A DNA stretch of 64,000 bases from assembly GCF_000264455.2 (NCBI RefSeq), contig NC_017958.1, positions 873,001-937,000 on the forward strand, in the 5' to 3' direction. Shown here in pieces: positions 1 to 64,000 of this stretch; the first letter of the stretch is position 1; every line of letters begins with the position of its first letter. Below the pieces are notes generated by a model. That model ran no database searches. It was not told where the DNA came from and saw only the letters and a program-made list of their open reading frames with translations. This DNA comes from Tistrella mobilis KA081020-065 (lineage in GTDB: Bacteria > Pseudomonadota > Alphaproteobacteria > Tistrellales > Tistrellaceae). Both the position numbers and the translations under genes were made by a program.

Positions 1-100
1 CCGCAATCTTCCGCGCATCCAGCCCCAGCTGGCCCAGAAGCCCGGCGACGGTCGGCTCGCCTGCAACCTCGCGGGCCTCGCCGTTGATCATCAGTCGCAT
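1..100 (-). CDS. thiS: Sulfur carrier protein ThiS, N-terminal part (cut by window edge)
   Basis: The first 33 residues are visible, starting MRLMINGEAREV and continuing through TVAGLLGQLGL. This matches the ubiquitin-like beta-grasp start of ThiS, which is about 65 residues long and carries sulfur as a C-terminal thiocarboxylate for synthesis of the thiamine thiazole ring. The ATG at 100 is preceded on the minus strand by GGAGA at a spacing of about 7, which supports this start. The diagnostic C-terminal GlyGly lies outside the window. The gene diverges from aroQ. I looked for a TPP riboswitch in 101-252 and saw no THI-box core. A related MoaD-type protein cannot be excluded from this fragment. 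Confidence 0.7.
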   Translation of the reverse strand, partial: MRLMINGEAREVAGEPTVAGLLGQLGLDARKIA

Positions 101-165
101 ACCAGGATCTCCGCTCGATATGATGCTCGGGCCCCGGGGTGGCGGAACGCCCGCTTCGAACGGCG

Positions 166-195
166 TTGCGCCCCGCGGCACGGGTGCTTTATAAC
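166..195 (+). promoter_or_regulatory. Candidate sigma-70 promoter for aroQ-accBC
   Basis: TTGCGC at 166-171 and TATAAC at 190-195 are separated by 18 bases, about 57 bases before the chosen aroQ ATG. The match is by eye only. It lies in the thiS-aroQ divergent spacer and fits the direction of aroQ. Confidence 0.35.
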
Positions 196-252
196 GCAGG
201 GCTGACGTGGCGTCCTCTCCTAATCACCGTTCACGGGGTATCGACAGCCCGC

Positions 253-732
253 ATGGCGCCGACCATCCTGGTCCTGAACGGACCGAACCTGAACCTGCTT
301 GGCACCCGCGAGCCCGAGGTCTACGGGCATACGACGCTGGACGACATCCGGCGTCTGTGCGAAGCCCGTGCCGCGGCCCTGGGGCTGGCGGTCGATTTCC
401 GCCAGTCGAACCACGAAGGCGTTCTCGTGGACTGGGTACAGGACGCCCGCACCTCTGCGGCAGGGATCGTGATCAATCCAGCCGCCTACACCCATACCTC
501 GGTCGCCCTGCTCGACGCGCTCACCGCGACGGCACTGCCGGTGATCGAGGTGCATTTGTCGAATATCCATCGTCGCGAAACGTTCCGGCATCATTCCTAT
601 GTGTCCCGGACGGCGGTCGGCGTGATCTGCGGCCTGGGGGCCACGGGTTACGCGCTGGCGATCGAGGCGATGGCCGGGCTGATCCCTGGGGGACAGGCCC
701 GCGCGGCCACGAAGGACCAATCGCATGTCTGA
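253..732 (+). CDS. aroQ: 3-dehydroquinate dehydratase, type II
   Basis: This enzyme dehydrates 3-dehydroquinate to 3-dehydroshikimate in the cytoplasmic shikimate pathway. The 159-residue protein begins [20 protein letters not shown]. It contains the family arginine and catalytic tyrosine in GTREPEVYG (R19, Y24), the substrate-binding block [10 protein letters not shown] and the late IEVHLSN block, all typical of the small dodecameric type II enzyme (about 145-150 residues). The open frame extends upstream to 139, but homology begins at the ATG at 253, so that start was chosen. The stop overlaps the accB start by 8 bases, indicating translational coupling. The aroQ-accB-accC order is common in alphaproteobacteria. 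Confidence 0.95.
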
Positions 733-1207
733 CACCAAGGCTCGTGCCGTCGATACCGGCCTGATCCGCGAACTGGCGCTGCTGCTCGACGAGACCGGCC
801 TGACCGAGATCGAGGTCGGCGCGGGCGAGGGTCGCATCCGCATCGCCCGCCAGGCGCCGGCGCAGATGACCGCCCCGCAGATGCTGTTCCAGGCGCCCGC
901 CGCCGCGGCCCCCGCGGCGGCCCCGGCCGCCGCAGCCCCTGCGGCACCGGTTGCAGCCGACCCCGCCAGCCATCCGGGCGCCGTGCCCTCGCCGATGGTG
1001 GGCACCGTCTATCTGGCCCCGGAACCGGGTGCGCCGGCCTTCGTCGCCGAAGGCCAGAGCGTGCGCGAGGGCCAGACCCTGCTGATCATCGAAGCCATGA
1101 AGGTGATGAACCATATCCGCGCCCCGCGGAGCGGCACCGTCAGCCGGCTTCTGGTGCAGAACGGCCAGCCGGTGGAATTCGGCGAGCCGCTGGCGATCAT
1201 CGAGTGA
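725..1207 (+). CDS. accB: Biotin carboxyl carrier protein of acetyl-CoA carboxylase
   Basis: The 160-residue carrier subunit of acetyl-CoA carboxylase holds biotin and shuttles CO2 between AccC and the carboxyltransferase for malonyl-CoA synthesis. Residues 1-45 form the N-terminal region. Residues 56-85 form an alanine/proline-rich flexible linker, and residues 88-160 the biotinyl domain. The biotinylation motif EAMKVMN places the modified lysine at K126, 34 residues from the C-terminus as usual. Two short sequences diagnostic of [18 protein letters not shown] and the EAMK block, are intact. The gene overlaps aroQ and lies 13 bases before accC, so all three are likely one transcript. Confidence 0.97.
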
Positions 1208-1220
1208 CGCGGGAGCGATC

Positions 1221-2564
1221 ATGTTCGAGAAGGTGCTGATCGCCAATCGCGGCGAAATCGCATTGCGCGTCCATCGCGCCTGCCAGGAGATGGGCATCCG
1301 CACCGTTGCGGTCCATTCCACCGCCGATGCCGATGCCATGCATGTCCGTCTCGCCGACGAGAGCGTGTGCATCGGCCCGGCGCCCGCGCGCAATTCCTAT
1401 CTGAACATCCCGGCGATCATCGCCGCCGCCGAAATCACCGGCGCCGAGGCGGTGCATCCGGGCTATGGCTTCCTGTCCGAGAACGCCCAGTTCGCCGAGA
1501 TCGTCGAGGCCCACGGCCTGACCTTCATCGGCCCCACCCCGGACCATATCCGGCTGATGGGCGACAAGATCGAGGCCAAGCGCGCGGCCAGGGAGCTGGG
1601 CCTGCCGCTGGTGCCCGGCACCGACGGGCCGGTGACGGACGAAGCCGAGGCGATGAAGATCGCCCGCGAGATCGGCTTTCCGGTGCTGGTCAAGGCCGCC
1701 GCCGGCGGTGGCGGCCGCGGCATGAAGGTGGCCGAAAGCGCCGAGGGCCTGCGCGAGGCACTGCAGACCGCCCGCGCCGAGGCCAAGGCCGCTTTCGGAT
1801 CGGATGCGGTCTATCTTGAGAAGTATCTCGCAAATCCGCGCCATATCGAGATCCAGATCCTCTGCGACACCTTCGGGACCGTGGTGCATCTGGGCGAGCG
1901 CGACTGTTCTCTGCAGCGCCGCCATCAGAAGGTGCTGGAAGAGGCGCCGTCGCCGGCGATCGATGCGGCCGACCGCGCCCGCATGGGCGAGATCGTCGCC
2001 AATGCCATGCGCAAGCTGGGCTATCGCGGCGTCGGCACGGTGGAGTTCCTCTACGAGAACGGCGAGTTCTACTTCATCGAGATGAACACCCGCCTGCAGG
2101 TGGAGCATCCGATCACCGAGGCGATCACCGGCATCGATCTGGTGCGCGAGCAGATCCGGGTCGCCGCCGGCCAGCCGCTGGGCTTCACCCAGGACGACGT
2201 GCGCGTCCAGGGCCATGCCATCGAGTGCCGGATCAACGCCGAGAACTCCGAGACCTTCGCCCCCTCGCCGGGGCTGGTCGACACCTATCACGCCCCGGGC
2301 GGGCTGGGGGTGCGCGTGGACAGCGGCCTCTATCAGGGCTATCGCATCCCGCCCTATTACGACAGCCTGATCGCCAAGCTGGTGGTCCATGGCCGCAACC
2401 GCAACGAGTGCATCATGCGGCTGCGCCGGGCGCTGGAGGAATATGTCGTGGGCGGTATCGACACCACCCTGCCCCTGCATCAGCGCATCGCCCGCCATCC
2501 GGATTTCGTCGACGGCGTCTACGACATCCGCTGGCTGGAGGCCCTGGTCGCCAATCGCGGCTGA
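1221..2564 (+). CDS. accC: Acetyl-CoA carboxylase, biotin carboxylase subunit
   Basis: This subunit carboxylates the biotin on AccB using ATP and bicarbonate, the first half-reaction of malonyl-CoA formation. The protein is 447 residues, close to the 449 of E. coli AccC. It begins [16 protein letters not shown]. Seen in order are the N-terminal Rossmann-like domain with the [11 protein letters not shown] block, the ATP-grasp glycine-rich loop [12 protein letters not shown] near residue 165, and the catalytic block [13 protein letters not shown] near residue 290 that holds the metal-binding Glu/Asn and biotin-contacting Arg. It follows accB directly and is followed by a good hairpin terminator, which closes the aroQ-accBC operon. 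Confidence 0.97.
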
Positions 2565-2590
2565 TCCGGGACCATCCCGCATCAAGGGGC

Positions 2591-2631
2591 GGGCGGGCCG
2601 GAGGCGTTTCCGGCCCGCCCGTCTGCGTTTT
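2591..2631 (+). terminator. Rho-independent terminator after accC
   Basis: A perfect 12-base-pair GC stem (2591-2602 with 2609-2620) closes a six-base GGCGTT loop. It is followed by GTCTGCGTTTTA with four thymines at 2628-2631. It lies 27 bases after the accC stop. Confidence 0.75.
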
Positions 2632-2662
2632 ACCGGAGCCCACCCTCTCCCGGAGCCCTGCC

Positions 2663-3799
2663 ATGGCCGGCCTCTCCCCCGATCTGCAGACCCCATGCCT
2701 TGTGGTCGACGAGGCGAAGATGGCGGCAAATATCGACCGGATGGCCCGGCGGATCGCCGGGCTCGGCGTGGGCTTCAGGCCGCATCTGAAGACGGCCAAA
2801 TCGGTGGAGATCGCCCGGCGGATGCTGCCCGACATGGGCGGGCCGGCCACCGTCTCCACCCTTCGCGAGGCCGAGGTCTTCGCGGCGGCGGGCGTGCGCG
2901 ACATCCTTTATGCGGTCGGCATCACGCCCGCCAAGCTCGGCCGGGTGCAGGCGCTGAGGGCCCGGGGCTGCGATCTGGCGGTGATCCTGGATTCCGCCGG
3001 ACAGGCGCAGGCGGTTGCGGCAGCCTCTGCCGGGGCCGGCCCGATCCCGGTGCTGATCGAGATCGACTGCGACGGCAAGCGTGCGGGGCTCGCCCCCGAT
3101 GCGGCGGAGATCATCGAGATCGGCCATATCCTGCACGAAGGCGGGGCCGACCTCCGCGGGGTGATGACCCATGCCGGCGGCAGCTACGACGTCTCGGGCG
3201 CGGACGCCCATGCCGCCTTCGCCGAACGCGAGCGCCGGGCGGTGGTGACGGCGGCAGACCGGCTGCGCGCGGCCGGCCTGCCCTGCCCGGTGGTCAGCGT
3301 CGGCTCCACCCCCACGGCGCTTGCCGCCCGCGATCTTGCGGGCGTGACCGAGGTCCGCGCCGGGGTCTATGTCTTTTTCGATCTGGTGATGGCCGGGATC
3401 GGCGCCTGCGCGGTAGACGACATCGCGCTCTCCGTCGCCACCACCGTGATCGGCCACCGCCCCGACCGGGGCTGGATCCTGGTCGATGCCGGCTGGATGG
3501 CGCTGTCGCGCGATCGCGGCACGGCCGGCCAGGCGGTCGATCAGGGCTATGGGCTGGTGCTGACTGCGGATGGCCGGGTGATCCCGGATCTGATCGTCAC
3601 CGGCGCCAATCAGGAACACGGCATCCTGGCCCTGCGTCCCGGTGCGGCGGCCACGCCGCCGGAGCTGCCGGTCGGCACGCTGCTGCGCATCCTGCCCAAC
3701 CATGCCTGCGCCACCGCCGCACAGTTCGACGCCTATCACGTCATCCCGGCGGATATTGGCGCCGCCCCGGCGATCTGGCCGCGTTTCGGCGGCTGGTGA
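2663..3799 (+). CDS. D-threonine aldolase / D-serine dehydratase-type PLP enzyme (DSD1 family)
   Basis: This is a 378-residue fold-type III PLP enzyme with an N-terminal alanine-racemase-like barrel and a C-terminal beta domain. The PLP lysine is probably K43 in RPHLKTAKS. The late motif LPNHAC gives H347 and C349, matching the divalent-metal pair of DSD1-type D-serine dehydratases and D-threonine aldolases. Family activities are retro-aldol cleavage of D-threonine or 3-hydroxy-D-aspartate and D-serine dehydration; the sequence alone does not choose between them. The ATG at 2663 follows CGGAG with a spacing of about 7, and the homology starts there rather than at upstream in-frame codons. It lies alone after the accC terminator. 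Confidence 0.85.
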   Translation: MAGLSPDLQTPCLVVDEAKMAANIDRMARRIAGLGVGFRPHLKTAKSVEIARRMLPDMGGPATVSTLREAEVFAAAGVRDILYAVGITPAKLGRVQALRARGCDLAVILDSAGQAQAVAAASAGAGPIPVLIEIDCDGKRAGLAPDAAEIIEIGHILHEGGADLRGVMTHAGGSYDVSGADAHAAFAERERRAVVTAADRLRAAGLPCPVVSVGSTPTALAARDLAGVTEVRAGVYVFFDLVMAGIGACAVDDIALSVATTVIGHRPDRGWILVDAGWMALSRDRGTAGQAVDQGYGLVLTADGRVIPDLIVTGANQEHGILALRPGAAATPPELPVGTLLRILPNHACATAAQFDAYHVIPADIGAAPAIWPRFGGW

Positions 3800-3888
3800 T
3801 CCGGCGACCAGTGACACGGCGATGATTCACGGCTCCTGTTGAAGGGAGGCCACCGGGTCCCGATCTGGAAAGGTGACGCGGCTGCCCT

Positions 3889-5382
3889 TTGTCAGCCGGA
3901 TTGCCCATTCACGACCGGAACCGCACCCTCTTGTCCACCTCTCCCTTCGATCGCCTGGGCCTGGAAGCCCGCCGTCTTGCCCGCCGCCTGACGCCTGAGG
4001 CGCTGGCAGAAGAGGCGGCGTCTCTGCTCGACCGGCCGCTCCGGCTGGGGGTGACCGGTCTTGCCCGGTCGGGCAAGACCGTGTTCACCACCGCGGTCGC
4101 CCGCGCCCTGCTGTTTCCCGACCGCTTGCCCTTCCTTCAGGCCCGCGCCGATGGCCGGCTGATCGGCGCCGAGCTGCGCCGGCCGGGCGATCCCGAGATC
4201 CCGCGCTTCGCCTATGAAACCCATCTGGCGCGACTGGCCGGCAGCGATGGCGAGATGCCGGGCTGGCCCGCCTCCACCCGCATGCTCTCGCAACTACGCA
4301 TGGGGCTGCGCTGGAAACCGGCCGGCATGGTCGACCGGCGGATCAGGCCTGTACGCGAGCTGACGCTCGATATCATCGACTATCCGGGCGAATGGCTACT
4401 CGATCTGGCATTGATCGAGCGCAGCTTCGCCGACTGGTCGGCCGAGGCTCTGGCCACGCTGCGCCAGGGGCCACGCGCCGAGCTGGCCCGCCCCTTCCTC
4501 GCCCGGTTGGAAACCCTGGATCCGGCCGCCCCGGCCGATGACGTGACGCTCGCCGAACTCGGCCAGGGCTGGAGCGCGCATCTGATTGCCTGCCGTACGG
4601 CGGGACTTGCCGTCTCGCGCCTCGGCCCCGGCCGTTTTCTGGTGCCGGGCGATCTGGAAGGCGCGCCGGTGCTGGCCTTCTCCCCTCTGCCGGAACCCAA
4701 GGGGCGCGTGCCCTCGGGCAGTTTGTATGCCGTGGCGGCGGAGCGTTTCGACCAGTATCGCAAGCGCATCGTCGGCCGCTTCTTCCGAGAACATTTCGCG
4801 CGGCTGGACCGCCAGGTGGTGCTGGTCGACCTGCCCGGTGCGCTCAGCGCCGGGGCCGATGCCGTGGAGGATCTGAAGCTCGCCCTGACCGAAAGCCTGG
4901 GCGCCTTCCGCTATGGCCGCGGCCACGGCATGATCGGCCGGCTGCTGTCGGGCGTGCGCATCGACCGGGTGCTGTTCGCCGCCACCAAGGCCGACCAGGT
5001 GCCGGCCGCCCAGCATGCCCGGCTGGACGCGCTGATGCAGTCGCTGGTGGCCGATGCCGCGCGCGCGATCCGCTTCGAGGGGGCCGAGACCCGCACACTG
5101 GCCATCGCCGCGGTCAAGGCGGCGGAAAGCGTGTTCGCCGAGCATGACGGCCGCAACCTCGCCTGCGTGCGCGGCCGCATCGCCGGCCGCAAGCGGCCGT
5201 CGGTGGTCTATCCGGGCGAGTTGCCGGCCGATCCGGCCGAGGCGCTGGCCCGGGCCGCCGGTGGCGGTTTCGACTTCCCGCCCTTCCTGCCGCCCGAGGG
5301 TCTGGTCCGCGACGGCCATGGCATGGCCCATATCCGCCTGGATCAGGCGCTGGATCATCTGATCGGAGACCGGCTCGGATGA
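3889..5382 (+). CDS. YcjX family P-loop protein (DUF463)
   Basis: This is a 497-residue cytoplasmic P-loop protein of the YcjX/DUF463 family. It shows a Walker A-like GLARSGKTVF near residue 58, the DIIDYPGEWLLDL block near residue 165 and the VVLVDLPGAL block near residue 315. E. coli YcjX is a stress-linked GTPase-like protein encoded with YcjF; its exact task is not settled. The frame has no ATG before the conserved region and is closed by TGA at 3874. Possible starts are TTG at 3889, 3901 or 3931, none with a convincing ribosome site, so the start is uncertain. The stop overlaps ycjF by 4 bases (ATGA), as expected for this pair. Confidence 0.88.
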   Translation: MSAGLPIHDRNRTLLSTSPFDRLGLEARRLARRLTPEALAEEAASLLDRPLRLGVTGLARSGKTVFTTAVARALLFPDRLPFLQARADGRLIGAELRRPGDPEIPRFAYETHLARLAGSDGEMPGWPASTRMLSQLRMGLRWKPAGMVDRRIRPVRELTLDIIDYPGEWLLDLALIERSFADWSAEALATLRQGPRAELARPFLARLETLDPAAPADDVTLAELGQGWSAHLIACRTAGLAVSRLGPGRFLVPGDLEGAPVLAFSPLPEPKGRVPSGSLYAVAAERFDQYRKRIVGRFFREHFARLDRQVVLVDLPGALSAGADAVEDLKLALTESLGAFRYGRGHGMIGRLLSGVRIDRVLFAATKADQVPAAQHARLDALMQSLVADAARAIRFEGAETRTLAIAAVKAAESVFAEHDGRNLACVRGRIAGRKRPSVVYPGELPADPAEALARAAGGGFDFPPFLPPEGLVRDGHGMAHIRLDQALDHLIGDRLG

Positions 5383-6446
5383 CCGACCGCCCGCGCATTT
5401 TCGACGAACCGGCCGCAACGCCGCCCCGCCGTCCGGCAGCCGCCCATGCGGCAGCGTCGGGCCCGCTGGAGCTGCCCGAAGCGGCCGCCCTGACCGCACG
5501 GCCGGCAGAGGAGGCGGCACTGCCCGCCACAGTGCCCGGCCGCGGGCTGATGCCGGATCTGGCGCCCGGGGCCGCGACGCGCCGCACCGGCCGCCGGCTG
5601 CTCTGGGGCGGGCTCGGCGGCCTTGCGGTGGCGCTGATCGGCTTCGAGACCTGGGATCTCGCCACCCGCGCCTTCGCCCATGCCGACTGGCTGGGCTGGA
5701 TGGTCACCGGGCTCGGCGTCGCCACGCTTGGCGGGCTCGGCATTCTGGGCGGCGCCGAGATTGCCGCCCTCCGGCGGCTTGCCCGGGTCGACGGGCTGCG
5801 GGACGAGGCGGAACGGCTGGTGGCACCGGATGCCCTGCACGACCCCGCCGCGGCCGCCGATGCCGCGGCCCTCGCCGCCCGGGTCGCGGCCCTCTACGAG
5901 GCCCGGCCGGGGCTTGCCGCCGCGCGGGCCGATTTCGCCGCCCAATTGACCGATGCCCATGACGCCGCCGAGGCCCTGGCCCTGACCGAACGCCTGCTGC
6001 TGGCCCCGATCGATGCCGAGGCGCGGCGGCTGGTGCTGCTGGCCGCCCGCGACACGGCCCTGGCGACCGCCGCCAGCCCGGCGGCCCTGCTGGATGCCGC
6101 GGTGGTGCTGTGGCGCAATGCCCGGCTGGTGCGCGAGGTGGCGGCACTCTACGGCGTGCGGCCCGGGCGGATCGCCAGCCTGAAGATCGTGCGCCGCAGC
6201 CTGGGTGCGGCCGCCGTCGCCGGCATGGGCGAGGCCGGCCAGGATACCGCCGTCGACGCGCTGGGCGGCGGGCTTGCCGCCGCGGTCTCGGCCCGGCTGG
6301 GCCAGGGCGTGGTCAACGGCCTGGTCGCCGCCCGCATCGGGCTCGGCGCCATGGAAGCCTGCCGCCCCCTGCCCTTCCGGGCAGTGAAGCGGCCGCGCAC
6401 CACCGATCTGCGCCGCGACATGATGCGGATGCTGACGGGCAACTGA
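5379..6446 (+). CDS. YcjF family inner-membrane protein (TIGR01620/DUF697)
   Basis: This 355-residue protein is the usual membrane partner of YcjX. A proline/alanine-rich N-terminal region (1-60) is followed by two membrane helices, about 65-84 and 103-124. A long alpha-helical cytoplasmic domain follows. The C-terminal region contains GMGEAGQDTAVDALGGGLAA and AARIGLGAMEACRPLPF, characteristic of the DUF697-like end of this family. Start and order are fixed by the 4-base ATGA overlap with the ycjX stop. The pair interrupts the accC-aat neighbourhood that many alphaproteobacteria keep together. The function is unknown beyond membrane-stress association in enterobacteria. Confidence 0.85.
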   Translation: MTDRPRIFDEPAATPPRRPAAAHAAASGPLELPEAAALTARPAEEAALPATVPGRGLMPDLAPGAATRRTGRRLLWGGLGGLAVALIGFETWDLATRAFAHADWLGWMVTGLGVATLGGLGILGGAEIAALRRLARVDGLRDEAERLVAPDALHDPAAAADAAALAARVAALYEARPGLAAARADFAAQLTDAHDAAEALALTERLLLAPIDAEARRLVLLAARDTALATAASPAALLDAAVVLWRNARLVREVAALYGVRPGRIASLKIVRRSLGAAAVAGMGEAGQDTAVDALGGGLAAAVSARLGQGVVNGLVAARIGLGAMEACRPLPFRAVKRPRTTDLRRDMMRMLTGN

Positions 6447-6578
6447 CGGCTGCTCTTGCCACCCGGCGCCACGGGGTGCAGGTTGGGTGCCGGCTGCAGG
6501 TCAGGGACCGGGGCGACGTTGAGGAACGCGGCCGGCCACCCCACATCTGGAGCAGTTTCCTCCCCAGGGACATCCGGC

Positions 6579-7301
6579 ATGCATCTGACGCCCGACCTGC
6601 TGCTGCGCGCCTATGTCTGCGGCATCTTCCCGATGGCCGAGTCGGGCGACAAACCCGAACTCTACTGGGTCGACCCCGACCGGCGCGGCGTGCTGCCGCT
6701 GGATGGCTTTCACCTGCCGCGCAAGCTGCGCAAGACTATCCGCCGCCAGCCGTTCACCGTGACCGTGGATGCCGATTTCGAGGGCGTGATGCGCGGCTGC
6801 GCGACCCCTGCCCCCGGGCGCGAGCGGACCTGGATCAATGACGAGATCCTGACGCTTTATACCGAGCTGCACCAGATGGGCCATGCCCACAGCATCGAGG
6901 TACGGGAGGGCGACGAGCTGGTCGGCGGGCTGTACGGCGTGTCGCTGGGAGCGGCGTTTTTCGGCGAAAGCATGTTCAGCCGCCGCACCGATGCCAGCAA
7001 GGTGGCGCTGGTCCATCTGGTGGCCCGGCTGAAACGTGGCGGCTATCGGCTGCTCGACACCCAGTTCGTGACCGACCACCTGACCCGCTTCGGGGCGATC
7101 GAGATCCCGCGTGGGGTCTATCAGGACCGGTTGCGCAATGCGCTGGGCATCAGGGCGAGCTTCATCCCCGAGCCTTTCGGTTTCGGCGCGGGCACGCCCG
7201 ATCAGGTGCTGGCGGCGATCGACGGCCCGGTGGCACAGCCCCGGCGGCGGCGGCCGCGCGATCCGATGGACGATGCCGATGCGGTGGTGGTGGAGGTCTG
7301 A
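6579..7301 (+). CDS. aat: Leucyl/phenylalanyl-tRNA--protein transferase
   Basis: Aat transfers Leu or Phe from aminoacyl-tRNA to the N-terminal Lys or Arg of proteins, making N-degrons for ClpAP. The 240-residue protein begins [20 protein letters not shown] and has the family blocks [49 protein letters not shown] and [16 protein letters not shown]. The reading frame runs upstream to 6456, but homology starts at the ATG at 6579, which is preceded by AGGGA at a spacing of 8. It ends 6 bases before the convergent DUF2155 gene. The acidic C-terminal tail after residue 220 is not conserved in the family. Confidence 0.96.
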
Positions 7302-7307
7302 GCGGGA

Positions 7308-7751
7308 TCAGCCCGCGGGCTTCGCGGCGCCCTCGTCCGACGGCTCCGGCGCCTTGTCGACGCAGGAGATCGGCCAGATATCGTAGATCGGGTTGTCGAG
7401 TGCGTTCAGACCCGGCGAGGAGGCGAACATCCAGCCGTCGAAGATCCGCTCGGTCGGTGCCGAAGCGGTGGTCTGCTGCACTTCCAGGAAGACCCGGGCC
7501 TCAGGGGCCTGTTCCGGCGGCGCGCTTTCGCAATAGCGCACGGTGATCACCAGCGAGCCGAATTCGACCGGCTGGTCGATGGGCGCCACGATCCGGCTGA
7601 TCCGCGCCGTCACCTTGTTCAGGCCGTTGAAGATCGCGACCTTGCCCGGGATGCCGCCCGTTCCACCCGTCTGCTGCTGCGCGGCGGCAGGGCCCGAGGC
7701 CAGAAGCAGGGCGCCGAGCGCCACGGTCGCAAGGCTGCGCATCCTGATCAT
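7308..7751 (-). CDS. DUF2155 domain-containing exported protein
   Basis: The 147-residue protein has an N-terminal signal peptide (MIRMRSLATV followed by a hydrophobic stretch, cleavage likely after AAAQ near residue 25). The mature part carries the DUF2155 core: VAIFNGLNKVTARI, a VRYCE segment and RIFDGWMFASSPGLNALDNP, with one more cysteine in WPISC. The family is alphaproteobacterial and predicted periplasmic or envelope-associated; its biochemical role is unknown. The start overlaps the mlaD stop by 4 bases, so the two genes are co-translated. This position next to mlaD and NDUFA12 and near aat is a familiar alphaproteobacterial arrangement. Confidence 0.9.
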   Translation of the reverse strand: MIRMRSLATVALGALLLASGPAAAQQQTGGTGGIPGKVAIFNGLNKVTARISRIVAPIDQPVEFGSLVITVRYCESAPPEQAPEARVFLEVQQTTASAPTERIFDGWMFASSPGLNALDNPIYDIWPISCVDKAPEPSDEGAAKPAG

Positions 7752-8269
7752 TCCGCGAACGGATCCTTCTTCGCCGCACCGCCGGCGGCGGGGGCTTCGG
7801 CACCGGCCGGCTTCTCCTCGCCGCTGCCGCCGGACGAGAAGAGATAGCGGCCGATCAGCGATTCGAGGCTGACCGAGGACTGGGTATAGGTGATCGCCTG
7901 GCCCGGCTGCAGCATGCGATCATCGCCGCCCGGCACCACCGAGACGTATTTGTCGCCCAGCAGGCCCGAACTTGCGATCTCGGCCGAGCTGTCGGCCGGC
8001 AGCTTGATCGTGGGGTCGATCGACAGCGTGATCTCGGCGCGATAGGTCTCGGGGTTCAGATGCTGGCCGGTGACGCTGCCGACCTTGATGCCGCCGATGC
8101 GGACCTCCGAGCCGGGCACGATGCCGTCGACACTGTCGAAAGCGGCGGTCAGGGCATAGCCACTGCCGCTGCCGCCGCGCCCGGCGCCGGTATAGGCATG
8201 GACGGCGAAGCCGACCGCGACCGCGATGACGGCCGCGCCGAGCAGGGTTTCGACGACACTGCGCTGCAA
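7748..8269 (-). CDS. mlaD: MlaD-type MCE lipid-transport protein
   Basis: MlaD is the periplasmic substrate-binding part of the Mla system that moves phospholipids between outer and inner membrane. The 173-residue protein has one N-terminal membrane anchor (about 7-25) and an MCE domain (about 37-118) with GSEVRIGGIKVGSV and the LLGDKYVSVVPG block. A low-complexity Ala/Pro/Gly/Lys C-terminal tail follows. Length and layout match MlaD. The rest of the Mla operon (MlaE, MlaF) is not in this window. The gene is followed by DUF2155 with a 4-base overlap and preceded by the NDUFA12 gene 80 bases upstream on the same strand. Confidence 0.92.
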   Translation of the reverse strand: MQRSVVETLLGAAVIAVAVGFAVHAYTGAGRGGSGSGYALTAAFDSVDGIVPGSEVRIGGIKVGSVTGQHLNPETYRAEITLSIDPTIKLPADSSAEIASSGLLGDKYVSVVPGGDDRMLQPGQAITYTQSSVSLESLIGRYLFSSGGSGEEKPAGAEAPAAGGAAKKDPFAE

Positions 8270-8349
8270 GCTCTGCTTCCTTCCGGCCGTTGGATCCGGA
8301 TCAGCTGCGACGGCCGGCGACAGTGCCGGCCGGCAGATACCCGATCAGA

Positions 8350-8697
8350 TCAGGACGGCGTCCAGGGTTCGTAGTCACCGGTGGCCTTGGGCCGCTCGCC
8401 GCCGGCCAGGATATGGCCCTTGGGCAGATAGGCTTCGGCGCTGCCGGTGTGGTTCGGCTCGAACGGCTTTTCCCAGGTCTTGCGCGCCAGCGGCGCCTCG
8501 ACCGGGGTCTGGTCGGTGGTGCCGTGCAGCCAGCGATGCCATTCCGGCGGCACCGTGGTCGGGTCGACACCCTTGCCATAGGTCACCCAGCGCTTGGACG
8601 GGTTGTCCTTGTGCCGGAAATAACGGTTCCCGAACTCGTCCTCGCCCACGGACACGCCGTGGCGCAGGGTGTAAAGACGTGTCATGAGATTGGTCAT
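8350..8697 (-). CDS. NADH:ubiquinone oxidoreductase accessory subunit NDUFA12 family
   Basis: This is the 115-residue bacterial homologue of mitochondrial complex I accessory subunit NDUFA12 (B17.2), which is almost confined to alphaproteobacteria. The diagnostic run is GEDEFGNRYFRHK, followed by RWVTYGKGVDPTTVPPEWH and LHGTTD. The C-terminal half, with KPFEPNHTGSAEAYLPKGH, matches the extended bacterial form. The frame could begin at a GTG at 8706, but the ATG at 8697 (MTNLMTRLYTL) is a more usual start. It lies upstream of mlaD-DUF2155 and divergent from nrdJ. Confidence 0.93.
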   Translation of the reverse strand: MTNLMTRLYTLRHGVSVGEDEFGNRYFRHKDNPSKRWVTYGKGVDPTTVPPEWHRWLHGTTDQTPVEAPLARKTWEKPFEPNHTGSAEAYLPKGHILAGGERPKATGDYEPWTPS

Positions 8698-8966
8698 GGG
8701 GTCCACTATCCGGATGACTGGCCGCCGCCAAGATAGGGGTTGCCCCCCGGGTGCGCAAGCCTCGGCCGTGCAGGGCGGGCATATGTGCCGTGCAGGGGTG
8801 GCCGCGGCGCTGCATTACGCATCGATGACAGCCATCCTGTCCACAGGCCGCTTGTGGAAAAGCGGGGGAAGAATCGCCCGGTTCCGGCGCGGAATCAAGG
8901 CCCTCCGGGGCTTTGCGCGAATGCTGTGCGAAGTCCCGGACATGGCGGGCTTTTCCATACATGACC

Positions 8967-9012
8967 ACACCATATAGATAAAATCCCCCGCAAGACCCCC
9001 TAGATATTGTAA
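8967..9012 (+). promoter_or_regulatory. Candidate tandem NrdR boxes upstream of nrdJ
   Basis: The 644-base spacer 8698-9341 holds no gene. Within it, box 1 (8967-8982) reads ACACCATATAGATAAA and box 2 (8997-9012) reads CCCCTAGATATTGTAA. Box 2 keeps the C-w-A-n-A-T-A-T-w-G-T core of the NrdR consensus; box 1 is weaker. Their starts are 30 bases apart, close to the roughly 31-base spacing usual for NrdR pairs. NrdR represses ribonucleotide reductase genes. No cobalamin riboswitch core was recognised in the spacer. Confidence 0.5.
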
Positions 9013-9033
9013 GGCAGGGTGCTCGGAAAACAC

Positions 9034-9063
9034 TTGCGGCGCGGGGCCGTACAGGCTTACGAT
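9034..9063 (+). promoter_or_regulatory. Weak candidate promoter of nrdJ
   Basis: TTGCGG at 9034-9039 and TACGAT at 9058-9063 are 18 bases apart, just downstream of the NrdR-like boxes. The fit is modest, and a 278-base leader would follow. It is listed only as the best candidate seen by eye. Confidence 0.25.
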
Positions 9064-9341
9064 CCGGGTCAGACGGGCAGACCGAAGACATCTTCCTCGG
9101 GGATCCCGCCGCAGATTTGGCGCCGGTCCGGCCGGCGACCTTCGGACATAACCCCAACCCGACAGACCCGACCCCCGACACCGCACCCCGCGCGCCCAGG
9201 AACGAACCGATGCAGTCGATGCGCCGGTGGCCGGGCTTCGGGGTGTTTCCGTGCCCGGGGCGTCGTTGCGTCGCCATTTTCCGTTGAATCCCACGCGAGC
9301 GGGCCTCAAGCCGCCCGCCAGCATGATGGAGGCAGGATACG

Positions 9342-12300
9342 ATGCGGATCGCCCGCAAGCTCACCGTCGATGGCCGCTCCCCTTACCAGGGGATCGAGAT
9401 GCGGACCGCCACCAGCGAAATCCGCAACCCCGACGGCTCGGTCGTCTTCAAGCTCGAGAATATCGAGGTGCCCGCCTCGTGGTCGCAGGTCGCCTGCGAC
9501 ATCATCGCGCAGAAGTACTTCCGCAAGCGCGGCGTTCCCGCCGTCACCCGGCGCGTGCCCGAAGAGGGCGTGCCCGAGTTCCTGTGGCGTTCGGAACCCG
9601 ACGAGGCGGCGCTGGCCGCCCTGCCCGAGGGTGAGCGCTATACCGGCGAGCGCACCGCCGCCCAGGTCTTCGACCGTATGGCCGGGACCTGGGCCTATTG
9701 GGGCTGGAAGGGCGGCTATTTCGACAGCGAAGCCGATGCCGCCGCCTATCGCGACGAGATGTGCCGGATGCTGGCCGACCAGATGGCAGCACCCAACTCG
9801 CCGCAGTGGTTCAACACCGGCCTGCACTGGGCCTATGGCATCGACGGCCCGGCCCAGGGCCATTATTACGTCGACCACGTCACCGGCGAGCTGACCCGCT
9901 CGGCCACGGCCTATGAACACCCGCAGCCCCATGCCTGCTTCATCCAGTCGGTCTCGGACGATCTGGTGAACGAGGGCGGCATCATGGACCTTTGGGTCCG
10001 CGAGGCGCGGCTGTTCAAATACGGCTCGGGCACCGGCACCAATTTCTCGTCGGTGCGTGGCGAGGGCGAGCCGCTGTCGGGCGGCGGCCGCTCGTCGGGC
10101 CTGATGAGCTTCCTGAAGATCGGCGACCGCGCCGCCGGCGCTATCAAGTCGGGCGGCACCACCCGCCGGGCCGCGAAGATGGTGGTGGTCGATGTCGACC
10201 ATCCCGATATCGAAGCCTATATCAACTGGAAGGTGATCGAAGAGCAGAAGGTGGCGGCGCTCGTCACCGGCTCCAAGCTCGCCAACAAGCATCTGAACGC
10301 GGTGATCAAGGCCGCCTCGGATCTGAAGGTGGCCGAGGACGACCGCTTCGACCCGCGCCGCAACCCGGCGCTGAAGGCCGCGGTCAAGGCCGCCCGGGCG
10401 GCGCTGATCCCCGAGAATTACGTTCAGCGCGTCATCCAGTTCGCGCGCCAGGGTTATACCGAACTCCATATCCCGGTGTTCAACACCGACTGGGATTCGG
10501 AAGCCTATCTGACCGTTTCGGGCCAGAACTCGAACAATTCGGTGCGCGTCACCGATGCCTTCCTGAATGCGGTGCTGGCCGATGGCGAGTGGACGCTGAC
10601 CCGCCGTACCGACGGCAAGTCGGTGCGCACCATCCGCGCCAAGGATCTGTGGGAGCAGATCGGCAACGCCGCCTGGGCGAGCGCCGATCCCGGCATCCAG
10701 TTCGACACCACGATCAACGACTGGCACACCTGCCCCGCCCACGGCCGGATCAACGCGTCCAACCCGTGCTCGGAATACATGTTCCTCGACGACACGGCCT
10801 GCAACCTGGCGTCGCTGAACCTGATGACCTTCCGGCGCGAGGACGGCTCCTTCGACATCGAGACCTACGAGCATGCGGTCCGGCTGTGGACCGTGACGCT
10901 GGAAATCTCGGTGCTGATGGCGCAGTACCCCTCGGCGACCATCGCTCAGCTGTCCTATGATTTCCGCACCCTCGGCCTCGGCTATGCCAATCTGGGCGGC
11001 CTGCTGATGGCCTCGGGCCTTGCCTATGACAGCCACGAGGGCCGCGCCCTGTCCGGTGCGCTGACCGCGATCATGACCGGTGTCGCCTATGCGACCTCGG
11101 CCGAGATGGCGAAGGAACTCGGCACCTTTCCGAAATACGCGCCCAATGCCGAGGCGATGCTGCGGGTGATCCGCAACCATCGCCGCGCCGCCCATGGGGC
11201 GAGCGAGGGCTATGAGCAGCTGTCGGTGGCCCCGGTGGCGCTGGACCATGCCAACCTGCCCGATCCGCGCCTGGGCGATGCCGCCCGCCGCGCCTGGGAC
11301 CAGGCGCTGGAACTGGGCGAGGCCCATGGTTTCCGCAACGCCCAGTCGACCGTGATCGCCCCCACCGGCACGATCGGTCTGGTGATGGATTGCGACACCA
11401 CCGGCATCGAGCCCGATTTCGCGCTGGTGAAGTTCAAGAAACTGGCCGGCGGCGGCTACTTCAAGATCATCAACCGCACCGTGCCCGAAGCGCTGGCGAA
11501 GCTCGGCTATGAAGAGCCGCGGATCCGCGCGATCATCGACTATGCGGTCGGCCGCGGCACGCTGGCCGGCTCGCCCGCCATCGGCCATGACGCGCTGCGG
11601 GCCCGCGGCTTCGACGATGCCGCGATCGAGCGGCTGGAGAAGTCGCTGGGCCAGGCCTTCGAACTGAAATTCGCCTTCAACAAGTGGACGCTGGGCGCCG
11701 AGTTCTGCCGCGACGCGCTGGGCTTCACCGATGCCCAGCTCGACGACCCGGCTTTCGACATGCTCCAGGGCCTGGGCTTCTCGAAGGACGAGATCGAGGC
11801 CGCGAACATCTGGGTCTGCGGCGCGATGACGCTGGAAGGCGCGCCGGGGCTGGAAGCCCGGCACCTGCCGGTCTTCGACTGCGCCAACCCCTGCGGCCGC
11901 AAGGGCACCCGCTACCTGTCGGCCGAAGCCCATATCCGCATGATGGCGGCGGCGCAGCCCTTCATCTCGGGCGCGATCAGCAAGACCATCAACATGCCGA
12001 ATGCGGCCACGGTTGAAGACTGCAAGGCGGCCTACATGCTGTCCTGGCGCCTGGGCCTCAAGGCCAATGCGCTCTATCGCGACGGCTCCAAGCTCTCGCA
12101 GCCGCTGAACGCCATGATCCTGGACGACGATGTCGAGGACGTGGAAGAGGCGGTGGCCGAGTTCGCAGCCAGGCCCGCCGCCGAACAGGCGCGCGTGGTG
12201 GCCGAGCGGATCGTCACCCAGTATATCAGCGAGCGCCAGCGCCTGCCCCATCGCCGCAAGGGCTATACCCAGAAGGCGGTGGTCGGCGGCCACAAGCTCT

Positions 12301-13010
12301 ATCTGCGCACCGGCGAATACGAAGACGGCAAGCTGGGCGAAATCTTCATCGACATGCACAAGGAAGGCGCCGCCTTCCGCAGCCTGATGAACGCCTTCGC
12401 CATCGCCATCTCGATCGGCCTGCAGTACGGCGTGCCGCTGGACGAGTATGTCGACGCCTATGTCTTCAGCCGGTTCGAGCCCTCGGGCATGGTCGAAGGC
12501 AATGACGCGATCAAGATGGCGACCTCGGTGCTCGACTACGTGTTCCGGGAACTCGCGATCTCGTATCTGGGCCGCACCGATCTCGCCCATGTTCAGCCGG
12601 TCCAGGCCGCCGACCTGCTGCCCGACAGCGTGGGCCGCGGCGTGCGCGAGGGCACCCGCGAAGATGGTCAGGGCGGCACGCCCGTCCCGGCGCCGGCGGT
12701 TGCCGCGGCCATGGGGCTCGCCAGCGCCGGCTTCGTGCGCAGCAATCTCTACGTGCTCCGCGGCGGCGCCGGCGGCAACACCGCCACTGCCTATGCCGAG
12801 CCCCACGACCATGCCCATGCGCATGAAGACCTGTCGCCGACCGCCATCGGCCGTGCCGAAGTGGTCGACGAGCGCCTGGAGGCGATCCGCATCGCCCGCC
12901 AGAAGGGCTTCGAGGGCGACCCCTGCGGCGAATGCGGCAACATGACCCTGGTCCGCAACGGCACCTGCCTGAAATGCGTCACCTGCGGCTCGACCAGCGG
13001 CTGCTCGTGA
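9342..13010 (+). CDS. nrdJ: Adenosylcobalamin-dependent (class II) ribonucleotide reductase
   Basis: This 1222-residue monomeric class II reductase makes deoxyribonucleotides using a cobalamin-derived thiyl radical, independent of oxygen. It begins [20 protein letters not shown]. Visible elements are the redox cysteine in [12 protein letters not shown] (about residue 201), [15 protein letters not shown] and the Asn-Cys-Glu catalytic set in [11 protein letters not shown] (about 474-478). Two further blocks, [18 protein letters not shown] and [16 protein letters not shown], follow. The C-terminus holds a zinc-ribbon-like pair, CGECGN and CVTCGS, and ends in TSGCS, the usual shuttle-cysteine tail. 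GGAGG lies 9 bases before the ATG. It is a single gene with its own regulatory spacer and terminator. Confidence 0.97.
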
Positions 13011-13058
13011 CCGGCCGGGCGGCCCGCCCGCCCCTGCCTGCATCCCGATGACCACCCG

Positions 13059-13096
13059 ACGCCGCCCCGGTTCCGACCGGGGCGGCGTTCGGTTTT
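13059..13096 (+). terminator. Rho-independent terminator after nrdJ
   Basis: A perfect 12-base-pair stem (13059-13070 with 13077-13088) closes the loop TTCCGA. It is followed by TCGGTTTTGG with four thymines at 13093-13096. It lies 49 bases beyond the nrdJ stop and separates nrdJ from the next pair. Confidence 0.8.
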
Positions 13097-13134
13097 GGTG
13101 GCAGCGGCGGCCCGCCATGCCTAGAGTCAGGGCC

Positions 13135-13365
13135 ATGGCCCACGACATCGCCCCACCCGCCCTCATCGTCCCGGCCGAGTATCCCGAACTCCGGCTGCTC
13201 GCCTGGAACCGCGATCCGGCACGACCACTGCCGGAAGCGGAAGTTTTTGCGCTCTACGAAGCCAATTGGCGCCATGTCGACCAGGACCGCCTGACGCCCC
13301 GCGAACGGGCGCTGATCGACCGCCTGACCCGGCGCTGGGGGGCCGGGCGGATGCTGGTCCGATGA
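13135..13365 (+). CDS. Small protein paired with an AbiEii-like nucleotidyltransferase
   Basis: This 76-residue protein starts MAHDIAPPALIVPAEYPELR and contains LAWNRDPARPLPEAEVFALY, then EANWRHVDQDRLTPRERALI. I recall similar short proteins with an xLYExNWRHVD core directly upstream of AbiEii/AbiGii-type nucleotidyltransferase genes, but no name or function is established. It may be an antitoxin-like partner or scaffold. The frame extends to 13048, but that part overlaps the nrdJ terminator and is implausible, so the ATG at 13135 was chosen. The stop overlaps the next start by 4 bases (ATGA), which shows coupling. No DNA-binding domain is evident. Confidence 0.7.
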   Translation: MAHDIAPPALIVPAEYPELRLLAWNRDPARPLPEAEVFALYEANWRHVDQDRLTPRERALIDRLTRRWGAGRMLVR

Positions 13366-14063
13366 CCGGCTATCGTCGCCCCGAACATCAGGCCGTCGCC
13401 GTTTTGCTCGATCGGCTGGACGCGGCGGTTCTGGATGCGGGCGCCTGCCGCTTCGGCGGCGGCACCGCGATCGTGCTGGCGCTTGGGGAATACCGGGTTT
13501 CGGCCGATGTCGACTTTCTCTGCGCCAGCACGGAAGGGTATCGCTTCCTCCATCAGCGCATCTTCGACGGCGGATTCGGAAGCCTGTTCAGAGCCCCCGT
13601 CACCCTGCCTCGCGGCCACCGCGCCGATCAGTACGGCCTGCGTGCCCTGATCGAGATCGACGGCCGGCCGGTGAAGTTCGAAATCGTCCGCGAAGCCCGC
13701 ATCGACCTGGATCCGCCAGATGCCCGGCTGTGCGGCTGTCCGGTGCTGACAACAGCCGACCAGTACGCCGAAAAACTGCTCGCCAATGCCGACCGCGAGG
13801 CAGACAAAGCCGTCGCCTGGTGGGATGCGATCGATCTCGGCATGCTGATCCAGCATCTGGGCCCTGTCCCGGATGCAGCGGTCACAAAGGCCGTCGGCGC
13901 CTACGGCCCCTCGGTCCTGGCCGCCCTCTCACGGGTTCACGAGACGCTCGACCTTCCGGACAACCGCCGCCACGCCTGCGACCGCCTGGGCATGACCGGG
14001 GAGGATCTGGACAGGGCCGTCGATGCGCTCGGCGCCGACATCCGGCGGCTGACGGGCGGCTGA
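13362..14063 (+). CDS. AbiEii/AbiGii toxin-family nucleotidyltransferase (DUF1814-like)
   Basis: This 233-residue protein has the minimal nucleotidyltransferase signature: FGGGTAIVLALGE (31-43), SADVDF with the metal pair D49 and D51, then a lysine in AEKLL (K138) and WWDAIDLGML with D155 and D158. AbiEii-type toxins are GTP/NTP-dependent transferases of type IV toxin-antitoxin and abortive-infection loci; some relatives modify tRNA. The usual AbiEi antitoxin with its winged-helix domain is absent. The partner here is the unrelated 76-residue protein upstream. The ATG at 13362 was chosen because it overlaps that gene's stop; the frame continues upstream to 13266 without homology. It converges on the OmpA-like gene with a 5-base gap. 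Confidence 0.85.
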   Translation: MTGYRRPEHQAVAVLLDRLDAAVLDAGACRFGGGTAIVLALGEYRVSADVDFLCASTEGYRFLHQRIFDGGFGSLFRAPVTLPRGHRADQYGLRALIEIDGRPVKFEIVREARIDLDPPDARLCGCPVLTTADQYAEKLLANADREADKAVAWWDAIDLGMLIQHLGPVPDAAVTKAVGAYGPSVLAALSRVHETLDLPDNRRHACDRLGMTGEDLDRAVDALGADIRRLTGG

Positions 14064-14068
14064 TCCGT

Positions 14069-15130
14069 TCACCCCGCCTGCGGCGAGCGGCGGACCCGGA
14101 TCTCGATCCGGCGGCGTTCCTTCACGTCGCCCGATTGCGAGCCATCGGCGAGCACATCGCCGGGCATGATCGTCTGCGCGCCTGAATAGGGCAGGATGCG
14201 CAGTTCCGAGAGCCGGGGATCCGCCCGCAGGATGCGGGCGACCGCGGCCGCACGGGCCATGCCCAGCCCGGCATTGTCCCCTGGACGAAGCCGGCCGGCA
14301 CCTTCGCTACCACGCAGAACCGGCAGCAGGCTGCGATCCAGATTTGACTGGCGGCCGCCCATGCCCTGCTCGTCGGTATGGCCGATCACCTCGATCACAT
14401 CGGTGCCGTAACGGCCCGAAATCTGCACCAGCTGCTCGACCACAGCCGTGGACAGAAGCGTCCGGAACTCCGGCGAAATCTCGGCACTGCCGATCCCGAA
14501 GGAATAGCCGTCTGCTTCGCTCAGGCTGATGATCGGCGGCCAGTCATGTGCCCCGCGCCCGAGCAGACGGTCGAGCATACCGGGCGCCGCATCGGTCTTC
14601 GGGGCAGTCTCCGCCGTGCGGGCTCCGGCTGCAAGCCGCGCAATCTCGTCGGGCGTCATCCCGACCAGATCCTGTTCCGCGCGGGCAGCGTCGAGCGCCC
14701 GGGCCTCGTCGATCAGGCGGGCCAGCTCTTCAGGCGTGATACCGGCTCGGACATAAGGGGCGAGGTCGCGCCAATAAGGGGCGATTTCCTGCACCTCCGG
14801 CACGGTCATGCCGGTCTCCGCCAGCTGGCGGGCGGTTGCCGCGCCAATAGACAGCTCGCGCCAGTCCTCGGGCACATCCGGGCGCGCCTCCAGCATCCGG
14901 GCCATCACCGATCCCTCGGCATCGAGTTCTGCGACCTTGAGCCGCGCCTCGGCAAGCTCCGCCTGAATGCGCGAAATGGTGCGGGCGTCGCGGGTGAAGA
15001 TCACGGCGGAGATCAGCGCCAGACAGAAAACCAGCAACAGCATCAGCTCTGCCATGGTCAGGCCAAGCACGATGCCGCGACGATAGGAGGCGGCAGAACG
15101 CCGCATGCCGCCATCCGGTGCGTCGCTCAT
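14069..15130 (-). CDS. MotB/ZorB-like OmpA-family stator protein
   Basis: This is the last gene of a four-gene operon (353 residues). It has a short cytoplasmic N-terminus and one membrane helix (about 19-45) with the motif GLTMAELMLLLVFCL. E28 sits where MotB, ExbD and ZorB carry their proton-binding aspartate. A helical stalk (about 49-195) follows with three short repeats of the form G(M/I)T-P-E at 107-113, 130-135 and 157-162. Residues 200-347 form an OmpA/MotB-like peptidoglycan-binding domain with IEVIGHTDEQG (D253) and ERRRIEIRV (R339-R341). The family model is a plug-and-anchor subunit of a proton-driven rotary unit in the inner membrane. Its start overlaps the channel gene by 4 bases. 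Confidence 0.8.
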   Translation of the reverse strand: MSDAPDGGMRRSAASYRRGIVLGLTMAELMLLLVFCLALISAVIFTRDARTISRIQAELAEARLKVAELDAEGSVMARMLEARPDVPEDWRELSIGAATARQLAETGMTVPEVQEIAPYWRDLAPYVRAGITPEELARLIDEARALDAARAEQDLVGMTPDEIARLAAGARTAETAPKTDAAPGMLDRLLGRGAHDWPPIISLSEADGYSFGIGSAEISPEFRTLLSTAVVEQLVQISGRYGTDVIEVIGHTDEQGMGGRQSNLDRSLLPVLRGSEGAGRLRPGDNAGLGMARAAAVARILRADPRLSELRILPYSGAQTIMPGDVLADGSQSGDVKERRRIEIRVRRSPQAG

Positions 15131-16257
15131 CCGCCCTGCCCCACGGGTCGCGCGTCATCCGCCGTCTGGAAGGTTTCTGCCGATGCCACAGGCACCGCCT
15201 GCACGTGATCGCGGGCGGCAAGCGCGGCAAGCGCCTCGGCGATCCGGCGGTTGCCGGCCTCGGCGCGCTCCATTGCCTCGGCGAGCCGGCGCAGCCCGTC
15301 CCGGGTCTCGCCCAGAACCTCATCTCCGGCGGCCTCCCGCGCCCGGGCTGCTCGTTCCACCTCCCCGATCGCCCGGATCAGCGCCTCGGTGTTCCCGTGC
15401 GACGCCCGCTCGAAACCTGCGGCAGCCCCGGCCAGCGCATCGACGGTCGGCTGAAGCTGGATCCGGATCAGCTGTTCCGGCGTCTGCATCGCGCGCAGCC
15501 GCTCGGCCGTCTCACCCAGGCTGCTGGTCACCCGGCCGGCGCTGGCGGCCAGCCCGTCGGTGTCCTCGGCCAGACGGCGGGTGACGTCGCCGAGCGAGGC
15601 GGACACCCGGGTGGTAAGTCCGTCGAGCGTGGCACTCGACGATTGCGATACCGCCTCGATCGGCTGCACCGCCTTCTGCACGGCGGTCTCGACCTCGGCA
15701 AGCAGCCGTTCCGACACCGTGCGGGTGGTATTCAGAATCTCCTCGAAGCCTTCTCCCATCACCTGTTCAGTGGCACGGCGGAAATGGGAGAGTTCGAGCA
15801 CCGTCCGGTCCAGCTCGCGCCGCAGCTTCCGGGCAGCGTCGGCAAGTTCGATGCGGGCGGTATGCTCGACTTCGATGGGATCGACCCGCATCTGATTGAA
15901 CATCACCCGGAGCGCCACCCCGGTAATGGTCGAGGCAATCGCGATGCCGAAATTGCGCACGATCTCGTCGGCCGCACCATCGGCGCTGAACTGGTAGAGC
16001 GAGGCCCCCAGGCTGACCAGGGTGTAGAGAAAGCCCATATAGTAAAGATTGTCGCCGTTCTGGTCAGCGCGCAGCCGGAGCCTGCGGAAGCCGAGCAGGG
16101 CCGCTGCATAGCAGAGCATCAGGACCACCGGCACGCCCGTGACCACCCCGGCAGGCAGGCCCATCAGCTTCGCCGCCATGATGAAGCCGGCGCCCGCGAT
16201 CACGAATGCAAAGAACACGATCGGCCCAAAGGCCGTGTCGAGACGCGTGCCGGACAT
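15127..16257 (-). CDS. MotA/TolQ/ExbB/ZorA-like channel with long cytoplasmic tail
   Basis: The 376-residue protein has four predicted membrane helices (about 10-29, 34-57, 71-90, 102-121). Two motifs typical of ion-channel stators occur: DNLYYMGFLYTLVSLGASLY in helix 3 and FGIAIASTITGVALRVMFNQ in helix 4, with pore-type hydroxyl residues S109, T110 and T112. After residue 130 comes about 220 residues of predicted coiled coil, rich in Ala, Glu, Arg, Thr and Ser, ending in an unstructured tail. This is the ZorA plan: a MotA-like core plus an intracellular tail. TGA of the vWA-like gene and this ATG are directly adjacent, and the end overlaps the OmpA-like gene. Function is inferred from architecture only. 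Confidence 0.75.
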   Translation of the reverse strand: MSGTRLDTAFGPIVFFAFVIAGAGFIMAAKLMGLPAGVVTGVPVVLMLCYAAALLGFRRLRLRADQNGDNLYYMGFLYTLVSLGASLYQFSADGAADEIVRNFGIAIASTITGVALRVMFNQMRVDPIEVEHTARIELADAARKLRRELDRTVLELSHFRRATEQVMGEGFEEILNTTRTVSERLLAEVETAVQKAVQPIEAVSQSSSATLDGLTTRVSASLGDVTRRLAEDTDGLAASAGRVTSSLGETAERLRAMQTPEQLIRIQLQPTVDALAGAAAGFERASHGNTEALIRAIGEVERAARAREAAGDEVLGETRDGLRRLAEAMERAEAGNRRIAEALAALAARDHVQAVPVASAETFQTADDARPVGQGG

Positions 16258-17082
16258 TCAGCCAGCCCCCTGCAGCTTATGGACCGGGCCAGGCCGGCCC
16301 AGGTTGTCAACGATCCACTGACCCCAGAAGCGGACATGTTCCACCGATCTGAACCTCGATGTCGCACGCTCGATATAGAACAGCGTCACCGAGGCGTCCT
16401 TGAGATCGGTGTGGTACTGCCTGTATGCAGGGGATGCCCTGAAGGTGTCGTAGCGCAGATCCCCCCGGAACTGCGAATAGAGCGGTGTGTTCTCAACCAT
16501 GTCGGACACGATCACCAGGGACTTAGGCAAATCGGCTACGGCCTGGCCCGCAAAGCTGTCGACCGCGATGCCCTGGATGGCCGACATGATCGGCGAGACA
16601 TCGGCGGTATGCGGCGCCAATCCGGTTCCCAGCGCCTCGGCAAGCGGCCGTTCAAAGGCCGTGATCCAGCGCTTGCGAGCCAGTGCCGGATTGGCGGTCC
16701 ATTCGTCGAGATCACTGCCATCGCCCGGATTGCAGCGGCTGAACAGCGACCGCGAACCGCCGTTTTCGGGTGTCATCACCCTCAGATCGATGCGCTCGTT
16801 CACCGCGGCACGGGTCGCGATATCGGTGAGCAGGGTCTTCACTTCGCGCCGCCCGATCTCAGGCAGCGGGTCGGAACTGTCGATCAGGATCACGGTGATG
16901 CCGGCAAGCCGTCCGTCGGCCGGACACAGGCTCTCAGGGTCGCGCTTCGTCGGACGTTCGGCGCCGAACCACAGCCAGCCGCCGGCCCCGAGGATGACGA
17001 GGATCGCCACCACCGCAAGAACGAGGCCGATGACGGTGCCGGTCTCGCCGCGGCCGCCGCGCCGCCTACGCCGCCTTGCCAT
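16258..17082 (-). CDS. Membrane-anchored von Willebrand A-like protein
   Basis: The 274-residue protein starts with a strongly basic segment (MARRRRRRGGRG), then one membrane helix (about 16-39), so the rest should face the periplasm. Residues 60-240 look like a vWA fold: a hydrophobic strand then ILIDSSDPLP (D68, S69, S70), a shortened MIDAS-like DxSxS; ADVSPIMSAIQ near 161-170; and SLVIVSDMVENTP with D194. The MIDAS is incomplete, so metal binding is uncertain. C53 and C117 could form a disulfide. GGAGG stands 5 bases before the start. It overlaps the upstream coiled-coil gene by 17 bases. It is not a known Zorya component. Confidence 0.65.
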   Translation of the reverse strand: MARRRRRRGGRGETGTVIGLVLAVVAILVILGAGGWLWFGAERPTKRDPESLCPADGRLAGITVILIDSSDPLPEIGRREVKTLLTDIATRAAVNERIDLRVMTPENGGSRSLFSRCNPGDGSDLDEWTANPALARKRWITAFERPLAEALGTGLAPHTADVSPIMSAIQGIAVDSFAGQAVADLPKSLVIVSDMVENTPLYSQFRGDLRYDTFRASPAYRQYHTDLKDASVTLFYIERATSRFRSVEHVRFWGQWIVDNLGRPGPVHKLQGAG

Positions 17083-18508
17083 CCCCCGCCTCCGGAATCA
17101 GGGTGTCGAGCTGTCGATAACGTTCGACCGTGTCGGCGAAAGCGCGGTTGATGTCGACGATCGCGGCTTCCAGCGTCTGCTGGGCGATCCGGATCTGCTC
17201 GTTCAGCAGGTCGCGATCTCCCTCGTCCCGCCGGGGGATGGCGGCAGGAATGCGCGTCAGGGTGAAGCCCCGGACGAAACGTTCCGGCGACGGCGTGCTC
17301 CGCGCCGATTGGTTGGCGGCGTGGTAGATCCGAAGCAGCGCGGTGCCGGCAGCCTCCAGATTGACCTGCGCCTGTTCGAACAGCAGCTGGAGACGCTGGC
17401 GGTTGGAGATGATCGTGTCGTAGTCCTTGCGCCGTTCCGAGAGGTCGCGGCTCACCTCCCCCAGCTTTTCGCCATAGTCGCGGCGGATGTCGTCGAGCGT
17501 GTCGATCAGCGCGGTCTTGCGGGCCATATAGGCATCATGGGCGGCATTCAGCCGCGCCTGCACGCCGGCATAGCCCGGATAGGGGTCGCGGAACTGCCAG
17601 CCATCGGCGAAGGCAAGGGCCGAGAACAGCAGACCGATGCCGAACAGGATCCAGGACTGGATGTCGGCCATGACGAAGGGCGCCGTGCCAAGCCGGCGCA
17701 TCACCTCCTGCCCGGCCCCTTCGGCGACGAGTTCGGCAGCCTCGCGGTAATGAGCGAGCGCCAGATTGATCGCCACGGCCAGCACCAGATAGATCAGCAG
17801 CGAGACGACGCCCACGGCCTTCACCGCCCCGTTGCGGTGGGCGAGGCAGGAGACGCCCCAGAATGCCAGGAAGAAGGCCACGCCGATATTGAGCGCCGCA
17901 AAGAAGAAGGCCTGCGATGCGCCGCCCAGCAGACCAGCCTGGTTGCCGACCGCCAGAAAGCTGCCATTGGCGATGGTCTCGACCAGCAGCAGCAGCGCGA
18001 TCACCGCAACGGACAGCCCGCGCCGGAGCGGCGTGTGCAGCCGGGCTGCACGGTCGATGCCATGACGGGCACGGAAGGCGTTGCGTTCCGCCTCGGCCTC
18101 CAGCACCCGGCGGCGCAGCCCATGCAGCTCGTCCATGCCCTTCGCCGCCTCGGCCCGAAATTCGGACAGACATTCAGGCGCCGCAAGCCGGATCTCGTTG
18201 AACCGTTCCTCGAAGGCGAGCCCGGCCAGGCGCTCCGAATAGGTATGGACCTGTTCCTCGAAGGTCTCGAAAGCACGGCCGTTCTGGGCGGCAACCTGCT
18301 CGGCAATACGGGCCTCGACATCGTCCGGGACCAGGCTGTCAGCGGGCGGCTCCTCACGCGCGCCACGCGCACGGCCCTCGGCCTCAAGCCGGAGGTCGGT
18401 CGCCACCCGGGTGGCGTCGAGTTCGGTGAACACCTGCAACGAGGCACGGTTCAGATGGACCGGGCGATGCAGGCTCCCGGTCAGACGGCTCAACGCCGAT
18501 TTCAGCAT
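17066..18508 (-). CDS. Four-helix membrane protein with coiled-coil flanks, first gene of the channel operon
   Basis: I do not recognise a named family. The 480-residue protein has a long helical N-terminal region (about 25-155), four membrane helices (about 164-187, 198-221, 231-253, 284-301) and a C-terminal coiled coil (about 315-470). Helix 1 contains an acidic residue in LLLLVETIANGSF (E177). Helices 2 and 3 are tightly spaced, giving a compact membrane core between two cytoplasmic coiled coils. It leads the operon and overlaps the vWA-like gene by 17 bases, implying fixed stoichiometry with it. The ribosome site is poor; a 13-base near-palindrome (18512-18524) sits just upstream of the ATG. 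It may serve as a membrane sensor or rotor partner of the channel (inference). Confidence 0.65.
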   Translation of the reverse strand: MLKSALSRLTGSLHRPVHLNRASLQVFTELDATRVATDLRLEAEGRARGAREEPPADSLVPDDVEARIAEQVAAQNGRAFETFEEQVHTYSERLAGLAFEERFNEIRLAAPECLSEFRAEAAKGMDELHGLRRRVLEAEAERNAFRARHGIDRAARLHTPLRRGLSVAVIALLLLVETIANGSFLAVGNQAGLLGGASQAFFFAALNIGVAFFLAFWGVSCLAHRNGAVKAVGVVSLLIYLVLAVAINLALAHYREAAELVAEGAGQEVMRRLGTAPFVMADIQSWILFGIGLLFSALAFADGWQFRDPYPGYAGVQARLNAAHDAYMARKTALIDTLDDIRRDYGEKLGEVSRDLSERRKDYDTIISNRQRLQLLFEQAQVNLEAAGTALLRIYHAANQSARSTPSPERFVRGFTLTRIPAAIPRRDEGDRDLLNEQIRIAQQTLEAAIVDINRAFADTVERYRQLDTLIPEAGDGKAA

Positions 18509-18588
18509 GATGGACGGACCGTCCCGCTATTCGTCCGGCCATCAGCCCGTCGGCCGATCCGACGGACACGATTCGCCCGGAACGTGTG

Positions 18589-18630
18589 TTCTGCATCGAA
18601 TTATATGCAGAAACGCCAGGGTCCGGACAA
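18589..18630 (-). promoter_or_regulatory. Promoter and palindromic operator of the four-gene channel operon
   Basis: On the minus strand TATAAT (18605-18600) is preceded by TTGTCC (18630-18625) with a 19-base spacer. The -10 lies inside a perfect inverted repeat, TTCTGCAT at 18589-18596 and ATGCAGAA at 18605-18612, separated by eight bases. A repressor bound there would cover the -10. The transcript would have a leader of about 85 bases before the 480-residue gene. Confidence 0.5.
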
Positions 18631-18651
18631 CCGGCTGTCGGCAGAGGTCGC

Positions 18652-19071
18652 TCAACGCAACAGCTTGAGACTGCCGGTCAGCGATCGGACCCATTTGCCG
18701 GGGCCGACGAGGCCGACGCCGTCGATCGACTCGGTGCCGAGGTCGCGGTCGGGGAAGGCGGCGACGTAGTCAGCGAAGACGTGCAGGCTGCGGGCGAAGG
18801 CCGGGAACGGGACGACCACCGCCTCTTCCGGGGCCGGCAGGGCTTTCAGCAGCAGGCCGCGGATCACCTCCGCCGGTGCCTGAAGGACGGGGACCGGCAG
18901 GTTGGTGATCGTGGCCGTGCGGCGACCGGCCGCATCGGTCAGGGCGACGGCGCCGAGGGCCGGCCGGGCAGACCCCAGGCCGATGGCGATGCCGGCGATG
19001 GTGTTGGCAAGCAGGCCGGCCGGCAGGGCCGGGTCGATGACGATGGCGATGCGTGTGTCGGCGGCAGTCAT
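18652..19071 (-). CDS. DUF2000 family protein
   Basis: This 139-residue cytoplasmic protein starts MTAADTRIAIVIDPALPAGL and contains LLANTIAGIAIGLGSARP, then PFPAFARSLHVFADYVAAF and GTESIDGVGLVGPGKWVRSL. These blocks match the DUF2000 family, which has a peptidyl-tRNA-hydrolase-like alpha/beta fold and no proven function. The frame can start at 19089, but the ATG at 19071 is preceded by AAGGGA at a spacing of about 7 and was chosen. It is transcribed in the same direction as the channel operon, 143 bases upstream of it. The palindromic promoter between them suggests separate control. Confidence 0.75.
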   Translation of the reverse strand: MTAADTRIAIVIDPALPAGLLANTIAGIAIGLGSARPALGAVALTDAAGRRTATITNLPVPVLQAPAEVIRGLLLKALPAPEEAVVVPFPAFARSLHVFADYVAAFPDRDLGTESIDGVGLVGPGKWVRSLTGSLKLLR

Positions 19072-19330
19072 CCGGGGATCCCTTCGCATGAGGACGGGAT
19101 CGGGCCTCCGCCCGCTCCCGGTCGCGAAGTCTGGGCGGCCGCCGCGGGAATGTGCTGTCTATCCACCCGCCGGCAGAGGGCGCGTGGGGCAGGATCATTC
19201 CAGCCCCGTGCAAATCAAGGCAGAAGCTTGCGCACCACCGGGAGTGGTGACGGCCCATACGATCGCAATCACGCCCGAGATAATGGTATACCAGTTCGGA
19301 ATCAAATCGCCCGGATCCAGGATGTCGCCA

Positions 19331-19350
19331 TGCACAATATTTCTTGTGCA
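19331..19350. promoter_or_regulatory. Palindromic candidate operator in the DUF2000-livG spacer
   Basis: TGCACAA and TTGTGCA form a perfect 7-base inverted repeat around a six-base centre. It lies in the gene-free spacer 19072-19727, whose middle part (about 19230-19420) is visibly less GC-rich than its flanks. The spacing differs from NtrC sites (TGCAC-N7-GTGCA). A weak promoter candidate for livG follows at 19497-19524 (TTGCCA, 16 bases, TTACTT). A 99-codon frame on the minus strand at 19195-19494 resembles nothing known and was not called. Confidence 0.35.
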
Positions 19351-19727
19351 GCGCAATATCGTTGCGATCCGGCGGTCGGTATCAGATCCGAAGGGTTCTT
19401 CCGGAAATAATCGGGATCGCGCACCGGTTCGGGGATCGCGAAACATGCGGCCCAAACCTCGGAATCGACACCGTTCGCTCTGGTAGGGTTTCACGGTTGC
19501 CAGCGCGCGACGGTTTGGTTACTTAGGTCCGGAGCCTTCAGGGGAGGCCCGCGGAGGGGCTGCGGTGCTGGGGGAGAATTGATGCACCGCACGTGCTTCC
19601 GAACACGTTACGGCTGGACGCGCGAAACCACAGCGCGCAGCATTCCATCAGGGCAACCGCCGTCCGGCCGTCCGGCCCCCGCGGGACGATCGGTGCGGCA
19701 TGCGGCCAACTTCGACATATGGAAGCG

Positions 19728-20525
19728 ATGTCGGCCTTGATTTCCGTACAGAACATCGTGAAGCGCTTCGGCGGGCTCACAGCCGTCGACGACTGCTCGC
19801 TGGACGTGCCGAAAGGTTCCATCACCGGCCTGATCGGGCCCAATGGTGCCGGCAAGAGCACGCTCTTCAACATCATCGCCGGCGCCCTGTCGCCCTCCAG
19901 CGGCAAGGTGCTGCTGGAAGGGCGCGACGTGACCGGGCTCAAACCCCACCAGCTGTTCCGGCAGGGGCTGGTGCGCACCTTCCAGATTCCGCACGAACTC
20001 GGTCGGATGACCGTGCTCGAAAATCTGATGATGGTGCCGCCCGGCCAGGCGGGTGAGAACCTGATCTCGGCCTGGCTGTCCTGGGGACGGGTTCAGCGCG
20101 AGGATGCGCAGATCCGCCGCAAGGCGATGGAGGTGCTCGACATCCTCGAGATCACCCATGTCGCGGGCGAGCTGGCCGGCAACCTCTCGGGCGGGCAGAA
20201 GAAACTGCTGGAACTCGGCCGGACCATGATGGTCGACAACTGCCGGGTGATCCTGCTCGACGAGCCGGCAGCGGGCGTGAACCGCACGCTGCTGGTCAAG
20301 CTGGCCGATGTGATCCGCCGGCTGAACCGCGAGCGCGGCATGACCTTCTGCATCATCGAGCACGACATGGACCTCGTGACCGAGCTGTGCGACCCGGTCA
20401 TCGTCATGGCCCAGGGCACCGTGCTGACCCGGGGCACCATGGCCGAGATCCGCGCGAACCAGACGGTGCTCGACGCCTATCTGGGCTCCGCCGGCGATCC
20501 GGAAGCTTTCCGCCGCAAGGCGTGA
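19728..20525 (+). CDS. livG: Branched-chain amino-acid-type ABC transporter ATP-binding protein (LivG-like)
   Basis: This 265-residue ATPase is one of two powering a Liv-type (HAAT family) importer. Seen are Walker A GLIGPNGAGKSTLFN, the family insert with LVRTFQIPHELGRMTVLENL, signature NLSGGQKKLLELGRTMM, Walker B CRVILLDEPAAGVN and the switch histidine in IIEHDMDLV. The frame is open upstream to 19593. In-frame ATGs at 19719 and 19728 both fit; the second is preceded by GGAAGCG and matches the normal family start, MSALISVQNIVKRFGG. It is the first gene of livG-livF-livH-livM. No binding-protein gene is present in this operon. The substrate is unknown. Confidence 0.9.
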   Translation: MSALISVQNIVKRFGGLTAVDDCSLDVPKGSITGLIGPNGAGKSTLFNIIAGALSPSSGKVLLEGRDVTGLKPHQLFRQGLVRTFQIPHELGRMTVLENLMMVPPGQAGENLISAWLSWGRVQREDAQIRRKAMEVLDILEITHVAGELAGNLSGGQKKLLELGRTMMVDNCRVILLDEPAAGVNRTLLVKLADVIRRLNRERGMTFCIIEHDMDLVTELCDPVIVMAQGTVLTRGTMAEIRANQTVLDAYLGSAGDPEAFRRKA

Positions 20526-20544
20526 CGCAGCGAACGAGGAACAG

Positions 20545-21264
20545 ATGAGCCTGCTCGAAGTCGAGGGCGTCCGCGGCGGCTATGGCGAAGTGGACATCCT
20601 GAACGGCGTCAACATGCGCGTCGAGGACGGCGAAATCGTCGTCATCATCGGCCCCAACGGCGCCGGCAAGTCGACGGCCATGAAGGCGGTTTTCGGCCTG
20701 GTGAAGATCCGCCAGGGCCATGTCCGCTTTCAGGGACACGACATCACCAATCTGCGGCCCGACCGCATCGTCCATCACGGCATGTGCTACGTGCCGCAGG
20801 AAAACAACGTCTTCCCGACGCTCACCGTCCAGGAAAACCTGGAGATGGGGGCCTTCATCCGGCGCGACGACTATCGCCCGACCATGGAGCGCATCTACGA
20901 TCTCTTCCCGGTGATGCGCGAGAAGCGCAAACAACCCGCCGGCTCGCTCTCGGGCGGCCAGCGCCAGATGGTGGCGATGGGCCGGGCGCTGATGCTGGAA
21001 CCCAAGCTGCTGCTGCTGGACGAGCCGACCGCCGGCCTTGCGCCCGCAATCATCGACCAGATGTTCCAGAACATCATCAAGATCAATGAACTGGGCGTCG
21101 GCATCCTGATGGTGGAGCAGAACGCCAAACAGGCGCTGGCCATGTCGCATCGCGGCTATGTGCTGGTCCAGGGCCGCGACCGCTTCACCGATACCGGCGC
21201 GGCACTGCTCGACAATCGTGAGGTGGCCGAGATGTTCCTGGGCGGCGGAGGCCACGCGGAATGA
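20545..21264 (+). CDS. livF: Branched-chain amino-acid-type ABC transporter ATP-binding protein (LivF-like)
   Basis: This is the 239-residue second ATPase of the importer, typical LivF length. Motifs are Walker A VIIGPNGAGKSTAMK, the Q-loop region MCYVPQENNVFPTLTVQENL, signature SLSGGQRQMVAMGRALM, Walker B LLLLDEPTAGLAP and GILMVEQNAKQAL. The Q of VEQN replaces the usual switch histidine, as is normal for LivF. GAGGA lies 4 bases before the ATG. It starts 19 bases after livG, and its stop overlaps livH by 4 bases. Confidence 0.93.
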   Translation: MSLLEVEGVRGGYGEVDILNGVNMRVEDGEIVVIIGPNGAGKSTAMKAVFGLVKIRQGHVRFQGHDITNLRPDRIVHHGMCYVPQENNVFPTLTVQENLEMGAFIRRDDYRPTMERIYDLFPVMREKRKQPAGSLSGGQRQMVAMGRALMLEPKLLLLDEPTAGLAPAIIDQMFQNIIKINELGVGILMVEQNAKQALAMSHRGYVLVQGRDRFTDTGAALLDNREVAEMFLGGGGHAE

Positions 21265-22124
21265 CCGATCTCCTTCAGCTCACCATTTACGGCATCGTGC
21301 TGGGCAGCATCTTCGCGCTGGGTGCCGTGGGCCTGTCGCTGGTCTATGCGATCCTGCGCTTCCCGCATTTCGCCCATGGCGACTTCATGACGCTGGGTGC
21401 CTATATCTCGCTCGCCATCGTCACCACCTTCGGCGTGCCGCCGATCATCGCCCTGCCCTTCGGCGCCGCCGGTGCGGTGCTGTTCGCCATTGCCGTCGAC
21501 CAGACCATCTATCGCCGCCTGCGCAAGACCCAGCCGGTCATCCTGCTGATCTCGTCGGTCGGCACCGCGCTGATCCTGCGTGCCCTGCTGCAGATGATCT
21601 TCGGCTCGGAAACCCAGGTCTACCAGTCGGGCATCCAGATGCCGGTCCGCTTCGGCGACCTTCGGGTCAAGCCGGCGCATTTCATGATCGTCGGCGTTGC
21701 AGCGGGGCTGGTGCTGGCGCTGCACCTGTTCCTGCAGAAAACCCGGGTCGGCAAGGCCATGCGCGCGATGAGCGACAATCGCGACCTGGCCCAGGTGACC
21801 GGCATCTCGGTCGACCGGATCGTGATCTGGACCTGGGCGATCGGCATCGCACTTGCCGCCACCGCCGGCGTGCTGCTGGGCATGGACACCCGCCTGCACC
21901 CGACCATGGGCTGGAACATCCTGCTGCCGGTCTTCGCGGCCGCCATCCTGGGCGGCATCGGCAGCCCCTATGGCGCCATCGCCGGCGGGCTGGTGATCGG
22001 CATCGTCCAGGAATGGTCGACCATGGTGATCTCGCCCGCCTATAAGCCGGCGGTCGCCTTCGCGATCATGGTGGTCATGCTGCTGGTCCGCCCGACCGGC
22101 CTGTTCGCGGGGAGGAAGGTGTGA
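21261..22124 (+). CDS. livH: Branched-chain amino-acid-type ABC permease (LivH-like)
   Basis: The 287-residue inner-membrane permease has about eight hydrophobic segments. LivH-type landmarks are the start LLQLTIYGIVLGSIFALGAV, the segment GLSLVYAILRFPHFAHGDFM and the cytoplasmic coupling stretch GKAMRAMSDNRDLAQVTGI. A late FAAAILGGIGSPYGAIAGG stretch follows. It forms the transmembrane path with LivM. The start is fixed by ATGA overlap with livF, and its end is overlapped by the livM start region behind a strong GGAGG site. Confidence 0.93.
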   Translation: MTDLLQLTIYGIVLGSIFALGAVGLSLVYAILRFPHFAHGDFMTLGAYISLAIVTTFGVPPIIALPFGAAGAVLFAIAVDQTIYRRLRKTQPVILLISSVGTALILRALLQMIFGSETQVYQSGIQMPVRFGDLRVKPAHFMIVGVAAGLVLALHLFLQKTRVGKAMRAMSDNRDLAQVTGISVDRIVIWTWAIGIALAATAGVLLGMDTRLHPTMGWNILLPVFAAAILGGIGSPYGAIAGGLVIGIVQEWSTMVISPAYKPAVAFAIMVVMLLVRPTGLFAGRKV

Positions 22125-23110
22125 TGATGGGTATGGGTGGTCTTGAAACCTATGCGGTCTTCTTTCTCACCTCGGTCGGCATCTATGCCATCGTCTGCCT
22201 GGCGCTGAACGTGCAGTGGGGCCTGTCGGGCCAGTTCAATTTCGGCATCGTCGCCTTCTATGCCCTTGGCGCCTATACCTCGGCGATCCTGACCGGACCC
22301 GACAGCGGCGGCAGCTATCTGGGCGGCTTCGGCCTGCCGCTGCCGATCGGGCTGATCGGCGGCATGATCGTCGCCGGCCTGCTGGGCCTGGCGATCGGGC
22401 TGATCTGCCTGAACCTGCGCGCCGACTATCTGGCGATCGCCACCATCGGCATCGCCGAAATCGTCCGCCTGTTCCTGAAGAACGAGGCCTGGCTGACCAA
22501 CGGCGTGCGCGGCATTCCCGGCATTCCGCGGCCCTTCTTCGACAGCGGCTATTTCGAACTCGCCTATCTGGCGATGGTGCTGGTGCTGGTGGTGCTGGTC
22601 TATCTGGCGATCGAGCGCGCCCGCAAATCGCCGTGGGGCCGCGTGCTCCGCGCGATCCGCGAGAACGAGGACACGGCAGCGGCGGCCGGCAAGGACGTGG
22701 TCGGCTTCCGCATCCAGGCCTTCGTCTTCGGTGCGGCGATCATGGGGCTTGCCGGCGGGCTCTACGCCCATTTCATCGGCTTCATCAGTTCCGAAGCCTT
22801 CATGCCCGAGGTCGGCACCTTCCTGATCTGGGTGATGCTGATCGCCGGCGGCAGCGGCAACAACAAGGGCGCCATCCTGGGCGCGCTGGTGATCTGGGTC
22901 ATCTGGTCGGGCAGCGAGTTCATCATCAGCCAGGTTCTGCCGGCCAGCCTGACGACCCAGGCAGGTGCACTGCGCCTGCTGCTGATCGGCGTGCTGCTGC
23001 AGGTGATCCTGCTCACCCGGCCGGCCGGCCTGTTGTCGGAAGAACGGCTCTACCGCACAGGGCGCACCGCCCAGGCCGACCCCAAGGCCCATCGCCGCGA
23101 GGTCCGCTGA
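22124..23110 (+). CDS. livM: Branched-chain amino-acid-type ABC permease (LivM-like)
   Basis: This 328-residue permease pairs with LivH. It shows the LivM blocks LSGQFNFGIVAFYALGAYTS, LRADYLAIATIGIAEIVRL and GRVLRAIRENEDTAAAAGKD, plus several membrane helices. Possible starts are GTG 22121 and ATG 22124, 22127 or 22133. GGAGG at 22111-22115 best fits the ATG at 22124, which overlaps the livH stop. This is the last gene of the operon, which ends tail-to-tail with the MFS gene 40 bases on. The unlinked LivK at 31.95 kb is the nearest binding protein that could serve this complex. Confidence 0.92.
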   Translation: MMGMGGLETYAVFFLTSVGIYAIVCLALNVQWGLSGQFNFGIVAFYALGAYTSAILTGPDSGGSYLGGFGLPLPIGLIGGMIVAGLLGLAIGLICLNLRADYLAIATIGIAEIVRLFLKNEAWLTNGVRGIPGIPRPFFDSGYFELAYLAMVLVLVVLVYLAIERARKSPWGRVLRAIRENEDTAAAAGKDVVGFRIQAFVFGAAIMGLAGGLYAHFIGFISSEAFMPEVGTFLIWVMLIAGGSGNNKGAILGALVIWVIWSGSEFIISQVLPASLTTQAGALRLLLIGVLLQVILLTRPAGLLSEERLYRTGRTAQADPKAHRREVR

Positions 23111-23150
23111 CCAGAACCAACCTGCGATCGCCCCCGGTTGCGTTTGAAGG

Positions 23151-24320
23151 TCAGCGCATCGCGGCGGGAAAGCCGTGGCGGCGCGCACCGGCCAGAATGG
23201 CGGCTGCGGGCAGCAGCAGCACCAGGGCCACCGGGCCCAGGAGGTCCGGCCCCCGAAGGTCGAGCAGCAGGCCACCGATCAGCCCGCCCCCGGCAATGGC
23301 AAGGTTCCAGCCGGTGACCAGCATGGATTGGGCGATATCGGCGGCAGGGCCGGCCGCGCGGGCGAGTGCGGTCTGAAACAGGGTTGCAGCCCCGCCGAAG
23401 GCAAGACCCCAGAGGCCGATGGCTGCCACGATCACCGCAGCGTCACTGCCAGCCGCCAGCAGAATGGCCGAGAGCACGAACCCCCAGAGACTGAGCTGCA
23501 TTGCCCGGCGGAGATGCCGGTCGACCACCAGCCCGGTTGCCCAGATGCCGAGGATGGCAGCCAGGCCGAAGACCGCCAGCACCAGATCGACCCGCGCGCC
23601 CAGCCCGACAAGCGCCAGCAGAGGTGCGATGTATGTGTAAAGCAGGTTGTGGGCGAGGACATAGAGCATCATCACGGCCAGCACGCCCGCCACCCCCGGC
23701 AGGGCCAGAACCCGGGACGCCGGCACCCGCCGGCCGGCCGGCTCGCCGGGGAAATCGGGGAGGCCCAGCCGGATCCAGACCATCAGCAGCGCGGCCCCCA
23801 GGCTCATCAGCGCAAAACTCGCCCGCCAGCCGATGATGCCCCCCAGGAAAGTGCCGGCCGGCACCCCCAGCGACAGGGCGAGTGGTGTGCCGGCCATGGC
23901 GATGGCGATCGCCCGGCCGCGCAGCGCATCCGGCGCCATGCGTGCGGCATAGCCGGCAAGCAGCGCCCAGAGCACCCCGGCCGCGATCCCGGCGGCAAAG
24001 CGTGCGACGAGCGTGAGGATGAAGCTGCCGGAGATGGCCGTGATGCCGTTGGCCAGAACGAAGCCTGCGACCGAAACCAACAGAAGCGGCCGCCGGCGCA
24101 GGCCGCGGGTCGCCAGGGTGACGGGCACCGCGGCCAGCAGCGATCCGGCGGCATAGACCGTGACCATCTGCCCGGCCAGGGCCTCGGGAATGTCGAAAAC
24201 GGCGGCAATGCCCGGCAGCAGCCCGGCCGGCAATGCCTCGGTCAGCACGGTGATGAAACTCGCAAGCGCGAGGGCGAGCAGGCCACCGAGCGGCAGCCCG
24301 GCTGGGGATGATGTCGTCAT
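23151..24320 (-). CDS. MFS transporter, drug/sugar-efflux type (DHA1-like)
   Basis: This is a 389-residue major facilitator with about twelve membrane helices. The stretch FITVLTEALPAGLLPGIAAV in helix 1, the motif-A-like LATRGLRRRPLLLVSVAGFV after helix 2 and AIAMAGTPLALSLGVPAGTF in helix 5 are typical of the AraJ/sugar-efflux and chloramphenicol-resistance-like DHA1 group. The substrate is unknown. The frame runs upstream to 24455, but the family start MTTSSPAGLPLGGLL at 24320 follows AGGG and was chosen. The neighbouring LysR regulator, upstream on the same strand, is the likely controller. Confidence 0.88.
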   Translation of the reverse strand: MTTSSPAGLPLGGLLALALASFITVLTEALPAGLLPGIAAVFDIPEALAGQMVTVYAAGSLLAAVPVTLATRGLRRRPLLLVSVAGFVLANGITAISGSFILTLVARFAAGIAAGVLWALLAGYAARMAPDALRGRAIAIAMAGTPLALSLGVPAGTFLGGIIGWRASFALMSLGAALLMVWIRLGLPDFPGEPAGRRVPASRVLALPGVAGVLAVMMLYVLAHNLLYTYIAPLLALVGLGARVDLVLAVFGLAAILGIWATGLVVDRHLRRAMQLSLWGFVLSAILLAAGSDAAVIVAAIGLWGLAFGGAATLFQTALARAAGPAADIAQSMLVTGWNLAIAGGGLIGGLLLDLRGPDLLGPVALVLLLPAAAILAGARRHGFPAAMR

Positions 24321-24455
24321 GTCGGACCCTGCGGAAAGATGTCGGAGGAGGTGCGGCCGCCCGGCCGTGTCTGGTACCGGCTTCCAATAGGCATCAGCAC
24401 CACCCCGGAATAAACCGGCCGATATGCCGGACTTTCCGGACAGTTCTGTCCGCAA

Positions 24456-25325
24456 TCAGGTCTTCAGATGATCATGCAGCAGGTCGACGAAGGCCCGAAC
24501 CCTGGGCGAGGCCTGACGGCTGGCCGGCCAGACCGCCTGTATCACCCCGTCATGCACCGCCTTGTCCGGCAGCACCTGAACCAGGCGGCCCGCCGCCAGA
24601 TCGGCGGCGACGGTGAAATCCGGCAGGCAGGTGATGCCGCGCCCGGCCAGGACCAGATGCAGCAGGGCCTCCACCGTGGTTGCGACCACGCTTTCGGGCA
24701 GCGGCACGGTTTCGGGCACCGGCCAGGGCTCCAGCCGGCCGGTCTGGGCGAAGCGGTGATGCAGGCAGAGATGATCCGCCAGATCATCCGGCCCTGCGGG
24801 CATGCCGTTGCGGGCCAGATAATCCGGGGCCGCCACCAGGATCAGACGGAAGCGGCCGATCAACCGGCTCTTCAGCCGGGAATCCGCCAGCGGTCCGGTT
24901 CGGATGGCGACGTCGAAACCTTCTTCGACCAGATCGACCAGCCGGTCTGAGAAGTCGAGATGCAGCTCGATCCCGGGATGGGCGGCATTGAACGCGGCCA
25001 GCGCCGGCAGCAGCAGGTGATGCACCAGTGGCAGCGCGACGCGCAGCCGGCCACGCGGGGTGGTCGCCCGCCGCTCAAGCTCCAGTTCCACCGCCTCGAT
25101 CTCGCTCAGGATCCGCCGGCAGCGCTCCAGGAACAGCAGCCCCTCGTCGGTGAGGCTGAGACTGCGGGTGGTGCGGCGGAACAGGGTGACACCCAGCCGC
25201 TCTTCCAGCCGGGCGATGCCCTTGCCCACCGCCGAGGCGGAAATGCCGAGCCGGCGCGAGGCGGCAACGAAGCTGCCCGCTTCCGCGACCTGCAGGAACA
25301 GGGTCAATCTGCCGAGCCCGTCCAT
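24456..25325 (-). CDS. LysR-family transcriptional regulator
   Basis: This is a 289-residue LysR protein. The N-terminal winged helix-turn-helix (about 1-62) contains FVAASRRLGISASAVGKGIA and LGVTLFRRTTRSLSLTDEG; the C-terminal inducer-binding domain follows from about residue 88. It resembles the AaeR/CrgA-like subgroup, judged by LPLVHHLLLPALAAF and DVAIRTGPLADSRL. It lies 135 bases upstream of the MFS gene in the same direction. Its start overlaps the end of the next LysR gene by 22 bases, so the two regulators may be co-transcribed. The effector is unknown. Confidence 0.93.
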   Translation of the reverse strand: MDGLGRLTLFLQVAEAGSFVAASRRLGISASAVGKGIARLEERLGVTLFRRTTRSLSLTDEGLLFLERCRRILSEIEAVELELERRATTPRGRLRVALPLVHHLLLPALAAFNAAHPGIELHLDFSDRLVDLVEEGFDVAIRTGPLADSRLKSRLIGRFRLILVAAPDYLARNGMPAGPDDLADHLCLHHRFAQTGRLEPWPVPETVPLPESVVATTVEALLHLVLAGRGITCLPDFTVAADLAAGRLVQVLPDKAVHDGVIQAVWPASRQASPRVRAFVDLLHDHLKT

Positions 25326-26245
25326 TCCCCCTCCCCCCGCTGTCGCGGATCCATGGCCGGCATCTGCCCGGTCAGGGCCGGCTGACGGGCGGCAAGGGCC
25401 GCCGCCAGATGATCCATCAGCACCCGCACCCTGGGCGTGTCGCGCAGATCGGGATGGGTCAGGATCCAGAGGTCAAAGCCCAGCCCGTTGAGCGTGCGCA
25501 ACCGCACCAGCCCCGGATCGGCATCGCAGAGATAGCAGGCGAAGAGCCCGAGACCGATGCCGGCCCTGACCGCCTGGATCAGCATGCCGGTATGGTCGGT
25601 GCGCAGCACGACCTGGCTGTCGGGAATATTGGCCGCCACCCAGCGTGCCTGGGGCAGATCCGCCCGCCCTTGGGCATAGGTCACCCAGGGGGCCTCGGCA
25701 AGCGTGGCCTCCGGTGGCAGCGGCAGGCGATCGCGGGCCCCATAGATGCCGTGGACCAGGGTGGCGATCCGCCGGCCGATCAGACTGTCGGGCGGGTTGC
25801 GGCTGATCCGGATCGCGATATCGGTCTCGTGCCTGGCAAGGCTGACGGTTTCATGGGAAATGGCAATCTCGGTGCGGATGCCGGGGTGCAGCCCCCGGAA
25901 CGCCGCCAGCGCCTCGGCCAGCCAGGGCGCCAGTGCGCCGAGTGTCGCGATCCGCACCGTGCCGGTCAGCCGCTGATCACGGCCCGACAGCCGCCGTTCC
26001 AGCGCCACCAGCCGGGTTTCGACCTCCGACGCCTCCTCAAGCAGCTCGCGGCCGGCGGCGGTGAGCGCATAGCCGCCCGGCCCGCGATCGAACAGCCTGA
26101 GCCCGAGCCGCGCCTCGAACCCCGCCATCCGCCGCAGCACCGTCGAATGGCGCACACCCAGGGCCCGGCCGGCCCCCGTCAGGCTGCCGGCGCGGGCGAC
26201 GGCCAGAAACAGCCTCAGATCGTCCCAGTCCATGCCTGCCGCCAT
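25304..26245 (-). CDS. LysR-family transcriptional regulator
   Basis: This is a 313-residue LysR regulator. The DNA-binding part contains MDWDDLRLFLAVARAGSLTG and GVRHSTVLRRMAGFEARLGL; the effector domain includes EIAISHETVSLARHETDIAI. The frame extends to 26284, but the ATG at 26245 is preceded by GGAGG with a spacing of 8, better than the ATG at 26233 (MDWDDL) further in. It is divergent from the SLC13 permease gene with a 136-base spacer, the usual arrangement for a LysR protein and its target. It overlaps the next LysR gene by 22 bases. Confidence 0.9.
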   Translation of the reverse strand: MAAGMDWDDLRLFLAVARAGSLTGAGRALGVRHSTVLRRMAGFEARLGLRLFDRGPGGYALTAAGRELLEEASEVETRLVALERRLSGRDQRLTGTVRIATLGALAPWLAEALAAFRGLHPGIRTEIAISHETVSLARHETDIAIRISRNPPDSLIGRRIATLVHGIYGARDRLPLPPEATLAEAPWVTYAQGRADLPQARWVAANIPDSQVVLRTDHTGMLIQAVRAGIGLGLFACYLCDADPGLVRLRTLNGLGFDLWILTHPDLRDTPRVRVLMDHLAAALAARQPALTGQMPAMDPRQRGEGEWTGSAD

Positions 26246-26381
26246 CCTGCCCGCCTCCGGAAGGTCCAGTCTCCATCTGTGCATTTACGCACAGGGCAGG
26301 TCAAGTTTCAGCGGCTTGCGCGATGGTGTCGAAGGGCAAATTCTCCAGACGTTCCCCGCCGCTCCGGAGACCCGTCCGCCC

Positions 26382-27788
26382 ATGTCCGCCGCCACTGCCC
26401 GCCCGCCGCTCGTCACCGCCCTCATCGCCGGCCTGCTGCTGATCGTGAGCGCAGCCATCCGCCTGCTGCCAGAGGCGGGGATGGCACCGGGCGGTCTGTC
26501 GCCCGCGGCGGCACCTGCGGCGACCCTGGTGGTGATGACCCTCGGCCTCTGGGCAACCGGGCTGCTGCCGGAATCGGTGACCGCACTCGGCTTCTTCACC
26601 ATCGCCATGCTCACCGGGCTGGCGCCGCCGGAGGTGATCTTTTCAGGGCTCACCTCATCGGCCTTCTGGCTGATTTTCTCAGGGCTGGTGATCGGGGTGG
26701 CCGTCCGCCACAGCGGGCTGGGGGCCTGGATCGCCGGCCATCTGGCCCGACGGGTCGGGACCAGCTACCGGGGCGCGCTGCTGGGGGCGCTCGCCTTCGG
26801 CCTGGTCATGGCCTTCCTGATGCCTTCGGCCATGGGGCGGATCGTGCTGATCCTGCCGATCCTGGCGGCGCTGGGGGAACATCTGGGGCATCAGCCGGGT
26901 GACCGCCGGCATGCGGGCATGATGCTGGCGGGGGTGATCGGCACCTTCCTGCCGTCGTTCACCATCCTGCCCGCCAATGTGCCGAACAACATCATGGTCG
27001 GCATCCTGGAAGCGGCAGGTGCGCCCGTGCCCAGCTTCTCCACCTATCTGATGACCAATTTCCCGGTGCTGGGGCTGCTGAAGACGCTGGTCCTGGCCGG
27101 CGTGCTGCTGGCCCTCTACGGCCGCGGCCGGCAGAAGCCGGTGACGCGCCCCGACCGCCCGGCACCGATGACCCGCGACCAGCGCCGGCTGGCCCTGGTG
27201 CTGCTGGTGGCGCTGGGCTTCTGGATGACCGACGCGCTGCACCACATCTCGCCCGCCTGGGTCAGCATGACGGTGGCGGTGATCTGCCTGATCCCGCGCT
27301 TCGCCTTCCTGCCGCCCCGGGCCCTGCAGACGCTCAACATGGAGCCGATCTTCTATGCCGGCGGCGTCATCGGGCTCGGTGCGCTGATCGTGCATGCAGG
27401 GCTCGGCGACTGGCTGGCCGCCGTGCTGCTCGATGCAGTGGGGCTGCAACCGGGAGATGCCGTCGGCAACTTCCTGCGCACCGGCGGGCTGGCGACGGTG
27501 GTGGCACTGGCCACCACCCTGCCCGGCGTGCCCGCCATCCTGACACCGCTCACCGGCGACCTCGCCGCCGCCACCGGCCTTTCCACCCCCGCCGTCCTGG
27601 CGGCGCAGGTGATGGGCTTCTCGACCGTCATCCTGCCCTATCAGGCCCCGCCGCTGATGATGGCGATCCTGATCGGCGGGCTGCCGATCCGCGATGTGGC
27701 GAAGCTCTGCCTGCTGACCGCGATCGTCACCATTCTGGTGCTCTGGCCGTTGCAGGTGCTGTGGCTGCGGGTGATCGGGGTGATCTGA
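26382..27788 (+). CDS. SLC13/DASS-family anion permease
   Basis: The 468-residue membrane protein has about twelve hydrophobic segments. Blocks characteristic of divalent-anion sodium symporters and relatives are LWATGLLPESVTALGFFTIA, LTSSAFWLIFSGLVIGVAVR, FLPSFTILPANVPNNIMVG and GFSTVILPYQAPPLMMAI. The family moves dicarboxylates, citrate, sulfate or related anions with Na+ or H+; the substrate here is unknown. The start at 26382 follows GGAG and begins MSAATARPPLVTALIAG; the longer frame from 26232 overlaps the regulator start and is unlikely. It diverges from a LysR gene that probably controls it and converges on the VOC gene. Confidence 0.85.
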   Translation: MSAATARPPLVTALIAGLLLIVSAAIRLLPEAGMAPGGLSPAAAPAATLVVMTLGLWATGLLPESVTALGFFTIAMLTGLAPPEVIFSGLTSSAFWLIFSGLVIGVAVRHSGLGAWIAGHLARRVGTSYRGALLGALAFGLVMAFLMPSAMGRIVLILPILAALGEHLGHQPGDRRHAGMMLAGVIGTFLPSFTILPANVPNNIMVGILEAAGAPVPSFSTYLMTNFPVLGLLKTLVLAGVLLALYGRGRQKPVTRPDRPAPMTRDQRRLALVLLVALGFWMTDALHHISPAWVSMTVAVICLIPRFAFLPPRALQTLNMEPIFYAGGVIGLGALIVHAGLGDWLAAVLLDAVGLQPGDAVGNFLRTGGLATVVALATTLPGVPAILTPLTGDLAAATGLSTPAVLAAQVMGFSTVILPYQAPPLMMAILIGGLPIRDVAKLCLLTAIVTILVLWPLQVLWLRVIGVI

Positions 27789-27797
27789 CCGGCGCCG

Positions 27798-28172
27798 TCA
27801 GCCGCCGGCCAGCGCATAGACCCTGAGCCGGTGCCCGTCGGGGTCGAGCCCCATGAAGCTGTAACCGAAGCCCTGCTTCATCGGCGCCGCGGCGATGGTG
27901 ACGCCGCGGGCCTGCCAGTCGGCGAAGACCGCATCCACGGCGGCATCATCGGCCATGCGGATGCCGAGTTCCGAGGCACCCGGCGCCGCCGACGGTGCCG
28001 GCACGACCACGGATTGTGCCCAGAGGCCGAGCATCATGCCGCCCTCCAGGGCGAACAGGGCGAAAGCCGGGGACACATCCACCGGGCGGGTGTCGAAGAG
28101 ATCGGCATAAAAGGTGGCACTGGCCGCCGGGTCGGCGACATAGAGCAGCGCATAGCTCGGATGGGTCATCAT
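27798..28172 (-). CDS. VOC-family (glyoxalase/bleomycin resistance-like) protein
   Basis: The 124-residue single-domain protein shows the paired beta-alpha-beta-beta-beta modules of the vicinal-oxygen-chelate superfamily. The first module includes SYALLYVADPAASATFYADL, the second ELGIRMADDAAVDAVFADW, and the end has GYSFMGLDPDGHRLRVYAL. Members are metal enzymes or small-molecule binders; no metal triad can be assigned with confidence, so the activity is not named. It lies between the SLC13 gene (convergent, 9 bases) and rtcB (same strand, 104 bases downstream of the rtcB stop), with a large hairpin in between. Confidence 0.85.
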   Translation of the reverse strand: MMTHPSYALLYVADPAASATFYADLFDTRPVDVSPAFALFALEGGMMLGLWAQSVVVPAPSAAPGASELGIRMADDAAVDAVFADWQARGVTIAAAPMKQGFGYSFMGLDPDGHRLRVYALAGG

Positions 28173-28224
28173 TCCCGCTCCCGTTCGGGCAGCCCCCGAT
28201 GAGCCGCCCTGACGGGATCATGCG

Positions 28225-28259
28225 CCCGGGCTGCTGACAGGGTCTGTCAACAGCCCGGG
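28225..28259 (-). terminator. Hairpin after rtcB, likely transcript end
   Basis: A 9-base-pair stem (CCCGGGCTG with CAGCCCGGG) and a 5-base-pair inner stem (TGACA with TGTCA), split by one mismatch, close a five-base loop. It begins 18 bases after the rtcB stop on the minus strand. No thymine run follows, so it may end transcription with Rho or only protect the 3-prime end. Confidence 0.5.
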
Positions 28260-28276
28260 AAACACCGTCGGACATG

Positions 28277-29518
<1,242 letters not shown>

Positions 29519-29558
29519 CGGGGGTCCCCAACTGCAAAAAGGTAAGTCTGGCGCTCTT

Positions 29559-29574
29559 TGCGAGGTGCGTGCCA
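29559..29574 (-). promoter_or_regulatory. Sigma-54 (-24/-12) promoter of rtcB
   Basis: On the minus strand the sequence reads TGGCACG, CACC, TCGCA. This is the -24 element intact, a correct four-base spacing, and a -12 element with one change from TTGCA. The predicted start is near 29549, about 30 bases before the rtcB ATG. RtcR, encoded divergently, is a sigma-54 activator, so element and activator agree. Confidence 0.85.
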
Positions 29575-29664
29575 GACCGGCCCTGCGCGAGGGAAATCCA
29601 CCCAAGTCCTTGCTTTGTAAAGGCCTGATGGCCAGAGGTCGCACCGGCTGGGCAGAGGCATCCC

Positions 29665-29683
29665 GACCGGATATGATCCGGTC
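29665..29683. promoter_or_regulatory. Candidate RtcR binding site (perfect palindrome)
   Basis: GACCGGAT and ATCCGGTC form a perfect 8-base inverted repeat around ATG (19 bases in all). It lies about 125 bases upstream of the predicted rtcB start point and 31-49 bases upstream of the rtcR start. That is where an enhancer site for a sigma-54 activator, and an autoregulatory site, would be expected. Confidence 0.55.
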
Positions 29684-29713
29684 ATCTCGGAAGTTATACG
29701 TCAGGATAAGGGC

Positions 29714-31321
<1,608 letters not shown>

Positions 31322-31324
31322 CCG

Positions 31325-31774
31325 TCAGGCCGCGTCGGTCGCGCGGGCGAGGCCGAGCAGGCTGGCGATTTCGCAGCGCGGGCGGACAAGATCGGCCAGG
31401 GTGTAGCGGTCCATATGGGCATAGAAGGCTTCGGCCGCTTCGGCCAGCGCACCGCGCAGCACGCAGGCGGGCAGGATGCGGCAATTGCCGTGGGTGTCGA
31501 AGCATTCGAGCAGGGCGCTGTCGCGCTCGGTTTCGCGCAGGACCGCGCCGATGCGGATGTCTTCGGGCGCCTGCCCCAGGCGCAGCCCGCCGCCCTTGCC
31601 ACGCACGGTTTCCAGATAGCCGAGCCGGCCCAGCTGGTGGACCACCTTCATCAGATGGTTGCGCGAGATGTCGTAGGCTTCGGCGATCTGGCTGATGGTG
31701 ACCAGCCGGTCGGGGGCCACCGCCACGAAGATCAGGCTGCGCAGGGCATAGTCGGAAAAGGTGGTCAGGCGCAT
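31325..31774 (-). CDS. nsrR: NsrR-like Rrf2-family transcriptional regulator
   Basis: This 149-residue Rrf2 protein has a winged helix start, [20 protein letters not shown], and recognition region [20 protein letters not shown]. Three cysteines, C91, C98 and C104, in [15 protein letters not shown] match the Fe-S cluster ligands of NsrR (C91/C96/C102 in E. coli), which senses nitric oxide and represses detoxification genes. RirA and IscR have different spacings, so NsrR is preferred. It is a single gene, convergent with rtcR, with a candidate operator in its own promoter region. No NO-detoxification gene is nearby. Confidence 0.85.
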
Positions 31775-31822
31775 CGGCGTGCTCCGGTGGCGGCGGTGCC
31801 GGCCCCTCGGGAGCCGCGTTCT

Positions 31823-31845
31823 AAGATATATCCCGAATGCGTCTA
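31823..31845. promoter_or_regulatory. Candidate NsrR operator upstream of nsrR
   Basis: AAGATATAT, five bases, then ATGCGTCTA form an imperfect inverted repeat. Each half matches the NsrR half-site AAGATGCAT (or its complement) at 7 of 9 positions, with spacing near that of known sites. It lies 49-71 bases upstream of the nsrR ATG and suggests autorepression. Confidence 0.45.
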
Positions 31846-31891
31846 TATGCCAGGGGCATCCGGTCCGGGACGCCTCCCCCGGACAATAAGA

Positions 31892-31919
31892 CGCGGCGGC
31901 CGGTTGCCCGGCCGCCGCG
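31892..31919 (-). terminator. Rho-independent terminator of the livK-type gene
   Basis: A perfect 12-base-pair GC stem (31892-31903 with 31908-31919) closes a four-base loop. On the minus strand it is followed by TCTTATTG. It lies 33 bases after the stop of the binding-protein gene. Confidence 0.7.
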
Positions 31920-31951
31920 CTGGTCGTCAGTTCTGTACCCCAAAGGATCGG

Positions 31952-33172
31952 TCAGAGCTTGGGCTCGACGATCTCGCGGGTCTCGACGGTGCCGTTCTTG
32001 AACTCGTAGATCGCGAAGGTGCCGGAGACATCGCCGGCGGCATCGAAATCGAGCGAGCCCGAAGCACCGACATAGTCGATGTCCTTGCCTTCCTTGATCA
32101 GCTTCACCGCCTTTTCCCACTCGCCCGGCAGGATCTTCTCGCCGGGGGCGTTGGCGACGTCGCGGAGCGCGTCGCGGATCTTGGTGCCGTCGGTGGAGCC
32201 GGCCTTCTCCATGGCCAGCGCCAGGACATAGACGGCGTCATAGGTGGTGTCGATATAGGGCTTGGGCGGCAGCTGCTTGAACTTCGCCTCGTAGGCGGTG
32301 CGGAACTTCGCCGCCGCCGGGCTGTCGGCCACGGCTTCCGGCGCGATGCCGACCGTGTCCTTCAGGTATTCCTCGCCGATCGCCTGCGACATTTCGGGCG
32401 CCTTCAGGCCGTCGGAGAAGACGAACTTGGTGAACAGCCCCTCTTCCAGCGCCTGCCGCACCACGGTGCTGCCGTTCTCGGGGTAGGCGATCAGGACCAG
32501 CGCCTCGGCACCGTCCTTGGCGGCGTTGGTCAGTTCGCCGCGATAGGACGCGCTGCCCGGCTCGAAGGCGAGCGAGGCCGCAACCTTGCCGCCACCCTTC
32601 TCGAAGGTCTTGGCGAATTCTTCCGCCAGACCCTGGCCGTAGTCGTTGTTGATGTACATCACCGACACGGTCTTGTAGCCCTCGTTCGCCGCGAGCTGGC
32701 CCATCACCGTGCCCTGCAGCGCATCCGACGGCACCGAGCGGAACAGGAAGTCCTTGTCGTCGAGCGAGGTGATCACCGGCGAGGTCGAAGCCGGCGAAAT
32801 CTGCGGCACCATGCGCGCCGCCGAGACCGTGGTGGCGACCGGGATGGTCACGCCCGACGAGAGCGCGCCGACCATCGCGTTGACACCCGCCACCGAGACC
32901 AGACGCTGCGCCGCGTCCACGCCCGCCTGGGCGTTGGTCTGGGTGTCGGCCACTTCCAGGGCGAGCTTGCCGCCCAGCACGCCGCCCTGCGCGTTGATCT
33001 CTTCCATCGCAAGCTCGGAGCCGGTCACCGAGGCCACGCCATAGGCCTGAAGGTCGCCGGTCAGCGGCATCAGAGCACCGATCTTCGCTCCGGCGGCCCA
33101 GGCCGGCGCCGCAGCGACGATCATCGAGGCGACAACGGCCGCAGTGGCGGTCCGGATCGGATTGAGCTTCAT
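31952..33172 (-). CDS. Branched-chain amino-acid-type ABC substrate-binding protein (LivK-like)
   Basis: This 406-residue periplasmic binding protein has a Sec signal peptide (MKLNPIRTATAAVVAS, cleavage likely after AWA near residue 26). The mature protein has the type I fold landmarks KIGALMPLTGDLQAYGVAS, EINAQGGVLGG, SPASTSPVITSLDD, MYINNDYGQGLAEEF and YDAVYVLALAME. It captures an amino acid or related carboxylic compound for a Liv-type importer; the ligand is unknown. GGGGAAG precedes the ATG. No permease genes adjoin it. The SBP-less livGFHM operon is 8.8 kb away and is a natural partner (inference). It has its own terminator. Confidence 0.92.
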   Translation of the reverse strand: MKLNPIRTATAAVVASMIVAAAPAWAAGAKIGALMPLTGDLQAYGVASVTGSELAMEEINAQGGVLGGKLALEVADTQTNAQAGVDAAQRLVSVAGVNAMVGALSSGVTIPVATTVSAARMVPQISPASTSPVITSLDDKDFLFRSVPSDALQGTVMGQLAANEGYKTVSVMYINNDYGQGLAEEFAKTFEKGGGKVAASLAFEPGSASYRGELTNAAKDGAEALVLIAYPENGSTVVRQALEEGLFTKFVFSDGLKAPEMSQAIGEEYLKDTVGIAPEAVADSPAAAKFRTAYEAKFKQLPPKPYIDTTYDAVYVLALAMEKAGSTDGTKIRDALRDVANAPGEKILPGEWEKAVKLIKEGKDIDYVGASGSLDFDAAGDVSGTFAIYEFKNGTVETREIVEPKL

Positions 33173-33685
33173 CGCTTCCCCATCTTTTTCTGGTTGCGAT
33201 CCAACATCATGCGTCGACGACCCGGGTGCCGCGGCGTCCGGCGGGGGCCTTGGGCGGTCACCTTCGGCAACCGGCCGGCCCGGATCCGACCACCGCGAGC
33301 CGTCGTTCCGGAGCAGAGAGACCCTGCGCCATCTCTCCCGCGCAGGCCACCTGCCCCGGCCTCCCCGGGCTCGGGCTGGGGCCATTATGCACGGCTGGGG
33401 GCGGAACCAGAAGCGGGGAAACTCGCCTTACGCCTGATAGGAAAGCCATGCAGATCGCGCACGGGTCTGGTGCCATGCAGAAGCTGCATTGTTGCAGTGC
33501 GAAATGGACCCCTCCCGAAACCGATCGATCAGGCGTATCTCTAGCTCATCGAAACGACACGATGCGCCGCCGCAGCTCAGGCGCCCCGACCGAGCCCCCC
33601 AAGCACGCAGCCCTGAAAGACCTTCAGGATGCGACCGGTCGAGAGGCCCGGCAGCGAAGACGGCGCAGCCCCTAGGAGACCTGTC
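33173..33685. other. 513-base divergent spacer between livK-like and DUF1127 genes
   Basis: No gene was recognised here. The right half is less GC-rich and contains a perfect inverted repeat ATGCAG-AAG-CTGCAT (33475-33489). It also has a directly repeated GCCATGCAGA (33445-33454 and 33472-33481), then TTGCAG at 33492-33497. These look like regulator sites, but none could be assigned, and no convincing -35/-10 pair was seen for either flanking gene. Confidence 0.35.
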
Positions 33686-33889
33686 ATGACCGCCTTCATC
33701 CCTGGCGTCATCTCGCTGAAGAACGTTGTTGCCCGGATGATCCGGTGGCGCCTTGAGCGTCGGACCTATGCCGAGCTGAAGTCCCTCGACGACCGCATGC
33801 TGGCCGATATCGGCATCTCGCGCGGCGAGATCCGCTCGGTCGCGACCCATGGTCGCCAGGGTCACGAGGTTGCCGGCTACGGCGTGTGA
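33686..33889 (+). CDS. DUF1127 (YjiS-like) small protein
   Basis: This 67-residue protein starts MTAFIPGVISLKNVVARMIR and contains the DUF1127 core WRLERRTYAELKSLDDRMLA followed by DIGISRGEIRSVA. AGGAG sits 7 bases before the ATG. DUF1127 proteins are short, basic and stress-linked. In Rhodobacter sphaeroides one such protein, CcaF1, is encoded immediately upstream of the CcsR sRNAs and is reported to act with RNA. Here too the gene is followed by a long non-coding stretch full of C-rich hairpin loops up to a strong terminator, so it probably heads a combined mRNA-sRNA transcript. Confidence 0.92.
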   Translation: MTAFIPGVISLKNVVARMIRWRLERRTYAELKSLDDRMLADIGISRGEIRSVATHGRQGHEVAGYGV

Positions 33890-33899
33890 TCCAGCGAGC

Positions 33900-34290
33900 C
33901 CGGCTGTGGATATAGCCGGAGATCGCGCCTGAAACAAGCTTCGCATCGGGAGACGTCCTCCCCCGGATCCCGATGCGATAACTGAAGCGTTTCCCCCGCT
34001 TCAGCCTGCCCGGGCCGCTGCCGCCCTCCCTCGGCAACCGGCCCGACCCCAGCCCGGCGTCTGCTGCGCCTCCGCCTGCCCTCCCTCAGGCCCGAGTGCT
34101 GCGCGACGCCGACGGGACCGGTCGTTCCCCACTTGCGACCAGCCCCGCGATGCATCAACGACGGTCCGGCCGCCCTCCCTCGGCCCCACCGTCCGCCCCT
34201 CTCCCCAAGGGGCCGCATCGCCGGGCCGCAAGACGGACCGGTCACCGCATCACGGCCCCGACGCTTCCCCCGTCGGGGCCGTTTTTTTTG
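33900..34290 (+). ncRNA. Array of hairpins with C-rich anti-SD loops (cuckoo/CcsR-type sRNAs)
   Basis: This non-coding stretch between the DUF1127 stop and the next gene folds, by direct reading, into successive stems. H0 33900-33919. H1 33941-33978 has an 11-base-pair perfect stem, loop with CCTCCCCC. H2 33982-34004 has an 8-base-pair stem, loop TTTCCCC. H3 34011-34045 has loop CCCTCCCT. H4 34074-34091 has loop CCCTCCCT. H5 34120-34140 has loop TCCCCACTT. H6 34160-34193 has 6 plus 5 base pairs, loop CCCTCCCT. H7 34195-34213 has loop CTCCCCA. The terminator hairpin at 34252-34282 has loop CTTCCCC. CcsR RNAs of Rhodobacter show CCUCCUCCC loops behind a DUF1127 gene. Such loops can pair with GGGAGG ribosome sites or protein-bound RNA. 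Processing into units is inferred. Confidence 0.75.
34252..34289 (+). terminator. Strong rho-independent terminator of the DUF1127-sRNA transcript
   Basis: A perfect 12-base-pair stem (34252-34263 with 34271-34282) with loop CTTCCCC runs straight into eight thymines (34282-34289). This is the clearest terminator in the window. It lies 363 bases beyond the DUF1127 stop, so it must end a long non-coding transcript. Confidence 0.92.
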
Positions 34291-34428
34291 TCCCGCTCTC
34301 TCTCCTCTCATCGCTTTCCGCATCCCTGCTGATGGAACCCGATCGCCGACGCCGAGGTTGGCATGTCACGGGATCCGCGTCGTTCCTGCGGCCGGCCCGT
34401 TGAGTGCAGTTCAGAGATGGAGAGGGAC

Positions 34429-37212
34429 GTGTCGCGCCCGACGGACATCTCGCGCCGGGATTTTCTGCGCGCCGCCGCTGCTGCGGGAGTGACCGCATCG
34501 GTCATGCCGCTGGGCCAGGCCCTGGGGGCGATGATCCCCGAAGGCAGCACCCGCCCTCCCGACTGGCTGGACGAGTCAGGGCGCATCCGCTTCCGCCATG
34601 ACGGCATCCGCAAGGTGACCGGCGACAAGGTGTTCGCGGTCGACATCCGCGCCCGCGACATGCCGGGCTGGCCCGAAGCCCAGTCTCATGGCTTCCTGCT
34701 CAGGGCGACCCGGGCCGACCGGGTGTTCGAGGGCGTCGACCTGTCGATGCTGCCGGAAGAGCTGATGCCCGACCGGCTGGTGACCGACGCCGAGCTTGCA
34801 GCCGACGGCGTGGCCATGCCCGAGCCCGATTTCTATGGCGACCTGCTGCTCAAGACCGGTGAGATACCGCCTCTGCTGGGCCAGCCGGTGGCACTGCTGA
34901 TCTATCACGACTATCCGCGCTTCCGCCGGGCGAAGCAGCTGCTGCAATTCAACGAGGATGCCATCCGCTATGGCCGGGAGACGGGGGCCCAGGCCCGCCC
35001 GCCCTATGGCCGCGCACGCTTCGTGCGCATCGGCGGGGCCACCCCCGTCGCGCCCGATATCTATTCGCCAATGACCGGCACCGTGCTGCGACCGCCCGCA
35101 GACAGCAACGACTGGCCGGCGGCCGATGCAGAGGGGGATGCGGCGGCGCGTGCCATGCATGCCGCAGAAGAGATCGCCCGCAGCCTGGAGAGCGCCGACG
35201 ACGATCTCGCGGTCTTCCGGCGGGAATATCATTCGCCCTATGTCGACCCGGCGGCGCTGGAACCGGACAACGGCAATGCCTGGTACGACCCGGCCGCCGG
35301 GCGCCTGCATCTGGTGACCGGCACCCAGTCGCCCTACACCAACGCCACCCATGTGATCGCCATGGTCCGGGCCAGCCGGTTCCGGCTGGACGAGCTGCGC
35401 TTCAATGCCGGCTACACTGTCGGCTACGGCCAGAAGGAACATCATTCCCTGCCCTATTACGCGGCCATGGCCGCGCTCTACGCCGAAGGCCGGCCGGTGC
35501 GGCTGGCGCTGAACCGGTGGGAGCATTTCCAGACCGCGATCAAGCGCCACCCCTTCCGGATCGATGCCGCGATCGCGGTCGACCGCCGGACGGGGCAGTT
35601 CCGGACGCTGCGCATGGATCTGCTGGGCGATGGTGGCGGGCGGATGAATTTCAGCCCCTCGGTGGGCGAGGTCGCGGCAAGTGCGGCGCAGTCGATCTAC
35701 TATTTCCCCCAAAGCGACCTGTCGGTGCGGATGGAGGCGTCGCGCGCCCCGACCGCCGGGTCGATGCGCGGCTATGGCACGCTGCAATCGATGAGTGCCA
35801 CCGAAATGCTGGTCGACGAGATTGCAGACGAGCTGCGGATCGATGCCATCGAACTGCGCCGGCGCAACCTGCTCACGGCGGGCATGAAGAACACCCAGGG
35901 CGCCGTGCCGGCCGGGTTGCTCAGGGCAGGCGAACTGCTGGAGGTGGCCGCCCGCCACCCGCTCTGGACCGAACGGCACGAGCGCAAGCGGCTGCACGAC
36001 CAGGACCATCCCGGTCATCACTACGGGGTGGGCTTCGCCGCGGTGCAGAAGGATTACGGCACCGGCGCCGAGGCGGCGATCGCCCGGGTGGCGCTGGACG
36101 CAGACGGCCATATCCACCTTCGCCACGTCTGCAACGAGATCGGCAACGGGTCGACCTCGTCGCAGATGCTGGTGGTGGCGGACTGGCTGGGCCGGCCGGC
36201 CCATGATGCCGAATTCGCGGTAACCGACTGGCCGGAACTGCCGCTGACCTCGAATGACGAGCCCTATACCATGTCGCAGGCGGCGCAGGACCAGGCGGCC
36301 CGTGATCCCCATTGGGTGCCGCGGATCACCTCGCCGCGCAGCGCCTCCAACTCGGCCTATTACCTGTCGCATGCAACGCGGGAGGCGGCGCGGATCCTGT
36401 TCGAACGCGGGCTCTGGCCGGCGGCGCTGTCGATCTGGCGCGAGGGCATCGGCGGCGGCCAGGCGGCCCCGCTCGCGATCCGGCGCGAGGAGGCGGTGTG
36501 GCGCGACGGATTGCTGGTCGCGGCCTCGCTGGAGCCGCTGCCGCTGGCCCGGCTGGCGGCCCGGGCCCATCAGATGGGGCTGGTGACCGGCGTCGTGGTC
36601 CATACCTTCAACCGCTGGTCCTGGACCGAGGCGGAGTTCGAGCTGGAGGACGGCACCCACCGCTGGCCGATCGATGCGCTGGCGCTGCGCCGGGGCGATG
36701 GCGGCTATGACTTCCAGCCCCGCCGGCGGGTCTTCTACCCGCCCGTCCAGCGCAACAATGCCGCCGTGGTCTATTACGCGCCGGTCGCAACCCTGGTCGA
36801 GCTGTCGGTAAACGGCGGCTCGGGCGAGATCCGGTTGCTGTCGCACCACTCGTGGATGGAATGCGGCAACATGATCGTGCCCGAGCTGGTCTCGGGCCAG
36901 CTGCAGGGCGGCATCGCCATGGGCATCGGCCATGCCCTGTTCGAGGAATTGCCGCTGTACGAGGACGGGCCGGGCAACGGCACCTGGAACTTCAACCGCT
37001 ACCGGTTGCCGCGCGCATCGGATGTCGCGGTCTGGTCGCAGACCGGCCAGGTGCTGCCGCCGCTTTCACCCACCGACCCGCCCAAGGGCATCGCCGAGGT
37101 GACCATGATCCCGATCGTGGCGGCGATCGCCAACGGCGTCGCCCATGCGATCGGCCACCGCTTCCACGACCTGCCGATCCGCCCCGAAAAGATCAGGGAG
37201 GTGCTGCTGTGA
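34429..37212 (+). CDS. Tat-exported xanthine-dehydrogenase-family molybdopterin-binding subunit
   Basis: This is a 927-residue large subunit of a molybdenum hydroxylase, with a twin-arginine signal (ISRRDFLRAAAAAG, about 7-20), so it acts in the periplasm. Aldehyde-oxidase-type blocks are GQPVALLIYHDYPRFRRAKQ, GTQSPYTNATHVIAMV, APTAGSMRGYGTLQSMSATE (cofactor region) and near the C-terminus PKGIAEVTMIPIVAAIANGV, holding the conserved catalytic glutamate. Relatives oxidise aldehydes or hydroxylate N-heterocycles. The frame opens at 34363 with an ATG at 34417, but GTG at 34429 has GGAG at a spacing of 6 and gives MSRPTDISRRDF, so it was chosen. The 2Fe-2S and cytochrome subunits follow with overlaps. 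No FAD subunit is present. Confidence 0.9.
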   Translation: MSRPTDISRRDFLRAAAAAGVTASVMPLGQALGAMIPEGSTRPPDWLDESGRIRFRHDGIRKVTGDKVFAVDIRARDMPGWPEAQSHGFLLRATRADRVFEGVDLSMLPEELMPDRLVTDAELAADGVAMPEPDFYGDLLLKTGEIPPLLGQPVALLIYHDYPRFRRAKQLLQFNEDAIRYGRETGAQARPPYGRARFVRIGGATPVAPDIYSPMTGTVLRPPADSNDWPAADAEGDAAARAMHAAEEIARSLESADDDLAVFRREYHSPYVDPAALEPDNGNAWYDPAAGRLHLVTGTQSPYTNATHVIAMVRASRFRLDELRFNAGYTVGYGQKEHHSLPYYAAMAALYAEGRPVRLALNRWEHFQTAIKRHPFRIDAAIAVDRRTGQFRTLRMDLLGDGGGRMNFSPSVGEVAASAAQSIYYFPQSDLSVRMEASRAPTAGSMRGYGTLQSMSATEMLVDEIADELRIDAIELRRRNLLTAGMKNTQGAVPAGLLRAGELLEVAARHPLWTERHERKRLHDQDHPGHHYGVGFAAVQKDYGTGAEAAIARVALDADGHIHLRHVCNEIGNGSTSSQMLVVADWLGRPAHDAEFAVTDWPELPLTSNDEPYTMSQAAQDQAARDPHWVPRITSPRSASNSAYYLSHATREAARILFERGLWPAALSIWREGIGGGQAAPLAIRREEAVWRDGLLVAASLEPLPLARLAARAHQMGLVTGVVVHTFNRWSWTEAEFELEDGTHRWPIDALALRRGDGGYDFQPRRRVFYPPVQRNNAAVVYYAPVATLVELSVNGGSGEIRLLSHHSWMECGNMIVPELVSGQLQGGIAMGIGHALFEELPLYEDGPGNGTWNFNRYRLPRASDVAVWSQTGQVLPPLSPTDPPKGIAEVTMIPIVAAIANGVAHAIGHRFHDLPIRPEKIREVLL

Positions 37213-37781
37213 TCCCCGCCACCAGATCGGTGCGGCTGACCGTCAACGGCCGGGATACCGGCCCGGTCGAGGTGCCCGAAGACCTGATGCTGCTTGAATT
37301 CCTGCAGGAATATCTGAACCTGACCGGCACACGCTATGGCTGCGGCCAGGGGGTCTGCCGTGCCTGTACCGTGATCCTGGACCGCCCCGACGGCCGCTCG
37401 CGGGCAGTGCCGAGCTGTGTGACCGGCGTCGCCCATCTGGATGGGGCGCGGGTCCGCACGGTCGAAGGCCATGCCGGCCGGAACGAGGATGGCAGCCTGG
37501 CGCTGTCCGCCATCCAGCAGGCCTATCTGACCCATTTCTCCTTCCAGTGCAGCTATTGCACCCCGGGCTTCGTCAACGGCGCGACCGTGCTGATCGAACG
37601 CCTGGCCCGCAAACCGGTGCCGCGCCGGGATGTGGAGCGCGTGGTGCTGGAAGGCATGGACCGGCATATCTGCCGCTGCACCGGTTATGTCCGCTATCTG
37701 GCCGCGGTGCGCGACGTCATCCTGTCAACGCCGGGGCTGACCACCGACCGGCCGGCGCAGAAGCGGGATGACGGATCATGA
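37209..37781 (+). CDS. (2Fe-2S)-binding subunit of the molybdenum hydroxylase
   Basis: This 190-residue small subunit has two [2Fe-2S] domains. The plant-ferredoxin-type site is in TRYGCGQGVCRACTVIL (with one more cysteine in VPSCVTG). The C-terminal helical site is in CSYCTPGFVNG and HICRCTGYVRYLAAV. It passes electrons from molybdopterin to the cytochrome. The start is a GTG at 37209 that overlaps the large-subunit stop by 4 bases, with GGGAGG about 7 bases upstream; no ATG precedes the conserved region in this frame. The protein lacks its own signal and probably rides out with the Tat-exported large subunit. The stop overlaps the cytochrome gene (ATGA). Confidence 0.92.
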   Translation: MIPATRSVRLTVNGRDTGPVEVPEDLMLLEFLQEYLNLTGTRYGCGQGVCRACTVILDRPDGRSRAVPSCVTGVAHLDGARVRTVEGHAGRNEDGSLALSAIQQAYLTHFSFQCSYCTPGFVNGATVLIERLARKPVPRRDVERVVLEGMDRHICRCTGYVRYLAAVRDVILSTPGLTTDRPAQKRDDGS

Positions 37782-39058
37782 GGCGGCGGCTGATTCTGGG
37801 GGCGCTTGCCCTGGTCGTTGTCGTGGTCGTCGCGGTGGTGGCGGTGCCGCTGCTGACCGGCGCCGGGCCGATCCCGCCTGCGACGGTGGACCCGGCCCGG
37901 CTGGATGCGGGCCAGCGCGCCCGGCTGGTGGAAAGGGGCCGCTACATCGCCCGTGCCGCCGACTGCGCCGCCTGCCATGTGGCCGAGGATGGCCGCGCCT
38001 ATGCCGGCGGGCTGCCGATGGAAACCCCGGTCGGCACGATCTACGGCACCAACATCACGCCCTCGCGCGATCACGGCATCGGCGACTGGAGCGCGGACGA
38101 TCTCTATCGGGCGCTGGTCTATGGCATCCTGCCCGATGGCGGCCGTCTGTATCCGGCCATGCCCTATACTTCCTATCACGCAATGACCCGGGCGGATGTG
38201 GATGCGCTCGCGGCCTATCTCGCCAGCCTGCCGGCGGTGGAGAAGCCGAACCGGCCGCCGGATCTGGCCTTTCCGTTCAACATCCGACCGGCAGTCGCCT
38301 TCTGGAACCTGATCTTCCGGCCCGAGCCGGGTGATCTGCCGCCGCCCGCGGGCACCGCCGCGCCGGCCGGCGATCCCGCCCGCGGCCGCTATCTGGTGGA
38401 GGTGCTGGGCCATTGCGGCGAATGCCATACCCCCCGCAACCTTGCCTATGCGATGGAGGACGACCGGCATCTTCAGGGCGAGGTGATCGAAGGCGCGCTC
38501 GCCCCCGACATCACCCCGGCCGGCCTCTCGGCCCGCGGCTGGACGGCCAGGGACCTGACCCGCTTCCTTGCCACCGGCCTCTCGCCCCAGGGCACGATGA
38601 CCTTCCGCATGTATCCGGTGCTCCACCATTCCACCCGCTATCTGACGGCGGAGGATGTGGGGGCGATCGCCGCCTATCTGACCGACGGGGCCCCGCCCCC
38701 GACACGGCCCGAACCGGTCACGACCGGCAACACGCGGAACGCCGGCCACGACATTTATCTGGGCTTCTGCGCCGGCTGCCACGGGGCCGATGGCGAAGGC
38801 CACCCCGCCGCCTCGCCGCCGCTGGCCACCAACACCACCGCCATGCTGCAGGATCCGCGCAATCTGGTGAAGGTGATCCGCGACGGCATTCCGGCCCGCC
38901 CGCTCGCCGGCACCGGCCGGATGCAGGAAATGCCGGCCTTCGGCGACCTGCTCGACGACGGCGAGATGGCGGCGCTGGTCAACTATCTGCGCCACCGCTG
39001 GGGCGGACAGCCCGGCGACGTCACCGCAGAGCGGGTGTCGGAGGTGGGGCCGCGCTGA
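37778..39058 (+). CDS. Triheme c-type cytochrome of the molybdenum hydroxylase
   Basis: This is a 426-residue membrane-anchored or exported protein. A hydrophobic N-terminus (about 5-27) is followed by three cytochrome c domains with CAACH (about residue 63), CGECH (about 213) and CAGCH (about 331). The third domain has the class I layout ending in EMPAFGDLLDDGEMAALVNY, with the axial methionine. This is the pattern of the cytochrome subunits of membrane-bound aldehyde, alcohol and gluconate dehydrogenases. It takes electrons from the 2Fe-2S subunit toward the respiratory chain. It starts at ATGA overlap with the small subunit and is the last gene of the operon. The acyl-CoA synthetase gene converges on it. 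Confidence 0.92.
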   Translation: MRRRLILGALALVVVVVVAVVAVPLLTGAGPIPPATVDPARLDAGQRARLVERGRYIARAADCAACHVAEDGRAYAGGLPMETPVGTIYGTNITPSRDHGIGDWSADDLYRALVYGILPDGGRLYPAMPYTSYHAMTRADVDALAAYLASLPAVEKPNRPPDLAFPFNIRPAVAFWNLIFRPEPGDLPPPAGTAAPAGDPARGRYLVEVLGHCGECHTPRNLAYAMEDDRHLQGEVIEGALAPDITPAGLSARGWTARDLTRFLATGLSPQGTMTFRMYPVLHHSTRYLTAEDVGAIAAYLTDGAPPPTRPEPVTTGNTRNAGHDIYLGFCAGCHGADGEGHPAASPPLATNTTAMLQDPRNLVKVIRDGIPARPLAGTGRMQEMPAFGDLLDDGEMAALVNYLRHRWGGQPGDVTAERVSEVGPR

Positions 39059-39081
39059 GCGGTTCCCATATTCGGTCCGCG

Positions 39082-40883
39082 TCAGGCATAGAGCCCTTCG
39101 ATGACATCCGTGTACTTCTTGTACACATTGCTGCGCCGGATCTTCATGGTCGCCGTCACTTCGTCGTCGTCATGGTCCAGTTCCTTGGTCAGCAGATGGA
39201 AGCGACGGATCTGCGACACCGGCGCGAGGCCGGCATTGGCGCGGGCGATTTCGGCCTCGATCAGGGCCCGGATCTTGGGGTTTTCGGCCAGCGAGCGGAA
39301 GGTGGTATAGGCGATGCCCTGCTCTTCCGCCCAACGCGCGACGGTGTCGTAATCGATCTGGATCAGGGCGGCGACGTATTTGCGCCGGTCGCCGATCACC
39401 ACGCATTCCTTGACATAGGGGCTGGATTTGGCGGCGTTCTCGATCTCGGTCGGCGACAGATTCTTGCCGCCGGCGGTGATCATGATGTCCTTGATCCGGT
39501 CGACGATGCGGATATGGCCGTCGACCTCTTCCCCGACATCGCCGGTGTGCAGCCAGCCGTCGCGGATGGTGTCGCGGGTCGCGGCCTCGTTCTTGTAATA
39601 GCCGGCGAAGACCGAGCCGCCCCGCACCAGGATTTCGCCGGTGGCGGGATCGAGCTTCACCTCCACCCCCTCGACGGCGGTGCCGACCATGCCCGGCCGG
39701 GCATCCTCGGGCGCCTGGCCGACGGCCACGCCCGAGGTCTCGGTCTGGCCATAGGCCTCGACCAGCGGCACGCCGATGGTGCGGAAGAAGCGCAGGATTT
39801 CAGGCGAAATGGGCGCGGCGCCGGTGATTGCCACATGTGCCCGGCGCAGGCCGATGAAGTTCTGCAGTGCCCGGAACACCAGCAGATACCAGAGCCCGAA
39901 GCGCAGCCGCTCGACCATCGTCCAGTCACGGCGCGGCTTCCAGGCAAGCGGCGTGCAGTCGCGGACCGCCCGGTCGAACAGCGCCTTCCGCCAGCCGCCG
40001 GTCTCGGCCATCTTGATGTGGATCGCCGCGTGCAGCTTTTCCCAGATCCGCGGTACGCCCATGAAGAAGCTGGGCGCCACCTCGCGCAGATCCGACTGCA
40101 CCGTGCGCAGGCTTTCGCCGAACGAGATCCGGCTGCCCAGATAGAGCGGTGCGAAATTGGTCATCGCCTGTTCGGCGACATGGCAGAGCGGCAGATAGCT
40201 GAGGCTGGAGGCCTCGCCATCCAGATGCAGCCGCGCGACCAGCCCGGGCACGACATGGGTGATGTTGCGATAGGTGATCACGGCGCCCTTGGGCTTTCCG
40301 GTCGAGCCCGAGGTGTAGATCATGAGCGCGGTATCATCGAGCGTCTGGGCATCGAGCAGCGCATCGGCGCGGCCGGGATCGGCGGCATGGTGTTCGGCGC
40401 CCAGCCGTTCCACCTCGTCGAAGGGGATCAGGTCGGGCTCGTCATAGCCGCGCAGGCCGCGCATGTCGACGACCACGATCCGGCGCAGCCGCGGCAGCTC
40501 CGCCCGCCTCTCCAGCACCTTGTCGGCCTGTTCCTGATCTTCGACCACCACCACGTCGACATCGGCATGGGCGAGCACATAGGCCACCTCCCCCGCCGGG
40601 CTGGTCGGATAGACGCCGACGGTGACCGCACCGATGATGCCGGTGCCCAGCTGGGCGATCACCCATTCGGCGCGGTTTTCGGACAGCACGCCGACATGGC
40701 CGCCGGCGCCCACCCCCAGCACCTCCAGCCCCAGGCCGAAGGCGCGGGCGCGCTCGAAATAGCCGGCCCAGGTGATCGGCTGCCAGATGCCGTAATCCTT
40801 CTGGCGGATCGCGAGCCGGTCGCCCTGCCTGCGGGCATGCTCGCGCAGCATCTGGGGCATGGTCAGGGTCGGAATCGCCATGG

Positions 40884-40887
<4 letters not shown>
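39082..40887 (-). CDS. AMP-dependent (long-chain-type) acyl-CoA synthetase
   Basis: This 601-residue ligase of the ANL superfamily activates a carboxylic acid with ATP and CoA. It shows the P-loop TALMIYTSGSTGKPKGAVIT, the motif VEAYGQTETSG, DGWLHTGDVGEE and the hinge VDRIKDIMITAGGKNLSPTE with the catalytic-lysine segment near the C-terminus. The fatty-acyl or aryl substrate cannot be named from sequence. The ATG at 40887 overlaps the livF stop by 4 bases and begins MTMAIPTLTMPQMLREHARR; an in-frame GTG at 40896 is less likely. It is the last gene of the livG-H-M-SBP-F-synthetase cluster, which suggests that the importer delivers an acid activated at once inside the cell. Confidence 0.93.
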
Positions 40888-41711
<824 letters not shown>

Positions 41712-41732
41712 CGGCAGGGCCCCGGTGGCTGT

Positions 41733-41764
41733 GGCCGGCCCGGGCACAGGGGCCCGGGCCGGCC
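41733..41764 (-). repeat. Intercistronic hairpin between binding-protein and livF genes
   Basis: A perfect 13-base-pair all-GC stem (GGCCGGCCCGGGC with its complement) closes the loop ACAGGG, starting 15 bases after the binding-protein stop. No thymine run follows. Such hairpins commonly protect the upstream mRNA or attenuate, giving more binding protein than ATPase. Confidence 0.7.
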
Positions 41765-41779
41765 TTGGGTCGGATGAGG

Positions 41780-43006
41780 TCAGGTGAGCGCGATCCAGTC
41801 GGAGGCCGGCACGTAGCGCTTTTCCGAGAACTTCACCTGATAGATGCGGCCCACCGGCACCGAATGGGTCTTCATCGAAATCGGCAGGCCGATGATGCCG
41901 CCGGTGTCCCAGTTCTCGATGCTCTCCAGTGCCGCCTTCATGTTTTTGGCGGTCATCTCCTGGCCGCCCTCCAGTACCCGCCGGGCGATTTCGGCAAAGA
42001 GCATGCCGGTGAACCAGCTGGCGACATAGGGGACGGGGCGATAGGTCACGTCCGGCGCATGCTGCTTCGTCCAGGCCCGCATGGCCTCGAAATTGGCGCC
42101 GCTGGCATCACTGTCGTAATAGTTGTAGGGCATCACCCCCATGAAGCCGTCTGACGGCTCGCCCACCTGATCGATCAGCAGCTTGTCCATGGTGTAATAG
42201 GTGCCCATGAACTTCGTCTTCAGGCCCATCTGCTTCATCTGAACGATGAATTCATTGATTGGCGACAGCACATAGCCGTGGAAGATCACATAGTCGGGGC
42301 GCGAGCGGCGCAGCTTCAGCACCTCGGCCGAGACGTCGACGCTGCCGGGTTTGGTCACGATCTCGTCGACCAGTTCGATGCCCAGCGCCTTGGCGCGCGC
42401 CTTGGCCGAGGCGATCGGGTCGCGGCCGAATTCGGTGTCGCTGTAGACCAGCGCCAGCTTCGGTGCCGAGCCGCCCGAGGCCTCGTTCTTGATGTATTGC
42501 AGCAGGATGCCGACCTGCTCGGCATAGCTGGGGCCGGCGATGAAGTGATAGGGGTAGCGGCCGGGATCGGCCAGTTCCGAGGCGAAGCTCGCCCCCGACA
42601 TCACCGTCGTGCCCAGCTGGACCAGTTCCGAGGCGATCGCCTTTTCGAAGCCGGTGCTGTCGCCGAAATAGAAGGGCGGCTTGTGGGCGGCGGTGATCTT
42701 CTTGAAGGCCGCCACCGACACGTCGACCTTGTAGCCGGTGTCTTCCATCACATAGCGCAGCTGGCGCCCGGCGACGCCGCCATTGGCGTTCTTCCATTCG
42801 ACGAAATCGTTCAGCCCCTGATGGCCGGCGATGCCGGCAAAGGCGAAGACGCCGGTCATCGGCAGCGAGCCGCCGATCACGATGTCGTCGGCGGCAAGCG
42901 CCATCCGCGGGTCGAGCCCGGTCTTGAGCGCCAGGCCGAGAGCCGCGGCACCGCCGCCATATTTCAGGAGATCGCGGCGCGAAACGCCACGCATGATGCT
43001 GGACAT
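41780..43006 (-). CDS. Liv-type ABC substrate-binding protein with Tat-like signal, second system
   Basis: This 408-residue binding protein has a twin-arginine-type signal (VSRRDLLKYGGGAAALGLAL, about 8-27). The mature part starts near ADDIVIGGSLPMTGVFAFAG and continues with EWKNANGGVAGRQLRY, YFGDSTGFEKAIASELVQLG, LALVYSDTEFGRDPIASAKA and GFMGVMPYNYYDSDASGANF. It resembles binding proteins for aromatic or branched acids rather than classic LivJ; the ligand is unknown. The ATG at 43006 follows GGGAGGAG, a strong ribosome site. It lies between livM and livF of the second system and is followed by the stable hairpin at 41733-41764. Confidence 0.92.
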   Translation of the reverse strand: MSSIMRGVSRRDLLKYGGGAAALGLALKTGLDPRMALAADDIVIGGSLPMTGVFAFAGIAGHQGLNDFVEWKNANGGVAGRQLRYVMEDTGYKVDVSVAAFKKITAAHKPPFYFGDSTGFEKAIASELVQLGTTVMSGASFASELADPGRYPYHFIAGPSYAEQVGILLQYIKNEASGGSAPKLALVYSDTEFGRDPIASAKARAKALGIELVDEIVTKPGSVDVSAEVLKLRRSRPDYVIFHGYVLSPINEFIVQMKQMGLKTKFMGTYYTMDKLLIDQVGEPSDGFMGVMPYNYYDSDASGANFEAMRAWTKQHAPDVTYRPVPYVASWFTGMLFAEIARRVLEGGQEMTAKNMKAALESIENWDTGGIIGLPISMKTHSVPVGRIYQVKFSEKRYVPASDWIALT

Positions 43007-43086
43007 GGGTGTCTCCTCCCTGAAAGGACGCCTGCCGCCGGTTCGTGCCGGCGGTCGTTGACGATCATGCAGGCCCGCGGCACCCC

Positions 43087-44130
43087 TCAGGTGCGGAAGG
43101 GCCAGAGATGGAAGAACCGCCGGAGCCTGCGCCACATCTCGGCGAGGCCATGGGGTTCGAAGATCAGGAACAGGACGATCAGCAGACCGAAGATCACTTC
43201 GCGCATCGGCGAAAGCACGACCGGGGCCTGCGGGTAGAAGGGCGTGACCATGGTGGTGACGAAGCGCAGCGCCTCGGGCACCAGGGTCATGAAGATCGCC
43301 CCCAGGATGCCGCCCAGGATCGAGCCCATCCCGCCGACGATGATCGCGGCCAGGAAGAAGATCGACATGGTGAGCGGGAAGCTTTCGGGCGTCACCACCC
43401 GGAAGAAATAGGCGAAGAGCCCGCCGGCGACCCCGGCATAGAAGGAGCTGAGCGCAAAGGCGTAGAGCTTCCAGCGCAACAGGTCGATGCCCAGAACCTC
43501 GGCCGAGATGTCGCGGTCGCGGATGGCGATGAAGGCACGGCCGACCCGGGTGCGGAACAGGTTGCGCGCGCCCATGCAGGCGATGACCGCCACCCCCATG
43601 ATCAGCCAGTACATCGACCGGTCGTCGCCCAGCACCAGGCCGAAGAGGTCGGCCGGCGGCACCTGCAGCCCGCCGATGCCGCCGGTGACCGGGTCCCAAT
43701 GGGCGAAGACGAAATGGGCGATGACCGAGGCGGCGAGCGTCGCGATCGCGAGATAGAGCCCTTTGACCCTGAGCGAGGGCAGGCCGACCAGCACGCCGAA
43801 GGCGGCGGAGGCAAGCCCCGCCAGCGGCAGGGTCAGGATGAAGGGCACCCCCCAGCGACTGGCGAGCACCGCGACCGTATAGCCGCCGATCCCCATGAAG
43901 GCCGCCTGGCCGAGCGAGATCTGGCCGGTGAAACCGGTCAGGATGTTGAGCCCGGTGGCGCTGATCACGTTGATCGCGACCAGACAGGCCAGATAGATGG
44001 TGTAGTCGTTGCCGATCAGGGGGAAGACCAGGATGGCGACGATCAGGGCCGCGAACCACGCCCGGCGCACGGGCGTGTCGAAGATCATCTCGTCGGCGAT
44101 ATAGCTGGTCTTGGCGTCACCGATACGCAT
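43087..44130 (-). CDS. livM: Liv-type ABC permease (LivM-like), second system
   Basis: This is a 347-residue inner-membrane permease with about nine hydrophobic segments. Landmarks are GLNILTGFTGQISLGQAAFM, LRVKGLYLAIATLAASVIAH, GRAFIAIRDRDISAEVLGID and FFLAAIIVGGMGSILGGILG. These are the standard LivM blocks, including the cytoplasmic coupling loop. It forms the translocation path with the LivH-like protein encoded 54 bases upstream, and is followed by the binding-protein gene 80 bases on. Confidence 0.93.
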   Translation of the reverse strand: MRIGDAKTSYIADEMIFDTPVRRAWFAALIVAILVFPLIGNDYTIYLACLVAINVISATGLNILTGFTGQISLGQAAFMGIGGYTVAVLASRWGVPFILTLPLAGLASAAFGVLVGLPSLRVKGLYLAIATLAASVIAHFVFAHWDPVTGGIGGLQVPPADLFGLVLGDDRSMYWLIMGVAVIACMGARNLFRTRVGRAFIAIRDRDISAEVLGIDLLRWKLYAFALSSFYAGVAGGLFAYFFRVVTPESFPLTMSIFFLAAIIVGGMGSILGGILGAIFMTLVPEALRFVTTMVTPFYPQAPVVLSPMREVIFGLLIVLFLIFEPHGLAEMWRRLRRFFHLWPFRT

Positions 44131-44184
44131 CGCGATCCGGTCTCCGGTGCGGTGGTGGCGAAGGGAACGGGGGCAGACACCCGG

Positions 44185-45063
44185 TCAGAGACGCTCGATC
44201 TCGCGGGTGCCGAACAGGCCGTAGGGGCGGACGATCAGGATCGCCGCCAGCAGAGAGAAGGTGGCGAGCTGGCGGTATTCACCGCCCAGATAGGTGCCGG
44301 CGATGGTTTCGATCCAGCCCACGAACAGCCCGCCGATCAGCGCGCCCATAATGCTGTCGAGCCCGCCCAGGATCACGATCACCAGGATCGACAGCCCGAC
44401 CACGCCCATCTGCGGGCTGAGCCCGCCGCTGGCCGCGACCAGGATGCCCGAGATCGCGGCCGCAAAGGCCCCGGCCATCCAGGCTGCCGAGAACACCTTG
44501 GGCACGGCGATGCCCATCGAATAGGCCGCCGCCTGATCGGAGGCCGTGGCGCGGAGTGCCACACCGCCGCGGGAGAAGCGGAAATAGAGCAGATAGACCA
44601 CGATCACGCAGGCCGCGATCACGAAGGCCCAGCCCGATTTCGGCGCCACGAACATCTCACCGATCATGATCGGCTCTCGCGGCAGGAAATCGGGCAGCAG
44701 CTGCGGATCGGCGGTCCAGAGCATTTCGGCGAGGCCGATCAGCACGCTGGCGATGCCCACCGTCACCATCACCACCGAGATCGGGTTCTCGCCCAGCATC
44801 GGCCGGATCGCGACCCGTTCGATCACGCCGCCCAGAAGCGACCCGCCGATCACCGCCAGCGGCAGCGACACATACCAGGGCCAGTCCAGGATGCCGGCAA
44901 AGGTGAGGAACAGATAGGCCGAGAACATCATCATCTCGCCGACGGCGAAATTGATGACCCGCGTCGCCTTGTAGATGATCACGAAACCAAGGGCGATCAG
45001 GGCATAGAGCCCGCCGGTCGCCAGCCCTGCAAGGCTGACTTCGCCGAAGAACAGCCAATCCAA
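44185..45063 (-). CDS. livH: Liv-type ABC permease (LivH-like), second system, TTG start
   Basis: This 292-residue permease starts at a TTG (45063), read as MDWLFFGEVSLAGLATGGLY. It has no ATG near the family start; the only upstream ATG (45198) would add 45 unrelated residues. AAGGAGG lies 6 bases before the TTG and decides the start. Blocks are LIALGFVIIYKATRVINFAV, IRPMLGENPISVVMVTVGI, GGVALRATASDQAAAYSMGI and ILGGLDSIMGALIGGLFVGW. It is followed by livM and preceded by livG. Confidence 0.9.
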   Translation of the reverse strand: MDWLFFGEVSLAGLATGGLYALIALGFVIIYKATRVINFAVGEMMMFSAYLFLTFAGILDWPWYVSLPLAVIGGSLLGGVIERVAIRPMLGENPISVVMVTVGIASVLIGLAEMLWTADPQLLPDFLPREPIMIGEMFVAPKSGWAFVIAACVIVVYLLYFRFSRGGVALRATASDQAAAYSMGIAVPKVFSAAWMAGAFAAAISGILVAASGGLSPQMGVVGLSILVIVILGGLDSIMGALIGGLFVGWIETIAGTYLGGEYRQLATFSLLAAILIVRPYGLFGTREIERL

Positions 45064-45148
45064 CGGCCGCCTCCTTCCACATACAGGATGCCAGGCAAGG
45101 GGGTGTCTGGTCGGACGGGACCCGTCGGAGGACCGGGACGACCGGCGG

Positions 45149-45964
45149 TCAGGCCGCCGCCTGGCCCGCCTCCAGCCGTGCACGCATCTGCCCGACATCG
45201 CCCGCCCCCAGATAGGCGCGGATGACCTCGGGATCCTTCTGGACGTCGGCCGGCCGGCCGGCGGCGATGCGCCTGCCGAAATTCAGCACCGCGACATGAT
45301 CGGAAATGTCCATCACCAGGCCCATATCGTGTTCGACCATGAGCACGGTGACGCCCCATTCCTCTTTCACGTCCAGGATGAAGCGGGCCATATCCTCGCG
45401 TTCCTCGCGGTTCATGCCCGCCACCGGCTCGTCCAGCATCAGCACGGTCGGCCGCATGGCGAGCGCGCGCGCCAGCTCCACCCGCTTCTGCAGGCCATAG
45501 GGCAAGGCACCGACCGGCAGGCCGCGGATATGGTCGATTTCCAGGAAATCGATGATCCGCTCTTCCACCTCCTGCCGCAGCCGCGCTTCTTCCGCCCGCG
45601 CCCGGCCGCGATAGATCAGCGCGTCGACCAGCCCGGTCTTCAGATGGACATGCGCGCCGAGCTTGATGTTGTCGAGCACGGTCATGCCGCGGAACAGGGC
45701 GATGTTCTGGAAGGTGCGGGCCAGCCCCAGCGCGGCACGGGCCGGCGGCTTCAGGCGACTGACGTCGCGGCCGCGAAAGCGCACGGTACCGGTGTTCGGC
45801 TTGTAGAAACCCGAGATGGCGTTGAACAGCGAGGTCTTGCCCGCGCCGTTGGGGCCGATCACGGTGGTGATCGAACCCTCCTCGACGGTGAGCGACACAT
45901 CGGTCAGGGCAGCCACGCCGCCAAACTTCAGACCGACACCCTCAACTTCGAGTATGGCCGTCAT
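45149..45964 (-). CDS. livG: Liv-type ABC transporter ATP-binding protein (LivG-like), second system
   Basis: This 271-residue ATPase is the first gene of the second importer cluster. It has Walker A VIGPNGAGKTSLFNAISGFY, ALGLARTFQNIALFRGMTVL, a signature region variant ALPYGLQKRVELARALA (LPYGLQK in place of LSGGQ, common in this LivG subgroup), Walker B VLMLDEPVAGMNREE and VLMVEHDMGLVMDISDHVAV. The ATG at 45964 starts MTAILEVEGVGLKFGGVAAL; the upstream extension to 46027 lacks homology. A TTGACA-type promoter and a palindrome lie upstream. Confidence 0.92.
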   Translation of the reverse strand: MTAILEVEGVGLKFGGVAALTDVSLTVEEGSITTVIGPNGAGKTSLFNAISGFYKPNTGTVRFRGRDVSRLKPPARAALGLARTFQNIALFRGMTVLDNIKLGAHVHLKTGLVDALIYRGRARAEEARLRQEVEERIIDFLEIDHIRGLPVGALPYGLQKRVELARALAMRPTVLMLDEPVAGMNREEREDMARFILDVKEEWGVTVLMVEHDMGLVMDISDHVAVLNFGRRIAAGRPADVQKDPEVIRAYLGAGDVGQMRARLEAGQAAA

Positions 45965-46115
45965 GTCGCGCCCGCCCGACGGCAGACGCGCGGATGCACC
46001 TCTCCCGTCTCCCCGGCACGGGCGCATCCGTGCCGTCGATGGTGACCGTTCACCGGTAATGTCTCCCTCCCTCGCGGGGCGGTCTTTATTATTTTAGAAC
46101 CACTCCCGTCCCTTC

Positions 46116-46164
46116 AGGCTAGGAAACTGTCCGGTAGGTGTCAATCGACATTACCCACGGGTAA
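46116..46164 (-). promoter_or_regulatory. Promoter and palindromic site of the second Liv operon
   Basis: In the 311-base spacer 45965-46275, the minus strand has a consensus TTGACA (46144-46139), 17 bases, then TAGCCT (46121-46116). Seven bases upstream of the -35 lies the perfect palindrome TTACCC-AC-GGGTAA (46151-46164), a likely regulator site, perhaps TetR-type. The rest of the spacer holds an AT-rich patch (46084-46098) in the leader and the MBL terminator. Confidence 0.55.
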
Positions 46165-46190
46165 GAAGATTTCCACGCCGTAAAAGCGAC

Positions 46191-46224
46191 AGCCCGCGTC
46201 CCCGGAGGTCCAGGGGCGCGGGCT
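46191..46224 (-). terminator. Terminator after the MBL hydrolase gene
   Basis: An outer 8-base-pair stem (AGCCCGCG with CGCGGGCT) and an inner CCCC/GGGG stem enclose a nine-base loop. On the minus strand it is followed by GTCGCTTTTA. It lies about 52 bases after the MBL stop. Confidence 0.55.
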
Positions 46225-46275
46225 GGCCGCAAACGGATAGATTGCACCGGTGGAACCCGGCCGGATCGGCGCCGG

Positions 46276-47316
46276 TCAGACGGCGACGAAGCGCCAGATG
46301 CCGTCCTCGCCGGTCTCGCGGCGGATGGCGTTGCGGTGGACCAGATTGTTGATATGGGCCAGCGCCTCGCCGGTGGCGAAGACCAGCTGTTGGGCATCCA
46401 GCTTGCGGTTGCCGAACAGCAGCGGGAACGTGTCGCGCACGGTGCAGGGCCCGGCGCGGCAGGCGGTCAGGATCGCGTCCAGCCGGTCGTGGTGATGGGC
46501 GGCCAGCGCCTCGACCCGGTGATGCAGGCCATAAAACGGCGCGTCATGGGCCGGCAGCACCAGCGTGTCTTCGGGCAGTTCAAGGAATTGCGGCATGTCG
46601 GCCAGGAACATCGCCAGCGGGTCGCCGTCGGGTTCGGTCGGCCAGACCGCGACATTGGGGCTGATCCGGGGCAGGACCTGATCGCCCGAAATCAGCACCT
46701 TGCGCTTTTCGGAATAGAGCGAGACATGCTCGACGGCATGGCCGCGGCCGATCAGCACCTGCCATTCGTCGCCGCCGAAGGCGACCTTCGCCTCGCGGCT
46801 CATGCGCAGGAAGCTTTGCGGCAGTTCCGATACGCCCTTGCGATAGCCGCTGGTGCGGCCGTGGATGCCCTCGATCTCGTCGGTGGTCAGCCCCGCCTTG
46901 CGGTAATAGGAGAGCCTGGCGTCATGGGCGCCCGAGGCGACCTCGAACCACACCGCCCGCGCCATCAGCCATTCACCCAGCGAGGCATGGAAACGCGCGC
47001 CCTCCCAGCGGCGCACCATCCAGCCGGCCAGACCCATATGGTCGGGATGGTAGTGGGTGACGACCACGTCGACCACCGGCCGGCCGCCGAGCGTCGCCTC
47101 GAACACCTGCTCCCACAGATCGGTGGTCATGCGGGTGTTGATACCGGTATCGACGACGGTCCAGCCCTCGGGCCCGTCGACCAGCCAGAGATTGATGTGG
47201 TTGAGCGCGAAGGGCAGCGGCATCCGGACCCAGAAGACGCCCGGCGCGACCTCCAGGCTCTGCCCCGGCTCCGGGCGGGTGGTCAGGGGATAGACGACCC
47301 CGGCGGCACGATCCAT
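46276..47316 (-). CDS. MBL-fold metallo-hydrolase
   Basis: This 346-residue metallo-beta-lactamase-fold protein has the metal motif THYHPDHMG with H88, H90, D92 and H93. Later ligands lie in GRGHAVEHVSLYSEKRKVLI, SGDQVLP and LPAHDAPFYGLHHRVEALAA. The C-terminal winged-helix-like part resembles the LACTB2/BLACT domain, and the arrangement fits the glyoxalase-II-like hydrolases found beside fatty-acid genes. The substrate is unknown, possibly a thioester. AAGGAAAGG precedes the start. It lies downstream of an acyl-CoA dehydrogenase gene on the same strand, with a hairpin between, and ends in a terminator. Confidence 0.88.
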   Translation of the reverse strand: MDRAAGVVYPLTTRPEPGQSLEVAPGVFWVRMPLPFALNHINLWLVDGPEGWTVVDTGINTRMTTDLWEQVFEATLGGRPVVDVVVTHYHPDHMGLAGWMVRRWEGARFHASLGEWLMARAVWFEVASGAHDARLSYYRKAGLTTDEIEGIHGRTSGYRKGVSELPQSFLRMSREAKVAFGGDEWQVLIGRGHAVEHVSLYSEKRKVLISGDQVLPRISPNVAVWPTEPDGDPLAMFLADMPQFLELPEDTLVLPAHDAPFYGLHHRVEALAAHHHDRLDAILTACRAGPCTVRDTFPLLFGNRKLDAQQLVFATGEALAHINNLVHRNAIRRETGEDGIWRFVAV

Positions 47317-47470
47317 GTCTTGGCCTTTCCTTGCATCACCTCCCCCTCGTCAGACAGATCCGTCTTCTCAGATCCCGGCCCCCGCCTCTGCGGGCGTTCG
47401 GACCGTCGTCGTCTGCGGCACAGGCTTTCCCGCGGCTTCTGGGCGGCCGCCTTGGAAAACCGCGCCGCAG

Positions 47471-47503
47471 CCGGGGCCTGGCGGTCGCCCGCCACGGCCC
47501 CGG
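47471..47503 (-). terminator. Hairpin after the acyl-CoA dehydrogenase gene
   Basis: CCGGGGCC with GGCCCCGG (8 base pairs) encloses GGCGG with CCGCC around a TCGC loop. It lies 23 bases after the dehydrogenase stop. On the minus strand CTGCGGCGCGGTTTTCC follows, with four thymines set back from the stem. Confidence 0.5.
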
Positions 47504-47525
47504 TGCATGCGCATGTTCCTGGCGA

Positions 47526-49322
47526 TCAGGCCGCGAACTGCTCGGGGCTGAGCGCCATGATCGAGGCCGAGCCGGCCTTGACGGTGCGGGCAAGCCCGGC
47601 CGCGAGCGGCAGGACCTGCTCGGCATAGAAGCGGGCGGTGATCAGCTTCGCTTCCAGGAAGGCCGCATCGTCGGCACCTTCCGAAAGACCGCGGATCGCG
47701 GCCGCGGCCGAGATCGCCATCATCCAGCCGCCGGCCACCGTGCCCATCAGCCGGGCATAGGCGGTGGCACCAGACAGCACGGACTGGGCATCGCTGCCGG
47801 CCCGGGCGATCAGCCAGTCGGTGGCATCGTCGGCGGCAGCCACCGCCTCGGCCAGCGCGGCGGCGATGGTCGCGGCATCGTCGCCCTCCACCGCCTTCAG
47901 CGCGTCAGCGGCAGCGCCCATCTCGGCGACCAGCGCCTTGATCGACTGGCCATTGTCCATCGACAGCTTGCGGCCGACCAGATCCATGGCCTGAATACCA
48001 TTGGTGCCCTCGTAGATCAGGCAGATGCGGGCGTCGCGCAGATGCTGGGCGGCGCCGGTCTCTTCCACATAGCCCATGCCGCCATGGATCTGGACACCGG
48101 TCGAGGCCAGCTCGAAGCCGAGATCCGTCGACCAGCCCTTCACGATCGGGATCATCACCTCCACCCGGCGCTGGGCCTGGCGGCGGGCATCCGCATCCTC
48201 GGTATGGCGGGCGCGGTCGATCATCGCGGCGGTGTAAAGGCCGAGCGCACGGGCGGCTTCGGTCTGCGACTTCATCAGCATCAGATTGCGGCGCACATCC
48301 GGATGCATGATCAGCGGTGCCGCACCCTCGGCGCCGGCAGCGCGGCCCTGGCGGCGCTCCTGCGCATAGGCGAGCGCCTGCTGATAGGCGCGTTCCGCGA
48401 TCGCATAGCCCTGAATGCCGACATTCAGCCGGGCATTGTTCATCATGGTGAACATGTACTGCAGGCCGCGATTCTCTTCGCCGATCAGATAGCCGGTGGC
48501 ACCGCCACCGTCGCCGAACTGCATCACCGCGGTCGGGCTGCCATGGATGCCGAGCTTGTGCTCCAGGCTTGCGCAGCGCAGGTCGTTGCGCTGGCCCAGC
48601 GTGCCATCGGCATTGACCAGGAATTTGGGCACGATGAACAGCGAGATGCCCTTCACCCCCGCCGGCGCATCCGGGGTGCGCGCCAGCACCAGATGAACGA
48701 TGTTCTCGGTCAGGTCGTGCTCGCCATAGGTGATGAAGATCTTGGTGCCGGTGATGGCATAGGTGCCGTCATCCTGCTTCACCGCCTTGGTGCGCAGCAG
48801 CGCCAGATCGGAACCCGCCTGCGGCTCGGTCAGGCACATGGTGCCGGTCCACTCGCCCGAGACCAGCTTTTCCAGATAGGTCTGCTTCTGCGCGTCGGAG
48901 CCGTGGGCGGTCAGCGCCTCGACCGCACCGATGGTGAGCAGCGGGCAGAGGCCCCAGGCCATGTTGGCCGAATTCCACATCTCGGCGCAGGCCGAGGCGA
49001 CCGTAATCGGCAGACCCTGGCCGCCGAATTCCGGCTCGAACGGGATCGAGTTCCAGCCGCCGTCGACGAACTGGCGATAGGCCTCGCGCCAGCCTTCCGG
49101 CGTGCGGACCACGCCGTTTTCGACCTTGGAACCCGTCTGATCGCCGGTGCGGTTCAGCGGCGCGATCACGCCGCCGGCCAGCTTGCCGGCTTCTTCGAGG
49201 ATGGCGTCCACGGTGTCGGGGGTCGCCGCATCGCAGCCCGGAAGCTGCGACAGGCCTTCGATGTCGACGATCTCGCGCATTACGAAGCGCATGTCGCGGA
49301 TGGGTGCCGTGTAACCGAACAT
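47526..49322 (-). CDS. Acyl-CoA dehydrogenase (DmdC-like long form)
   Basis: This is a 598-residue flavoprotein of the long acyl-CoA dehydrogenase group with an extra C-terminal domain, as in AcdA and 3-methylmercaptopropionyl-CoA dehydrogenases. It starts MFGYTAPIRDMRFVMREIVD. FAD-binding blocks are TGTMCLTEPQAGSDLALLRT and YAITGTKIFITYGEHDLTEN. The catalytic glutamate lies in LIYEGTNGIQAMDLVGRKL (about residue 436). The chain-length preference cannot be read. GAGGA stands before the ATG; the longer frame to 49511 is not conserved. A second member of the same group lies at 59680-61470, so the two may differ in substrate. Confidence 0.93.
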   Translation of the reverse strand: MFGYTAPIRDMRFVMREIVDIEGLSQLPGCDAATPDTVDAILEEAGKLAGGVIAPLNRTGDQTGSKVENGVVRTPEGWREAYRQFVDGGWNSIPFEPEFGGQGLPITVASACAEMWNSANMAWGLCPLLTIGAVEALTAHGSDAQKQTYLEKLVSGEWTGTMCLTEPQAGSDLALLRTKAVKQDDGTYAITGTKIFITYGEHDLTENIVHLVLARTPDAPAGVKGISLFIVPKFLVNADGTLGQRNDLRCASLEHKLGIHGSPTAVMQFGDGGGATGYLIGEENRGLQYMFTMMNNARLNVGIQGYAIAERAYQQALAYAQERRQGRAAGAEGAAPLIMHPDVRRNLMLMKSQTEAARALGLYTAAMIDRARHTEDADARRQAQRRVEVMIPIVKGWSTDLGFELASTGVQIHGGMGYVEETGAAQHLRDARICLIYEGTNGIQAMDLVGRKLSMDNGQSIKALVAEMGAAADALKAVEGDDAATIAAALAEAVAAADDATDWLIARAGSDAQSVLSGATAYARLMGTVAGGWMMAISAAAAIRGLSEGADDAAFLEAKLITARFYAEQVLPLAAGLARTVKAGSASIMALSPEQFAA

Positions 49323-49577
49323 GGATGTCCTCGAAGTCTCGGGGCCTTGGAGAAGGCTCGGGGCCGTGGGAGAGGGATGCAGATGACTGGAAAGATCGAC
49401 CGGCCAGCGTGAAAAGCAAACGCTCGCTTGGCAATATTCCACCACCAGGGGTCGCCCGAAGGACCCCTCTGGTACAAGCCGGCCCCTCGATGCGACCGCC
49501 ACCCGCCGCAAGGCAGGCTGCTTTCGCCCGACGTTATAGCATCTGCGGCAGACGCATGCAGGGGATAAACGTCACGA

Positions 49578-49616
49578 GGCCCGGCACCGCCGCCTGCACA
49601 GGCGACGGGCCGGGCC
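49578..49616 (-). terminator. Hairpin after the phasin gene
   Basis: The 320-base spacer 49323-49642 holds no gene. It contains this two-part hairpin: outer GGCCCGGC/GCCGGGCC (8 base pairs) and inner CGCCTG/CAGGCG with a two-base tip, 26 bases after the phasin stop. The remainder is the leader and promoter region of the acyl-CoA dehydrogenase. An imperfect palindrome GCAAACG-CT-CGCTTGG (about 49422-49437) there could be a TetR-type site; no clear promoter was found. Confidence 0.5.
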
Positions 49617-49642
49617 CCGGAAGGCGCAAGGCGGGGCTGTGA

Positions 49643-50029
49643 TCAGTCGGCCGCCTGACGGCGGGCAGCCGACGGCGCGGGCGTGACGGCCGCGGCCGAG
49701 AAGGCCTCGGTCGCCAGCGCGGTCAGACGGGTCGCCTCGTCCATATAGTCGCGCACGGCCTTTTGCGCGAAGCCGTTCGCCATCTCGATGAAGTCCACCG
49801 GCGTGCGGCAGGCGCCGAGTTGCTTCTGGCTGGCGAAGTCGTCATTCAGCCGCCCCATCACGAAGCGGCCGTATTCCTGTGCGATCCGCCCGGCCGCATC
49901 TACGACCGCGCGGTTGATCTGGAACCAGGTCTCCACGGCCTCGCGGCCGCCGGTCATCATGGTGTCGAAAGACACCGGCGGCAGAAGCGCCGTCTCGGGT
50001 GCTGCGGATGTCGAGGGGCTGGCGGTCAT
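49643..50029 (-). CDS. Phasin-family protein
   Basis: This 128-residue protein has a variable N-terminus (1-25), then an amphipathic helical phasin core. Core segments are GREAVETWFQINRAVVDAAG, MGRLNDDFASQKQLGACRTP and EMANGFAQKAVRDYMDEATR. Phasins coat polyhydroxyalkanoate granules and control their size. The length and helical pattern fit the Phasin_2 family. GGAAA precedes the ATG at 50029; the upstream extension to 50077 is not conserved. A perfect FNR/FixK-type box lies 85-98 bases upstream of the start. No PHB synthase is in this window. Confidence 0.9.
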   Translation of the reverse strand: MTASPSTSAAPETALLPPVSFDTMMTGGREAVETWFQINRAVVDAAGRIAQEYGRFVMGRLNDDFASQKQLGACRTPVDFIEMANGFAQKAVRDYMDEATRLTALATEAFSAAAVTPAPSAARRQAAD

Positions 50030-50113
50030 GGCTGTTTCCTCCACCTCAGGGGGGCGGTGCGACAGCAGGGGTCGCATTCATCTTTCGTTTACCCTGTCAC
50101 AAAAATCAATACC

Positions 50114-50127
50114 TTGATCTGCATCAA
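50114..50127 (-). promoter_or_regulatory. FNR/FixK-type box upstream of the phasin gene
   Basis: TTGAT-CTGC-ATCAA is a perfect match to the TTGAT-N4-ATCAA consensus of the FNR/FixK/FnrL group. A weak -10-like TAAACG at 50091-50086 would put the transcription start near 50080, about 40 bases from the box centre, which is class II activator geometry. The surrounding spacer 50030-50260 is otherwise gene-free. Confidence 0.65.
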
Positions 50128-50260
50128 CTTCCGGTCGGTTTCATGTGCCGATAAACGCCGAATCGAGCCCCAGCTCCGTCATCCGGGTGCCGGCCACCGA
50201 TATCGAGGTCGTCACCATCTGCGGGTGATCCTGATCGATCCGCTGGCGGGGTGAGGCGCG

Positions 50261-52222
50261 TCAATTCGCGCCCGAGGCCCGCCGGATGAAATCGCCGACG
50301 GCAGTGCCGCGCAGCATGGCCAGGCGATAGGCGAACATCGCCCCGCGCTTGCGGAGATCCGTGGTCGCCATCTTGTCGCGCAGCTGCTTCAGCCGTTCGG
50401 TGTCGAGCATCTCGCAGGCAGCCGGTGACCGCAGAATGCCCTCGACCGTGCTGTCCAACAGCTCCGGCTTGGCCGTCAGGGCTTCATGCCAGTCCGGTGC
50501 CTGCAGACCACGGCGACGCTCCGCCAGCACCTCGCGTGGCAGACGGTCGGTCATGGCGCGGCGCGCGAGCGCACGCCCGCCGCCATTCTCGACAAAGATC
50601 TCGTCCGGCACCCGCATCGCAAACTCGATCAGACGGATATCCGAGGTCGGATCCCGGCTGTCCAGCCCCCAGCCGGCCAGCGTGCCCTTGTGATAGTTTC
50701 CGCCGTCAATGCGTCGCAACACCCTGAGACGCAATTCGATGCTGTCGAGGCTTGGGCGATAGGAGAGGTCGAAACCGGCCTTCTTCGCCGCTTCGAAGGC
50801 CCGGGCCCGCTTGTCCGGGTGCAGCAGGGAAATGTTGGCAAGGTCGGTATCCCGACCGGCCAGCTTCATAAGCCCGGTCCATACCTTTGCCGGCAAGGCC
50901 GGGCCGATGGACTGCGCCAGCATGCCCCGCCACCGCCACTGCCCGCCGGCGCGGACATGGCCGCGCGCCTCTTTGAACCAGCGCAGGAGCCGCCCGGACA
51001 GAAAGAGCTGGGGATAGAAGGTATAGCCGTCATAGCTGAGGCTCATATTCCCCATCTGCCCCGACAGCACGACGCGATGCCCGGCCTTCCGGGCCATGTC
51101 GTTGATCTGATGGATCCAGACATGATTGCAGGGGTTGAGGATCGGCCGGTCCATGAATTCGAAGCCCGTCCCCAGCATCTCCATTGGTGACGTGCCGTCG
51201 TTGATCACGCGCACATGATCGACATTCGGATACAGCCGGGCGGTCGCCGAGGCCAGCGGCCATTCATCGGCCATCCGGTCACGATCGACGAACCGGTCGT
51301 CATAGCCGGGGCGGACCGTCGAGGTATAGGCCGTTACCCGACCTGGCGCGATCAGACGCGCGGCCGTGGCCGTCACCGACGAACTGTCGAGCCCGGAACT
51401 CAGATGGGTCGCCACCTTGTCGCCCGCGCCTCTCAGCCGGCAACGCACCGCCCGGTCCAGTTCAGTGCGCAGGGCCTCGGCATATTCGTCACGGCTGGAC
51501 AGGCGAAGCGGCAGCGGCGCGGGGTTCCACCAGCGCTCGGCACGGACGCCGCCATCGGCCGTCACCACCGCACGGTGGCCGGGCAGAAGGCGTTCGATGC
51601 CTTCGAAGAAGGAATTGGTCCCCAGCTCCGGCAGCAGAGCCAGGAAGCCGTTGAGCCGCTCCATATCGGGCGCCATGCGCAGCCAGGGCAGTGCGAGCAG
51701 ACCGCGGGGCATGCTCGCCACGGCAAAGAACCGGCCACCGCCGGGCAGGGTTCCGGCGTGGTAGTGCAGCGGCATGGCGCCCAGATGGTCGCGGGCCATC
51801 AGCAGGCGGCGTTCGCGGGTATCCCAGACGACGAATGCGAAATCACCGTAGAAATGGTGGACGCAGTCCAGCTCCCAGCGCTCGAACGCCGCCATGGCCA
51901 GATCCGAATCCGCCATGGTTTTCAGCCGGTCGGCGCTGATGCCCAGCTCCTGCGCCAGATCCTCGCGGTTATCCAGGCGCAGATCGGCCACCATCACGAA
52001 GCGGCCGCCGGCGCCTTCCACCGGCTGGCGGTCGTAAATGTCTTCGGGCAGCGACGGGTTGAGCCGCAGCCCGATGGTGATCCGGTCGTCGCCCCACATC
52101 TGATCCCCCGCCCCTGGCCGGGCATGCGGGGTGTAGATGGCCTGCGCAGCAAGCATCCGGGTCAGTGCGGCATCACCATCCGTGTTGCCGTCGAACTGCC
52201 AGAAAGCGGCGAGCGCGGTCAT
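50261..52222 (-). CDS. Asparagine-synthetase-like ATP-dependent amide ligase (no glutaminase Cys)
   Basis: The 653-residue protein has an N-terminal class II amidotransferase-like domain (about 1-230, with SDLAMAAFERWELDCVHHFY and LLMARDHLGAMPLHYH) and a C-terminal AMP-forming synthetase domain with PPi-loop HLSSGLDSSSVTATA (about 272-286). It begins MTALAAFWQ: the nucleophile Cys2 of true asparagine synthetases is absent, so glutamine hydrolysis is unlikely. This resembles beta-lactam synthetases and lasso-peptide cyclases of the McjC type. No McjB-like protease, precursor peptide or other pathway gene was recognised nearby, so the product is unknown. GGAGGA stands before the ATG; a 20-codon frame (52281-52220) precedes and overlaps it. 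Confidence 0.8.
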   Translation of the reverse strand: MTALAAFWQFDGNTDGDAALTRMLAAQAIYTPHARPGAGDQMWGDDRITIGLRLNPSLPEDIYDRQPVEGAGGRFVMVADLRLDNREDLAQELGISADRLKTMADSDLAMAAFERWELDCVHHFYGDFAFVVWDTRERRLLMARDHLGAMPLHYHAGTLPGGGRFFAVASMPRGLLALPWLRMAPDMERLNGFLALLPELGTNSFFEGIERLLPGHRAVVTADGGVRAERWWNPAPLPLRLSSRDEYAEALRTELDRAVRCRLRGAGDKVATHLSSGLDSSSVTATAARLIAPGRVTAYTSTVRPGYDDRFVDRDRMADEWPLASATARLYPNVDHVRVINDGTSPMEMLGTGFEFMDRPILNPCNHVWIHQINDMARKAGHRVVLSGQMGNMSLSYDGYTFYPQLFLSGRLLRWFKEARGHVRAGGQWRWRGMLAQSIGPALPAKVWTGLMKLAGRDTDLANISLLHPDKRARAFEAAKKAGFDLSYRPSLDSIELRLRVLRRIDGGNYHKGTLAGWGLDSRDPTSDIRLIEFAMRVPDEIFVENGGGRALARRAMTDRLPREVLAERRRGLQAPDWHEALTAKPELLDSTVEGILRSPAACEMLDTERLKQLRDKMATTDLRKRGAMFAYRLAMLRGTAVGDFIRRASGAN

Positions 52223-52372
52223 GCGCGGGTCCTCCGGCTCGGGAGAACGGCACGGCAGATGGCAGGGTCAGACAGGCTCATGAGGCAATACGTCCCGGGA
52301 AATGCGAACCGGCCCGGATCATAGCCGATTCCGGGCCGGTCACACATCCTGTCTTTAGGCGTTCATCGGCCT

Positions 52373-52873
52373 TCAGGCGCGCCCCGAGACCAGGCGGCGG
52401 AAGAGCTGAACCGGCCGCGCCGGCTCGGGACCATGCGGCTGCAGCACCAGGAACTCGGCCCAGCGCGCAATCGGCCGGTCATCCGGTGCCGCAACCGTGG
52501 TGAAGCCGCAATCGAGCAGCATGACGAACTGGTCGGGCAGGACATGGCCATGGGCGCGGATCTCGCCCTCATAGCCCATGTGCTCACGCAGCGTGCGGGC
52601 AATGGTGAAGCCGCGGCCGTCGCGGAATTTCGGGAAATCGATCACCACCAGATCGATGGCGTCCAGCACCTCGCGCAGCCGCTCGGGCCGGGCATCCGCC
52701 CCCAGCGCCACGCCGCGCGCCAGCTCGTCGCCTGCAATCTCTGGCGTGCCGGCCCGGGCGGCCAGGAAACGGGCCAGCGGCAGGATGGTTTCGGGCGAGG
52801 TTACCGCCTCGCCCTCGGCCGCCACCTGCCAGCGATCCGCGATCGGCTGCCCCTGATCATTTAGCAGAGCCAT
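52373..52873 (-). CDS. DUF934 protein linked to sulfite reductase
   Basis: This 166-residue protein starts MALLNDQGQPIADRWQVAAE and contains DAIDLVVIDFPKFRDGRGFT, then IARTLREHMGYEGEIRAHGH and LPDQFVMLLDCGFTTVAA. These define DUF934, an assimilatory sulfur protein almost always found next to the siroheme sulfite reductase in alpha- and betaproteobacteria; its precise role is unknown. The start overlaps the reductase stop region by 17 bases, implying coupling. The much longer open frame upstream lies inside the reductase gene and is a shadow. The usual neighbour cysH is not in the window. Confidence 0.9.
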   Translation of the reverse strand: MALLNDQGQPIADRWQVAAEGEAVTSPETILPLARFLAARAGTPEIAGDELARGVALGADARPERLREVLDAIDLVVIDFPKFRDGRGFTIARTLREHMGYEGEIRAHGHVLPDQFVMLLDCGFTTVAAPDDRPIARWAEFLVLQPHGPEPARPVQLFRRLVSGRA

Positions 52874-54872
52874 AGAGCGCTTCCTTGAACGGGGTGATGC
52901 CGATGCGGCGATAGGTGTCGATGAAGGTCTCGCCGGCCTCGCGGCGGGCGACATGGACGTTGACGATGGTCTCGATCGCATCGACCACGTCTTCATACGA
53001 GACCGACGGGCCCAGGATCTGCCCCACGGCCGCCTGCTCGTCCGCCGCACCGCCCAGCGTGATCTGATAGGCTTCGACACCGCCCCGGTCCAGGCCCAGA
53101 ATGCCGATATTACCGATATGGTGATGGCCGCAGGCATTGATGCAGCCCGAGATGTTCAGCGTCAGCCGGCCGATATCGTGCTGCCGGTCCAGATCGGCGA
53201 AGCGCTCGGCGATCCGCTGGGCGACGGGGATGCTGCGGGCGGTGGCCAGTGCGCAGTAATCCATGCCCGGGCAGGCGATGATATCGCTGACCAGCCCGAT
53301 ATTCGCGGTCTCGAGCCCGGTGCCCTGCAAGGCCTGCCACAGCGCGTACAGCGCGTCCTGGCGGACATGGGGCAGAACCAGGTTCTGTTCATGCGCCACG
53401 CGGATCTCGCCGAAGGAGTGCCGGTCGGCGAGATCGGCGACCAGGTCCATCTGCGCATCGGTGGCATCGCCCGGAATGCCGCCCACCGGCTTCAGCGAGA
53501 TCACCGCCGAGATGTAGCCCGGCTGCTTGTGCGGGTTGGTGTTGGTCCGCACCCAGGCCGCAAAGGCCGGATCCGCGGCTTTCGCGCGCTCGAAGGCATC
53601 GGAAACGGCCGGCAGGGTCTCGAAATCCGGGTCGACGAAGCGGGCGGCGATCGCCTCGACCACCTCCGGCTCAAGCCGGTAGCCCTCGGCATCCATCGCC
53701 GCGAATTCTTCCTCGACCATCTCGCGGAAACGCTCGGGCTTCGTCTCACGGACCAGGATCTTGATCCGGGCCTTGTAGAGATTGTCGCGCCGGCCGAGGG
53801 CGTTATAGACCCGCAGCACCGCTTCCATGTAGCGCAGGAAATCCGGCACCGCCACCCAGTCGGCAACCCTGGTTGCCACGATCGGCGTGCGGCCCAGCCC
53901 GCCGCCGACATGGATCTCGAACCCGATCTCGCCCGCCGCATTGCGCTTCGCCAGCACGCCGATATCGTGCAGCCGCACGGCTGCCCGGTCATTCGGGCTG
54001 CCGGTGATGGCGATCTTGAACTTGCGCGGCAGGAAGGTGAATTCCGGGTGGTCGGTCGACCACTGGCGCAGGATTTCGGCGAAGATGCGTGGATCGACCA
54101 CTTCGTCCGCGGCCGCCCCCGCGAACTGATCGGTGGTCACGTTGCGGATGCAGTTGCCGCTGGTCTGGATGGCATGGATGTCGGCATCGGCCAGCACCTC
54201 GAGAATGTCGGGCGTGTCGACCAGCCGCGGCCAGTTGAACTGGATGTTCTGCCGGGTGGTGAAATGGCCATAGCCCCGGTCATAGACCCGGGCGACATAG
54301 GCCAGCTGGCGCATCTGGTCGGAGGACAGCACGCCATAGGGCACGGCCACCCGCAGCATATAGCCGTGCAGCTGCAGATAGAGGCCGTTCATCAGCCGGA
54401 AGGAGCGGAACTCCTCTTCGGTCAGCTCGCCGGCGATGCGGCGCTCCACCTGACGGCGGAAGACCTCGGCGCGATCCTTCAGGAAAGCGCGGTCCTGCTC
54501 GTCGTAATTGTAGATGCCGGCGGTCGCGCGATGCTGCGGCCGGGGGGCGTCGGTCACCGGCGGCGCCGGCGGCCAGCCGGTCTCCCCCGCCTGCTTGCCC
54601 AGATCGGCACGCACGCTGGGGCCACGGCTGCGGATGCTCTCCCGCCGGGTGGTCGGCACCGGGCGGTCGCCGTCCACCTGGGCCGGCGCCTCGGCCACCG
54701 AGACGACCTCCTGACGACGCTCACCTTCGGCCGCAAGCGCACGCCCGGCCTCCAGCGTGTCGCGGTCGAAGACGGCGGCACCATCCACCCGTTCCACCCA
54801 GTCACCGGCCTGGTTCAGCCAGACGGCGACGCCGTCGGTCAGGCGGTTGGCGGAAATCACATGCAAGCTCAT
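52857..54872 (-). CDS. cysI: Nitrite/sulfite reductase with N-terminal DUF2849 fusion
   Basis: This is a 671-residue protein. Residues 1-60 (MSLHVISANRLTDGVAVWLN, then AVFDRDTLEAGRALA) match DUF2849, normally a separate small gene upstream of cysI in alphaproteobacteria. A variable linker (about 60-115) follows, then the siroheme/4Fe-4S reductase with its two ferredoxin-like halves (LQLHGYMLRVAVPYGVLSSD, YGHFTTRQNIQFNWPRLVDT) and the cluster ligands in ACPGMDYC (about 531-538) and GCINACGHH (about 576-582). It reduces sulfite to sulfide for cysteine synthesis; a ferredoxin- or NADPH-linked donor is not shown. AGGAG precedes the ATG. DUF934 follows in the same operon. Confidence 0.92.
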   Translation of the reverse strand: MSLHVISANRLTDGVAVWLNQAGDWVERVDGAAVFDRDTLEAGRALAAEGERRQEVVSVAEAPAQVDGDRPVPTTRRESIRSRGPSVRADLGKQAGETGWPPAPPVTDAPRPQHRATAGIYNYDEQDRAFLKDRAEVFRRQVERRIAGELTEEEFRSFRLMNGLYLQLHGYMLRVAVPYGVLSSDQMRQLAYVARVYDRGYGHFTTRQNIQFNWPRLVDTPDILEVLADADIHAIQTSGNCIRNVTTDQFAGAAADEVVDPRIFAEILRQWSTDHPEFTFLPRKFKIAITGSPNDRAAVRLHDIGVLAKRNAAGEIGFEIHVGGGLGRTPIVATRVADWVAVPDFLRYMEAVLRVYNALGRRDNLYKARIKILVRETKPERFREMVEEEFAAMDAEGYRLEPEVVEAIAARFVDPDFETLPAVSDAFERAKAADPAFAAWVRTNTNPHKQPGYISAVISLKPVGGIPGDATDAQMDLVADLADRHSFGEIRVAHEQNLVLPHVRQDALYALWQALQGTGLETANIGLVSDIIACPGMDYCALATARSIPVAQRIAERFADLDRQHDIGRLTLNISGCINACGHHHIGNIGILGLDRGGVEAYQITLGGAADEQAAVGQILGPSVSYEDVVDAIETIVNVHVARREAGETFIDTYRRIGITPFKEALYGSAK

Positions 54873-54972
54873 GACCCGAACTCCTGCTCACCGCCGGCTG
54901 CGGGGACCGTCGGTGAAGGGGCAATCCGCGACGACGTTGTTGTTTCGCGGCTTAATCCACACACGGAGATCA

Positions 54973-55000
54973 TATATACGGCCAATGCCGAGAATTGCAA
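54973..55000 (-). promoter_or_regulatory. Candidate promoter of the sulfite reductase operon
   Basis: On the minus strand TTGCAA (55000-54995), 16 bases, then TATATA (54978-54973) lie in a visibly AT-richer patch about 100 bases before the cysI start. No CysB-type site was assigned. Confidence 0.4.
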
Positions 55001-55131
55001 CGCAATCCGATGTGAATAAAGGTGATGCCTGCATTGATGCCGGGACAATCTCACCAGAGATAGGCTCAGCCCGGGCCAGGCAGAAACCTTCCGGTAGAAA
55101 TCCCAGAGAAAAACACACAAGCCTTGTTTAA

Positions 55132-56331
55132 TCAGGCGTCCGGGGTGTAGAGGTGCTGAACCACCTCGACGCCGCGGAGCGCGAAGCGGCCGACCGAGGC
55201 GACCTGCTGGTCCGCCCCGTCCAGCGCATCGACGAAGGCCTGCGACAACAGCAGGCTGCGATCGACCGAGCGGCACATGGCGGCGATGCGGGCGACCTCG
55301 TTTACCGCCGGGCCGACGACGGTGAAATCCAGCCGGTCGGGGCCACCGACATTGCCATAGAAAACCGAGCCCACATGCAGGGCGAGATATAGCCCGGTGG
55401 AGGGCAGGTCCGCCCCCTCGCGCATTCGCGCCAGATCGCCGAGGCCCTGCCGGGCCGCAGCGGCGGCGGCCAGCGCCCGTTCCGCGGCCGCATGACGGTC
55501 GTCGGCAGGGAAGACGGCCAGAATGCCGTCGCCCATGAACTTCAGGACTTCGCCACCCTCGGCATGGATGGCGGCGACCACCGGTTCGACATGGTCGTTC
55601 AGGAATGGGATCACCTGATCCGGCGGCAGGCTGCCGCTGATCCGCGTCCAGTCGCGCAGATCGCTGAACCACAGCACGGCGTCGCGCTTTTCAGCGACCC
55701 CGCGCACGATCCGCCCCGACATCACCTGGCGGGCGACGTCGCGGCCCAGATAGGTGCGAGCGATGGTATGAGCGATGCCGGAGAGCGAGGCCGCGCGCAT
55801 CGCCAGCCCCAGGGACGGCATGATCGCCAGCACCGCCGCCACCTCCGCCTCGCCGAACCCATCCGGATGATCGGTGATCCACGAGACGTAGACGCATTCC
55901 ATGCCACCCACACCAATCCCGTCGCCCCCGGTGCCGCCGAAGCGGACGATGGTGGCCAGATAGCCGGTCTGGCCCTCGGCGCGCAGCTCGGCCAGATAGC
56001 TGAATTCGCTGTCGGTCGCCGGCGACAGCAGGCGCAGCAACATCGGCGCGCCGCTCTGCTCCAGATGATTGAACGGGCTGTTCGCCCAGCTGTCCGGATC
56101 ATGGTCGCGGCCATAGGCGATCACCGCCGTCTCATCCTCTCCGGACCGCCAGCGAAAGGCATGCCCTTCAAGGATCGGGTGCAGGGTGTCGCAGACCATG
56201 TTGGCGCGGGTCAACGGCACACCCGCCGCCCGCAACCGCTCGGCCGTGCCGTTCAGCAGCGCCTGTTCACCGTCTCCGGCAAGGCCGGTGTCCAGGATCC
56301 AGCGGCAGATATCCCCGACGTCGATCGCCAT
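55132..56331 (-). CDS. Adenylate/guanylate cyclase (class III) with N-terminal sensor region
   Basis: This 399-residue soluble protein has an N-terminal region of about 200 residues resembling those of alphaproteobacterial class III cyclases, with GHAFRWRSGEDETAVIAYG and VYVSWITDHPDGFGEAEVAA. The catalytic domain (about 205-360) has the metal aspartates D224 in LWFSDLRDWT and D268 in LKFMGDGILAVF, the purine-contact K264, and N344/R348 in NEVARIA, so it should be active. The nucleotide product (cAMP or cGMP) is not certain, though the Lys and Asp context favours cAMP. The ATG at 56331 begins MAIDVGDICRWILD; the frame to 56448 overlaps the divergent gene. It is a single gene. Confidence 0.92.
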   Translation of the reverse strand: MAIDVGDICRWILDTGLAGDGEQALLNGTAERLRAAGVPLTRANMVCDTLHPILEGHAFRWRSGEDETAVIAYGRDHDPDSWANSPFNHLEQSGAPMLLRLLSPATDSEFSYLAELRAEGQTGYLATIVRFGGTGGDGIGVGGMECVYVSWITDHPDGFGEAEVAAVLAIMPSLGLAMRAASLSGIAHTIARTYLGRDVARQVMSGRIVRGVAEKRDAVLWFSDLRDWTRISGSLPPDQVIPFLNDHVEPVVAAIHAEGGEVLKFMGDGILAVFPADDRHAAAERALAAAAAARQGLGDLARMREGADLPSTGLYLALHVGSVFYGNVGGPDRLDFTVVGPAVNEVARIAAMCRSVDRSLLLSQAFVDALDGADQQVASVGRFALRGVEVVQHLYTPDA

Positions 56332-56414
56332 GCCCGGCCTCTTTCGCAAAGCTCCACATCCCGACCGCCTGATATAGACTGGCCGTCGGATGATACCATG
56401 CGCGGAGCCGGCCG

Positions 56415-56771
56415 ATGTCGCAACGCCACCTCTTCCTGCGTCTTGCAACCGTCACGCGGCGCGACCGCCATCTGGCGACGGATCAGGTCGCCGATGCCGT
56501 GGGCGCCGCCGGGGGCTGGATCGACGGCCACAACCAGTTCTCGAACAAGATGACCACGCTGCGTTTCACCCTGCCCGCGGGCGGTCTGGTGCCGCTCCGC
56601 AGCCGGCTGGCCGATCTCAACCTGGCCCTGACCGACGAAGCCGCCGCCGCCCTGGACGCGACCATCGCCGCCGGCCATGCCCCGGACCGCGAGGTCTCGG
56701 CCAGTTTTCAGCTGACCTTCATCCACGACGAACCGGATCTCAGGATCGACATTCCGGCCGTGCCGGGGTGA
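56415..56771 (+). CDS. Hypothetical protein
   Basis: I do not recognise this 118-residue protein. It starts MSQRHLFLRLATVTRRDRHL and continues with VAGAAGGW-like small residues, then DGHNQFSNKMTTLRFTLPAG and SFQLTFIHDEPDLRIDIP. It has no signal peptide, no membrane helix and no cysteines, and looks like a compact alpha/beta domain. It is divergent from the cyclase gene with an 83-base spacer and converges on the oxygenase gene with a 15-base gap. Codon use and GC match neighbours, so it is probably real. A role beside the cyclase is possible but unsupported. Confidence 0.65.
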   Translation: MSQRHLFLRLATVTRRDRHLATDQVADAVGAAGGWIDGHNQFSNKMTTLRFTLPAGGLVPLRSRLADLNLALTDEAAAALDATIAAGHAPDREVSASFQLTFIHDEPDLRIDIPAVPG

Positions 56772-56786
56772 TCTGCGGGTGGAAGG

Positions 56787-57407
56787 TCACACCGCCTGCC
56801 AGTCGGGCGTGCGCAGAAAGAAGCAGGTCAGATTGTATTTTACCCCGCGCACCGGCGGTGCGCCGCGGTGGAGATGGGTCCAGAAGGGCGGGAACAGGAC
56901 CAGCAGGCCTTTGGTCGGCTTGATAGCGACCTGCTGATACGGGAATTCGGTGTGCCCGCCCTCTTCCACCGTGCGCAGATAGCAGAGCGCCGAAACGAAG
57001 CGGTCATAGGTGTCGCGCGGGCCGGCGTCGATATGCCAGCCGAAGCCCTGGCCGGGTTCGATCTTCTCGATGATCGGCACGCTCATCCGGTGGTTCGACG
57101 GCGCGGTCATCCGCATCACGGACTGGTACTTCTGCGCATAGGCGCCGAGGGCCTTGTAGAGCGCCGCTTCCACCGGCGCCATCAGGTCGTCCCAATGCGG
57201 CCCTTCCATCGAGGCCATCACGCCGCTGCGGTTGGCGCTCTGGCCCGCAGCCGTGCGGCTGGCGAAACGGCTTTCGTCCTGTTCGAAACGGGCGATCAAC
57301 TGGTCGCAAAGAGCGTCCGGAAGGGCATGGGGAAAAGCGTCGACGAAGGCCGGCTGGGGCGGAGGTGCCGGCCGGGTCAGCGGCGGATGCTGGGGAGCGG
57401 ACATCAT
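56787..57407 (-). CDS. 2OG-Fe(II) oxygenase, prolyl 4-hydroxylase-like
   Basis: This 206-residue enzyme has the iron triad H125 and D127 in GFGWHIDAG and H178 in FPPFWTHLHRG, with K190 in GVKYNLTCFF as the likely 2-oxoglutarate anchor. The order, spacing and ending match bacterial prolyl-4-hydroxylase-type (PKHD-like) dioxygenases. The substrate is unknown. The start has two adjacent ATGs (57407 and 57404) behind GGAAGGA; the first was kept. A long AT-richer spacer separates it from the divergent exported cytochrome-like gene. Confidence 0.88.
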   Translation of the reverse strand: MMSAPQHPPLTRPAPPPQPAFVDAFPHALPDALCDQLIARFEQDESRFASRTAAGQSANRSGVMASMEGPHWDDLMAPVEAALYKALGAYAQKYQSVMRMTAPSNHRMSVPIIEKIEPGQGFGWHIDAGPRDTYDRFVSALCYLRTVEEGGHTEFPYQQVAIKPTKGLLVLFPPFWTHLHRGAPPVRGVKYNLTCFFLRTPDWQAV

Positions 57408-57791
57408 CGACAGGTCCTTCCGTAATCACCAGAGACGGCCAGGAAGGTGGAATCGACGGCACATGCCCACCTTCCCGGCTCTCCGGGGAAACATGACAGT
57501 TGTCACAAATGCATAACCTGGAAGAGCAGCCTCTTCTTTGGGACTCATGACTCAGAATGTCGACCCTTGTCTGAGATTTTCATCACAGATCGCGACATGA
57601 TATGCGATTTCCTGCCCTGCAGGAAAAAATGTACATAGATCACACTTCATACATATTTGTGACGTAAATCCCCTCTACCGGCGGTCCTGGTGGAGATGCA
57701 AACCTCATCCAAAATAGAACAATTGAATCGATGATAAACTTCTGAGGGAATATTCTGGTCGGCGCCAACGACACAAACAGGACGAGCCGCC
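57408..57791. other. 384-base AT-richer divergent spacer
   Basis: No gene was seen. From about 57490 to 57760 the base composition drops well below that of neighbours. It contains the inverted repeat TTCCTG-CCCTG-CAGGAA (57609-57625). It must hold promoters for the oxygenase (minus) and the cytochrome-like gene (plus), but no confident -35/-10 pair could be fixed. Confidence 0.4.
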
Positions 57792-59603
57792 ATGAAGACA
57801 GCCCGCTTCGTCGCCTGCGCCCTGCCGCTGCTCTGCAGCAGCGCGGCGCTGGCCCAGACGATCACCTATGAACCGGCCGGCACATCAACCGCCGTCACCC
57901 TGCCGCCGCTTCAGGCCGACAGCCTGTCGCCCACGCCGCCTGCCGATGTGAATGGCGGGGCGGCCCAGGCCAATCTGGTCGATGCCGCCTATTTCGCCTG
58001 GCAGGAATTCATCGCCCTGAACTGGCCGGCCCTGAAGCAGAACGGCCAGGTGGTGCGCGACACGCCCGACCCGTCAGCAACCTTCGGCGACCCCAATGCC
58101 GGCCCTCTGGTCTGGGAGACCTATCGTCACAAGATCGAGATCTTCCCGGGCAGCAATTCGCCGAACGATCCGCCCCATGGCGTGCCGCCCGGCAGCAATG
58201 ATCCCTGGGGCTACAGCACGCCGCCATCCTATGTCTATTCGCCGGCGATCTTCGGCGCCGGTGGCAAGGTGCCGGCCTGCCCCGGCCAGCCCGCCGTGGC
58301 CCAGCCGGCCTGGATCAATCTGGACGAGACCAGCCAGATCGGCCTTACCACCATGCATGCCGGCCTTCTGGACGGCACGCCACCCGCCAGCCCCAACAGC
58401 GCGCCCTCACTGATCCGCTATCTGGCCAAGGCCAACAAGGCGGAATTCGACTACATCGTCACCAACCGGCTCTGGTATATCGGCACCGACGGCACCACGC
58501 CGCTGGAACAGCGCATCGCCGCCTGGAAGGCCGGCGTGGCCGCGGGCAAGCCTGCCCCTGAAAACCAGGTCGTCACGCTGAACCCGGGGACGATCGAGGT
58601 CAAATCCGCCTGGCGGCCGCTGCTGGATCACGAGTTGAAGTCCAACCGCTTCCACACCAACACGGTGCGCTATTACGAGCCGGGACCCGACGGCAACCCC
58701 TGCTGGTGGGAGGCGGAATGGGGTCTGGTTGCGCTCCACATCATCCAAAAGACCCCGAGCGCGCCCTATTTCATCTTCGCGACCTTCGAACAGGCCGACA
58801 ACATCCTGCAGCCCGACGGCACGCCGATCGAGGATGCGAGCGGCAAAATCGTGCAGCAGCCGGTCGGCGCCACGCCCACGACGCCTTATCTCGCCTATCA
58901 GGACAACCCCACCCACCCCTTCGTGGTGTCGCTGGACGGCAACCAGTTCTGCAACAGCCCGCAGAAGCGGCTCTATTTCCAGGAACTGCCGCCGGGCGAC
59001 CCTTCGGTTCAGCCGGGCACGCCGGTCGGCGGCAATCTCTGCGTCAATACCCGCTATGAGCCGATCAACTACACGCTGCAGCAGATCAACACCAGCTTCC
59101 AGAACAGCATCCGGTCCTACATCGCCGATAAGGGCCTCACTTCAACGCCCTGGCTGAACTACAAGCTGATCAATGTCCAGGTGGTGCCGTTCAACCGTTC
59201 GGAAGCGCTCCCCTACAACAACACCAATTTCATAAGCCCGAAGCTGCGTAGCGCCTTCTATCAAGCCAATATCACGGTCGAAACCGACTACACCCTGCAG
59301 CAGTTCAATGGCCGCATCCATGCCGACAATGCGCCGACCACCTATCCGGACGGCGGCAACCAGCAGAATTTCCAGAACATCTACCTCCGCAATCCCGGAA
59401 ATACGTCGTTCACCACCTATCAGATGGGCGGCTGCATGGGCTGCCACGGTAATGCCCAGCTCGGCGGCACCGATTTCAGCTTCATCATCGGCGGCAATCC
59501 GCTGAGCCTGAAACCGGACACACCCGAGCCCGAAAGCGCCTTCGATGCCCGAGCCTTCTATACCGATCGGCTGAGCCGCCTGCCCTCGTTCAAGCATCCG
59601 TAA
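57792..59603 (+). CDS. Exported cytochrome-like protein with a single C-terminal heme motif
   Basis: This 603-residue protein has a signal peptide (MKTARFVACALPLLCSSAAL, cleavage near ALAQ at residue 22). The long mature part has no family I can name: it is rich in Pro, Asn, Tyr and Trp, with AYFAWQEFIALNWPALKQNG near the start, which may bind a partner or substrate. Near the C-terminus is CMGCH in QMGGCMGCHGNAQLGGTDF (about residues 548-552), a c-type heme site. Further cysteines (about 161, 303, 393, 419) suggest disulfides. It is probably periplasmic. It stands alone behind an AT-rich spacer and ends at a large hairpin shared with the convergent dehydrogenase gene. Confidence 0.75.
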   Translation: MKTARFVACALPLLCSSAALAQTITYEPAGTSTAVTLPPLQADSLSPTPPADVNGGAAQANLVDAAYFAWQEFIALNWPALKQNGQVVRDTPDPSATFGDPNAGPLVWETYRHKIEIFPGSNSPNDPPHGVPPGSNDPWGYSTPPSYVYSPAIFGAGGKVPACPGQPAVAQPAWINLDETSQIGLTTMHAGLLDGTPPASPNSAPSLIRYLAKANKAEFDYIVTNRLWYIGTDGTTPLEQRIAAWKAGVAAGKPAPENQVVTLNPGTIEVKSAWRPLLDHELKSNRFHTNTVRYYEPGPDGNPCWWEAEWGLVALHIIQKTPSAPYFIFATFEQADNILQPDGTPIEDASGKIVQQPVGATPTTPYLAYQDNPTHPFVVSLDGNQFCNSPQKRLYFQELPPGDPSVQPGTPVGGNLCVNTRYEPINYTLQQINTSFQNSIRSYIADKGLTSTPWLNYKLINVQVVPFNRSEALPYNNTNFISPKLRSAFYQANITVETDYTLQQFNGRIHADNAPTTYPDGGNQQNFQNIYLRNPGNTSFTTYQMGGCMGCHGNAQLGGTDFSFIIGGNPLSLKPDTPEPESAFDARAFYTDRLSRLPSFKHP

Positions 59604-59620
59604 TCGCGGATCCCACAGAC

Positions 59621-59658
59621 GACGACACCCCCGCCGGTCTCCCGGCGGGGGTGTCGTC
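59621..59658. terminator. Bidirectional terminator hairpin between convergent genes
   Basis: A perfect 17-base-pair stem (59621-59637 with 59642-59658) closes a four-base TCTC loop, midway between the convergent stops at 59603 and 59680. No long thymine run is present on either side. Confidence 0.65.
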
Positions 59659-59679
59659 TGTCGACGCCGATGGTGACGA

Positions 59680-61470
59680 TCAGAACTCGTCGTCGGCCAT
59701 CGCCATCACGGTCTTCGCGCCGGCCATGGCCACCGCGAAGGCGGCCAGATGCTCGGGCAGCACCTGCTCCATGAAGAAGCGGGCGGTCTTGAGCTTGCGC
59801 TGGTGGAAGTCGACATCCTCGCCGGCGGCGATCTTCACGGTCGCGACCTCGGCCATCTTCGCCCACATGAAGGCGAGCGCGACCAGGGCGAACATGCGCA
59901 GATAGGGCGAGGCCGCGGCCCCCGCCTCGTCGGGATTGGCCATGGCCTTCTGTGCCAGACCGGCCGTCGCCTGCTGCAGGCGCTGGAAAGCCTTGGCGAA
60001 GGGGCCGATCAACTCCTTCAGCGCCGGATCAGACTTCTTCGCCGCGATATAGGCATCGGCCGGATGGAAGAAGCGGCGCAGCAGCCGGCCCATCCCGGCC
60101 GAGAGCTTGCGGCCGACCAGATCCATGGCCTGGATGCCGTTGGTGCCCTCGTAGAGCTGGGTGATGCGGGCATCGCGGACATACTGCTCCATGCCATGCT
60201 CACGGATATAGCCGTGGCCGCCATAGATCTGCACGCCGCGATTGGCGTTGTCGAAACCCAGATCGGTGAGGAAGGCCTTGATGATCGGGGTCATCAGCTG
60301 GACCAGATCATCCGCCTCCTGCCGCACCGCCGGATCGGGGTGGTGATGCGAGACGTCGATCTCGGTGCCGATCCAGTAGGACAGCGCCCGCGCGCCTTCG
60401 TTCAGCGCGCGCATGGTCATCAGATTGCGGCGCACATCCGGATGAACCACGATCGGGTCGGCCGATCGGTCGGGATATTTGGTGCCGGTCAGCGCGCGGC
60501 CGGACGTGCGGTCCAGCGCATAGGCAACCGCGCCCTGATAGGCCGCCTCGCCGATACCCAGCCCCTGCATGCCGACGGCGAGCCGCGCGACATTCATCAT
60601 GGTGAACATTGCCTGCAGGCCGCGGTGAGGCTTGCCCACCATCCAGCCGACCGCATCATCGAAGTTCAGCACGCAGGTGGCAGATGCCTTGATGCCCATC
60701 TTGTGCTCGATGGCACCGCAGGCGACGCCGTTGCGCTCCGCCGGCGCACCATTGGCGTCGGGGATGAATTTCGGCACCAGGAACAGGCTGATGCCGCGCG
60801 TACCCTCAGGCGCATCCGGCAGTTTGGCCAGCACCAGATGGATGATGTTCTCGGTCAGATCGTGCTCACCGGCCGAGATGAAGATCTTGGTGCCGGTGAT
60901 GCGGAAGCTGCCGTCATCGGCCGGCACCGCCTTCGTGCGGATCAGCCCCAGATCGGTGCCGCAATGCGGCTCGGTCAGACACATGGTGCCCGACCAGGTG
61001 CCGTCGGAGAGCTTGGGCAGGTAGCGCGCCTTCAGCTCGTCCGAGGCATGGGCGGCGATGGCGTTATAGGCGCCGGCCGACAGGCCCGGATACATGCCGA
61101 AGGCGAGATTGGCCGAGCAGATCATCTCCTCGACCACGAAGTTCAGCGTCTTGGGCAGACCCTGCCCGCCATATTCGGGATGGGTGGCAAGCGCCGTCCA
61201 GCCACCTTCGATGAAGGTCGCATAGGCTTCCTTGAAGCCACGGGGCGTGCGCACCACGCCGTTCTCGAAGGTGCAGCCTTCCTCGTCGCCCGGGCGGTTG
61301 AGCGGGAACAGCTCGTTCTCGCACATCTTCGCCGCCTCTTCGAGCACGGCATCGAAGATGTCGGGGGTGGCATCCTCGTAGCCCGGCAGCCGGGAAATCC
61401 GCGAGACGTCGAGCACGTCGTGCAGCACGAAGCGGATGTCGCGCAGCGGTGCCTTGTAGGTTGCGGCCAT
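59680..61470 (-). CDS. Acyl-CoA dehydrogenase (long form), beta-oxidation cluster
   Basis: This is a 596-residue acyl-CoA dehydrogenase of the same long group as the gene at 47.5 kb. It starts MAATYKAPLRDIRFVLHDVL. FAD and substrate blocks are SGTMCLTEPHCGTDLGLIRT and FRITGTKIFISAGEHDLTEN. The base glutamate is in LYEGTNGIQAMDLVGRKL (about residue 444). The C-terminal extension includes FARFFMEQVLPEH-like helices. It catalyses the first step of fatty-acid oxidation, passing electrons to ETF. It follows the bifunctional enzyme gene by 25 bases on the same strand, so the thiolase-FadN-type-dehydrogenase set is one operon. Confidence 0.94.
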   Translation of the reverse strand: MAATYKAPLRDIRFVLHDVLDVSRISRLPGYEDATPDIFDAVLEEAAKMCENELFPLNRPGDEEGCTFENGVVRTPRGFKEAYATFIEGGWTALATHPEYGGQGLPKTLNFVVEEMICSANLAFGMYPGLSAGAYNAIAAHASDELKARYLPKLSDGTWSGTMCLTEPHCGTDLGLIRTKAVPADDGSFRITGTKIFISAGEHDLTENIIHLVLAKLPDAPEGTRGISLFLVPKFIPDANGAPAERNGVACGAIEHKMGIKASATCVLNFDDAVGWMVGKPHRGLQAMFTMMNVARLAVGMQGLGIGEAAYQGAVAYALDRTSGRALTGTKYPDRSADPIVVHPDVRRNLMTMRALNEGARALSYWIGTEIDVSHHHPDPAVRQEADDLVQLMTPIIKAFLTDLGFDNANRGVQIYGGHGYIREHGMEQYVRDARITQLYEGTNGIQAMDLVGRKLSAGMGRLLRRFFHPADAYIAAKKSDPALKELIGPFAKAFQRLQQATAGLAQKAMANPDEAGAAASPYLRMFALVALAFMWAKMAEVATVKIAAGEDVDFHQRKLKTARFFMEQVLPEHLAAFAVAMAGAKTVMAMADDEF

Positions 61471-61495
61471 GGGATCGGTCTCCTCTCCGCAGGGC

Positions 61496-63829
61496 TCAGT
61501 TGCGCAGCGGCTTGCCGGTTTCGAGCATGTGCTCGATCCGGGCCAGCGTCGCAGGCGTCTTCAGAAGCGAGATGAAGGCCTCGCGCTCCAGCCGGGTCAC
61601 GTCATCCTCGCGCAGCGTCTCGGTGATGTCGGTGTCGCCGCCGGACAGCACCCGGGCGAGCGCGCCAGAGACCACCACATCATGCGGCGTGGCCTTACCC
61701 TGCTGGAAGAAGCCGTCGACCGCCATCTCCAGCGCCACCCGTGCCGATGGGCCGGGCAGCGAGATTTCGGCAGCCTCGGGCTTCTGGTAGCCCTCGGCCA
61801 GTTCCAGCGCGCGGGCTTTGGCATCGGCCAGCACCCGGTCGCGGTTCATGGTGATCCGGTCGCGGTCGAGCAGCAGCAGCATGTCGCGCGCCTCGTCGGC
61901 GCTTTCCGACACCTTCGCGGTCGAGACCATTTCGAAGACCTGGCCCACCGCCGGCATCGGGCCGCCCGGACGGCGCTTGTTGGCCATCCAGCGGAACAGC
62001 AGCTCCTTGCAGCCGCCCCAGCCCGGCACCACGCCGACGCCGACCTCGACCAGGCCCATATAGGTCTCGGCATGGGCCTGGACGGCATCGCAATGGAGCA
62101 GGATTTCGCAGCCGCCGCCCAGCGCCATGCCGGCCGGCGCGCCGACCACCGGGAAGGGCGCGTATTTCAGCGCCTTGTAGGCTTCCTGGCCCATGCGGAT
62201 CATGCCGTCGATCATGTCCCAGGCGGCGATGTTCGAGGCGAAGAGCGCAAGGCCGACATTGGCGCCGACCGAGAAGTTGTCGGCCTCGTTATAGACCACC
62301 AGCGCCTTGTAGCCGCCGCGCACGATCTCGGTCGACTTCGCGACCATCTCGAGCACGCCCGGATCGATCGCATTCATCTTGGTGTGGAATTCGAGGCAGA
62401 GCACGCCGTCGCCCAGATCCCACAGGCTGGCCGACCCGTTGCCGTCCACCCGCTTCGAGCGCCGCTTGACGTCGGAGAGACGCAGCACGCCTTCCGGCAC
62501 CGGCACCGGGGCATAACCGCCGGCACGGGTGGCGAATTCGAGCACGCCGTCCGAGACCCGATAGAAGCGGCCGGTCCCGTTGCCGGCGACGGCGGCCAGG
62601 ATCTCGGGCACCTTGCGGCCCTCGGCCGTCAGCCGGTCGGCGAACCAGCCGGCACCCATGCGGTCGATCAGCTCGAACGGACCATATTTCCAGCCATAGC
62701 CGAGGCGCATCGCCTCGTCGATCGCCGGCACCTCGTCGGCGATCACGCCGACCAGATCGGCGGTGTAAGAGAGCGCCGCCGAGATCACCGCCCAGGCATA
62801 GGCGCCACCGGCATCCTCGTGCGAGACCAGCGCGCGCAGATCCTTTGCGCCGGCACGGATGCTGGCGAGATCGGGCTTGCGTTTCGCCCGGTATTCGCCG
62901 GTCGAAAGATCGAGCGCCTCCTGAACGGTCTGACCACCGTCCTTGCGCCGGCGGTAGAAGCCGCCCTTGCCCTTCCGGCCGGTATAGCCCTCGGCGATCA
63001 TCTTCCGGAACAGGTCGCTGTCGCGGTAGATGGCGTGATAGGCGTCATCGGCCGGCAGGGTCGCCTTCATGCTGGCGGCGACATGGGGCATGAGGTCGAG
63101 ACCGACCAGATCGATCAGCCCGAACACGCCGGTCTTGGGAATGCCGACCGGCTTCGAGAGCAGCGCGTCGACCGCCTCGACATCGAGCTTGCGGTCCATG
63201 GCCTCGGTCACCGCCGCCTGCATCCAGAAGGTGCCGATGCGGTTGGCGATGAAGCCGGGGGTATCCTTGCAGTCGACCACGCCCTTGCCGAGCGCATGGT
63301 CGCCGAAGGCGCGGATCGTCTCCACCGCATCCGGCCGGGTCTCGGGGCCGGCGACCAGCTCCAGCAGACGCATATAGCGCGGCGGGTTGAAGAAATGGGT
63401 GATCAGGAAATCGCCCTTGAACGCCGCCGACCGGTCCTCGACCAGCAGGCCGAGCGGAATGGTCGAGGTGTTCGACGACACGATCGAGCCGGGCTTGCGA
63501 ACCTCGTCGAGCGTCGCATAGAGCCGGCGCTTGATGTCGAGGTTTTCGATCACCGCCTCGACGATCCAGTCGACATCGGCCAGCTGGCCCAGATCGTCTT
63601 CCAGATTGCCGGTGGTGACGAGCTTCGCGCGGCTCGGATGCATGAAGCTCTTGGGTTTGGTCTTCAGCATCTTCTGGACCGCGCCCTCGGCGAGCGCATT
63701 CCGGTTCTCGGCGCCTTTGGGCACGATGTCGAGCAGCACCACCGGCACGCCGGCATTGGCGATATGGGCCGCGATGCCGGCGCCCATGACGCCGGCGCCG
63801 ATCACGGCCGCCTTCTTGATTGCAGTCAT
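61496..63829 (-). CDS. 3-hydroxyacyl-CoA dehydrogenase / enoyl-CoA hydratase (FadN-type order)
   Basis: This 777-residue fusion has the NAD-binding Rossmann motif first (AVIGAGVMGAGIAAHIANAG, 8-27), then the 3-hydroxyacyl-CoA dehydrogenase domain with VSSNTSTIPLGLL, DFLITHFFNPPRYMRLLELV and a CKDTPGFIANRIGTF block. The crotonase (hydratase) domain comes last, with GAPAGMALGGGCEILLHCDA (about 567) and VEVGVGVVPGWGG holding the catalytic glutamate (about 592). The domain order is reversed relative to FadB and FadJ and matches FadN. It performs hydration and oxidation in beta-oxidation. It is followed by the dehydrogenase gene and preceded by the thiolase gene, 45 bases away. Confidence 0.94.
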   Translation of the reverse strand: MTAIKKAAVIGAGVMGAGIAAHIANAGVPVVLLDIVPKGAENRNALAEGAVQKMLKTKPKSFMHPSRAKLVTTGNLEDDLGQLADVDWIVEAVIENLDIKRRLYATLDEVRKPGSIVSSNTSTIPLGLLVEDRSAAFKGDFLITHFFNPPRYMRLLELVAGPETRPDAVETIRAFGDHALGKGVVDCKDTPGFIANRIGTFWMQAAVTEAMDRKLDVEAVDALLSKPVGIPKTGVFGLIDLVGLDLMPHVAASMKATLPADDAYHAIYRDSDLFRKMIAEGYTGRKGKGGFYRRRKDGGQTVQEALDLSTGEYRAKRKPDLASIRAGAKDLRALVSHEDAGGAYAWAVISAALSYTADLVGVIADEVPAIDEAMRLGYGWKYGPFELIDRMGAGWFADRLTAEGRKVPEILAAVAGNGTGRFYRVSDGVLEFATRAGGYAPVPVPEGVLRLSDVKRRSKRVDGNGSASLWDLGDGVLCLEFHTKMNAIDPGVLEMVAKSTEIVRGGYKALVVYNEADNFSVGANVGLALFASNIAAWDMIDGMIRMGQEAYKALKYAPFPVVGAPAGMALGGGCEILLHCDAVQAHAETYMGLVEVGVGVVPGWGGCKELLFRWMANKRRPGGPMPAVGQVFEMVSTAKVSESADEARDMLLLLDRDRITMNRDRVLADAKARALELAEGYQKPEAAEISLPGPSARVALEMAVDGFFQQGKATPHDVVVSGALARVLSGGDTDITETLREDDVTRLEREAFISLLKTPATLARIEHMLETGKPLRN

Positions 63830-63874
63830 CTCAAAGCATCTCCGGTCGCTTGGGACAGCCGTCTGGTTCCTGCG

Positions 63875-64000
63875 TCAGAGCGCTTCGAGGACCGTGGCGA
63901 TGCCCTGGCCGCCGCCGATGCACTGGGTGGCCAGCGCATAGCGCCCGCCTTCCCGCTTCAGCAGCGCCGCCGCCTTGCCGGTGATGCGGGCGCCGGTAGC
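63875..64000 (-). CDS. Acetyl-CoA acyltransferase (thiolase), C-terminal end (cut by window edge)
   Basis: Only the last 41 residues are in the window: ATGARITGKAAALLKREGGR, then YALATQCIGGGQGIATVLEA and a final L. CIGGGQG is the thiolase C-terminal motif with its catalytic base cysteine. The enzyme cleaves 3-ketoacyl-CoA in the last step of beta-oxidation. It lies directly upstream of the bifunctional enzyme, completing a FadA-FadN-FadE-type operon. Whether it is a FadA or a PhaA type cannot be told from this fragment. Confidence 0.93.
   Translation of the reverse strand, partial: ATGARITGKAAALLKREGGRYALATQCIGGGQGIATVLEAL

Follow-up and report, generated by a model that had tools for sequence, protein, structure and literature searches.

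The window (the whole stretch of 64,000 nucleotides that was analysed) of Tistrella mobilis KA081020-065 possessed four consecutive genes on the minus strand, designated g1 to g4 in order of transcription. The first, g1 (17066..18508), encodes a protein of 480 aa with four transmembrane (TM) helices and long N- and C-terminal cytosolic helices, belonging to no known family, and g2 (16258..17082) encodes a protein of 274 aa with an N-terminal TM anchor and a periplasmic vWA domain, as indicated by the AF2 model and fold matches. They are followed by g3 (15127..16257; 376 aa), a ZorA-like channel subunit according to hhalign, with four TM helices and a coiled-coil cytosolic tail, and by g4 (14069..15130; 353 aa), a ZorB/MotB-like protein with a single TM helix, a linker and an OmpA-like peptidoglycan-binding domain. 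Hydropathy gave four TM helices in g1 and one each in g2 and g4. The arrangement reported in a preliminary description of this DNA was recovered in full in the ORF list, with four genes on the same strand, overlaps of 17 bp (g1/g2) and 4 bp (g3/g4), and 0 bp between g2 and g3. The 143 bp upstream of the operon (18509..18651, minus strand) presumably contain its promoter, judging from the sequence.

All four genes were found in identical order and with tight spacing in 87 alphaproteobacterial loci (45 nonredundant), g1 being the conserved first gene across them. Because the proteins are conserved in these loci in the same order, on the same strand and at close spacing, g1 to g4 are, on this comparative evidence, genes rather than chance ORFs, and they stay together in other genomes, which supports the separate four-gene unit of the preliminary description; a lack of joint conservation would have refuted it. 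Another genome of the same species (G001) lacked precisely the g1-g4 cassette of ~4.6 kb: it matched the window up to position 14066 and resumed at 18648-18651, with just 15-19 bp between. The accessory cassette that is absent en bloc from this genome spans 14067..18650 (no strand assigned; right edge at 18647-18650 by alignment), and the distribution of g1-g4 is patchy, with exact loss or gain inside one species. In some genomes, the g1-g2 pair was also found without the motor genes g3-g4. These observations identify g1-g4 as a genuine system in its own right, of which g1-g2 is a module that can stand apart.

The surroundings of operon loci without a staphylococcal-nuclease (SNase) gene often consisted of ordinary metabolic genes. 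Defence genes flanking the operon loci were few (GajA, PD-Lambda-1, AbiEii and a methyltransferase), and as they were counted without background comparison, no argument for a defence island was built on them. AbiEii, which adjoins the operon, was rejected as a component of the system because it is also present in the same-species strain without the operon. None of ZorC/ZorD, ZorE or ZorF/ZorG was a recurrent neighbour in the neighbourhood survey. A viral match to the operon was discounted, as it came from one contig only, of the same size and match as a bacterial draft contig, and weak matches of the g3 profile in other genomes (G102, G237, G246, G277, G318) were set aside, nearly all of them being coiled-coil cross-matches.

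Judged by profile comparisons, g3 and g4 are highly diverged counterparts of ZorA and ZorB, scoring far below the family cut-offs. With hhalign, g3 aligned to ZorA2 over TM3-TM4 (probability 90.7, E = 1.2e-6, 63 columns) and g4 to ZorB (probability 81.2, E = 1.2e-5), while the controls, g1 against ZorA and g1 against g3, gave probabilities of 2.4 and 2.2, respectively. No family was found for g3 in Pfam, PADLOC, NCBIfam or PHROGs: it scored 8.4 bits with NCBIfam ZorA_1 (cut-off 190), matched PADLOC ZorA through the coiled coil alone (E = 2e-4), and was missed by PF01618 (MotA/TolQ/ExbB), a model that finds six other proteins in the same genome. Its profile did not match a TolQ/ExbB set either. 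Two helices of g3 were strong in hydropathy; the pore-lining pair (residues about 70-90 and 98-120) was sub-threshold and was assigned because of conservation, the conserved polar residues in these helices being T79, S82, S109 and T110. The cytosolic tail was retained in g3, and its length differed widely among relatives.

In Pfam, the OmpA-like domain of g4 stayed under the threshold (21 of the required 27.2 bits), but by profile g4 matched PomB (E = 1.2e-5). Three residues (E28, D253 and R293) were invariant in 39 of 39 sequences, E28 lying within the TM helix. A conserved Asp is usual at this position in the TM helix of ZorB, instead of which g4 has Glu in all 39 sequences. The window's g4 matched no ZorB model of PADLOC or NCBIfam; divergent g4 relatives (L015, L143, L164, L165) matched PADLOC ZorB2 with 86-114 bits (E = 6e-25 to 1.7e-33), and divergent relatives scored 64-84 bits with NCBIfam ZorB2 (cut-off 400). 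The pair resembles the MotAB/PomAB stators in being an A/B gene pair and in the match between the OmpA-like domain of g4 and the periplasmic domain of PomB, but differs from them in that g3 is missed by PF01618 and lacks the large cytosolic loop that would separate TM2 from TM3. The ZorA/ZorB-like core proposed earlier is thus supported by the alignments of g3 to ZorA2 and of g4 to ZorB and by the ZorB2 matches of divergent g4 members, and it falls near Zorya, below every curated cut-off, rather than firmly inside a characterised stator family.

The other two proteins represent two undescribed families, neither g1 nor g2 having a family in Pfam, PADLOC, NCBIfam or PHROGs. Against PDB sequences, the profiles of g1, g2 and g3 gave coiled-coil or chance matches only. 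The AF2 model of g1 (pLDDT 86) had extended cytosolic helices and no Foldseek match below E 1e-3. Its best VIA match (Z 11.3, a pore-forming toxin chain) was below the helical-bundle background and was not taken as kinship, and the Foldseek and VIA matches overall reflected common helical arrangements only; g1 is a four-helix membrane protein without a known relative. The model of g2 (pLDDT 88.8) matched 4jdu in Foldseek (E = 5.8e-6) and 4fx5 in VIA (Z 12.9, rmsd 2.9, 160 residues aligned), and the predicted fold is vWA. Its N-terminus has an Arg-rich cytosolic start followed by the TM anchor, whose consensus contains no His, Asp or Glu inside the helix. Compared with the classical MIDAS (DxSxS...T...D), g2 possessed a variant, putative metal site (D68-x-S/T-D71, S163, D194), whose residues were invariant or S/T in 39 sequences, S163 and D194 being invariant, as were Cys53 and Cys117.

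A nuclease was linked to the operon in many relatives. The periplasmic C-terminus of g4 was fused to an SNase domain in three other genomes (L143, L145, L165), and to an HNH GmrSD_C domain, a non-homologous nuclease in the same position, in L164. An SNase gene was present near the operon in 22 of the 45 nonredundant loci, in four orientations, and 20 of the 23 SNase genes lay within 500 bp of it, a distance representing 9% of the flank examined (binomial p = 2.7e-18, kinship ignored). The tree of g1 and g2 required at least 17 changes of the nuclease-linked state and at least 3 of the fused state. At the protein level, the fused and adjacent nucleases that were scanned scored 24.7 to 54 bits with SNase PF00565 (threshold 21), the catalytic residues D21, R35, E43 and R87 were conserved in 26 of 26 SNase copies, and the standalone SNases had Sec-type N-termini, judged by eye. 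Being joined to the B subunit or exported from a gene next to it, the nuclease is placed in the periplasm. Its repeated fusion and non-homologous replacement suggest that this periplasmic enzyme is where the system does its work. The window's operon possessed neither a fused nor an adjacent nuclease, and the same holds for about half of the lineages; the source genome encoded two SNases, both on another replicon. The proposal that the nuclease arm of Zorya has given way to g1 and g2 was not borne out, since relatives have a periplasmic nuclease fused to g4 or next door, and since g1-g2 is separable and occurs without the motor. The core, the two unfamiliar partners, the absence of known effectors and the four-gene unit of the preliminary interpretation are supported, and its anti-phage role is a hypothesis.

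Among known systems, Zorya type II (ZorA2-ZorB2-ZorE) shares a MotA-like channel with a coiled-coil tail beside a single-TM OmpA-type subunit, the match of ZorB2 models to divergent g4 members, a DNA-cutting arm tied to the motor and a patchy accessory distribution. The g1-g4 system differs from it in lacking ZorE and in possessing g1 (four TM helices) and g2 (vWA), in using an SNase or a GmrSD_C-type HNH that is periplasmic by virtue of its fusion to the B subunit or its export from a neighbouring gene, in the Glu that takes the place of Asp in the g4 TM helix, and in scores far below the curated cut-offs. Zorya type III (ZorA-ZorB-ZorF-ZorG; PMC8565338) likewise has four genes, a ZorAB-like pair with two partners, and no ZorC/D/E, but its ZorF (DUF3348) and ZorG (DUF2894) match neither g1 nor g2. 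In Pfam, PADLOC and NCBIfam, g1 and g2 had no match to ZorC/D, ZorE or ZorF/G, in line with the absence of known Zorya effectors noted earlier. SNIPE (PD-lambda-1), a single protein with a cytoplasmic GIY-YIG nuclease and DUF4041 (PMC13190303), shares the idea of an inner-membrane-placed nuclease cutting phage DNA on entry, whereas the nuclease here would be periplasmic and coupled to a proton motor. No type IV Zorya, Zorya-like vWA system or stator-nuclease fusion was described in the literature searched, which included few subscription papers.

We estimate at roughly 0.5 the probability that g1-g4 is a Zorya-like machine of the envelope whose nuclease lies in the periplasm. It would be a proton-driven envelope sensor, and the probable target of its nuclease would be the DNA of phages or plasmids on their way into the cell. 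By homology, five g3 and two g4 subunits would form an inner-membrane, proton-driven motor, in which Glu28 of g4, opposite a T/S ring of g3, may carry the proton. Upon envelope disturbance, such as phage DNA injection or plasmid entry, the OmpA-like domain of g4 would grip peptidoglycan. The g2 protein would set its vWA domain in the periplasm, with g1 as a four-helix partner bearing long cytosolic helices, and the g1-g2 module would probably sense, recruit or couple. The effector would be the periplasmic nuclease, either the C-terminal fusion of g4 or the SNase exported from an adjoining gene, cutting DNA in transit; which nuclease, if any, would serve the window's copy is likewise a matter of inference. 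Against this reading speak the missing linked nuclease in the window and in about half of the lineages, the location of the genome's two SNase genes on another replicon, the metabolic surroundings of many loci without an SNase gene, the small number of flanking defence genes, and the Glu in place of Asp in the TM helix. Slightly short of even odds is the broader reading, a new class of proton-driven defence in which the Zorya design is turned outward, a wall-anchored ZorAB-like motor with an exchangeable periplasmic nuclease destroying phage or plasmid DNA mid-envelope, and g1-g2 serving as a reusable sensor or coupler.

The strongest alternative, unlikely in our estimate, is a Zorya-type defence with cytosolic signalling, where the motor senses envelope damage, g1 and the g3 tail recruit or gate a cytosolic-side effector or depolarise the membrane, and some lineages have added the periplasmic nuclease as an optional extra. 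It would account for the kinship of the core to ZorA/ZorB, the extended cytosolic helices of g1, the tail kept by g3 and the absence of a linked nuclease in half of the lineages, the window included; against it stand the repeated fusion and non-homologous replacement, which suggest that the system does its work through the periplasmic nuclease, and the fact that Pfam, PADLOC and NCBIfam showed no enzyme domain on the cytosolic side of any of the four proteins.

Quite unlikely is a Tol/Ton-type envelope-maintenance or force machine, with the vWA protein passing force to the outer membrane and the nucleases hitchhiking or turning over periplasmic DNA. Motor-driven vWA force transducers have been proposed, in which the motor is TolQ/ExbB-like and the vWA protein carries a TolA/TonB-like SHLS helix in one class and a TM Asp in the other (PMC12204202). 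In favour of this explanation, g2 is, like them, an inner-membrane-anchored periplasmic vWA protein encoded beside a 5:2-type motor, and metabolic genes surround the operon in many genomes. However, the motor here is ZorA-like with a separate MotB/ZorB-like subunit and gave no TolQ/ExbB profile match, the g2 TM helix has neither the His/SHLS motif nor the acidic residue (TM Asp) of the two published classes, and the uneven occurrence of the operon, down to an empty site in one strain, and the fusions to two unrelated nucleases also argue against this explanation. A DNA-uptake or scavenging device, with a motor pulling or processing extracellular DNA that the nuclease digests for nutrition or import, would fit the linkage of exported nucleases to an envelope complex driven by protons but is very improbable, given a B subunit of the peptidoglycan-gripping type and no recurrent transporter, receptor or competence gene next to the operon in the neighbourhood survey.

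The undescribed g1 and g2 families are carried by rhizobia and other Alphaproteobacteria. A nuclease that belongs physically to the wall-gripping subunit, and is swapped between unrelated folds, offers a compact and testable system for the action of a motor on its nuclease, which bears on how Zorya motors turn the sensing of the envelope and the flow of ions to DNA damage. If the periplasmic reading is true, this would be an unusual defence acting on DNA ahead of its entry into the cytoplasm, and the host DNA would be safe without self-marking because the defence would act outside the cytoplasm.

The operon comprises four minus-strand genes encoding, in order of transcription, a four-TM protein (g1, 17066-18508), an anchored vWA protein (g2, 16258-17082), a ZorA-like channel subunit (g3, 15127-16257) and a ZorB/MotB-like OmpA-type subunit (g4, 14069-15130). 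ORF calling in the window gave junctions of 17 bp (g1/g2), 0 bp (g2/g3) and 4 bp (g3/g4), in exact agreement with the preliminary description. That the four genes are conserved together in other genomes was likewise borne out, as a scan of bacterial genomes yielded 80 loci and the complete set, in a single order and on a single strand, was found at 87 loci (45 nonredundant after removal of near-duplicates). Across 97 tabulated loci, which take in search fragments, g1 and g2 overlapped almost always, the g2-g3 junction usually lay between -1 and +5 bp, and g3 and g4 in most cases overlapped by a short stretch.

The system is accessory. Taken singly, g1 and g3 each occurred in about 3% of 385 alphaproteobacterial genomes, mostly the same ones, and all 11 carriers of g2 among 398 Pseudomonadota genomes were Alphaproteobacteria. 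In tblastn searches of plasmid records, g3 and g2 each matched 23 records, with an identical genus breakdown (Rhizobium, Sinorhizobium, Microvirga, Paracoccus) and identical carriers among the matches listed; the same four genes were seen in the annotated plasmid records examined. The window's own copy presumably sits on a megaplasmid. A second Tistrella species also carries the operon. In a same-species genome, alignment to the window breaks off after 14066 and resumes at 18648-18651, with 15-19 bp in place of the intervening sequence; the operon is thus a 4.6-kb block that is either there in full or cleanly missing. An AbiEii-like nucleotidyltransferase toxin gene (13266-14063, +; PADLOC AbiEii, E = 4e-73) stops 5 bp from the operon; it lies outside this block and was ruled out as a component, since the same-species genome lacking the operon also carries an AbiEii-like gene. 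Just past it lies a full-length vitamin B12-dependent ribonucleotide reductase (9342-13010, +; NF005736, 2150 bits). One operon (L072) belongs to a contig assigned to a Flavobacteriaceae MAG, well removed from Alphaproteobacteria; a binning error or a transfer may account for it.

No curated family in Pfam, PADLOC, NCBIfam or PHROGs covered g1, g2 or g3, and the general MotA/ExbB/TolQ model found six other proteins of the window's genome, not g3. A g3 profile built on 39 relatives nevertheless aligned with type II ZorA across TM3-TM4 (probability 90.7, E = 1.2e-6); the same comparison with g1, which served as control for membrane and coiled-coil segments, gave no alignment with ZorA (probability 2.4). 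Among the pore-facing polar residues of g3, T79, S82 and T110 were invariant and S109 was Ser or Thr. The single TM helix of g4 carries an invariant Ala27-Glu28, Glu28 standing where MotB and ZorB have an Asp. Its OmpA domain was sub-threshold (21 bits; cut-off 27.2) but matched PomB (E = 1.2e-5) and aligned with ZorB (probability 81), and the positions equivalent to the Asp and Arg that bind peptidoglycan were invariant. Kinship with Zorya is plain in four divergent g4 proteins (L015, L143, L164, L165), which matched the ZorB2 models of PADLOC (86-114 bits) and NCBIfam (64-84 bits), the latter far below the cut-off of 400. Two further B subunits (L142, 10507-11400; L140, 1263-2012) had the same TM helix and no recognisable OmpA domain.

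Concerning the partners, g2 combines an N-terminal anchor with a predicted vWA fold (pLDDT 88.8; Foldseek E = 5.8e-6; VIA Z = 12.9) whose metal site is a variant. The predicted structure of g1 (pLDDT 86), four TM helices between long flanking helices, had no convincing structural relative in Foldseek or VIA. Lone g1-g2 pairs were found in three lineages: G183 and G579 (L138, 8209-10598; L163, 7231-9620), G045 (L137, 7690-9986) and, very divergent, G740 (L166, 7836-9994). Conversely, G821 possessed g3-g4 without g1-g2 (L205, contig C45; neighbourhood genes at 6000-9379 (-), 9376-11394 (-) and 2352-4721 (+)), in four-base overlap with a VirD4/TraG-type coupling ATPase-like gene; this is perhaps a different machine reusing the same motor. 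As each pair occurs alone, the machine consists of two modules joined in one operon. A vWA-like and a kinase-like gene were also read near the L205 pair, and a caspase-domain/FGE-sulfatase fusion (Pfam hits) and a second FGE-like protein occupy 4961-7509 (+) beside the L137 pair.

The recurrent neighbour of the operon was an exported staphylococcal-nuclease (SNase) homologue, near 22 of the 45 nonredundant loci, lying to either side of it and encoded on either strand. Twenty of 23 SNase genes lay within 500 bp of the operon, a distance representing 9% of the flank examined (binomial 2.7e-18, an upper estimate of linkage strength, since loci that share ancestry cannot count as independent). As a background, single SNase genes occur moderately often: with the cut-off applied, one relative family has about 0.4 per genome. 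In three genomes (L145, L165, L143) the SNase domain was fused to the C-terminus of g4, and in L164 an unrelated HNH nuclease, GmrSD_C, occupied the same place (44 bits; cut-off 23). The C-terminus of MotB/ZorB-type subunits is periplasmic. Catalytic residues, numbered after a reference sequence, were intact in all 26 aligned SNase copies. On a quick g1+g2 tree with some long branches, a minimum of 17 changes was needed for the nuclease-linked state and of three for the fused state. One linked SNase (L009, 14451-15140, +) has a 'sunset' domain (NF051437, 46.6 bits) at its C-terminus, and a similar C-terminus recurs in other linked SNases. In Sinorhizobium fredii NXT3, a DUF4041 protein (L016, 15643-17226, -), with a domain also carried by the SNIPE/PD-lambda-1 family, adjoins the operon and SNase.

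A literature search of incomplete coverage found no description of this operon. The ZorA/ZorB-like core proposed initially was supported by the remote alignments to ZorA TM3-TM4 and to ZorB, but the system was not classed as Zorya because family scores, the TM Asp and known partner genes, all tested, were lacking; the absence of known Zorya effectors had been correctly noted at the outset. Zorya III has DUF3348 and DUF2894 partners (PMC8565338), unlike g1 and g2, and published motor-linked vWA proteins use TolQ-like motors and bear TM features that g2 lacks (PMC12204202). SNIPE, too, cleaves DNA as it enters, but does so on the cytosolic side and has no motor (PMC13190303).

Zorya, whose core would work alike, depends on its binding to peptidoglycan, on ion flow and on the tail of ZorA, and its nuclease is recruited upon infection (PMC11890865). 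By analogy, we propose that g3 and g4 would form a proton-driven motor that engages the wall upon envelope disturbance. Half of the operons had no linked nuclease, including the window's copy, whose genome has two SNase genes, neither near the operon; these operons could use an unlinked exported SNase as partner, or g1 and the cytosolic tail may provide a different output. Where a periplasmic nuclease is held by or near g4, the machine would cut DNA in transit, in a putative defence role.

Follow-up and report, generated by a model that had tools for sequence, protein, structure and literature searches.

We found that a DUF1127 gene of Tistrella mobilis KA081020-065 is directly followed, on the same strand, by an array of eight hairpins with C-rich loops. 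This array is a real, conserved and ordered feature. Judged by its sequence, it is a lineage-specific variant of the CcsR/cuckoo arrangement known from Rhodobacter and rhizobia, in which the loops carry a different sequence. The array was analyzed within a window of 64,000 nucleotides (G000:C4:873001-937000), taken from a genome of 6.5 Mb in five contigs.

Anatomy of the locus

The features of the locus, all on the plus strand, are as follows:

33475..33499, +: compound regulator box ATGCAGAAGCTGCATTGTTGCAGTG
33686..33889, +: DUF1127 gene, 67 aa (PF06568, 57.5 bits), with the Shine-Dalgarno (SD) sequence AGGAG at 33674-33678 and the stop codon TGA at 33887-33889
33900..33919, +: H0, the first hairpin after the stop, without a C-loop; in the congener, one T-A pair (33905/33914) is replaced by C-G, a compensatory change
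33941..33978, +: H1, 11-bp hairpin with an uninterrupted stem, loop TCCTCCCCC at 33956-33964; loop invariant in three genomes
33982..34004, +: H2, perfect 8-bp hairpin with an uninterrupted stem, loop TTTCCCC at 33990-33996
34011..34045, +: H3, hairpin with an imperfect outer stem, loop CCCTCCCT at 34024-34031
34055..34111, +: H4, long imperfect hairpin, loop CCCTCCCT at 34079-34086
34120..34140, +: H5, hairpin with loop TTCCCCACTT at about 34125-34134, also given as TCCCCACTT
34160..34193, +: H6, 13-bp hairpin (85% paired), loop CCCTCCCT at 34173-34180
34195..34213, +: H7, 6-bp hairpin with an uninterrupted stem, loop CTCCCC(A) at 34201-34207
34252..34289, +: H8, intrinsic terminator with an uninterrupted 12-bp stem, loop CTTCCCC at 34264-34270 and a T8 tail at 34282-34289

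The hairpins lie where an earlier note on this DNA had put them, and their loops and the T8 terminator were verified at the positions listed. That note had counted at least seven C-loop hairpins. The array is present, and our count from 33900 to 34289 is one hairpin without a C-rich loop and then eight with one, the last being the terminator. The stems had been described as perfect, which holds for H1, H2, H7 and H8. It does not hold for H3, H4 and H6, whose closing stems are perfect over 4-5 bp and whose extensions are imperfect, or for H5, which is closed by a G-U pair. Longer-range pairing competes with H5, and its C-motif is mostly unpaired in this alternative fold too. The length of 363 bases after the stop given previously was too short, as the array ends at least 398 nt past the TGA. 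The array had also been called denser than the Rhodobacter one, which was not borne out: there are eight hairpins in 342 nt here, while genome G023, which is Rhodobacteraceae-like judging by its loci, has eight in about 400 nt. The longest core in common with the canonical loop is CCTCCC, found at 33957, 34025, 34080 and 34174.

Upstream, at a distance of 2.4 kb from the DUF1127 gene, an RNA-repair locus occupies 28280-31318. Its RtcB ligase is encoded on the minus strand (PF01139, 430 bits), and RtcR, the activator of this ligase, on the plus strand (PF06956). Positions 33173-33330 of the minus strand form the leader of a periplasmic binding protein gene that runs divergently. The genome studied and the congener are identical over about 130 nt of this leader, while the gene itself has clearly diverged; the fold stability of the leader is not unusual (z +0.31).

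Non-randomness and folding of the array

A fixed detector found eight C-loop hairpins in 401 nt, compared to 1.02 on average and 5 at most in dinucleotide shuffles, so that 0/1000 shuffles reached the count of the array. On the opposite strand of the window, no stretch of 400 nt held more than two. The minimum free energy of the array fold is -214 kcal/mol, with z = -9.3 on the plus strand; the value on the other strand (z = -7.5) is expected for inverted repeats. All the C-motifs of the array had mean unpaired probabilities of 0.88-1.00.

Open frames of up to 148 aa overlap the array on both strands, and another possible explanation is that the region encodes protein on either strand, the hairpins being a by-product of high GC. 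However, none of the five overlapping frames matched Pfam, and the 148-aa frame begins beyond the conservation break at the T8 tail described below. By inspection, there is no codon pattern among the variable positions, and the hairpin count exceeds that of shuffles with the same dinucleotide composition. A coding origin is, therefore, extremely improbable, and the antisense or protein-coding reading of the array was rejected.

Conservation within the genus

Conservation was examined in three genomes: the genome studied (G000), a second genome of the same species (G058) and a congener (G001). The array is single-copy in each. Beyond one weak 47-nt partial match in G058, no second copy was found in the three genomes, and a search of a plasmid collection for the array gave no match. 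Across the three genomes, 17 of the 398 positions of the array block are variable, as are 11 of the 204 positions of the DUF1127 gene. The stretch 33981-34140 has no variable position (0/160), and neither do the loops (0/65). At such low divergence, the invariance of the loops is only modest evidence. The stems are near-invariant within the genus, and covariation support consists of the single pair 33905/33914. Immediately after the T8 tail there is a sharp break, with 46 of the next 75 positions variable. Since conservation collapses right at this point, the conserved unit ends exactly at the terminator. A search for pairs of CCCTCCCT found the array in the Tistrella genus only.

Relationship to cuckoo and CcsR RNAs

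The earlier note had assigned the locus to the cuckoo/CcsR type and named a covariance model of cuckoo RNAs as a check. By the criteria given in papers that cite the family description, cuckoo RNAs carry CCUCCUCCC in each hairpin loop (PMC3927594, PMC10746234). This loop is absent from the array, and no CCTCCTCCC occurs within 33890-34290. A search for pairs of CCTCCTCCC in 385 Alphaproteobacteria recovered the Rhodobacteraceae loci and not the Tistrella locus; G058 has one simple-repeat match elsewhere. The covariance model (R1) was built from 21 canonical cuckoo hairpins and has 12 pairs, 11 of them with changes on both sides. Hairpins of the canonical locus L085, which was outside the training set, scored 27-40 bits with this model. 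The array hairpins scored 10.8-12.3 bits with E values of 2-5 (best 12.3, E about 2), no better than background, as unrelated GC-rich stems in the window reached 17.6 bits. Because CCUCCUCCC is absent and the model scores are at background, the array was not filed as a cuckoo RNA.

Other features of cuckoo loci are present: a variable number of tandem hairpins with unlike stems and like loops (eight here), a short co-directional DUF1127 gene directly upstream, and a Rho-independent terminator at the 3' end. The array is, then, not a strict cuckoo RNA and has the plan, the promoter box and the core CCUCCC in common with canonical loci. The plan of DUF1127 gene, tandem C-loops and terminator supports the earlier assignment, as does the promoter box, while the absence of the CCUCCUCCC loop and the covariance model speak against it.

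Like CcsR1-4/ccaF1 of Rhodobacter sphaeroides (CIN1), the Tistrella locus has a DUF1127 gene, co-directional tandem C-loops and a C-loop terminator (PMC10253847), as well as the CCUCCC loop core and the promoter box common to canonical loci. The canonical CIN1-type loci found here also have about eight hairpins in 400 nt. The Tistrella loops are CCCUCCCU, CCUCCCCC or U2-3CCCC in contrast to the canonical CCUCCUCCC, and the array lacks clear two-hairpin units. NfeR1/alpha-r14 of Sinorhizobium meliloti (RFMSmelA075, A099) likewise displays the same anti-SD loop on several unlike stems and has the LsrB-type motif TGCA-N6-GCAT upstream, but NfeR1 stands alone as a trans-sRNA and has three CCUCCUCCC loops, whereas the Tistrella array would be a DUF1127 3' UTR. 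The AbcR1/AbcR2 RNAs of the VtlR/LsrB regulon are regulated alongside DUF1127 genes in Brucella and have partial anti-SD motifs; unlike the array, they are short sRNAs without tandem C-loops. The Rfam families 6C and sX13 resemble it in their C-rich hairpin loops and differ in taxa and architecture. Their matches (19.8 and 18.3 bits, compared to gathering scores of 47 and 50) are sub-threshold and at chance level. Rfam gave no match in the window at the gathering score and nothing real at relaxed thresholds, and a literature search found no paper on Tistrella sRNAs.

The promoter box

What is new here is that, by motif match, the compound box of canonical loci is present in the promoter region of the Tistrella locus, roughly 190 nt before the start of the DUF1127 gene (box-to-start distances are approximate). 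It contains the LsrB motif TGCA-N6-GCAT at 33476-33489 and the VtlR motif GCAT-N3-TG-N3-T at 33486-33498, and its letters match both published motifs exactly (PMC10746234, PMC7486931). LsrB activates NfeR1, a cuckoo-type RNA with CCUCCUCCC, via TGCA-N6-GCAT, a motif that EMSA and mutation support in the NfeR1 promoter (PMC10746234). GCAT-N3-TG-N3-T is the VtlR consensus (PMC7486931), and VtlR of Brucella controls three DUF1127 genes and AbcR2 (PMC12595884).

A position weight matrix was built from the promoters of five DUF1127 genes that belong to canonical C-loop loci and was run on the 64 kb. The site at 33475-33499 was the best at 20.6 bits, compared to 13.3 bits for the next non-overlapping site, and 0/500 Markov shuffles reached 20.6. 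Scores of at least 12 bits were found in 64 of 202 DUF1127 upstream regions and in 1 of 190 downstream controls. TGCA-N6-GCAT alone was found upstream of 29/202 DUF1127 genes and in 0/190 downstream controls. Since both motifs are in the box and VtlR controls DUF1127 genes and AbcR2 in Brucella, our best guess is that an LsrB/VtlR-type regulator controls the DUF1127-array unit.

The compound box, ATGCA-N4-CTGCAT-NG-NN-GCA-N-TG, occurs in about a third of the 202 DUF1127 upstream regions across Alphaproteobacteria, a wider spread than the reported Rhizobiales VtlR/LsrB regulon. The promoter scan found no sigma-70-like site, and where Rhodobacter has a promoter dependent on RpoHI/RpoHII, inspection of the Tistrella region brought up the LsrB/VtlR-like box instead. 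A PhaR-type site in the promoter (CTGC-N-GCAG) was dropped because it was not enriched (38/202 vs 29/190), and a second pair of LsrB/VtlR motifs, at 8769, was dropped because it precedes an unrelated large gene.

C-loop hairpins behind other DUF1127 genes

Sense C-loop hairpins downstream of DUF1127 genes are a general feature. The 550 nt downstream of 208 DUF1127 genes held 125 on the sense strand compared to 20 on the antisense strand; upstream of these genes there were 49 sense and 26 antisense. Hairpins with CCTCCC loops were found within 200 nt of DUF1127 in 21/205 cases on the sense strand, compared to 1/205 on the antisense strand and 3/196 further downstream. Many genomes have one such hairpin directly after DUF1127, while arrays of four or more were found in Rhodobacteraceae-type genomes and the Tistrella genus only. 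In Rhodobacteraceae, relatives of the DUF1127 gene precede arrays of about eight CCUCCUCCC hairpins. For example, G023 has a 72-aa DUF1127 gene behind which, from +8 nt onwards, stand eight hairpins whose loops are of the (TCTC)CTCCTCCCT type; the terminator carries the same loop. Similar arrays are found in Wenxinia marina and Aliiruegeria lutimaris. In a different family, genome G035 has a DUF1127-linked array (L014:1700-1944) of three CTCCCC-loop hairpins plus larger C-rich hairpins, with near-identical repeated units GGACCAGG...CCTGGTCC.

The DUF1127 protein of the window and the 72-aa protein of G023 share 42% identity across 50 aa. In a protein tree, which is rough as the proteins are short, Tistrella did not group with the Rhodobacteraceae array genes. 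The nearest proteins in this tree come from genomes with no or one C-loop hairpin, so the Tistrella array may have formed independently of the Rhodobacteraceae arrays.

Complementarity to Shine-Dalgarno sequences

The loop core CCUCCC is the complement of GGGAGG, a strongly used SD core in this genome by pattern count: GGGAGG-N4-10-ATG occurs at 516 sites, compared to 44 in a reversed control. The suggestion that the loops can pair with SD sequences thus agrees with this predicted complementarity. The ratio of GGGAGG to AGGAGG SD sites is 1.65 here (516:313), 1.58 in the congener (450:284) and 1.50 in G035 (337:225), which has CUCCCC loops. Four Rhodobacteraceae-type genomes, of which at least three have CCUCCUCCC arrays, give ratios of 0.92-1.18. 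These ratios, which come from few genomes and are uncorrected for GC, are suggestive of co-tuning between loops and SD sequences.

Perfect AGGGAGGG-SD matches are few (23 vs 8 in the control). The genes with a AGGGAGGG SD in both species (L319/L318, L322 and L304) encode an N-formylglutamate amidohydrolase, a TctC receptor and possibly an AraC-type regulator. These presumed orthologues are weak candidates for targets of the CCCUCCCU loops.

Possible functions of the array

By analogy with NfeR1 and CcsR1-4, the array is probably a redundant anti-SD RNA derived from the 3' UTR of a single DUF1127 transcription unit. The redundant anti-SD loops of NfeR1 silence ntrB by pairing at its ribosome-binding site (PMC10746234), and CcsR1-4 arise from the ccaF1 3' UTR through RNase E cleavage, which CcaF1 assists (PMC10253847, PMC8625941). 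On this analogy, a LysR regulator of the LsrB/VtlR type would probably switch on a single transcription unit that comprises the DUF1127 gene with a long, structured 3' UTR and stops at the terminator at 34252-34289. Either as one non-coding RNA or as a precursor from which several sRNAs are cut, the 3' UTR would display eight C-rich loops held on stiff stems. With their CCUCCC core, these loops would serve as redundant anti-SD seeds that pair with G-rich SD sequences of the GGGAGG type and keep many mRNAs from being translated, in the way that NfeR1 and CcsR use CCUCCUCCC. The DUF1127 protein may take part in maturation, as CcaF1 does. Each of these steps, from transcription and processing to the regulator, mRNA pairing and the role of the protein, is inferred from the related systems.

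The same hairpins could instead be a protein-binding platform or sponge for the DUF1127 protein, a CcaF1-like factor or another chaperone, acting by autoregulation or titration without mRNA pairing. One presented motif is repeated beside the gene of a small basic protein, as such a platform would have it, and CcaF1 binds RNA and affects the maturation of the co-transcribed CcsR RNAs (PMC10253847, PMC12501420). However, RNA binding by DUF1127 proteins is disputed, with no evidence for YjiS and with protein-protein roles described (PMC12501420), and the closely related loops of NfeR1 act by base pairing at ribosome-binding sites (PMC10746234). We regard a sponge as unlikely. A role limited to the DUF1127 mRNA, as a stabilizing, slowly decaying 3' UTR with a strong terminator and no activity in trans, would fit the very high stability of the GC-rich hairpins and terminator, and the DUF1127 mRNA of S. 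meliloti is heavily regulated at the RNA level (PMC12218461). Stability does not predict invariant C-rich loops, the strand asymmetry of 125 sense to 20 antisense hairpins, or the way CCUCCC loops recur behind DUF1127 genes throughout the class, which makes this explanation quite improbable.

Extending the anti-SD reading to the class, the 3' UTRs of alphaproteobacterial DUF1127 genes could hold a C-loop anti-SD module whose loops are re-tuned by lineage to local SD usage. Here, where GGGAGG is a commoner SD core than AGGAGG, CCCUCCCU would have replaced CCUCCUCCC, and the array would broadly restrain translation initiation under the control of LsrB. This extension is speculative and, in our estimate, doubtful.

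Meaning of the finding

The arrangement of a DUF1127 gene and a C-loop array is not tied to CCUCCUCCC, the motif used for cuckoo searches, and motif-based searches will, therefore, miss such loci. These loci also make it possible to test directly whether anti-SD loops track SD usage in their host; on this point, the SD ratios, uncorrected for GC, are suggestive only. One promoter box of the LsrB/VtlR type links them and can be used to find more.
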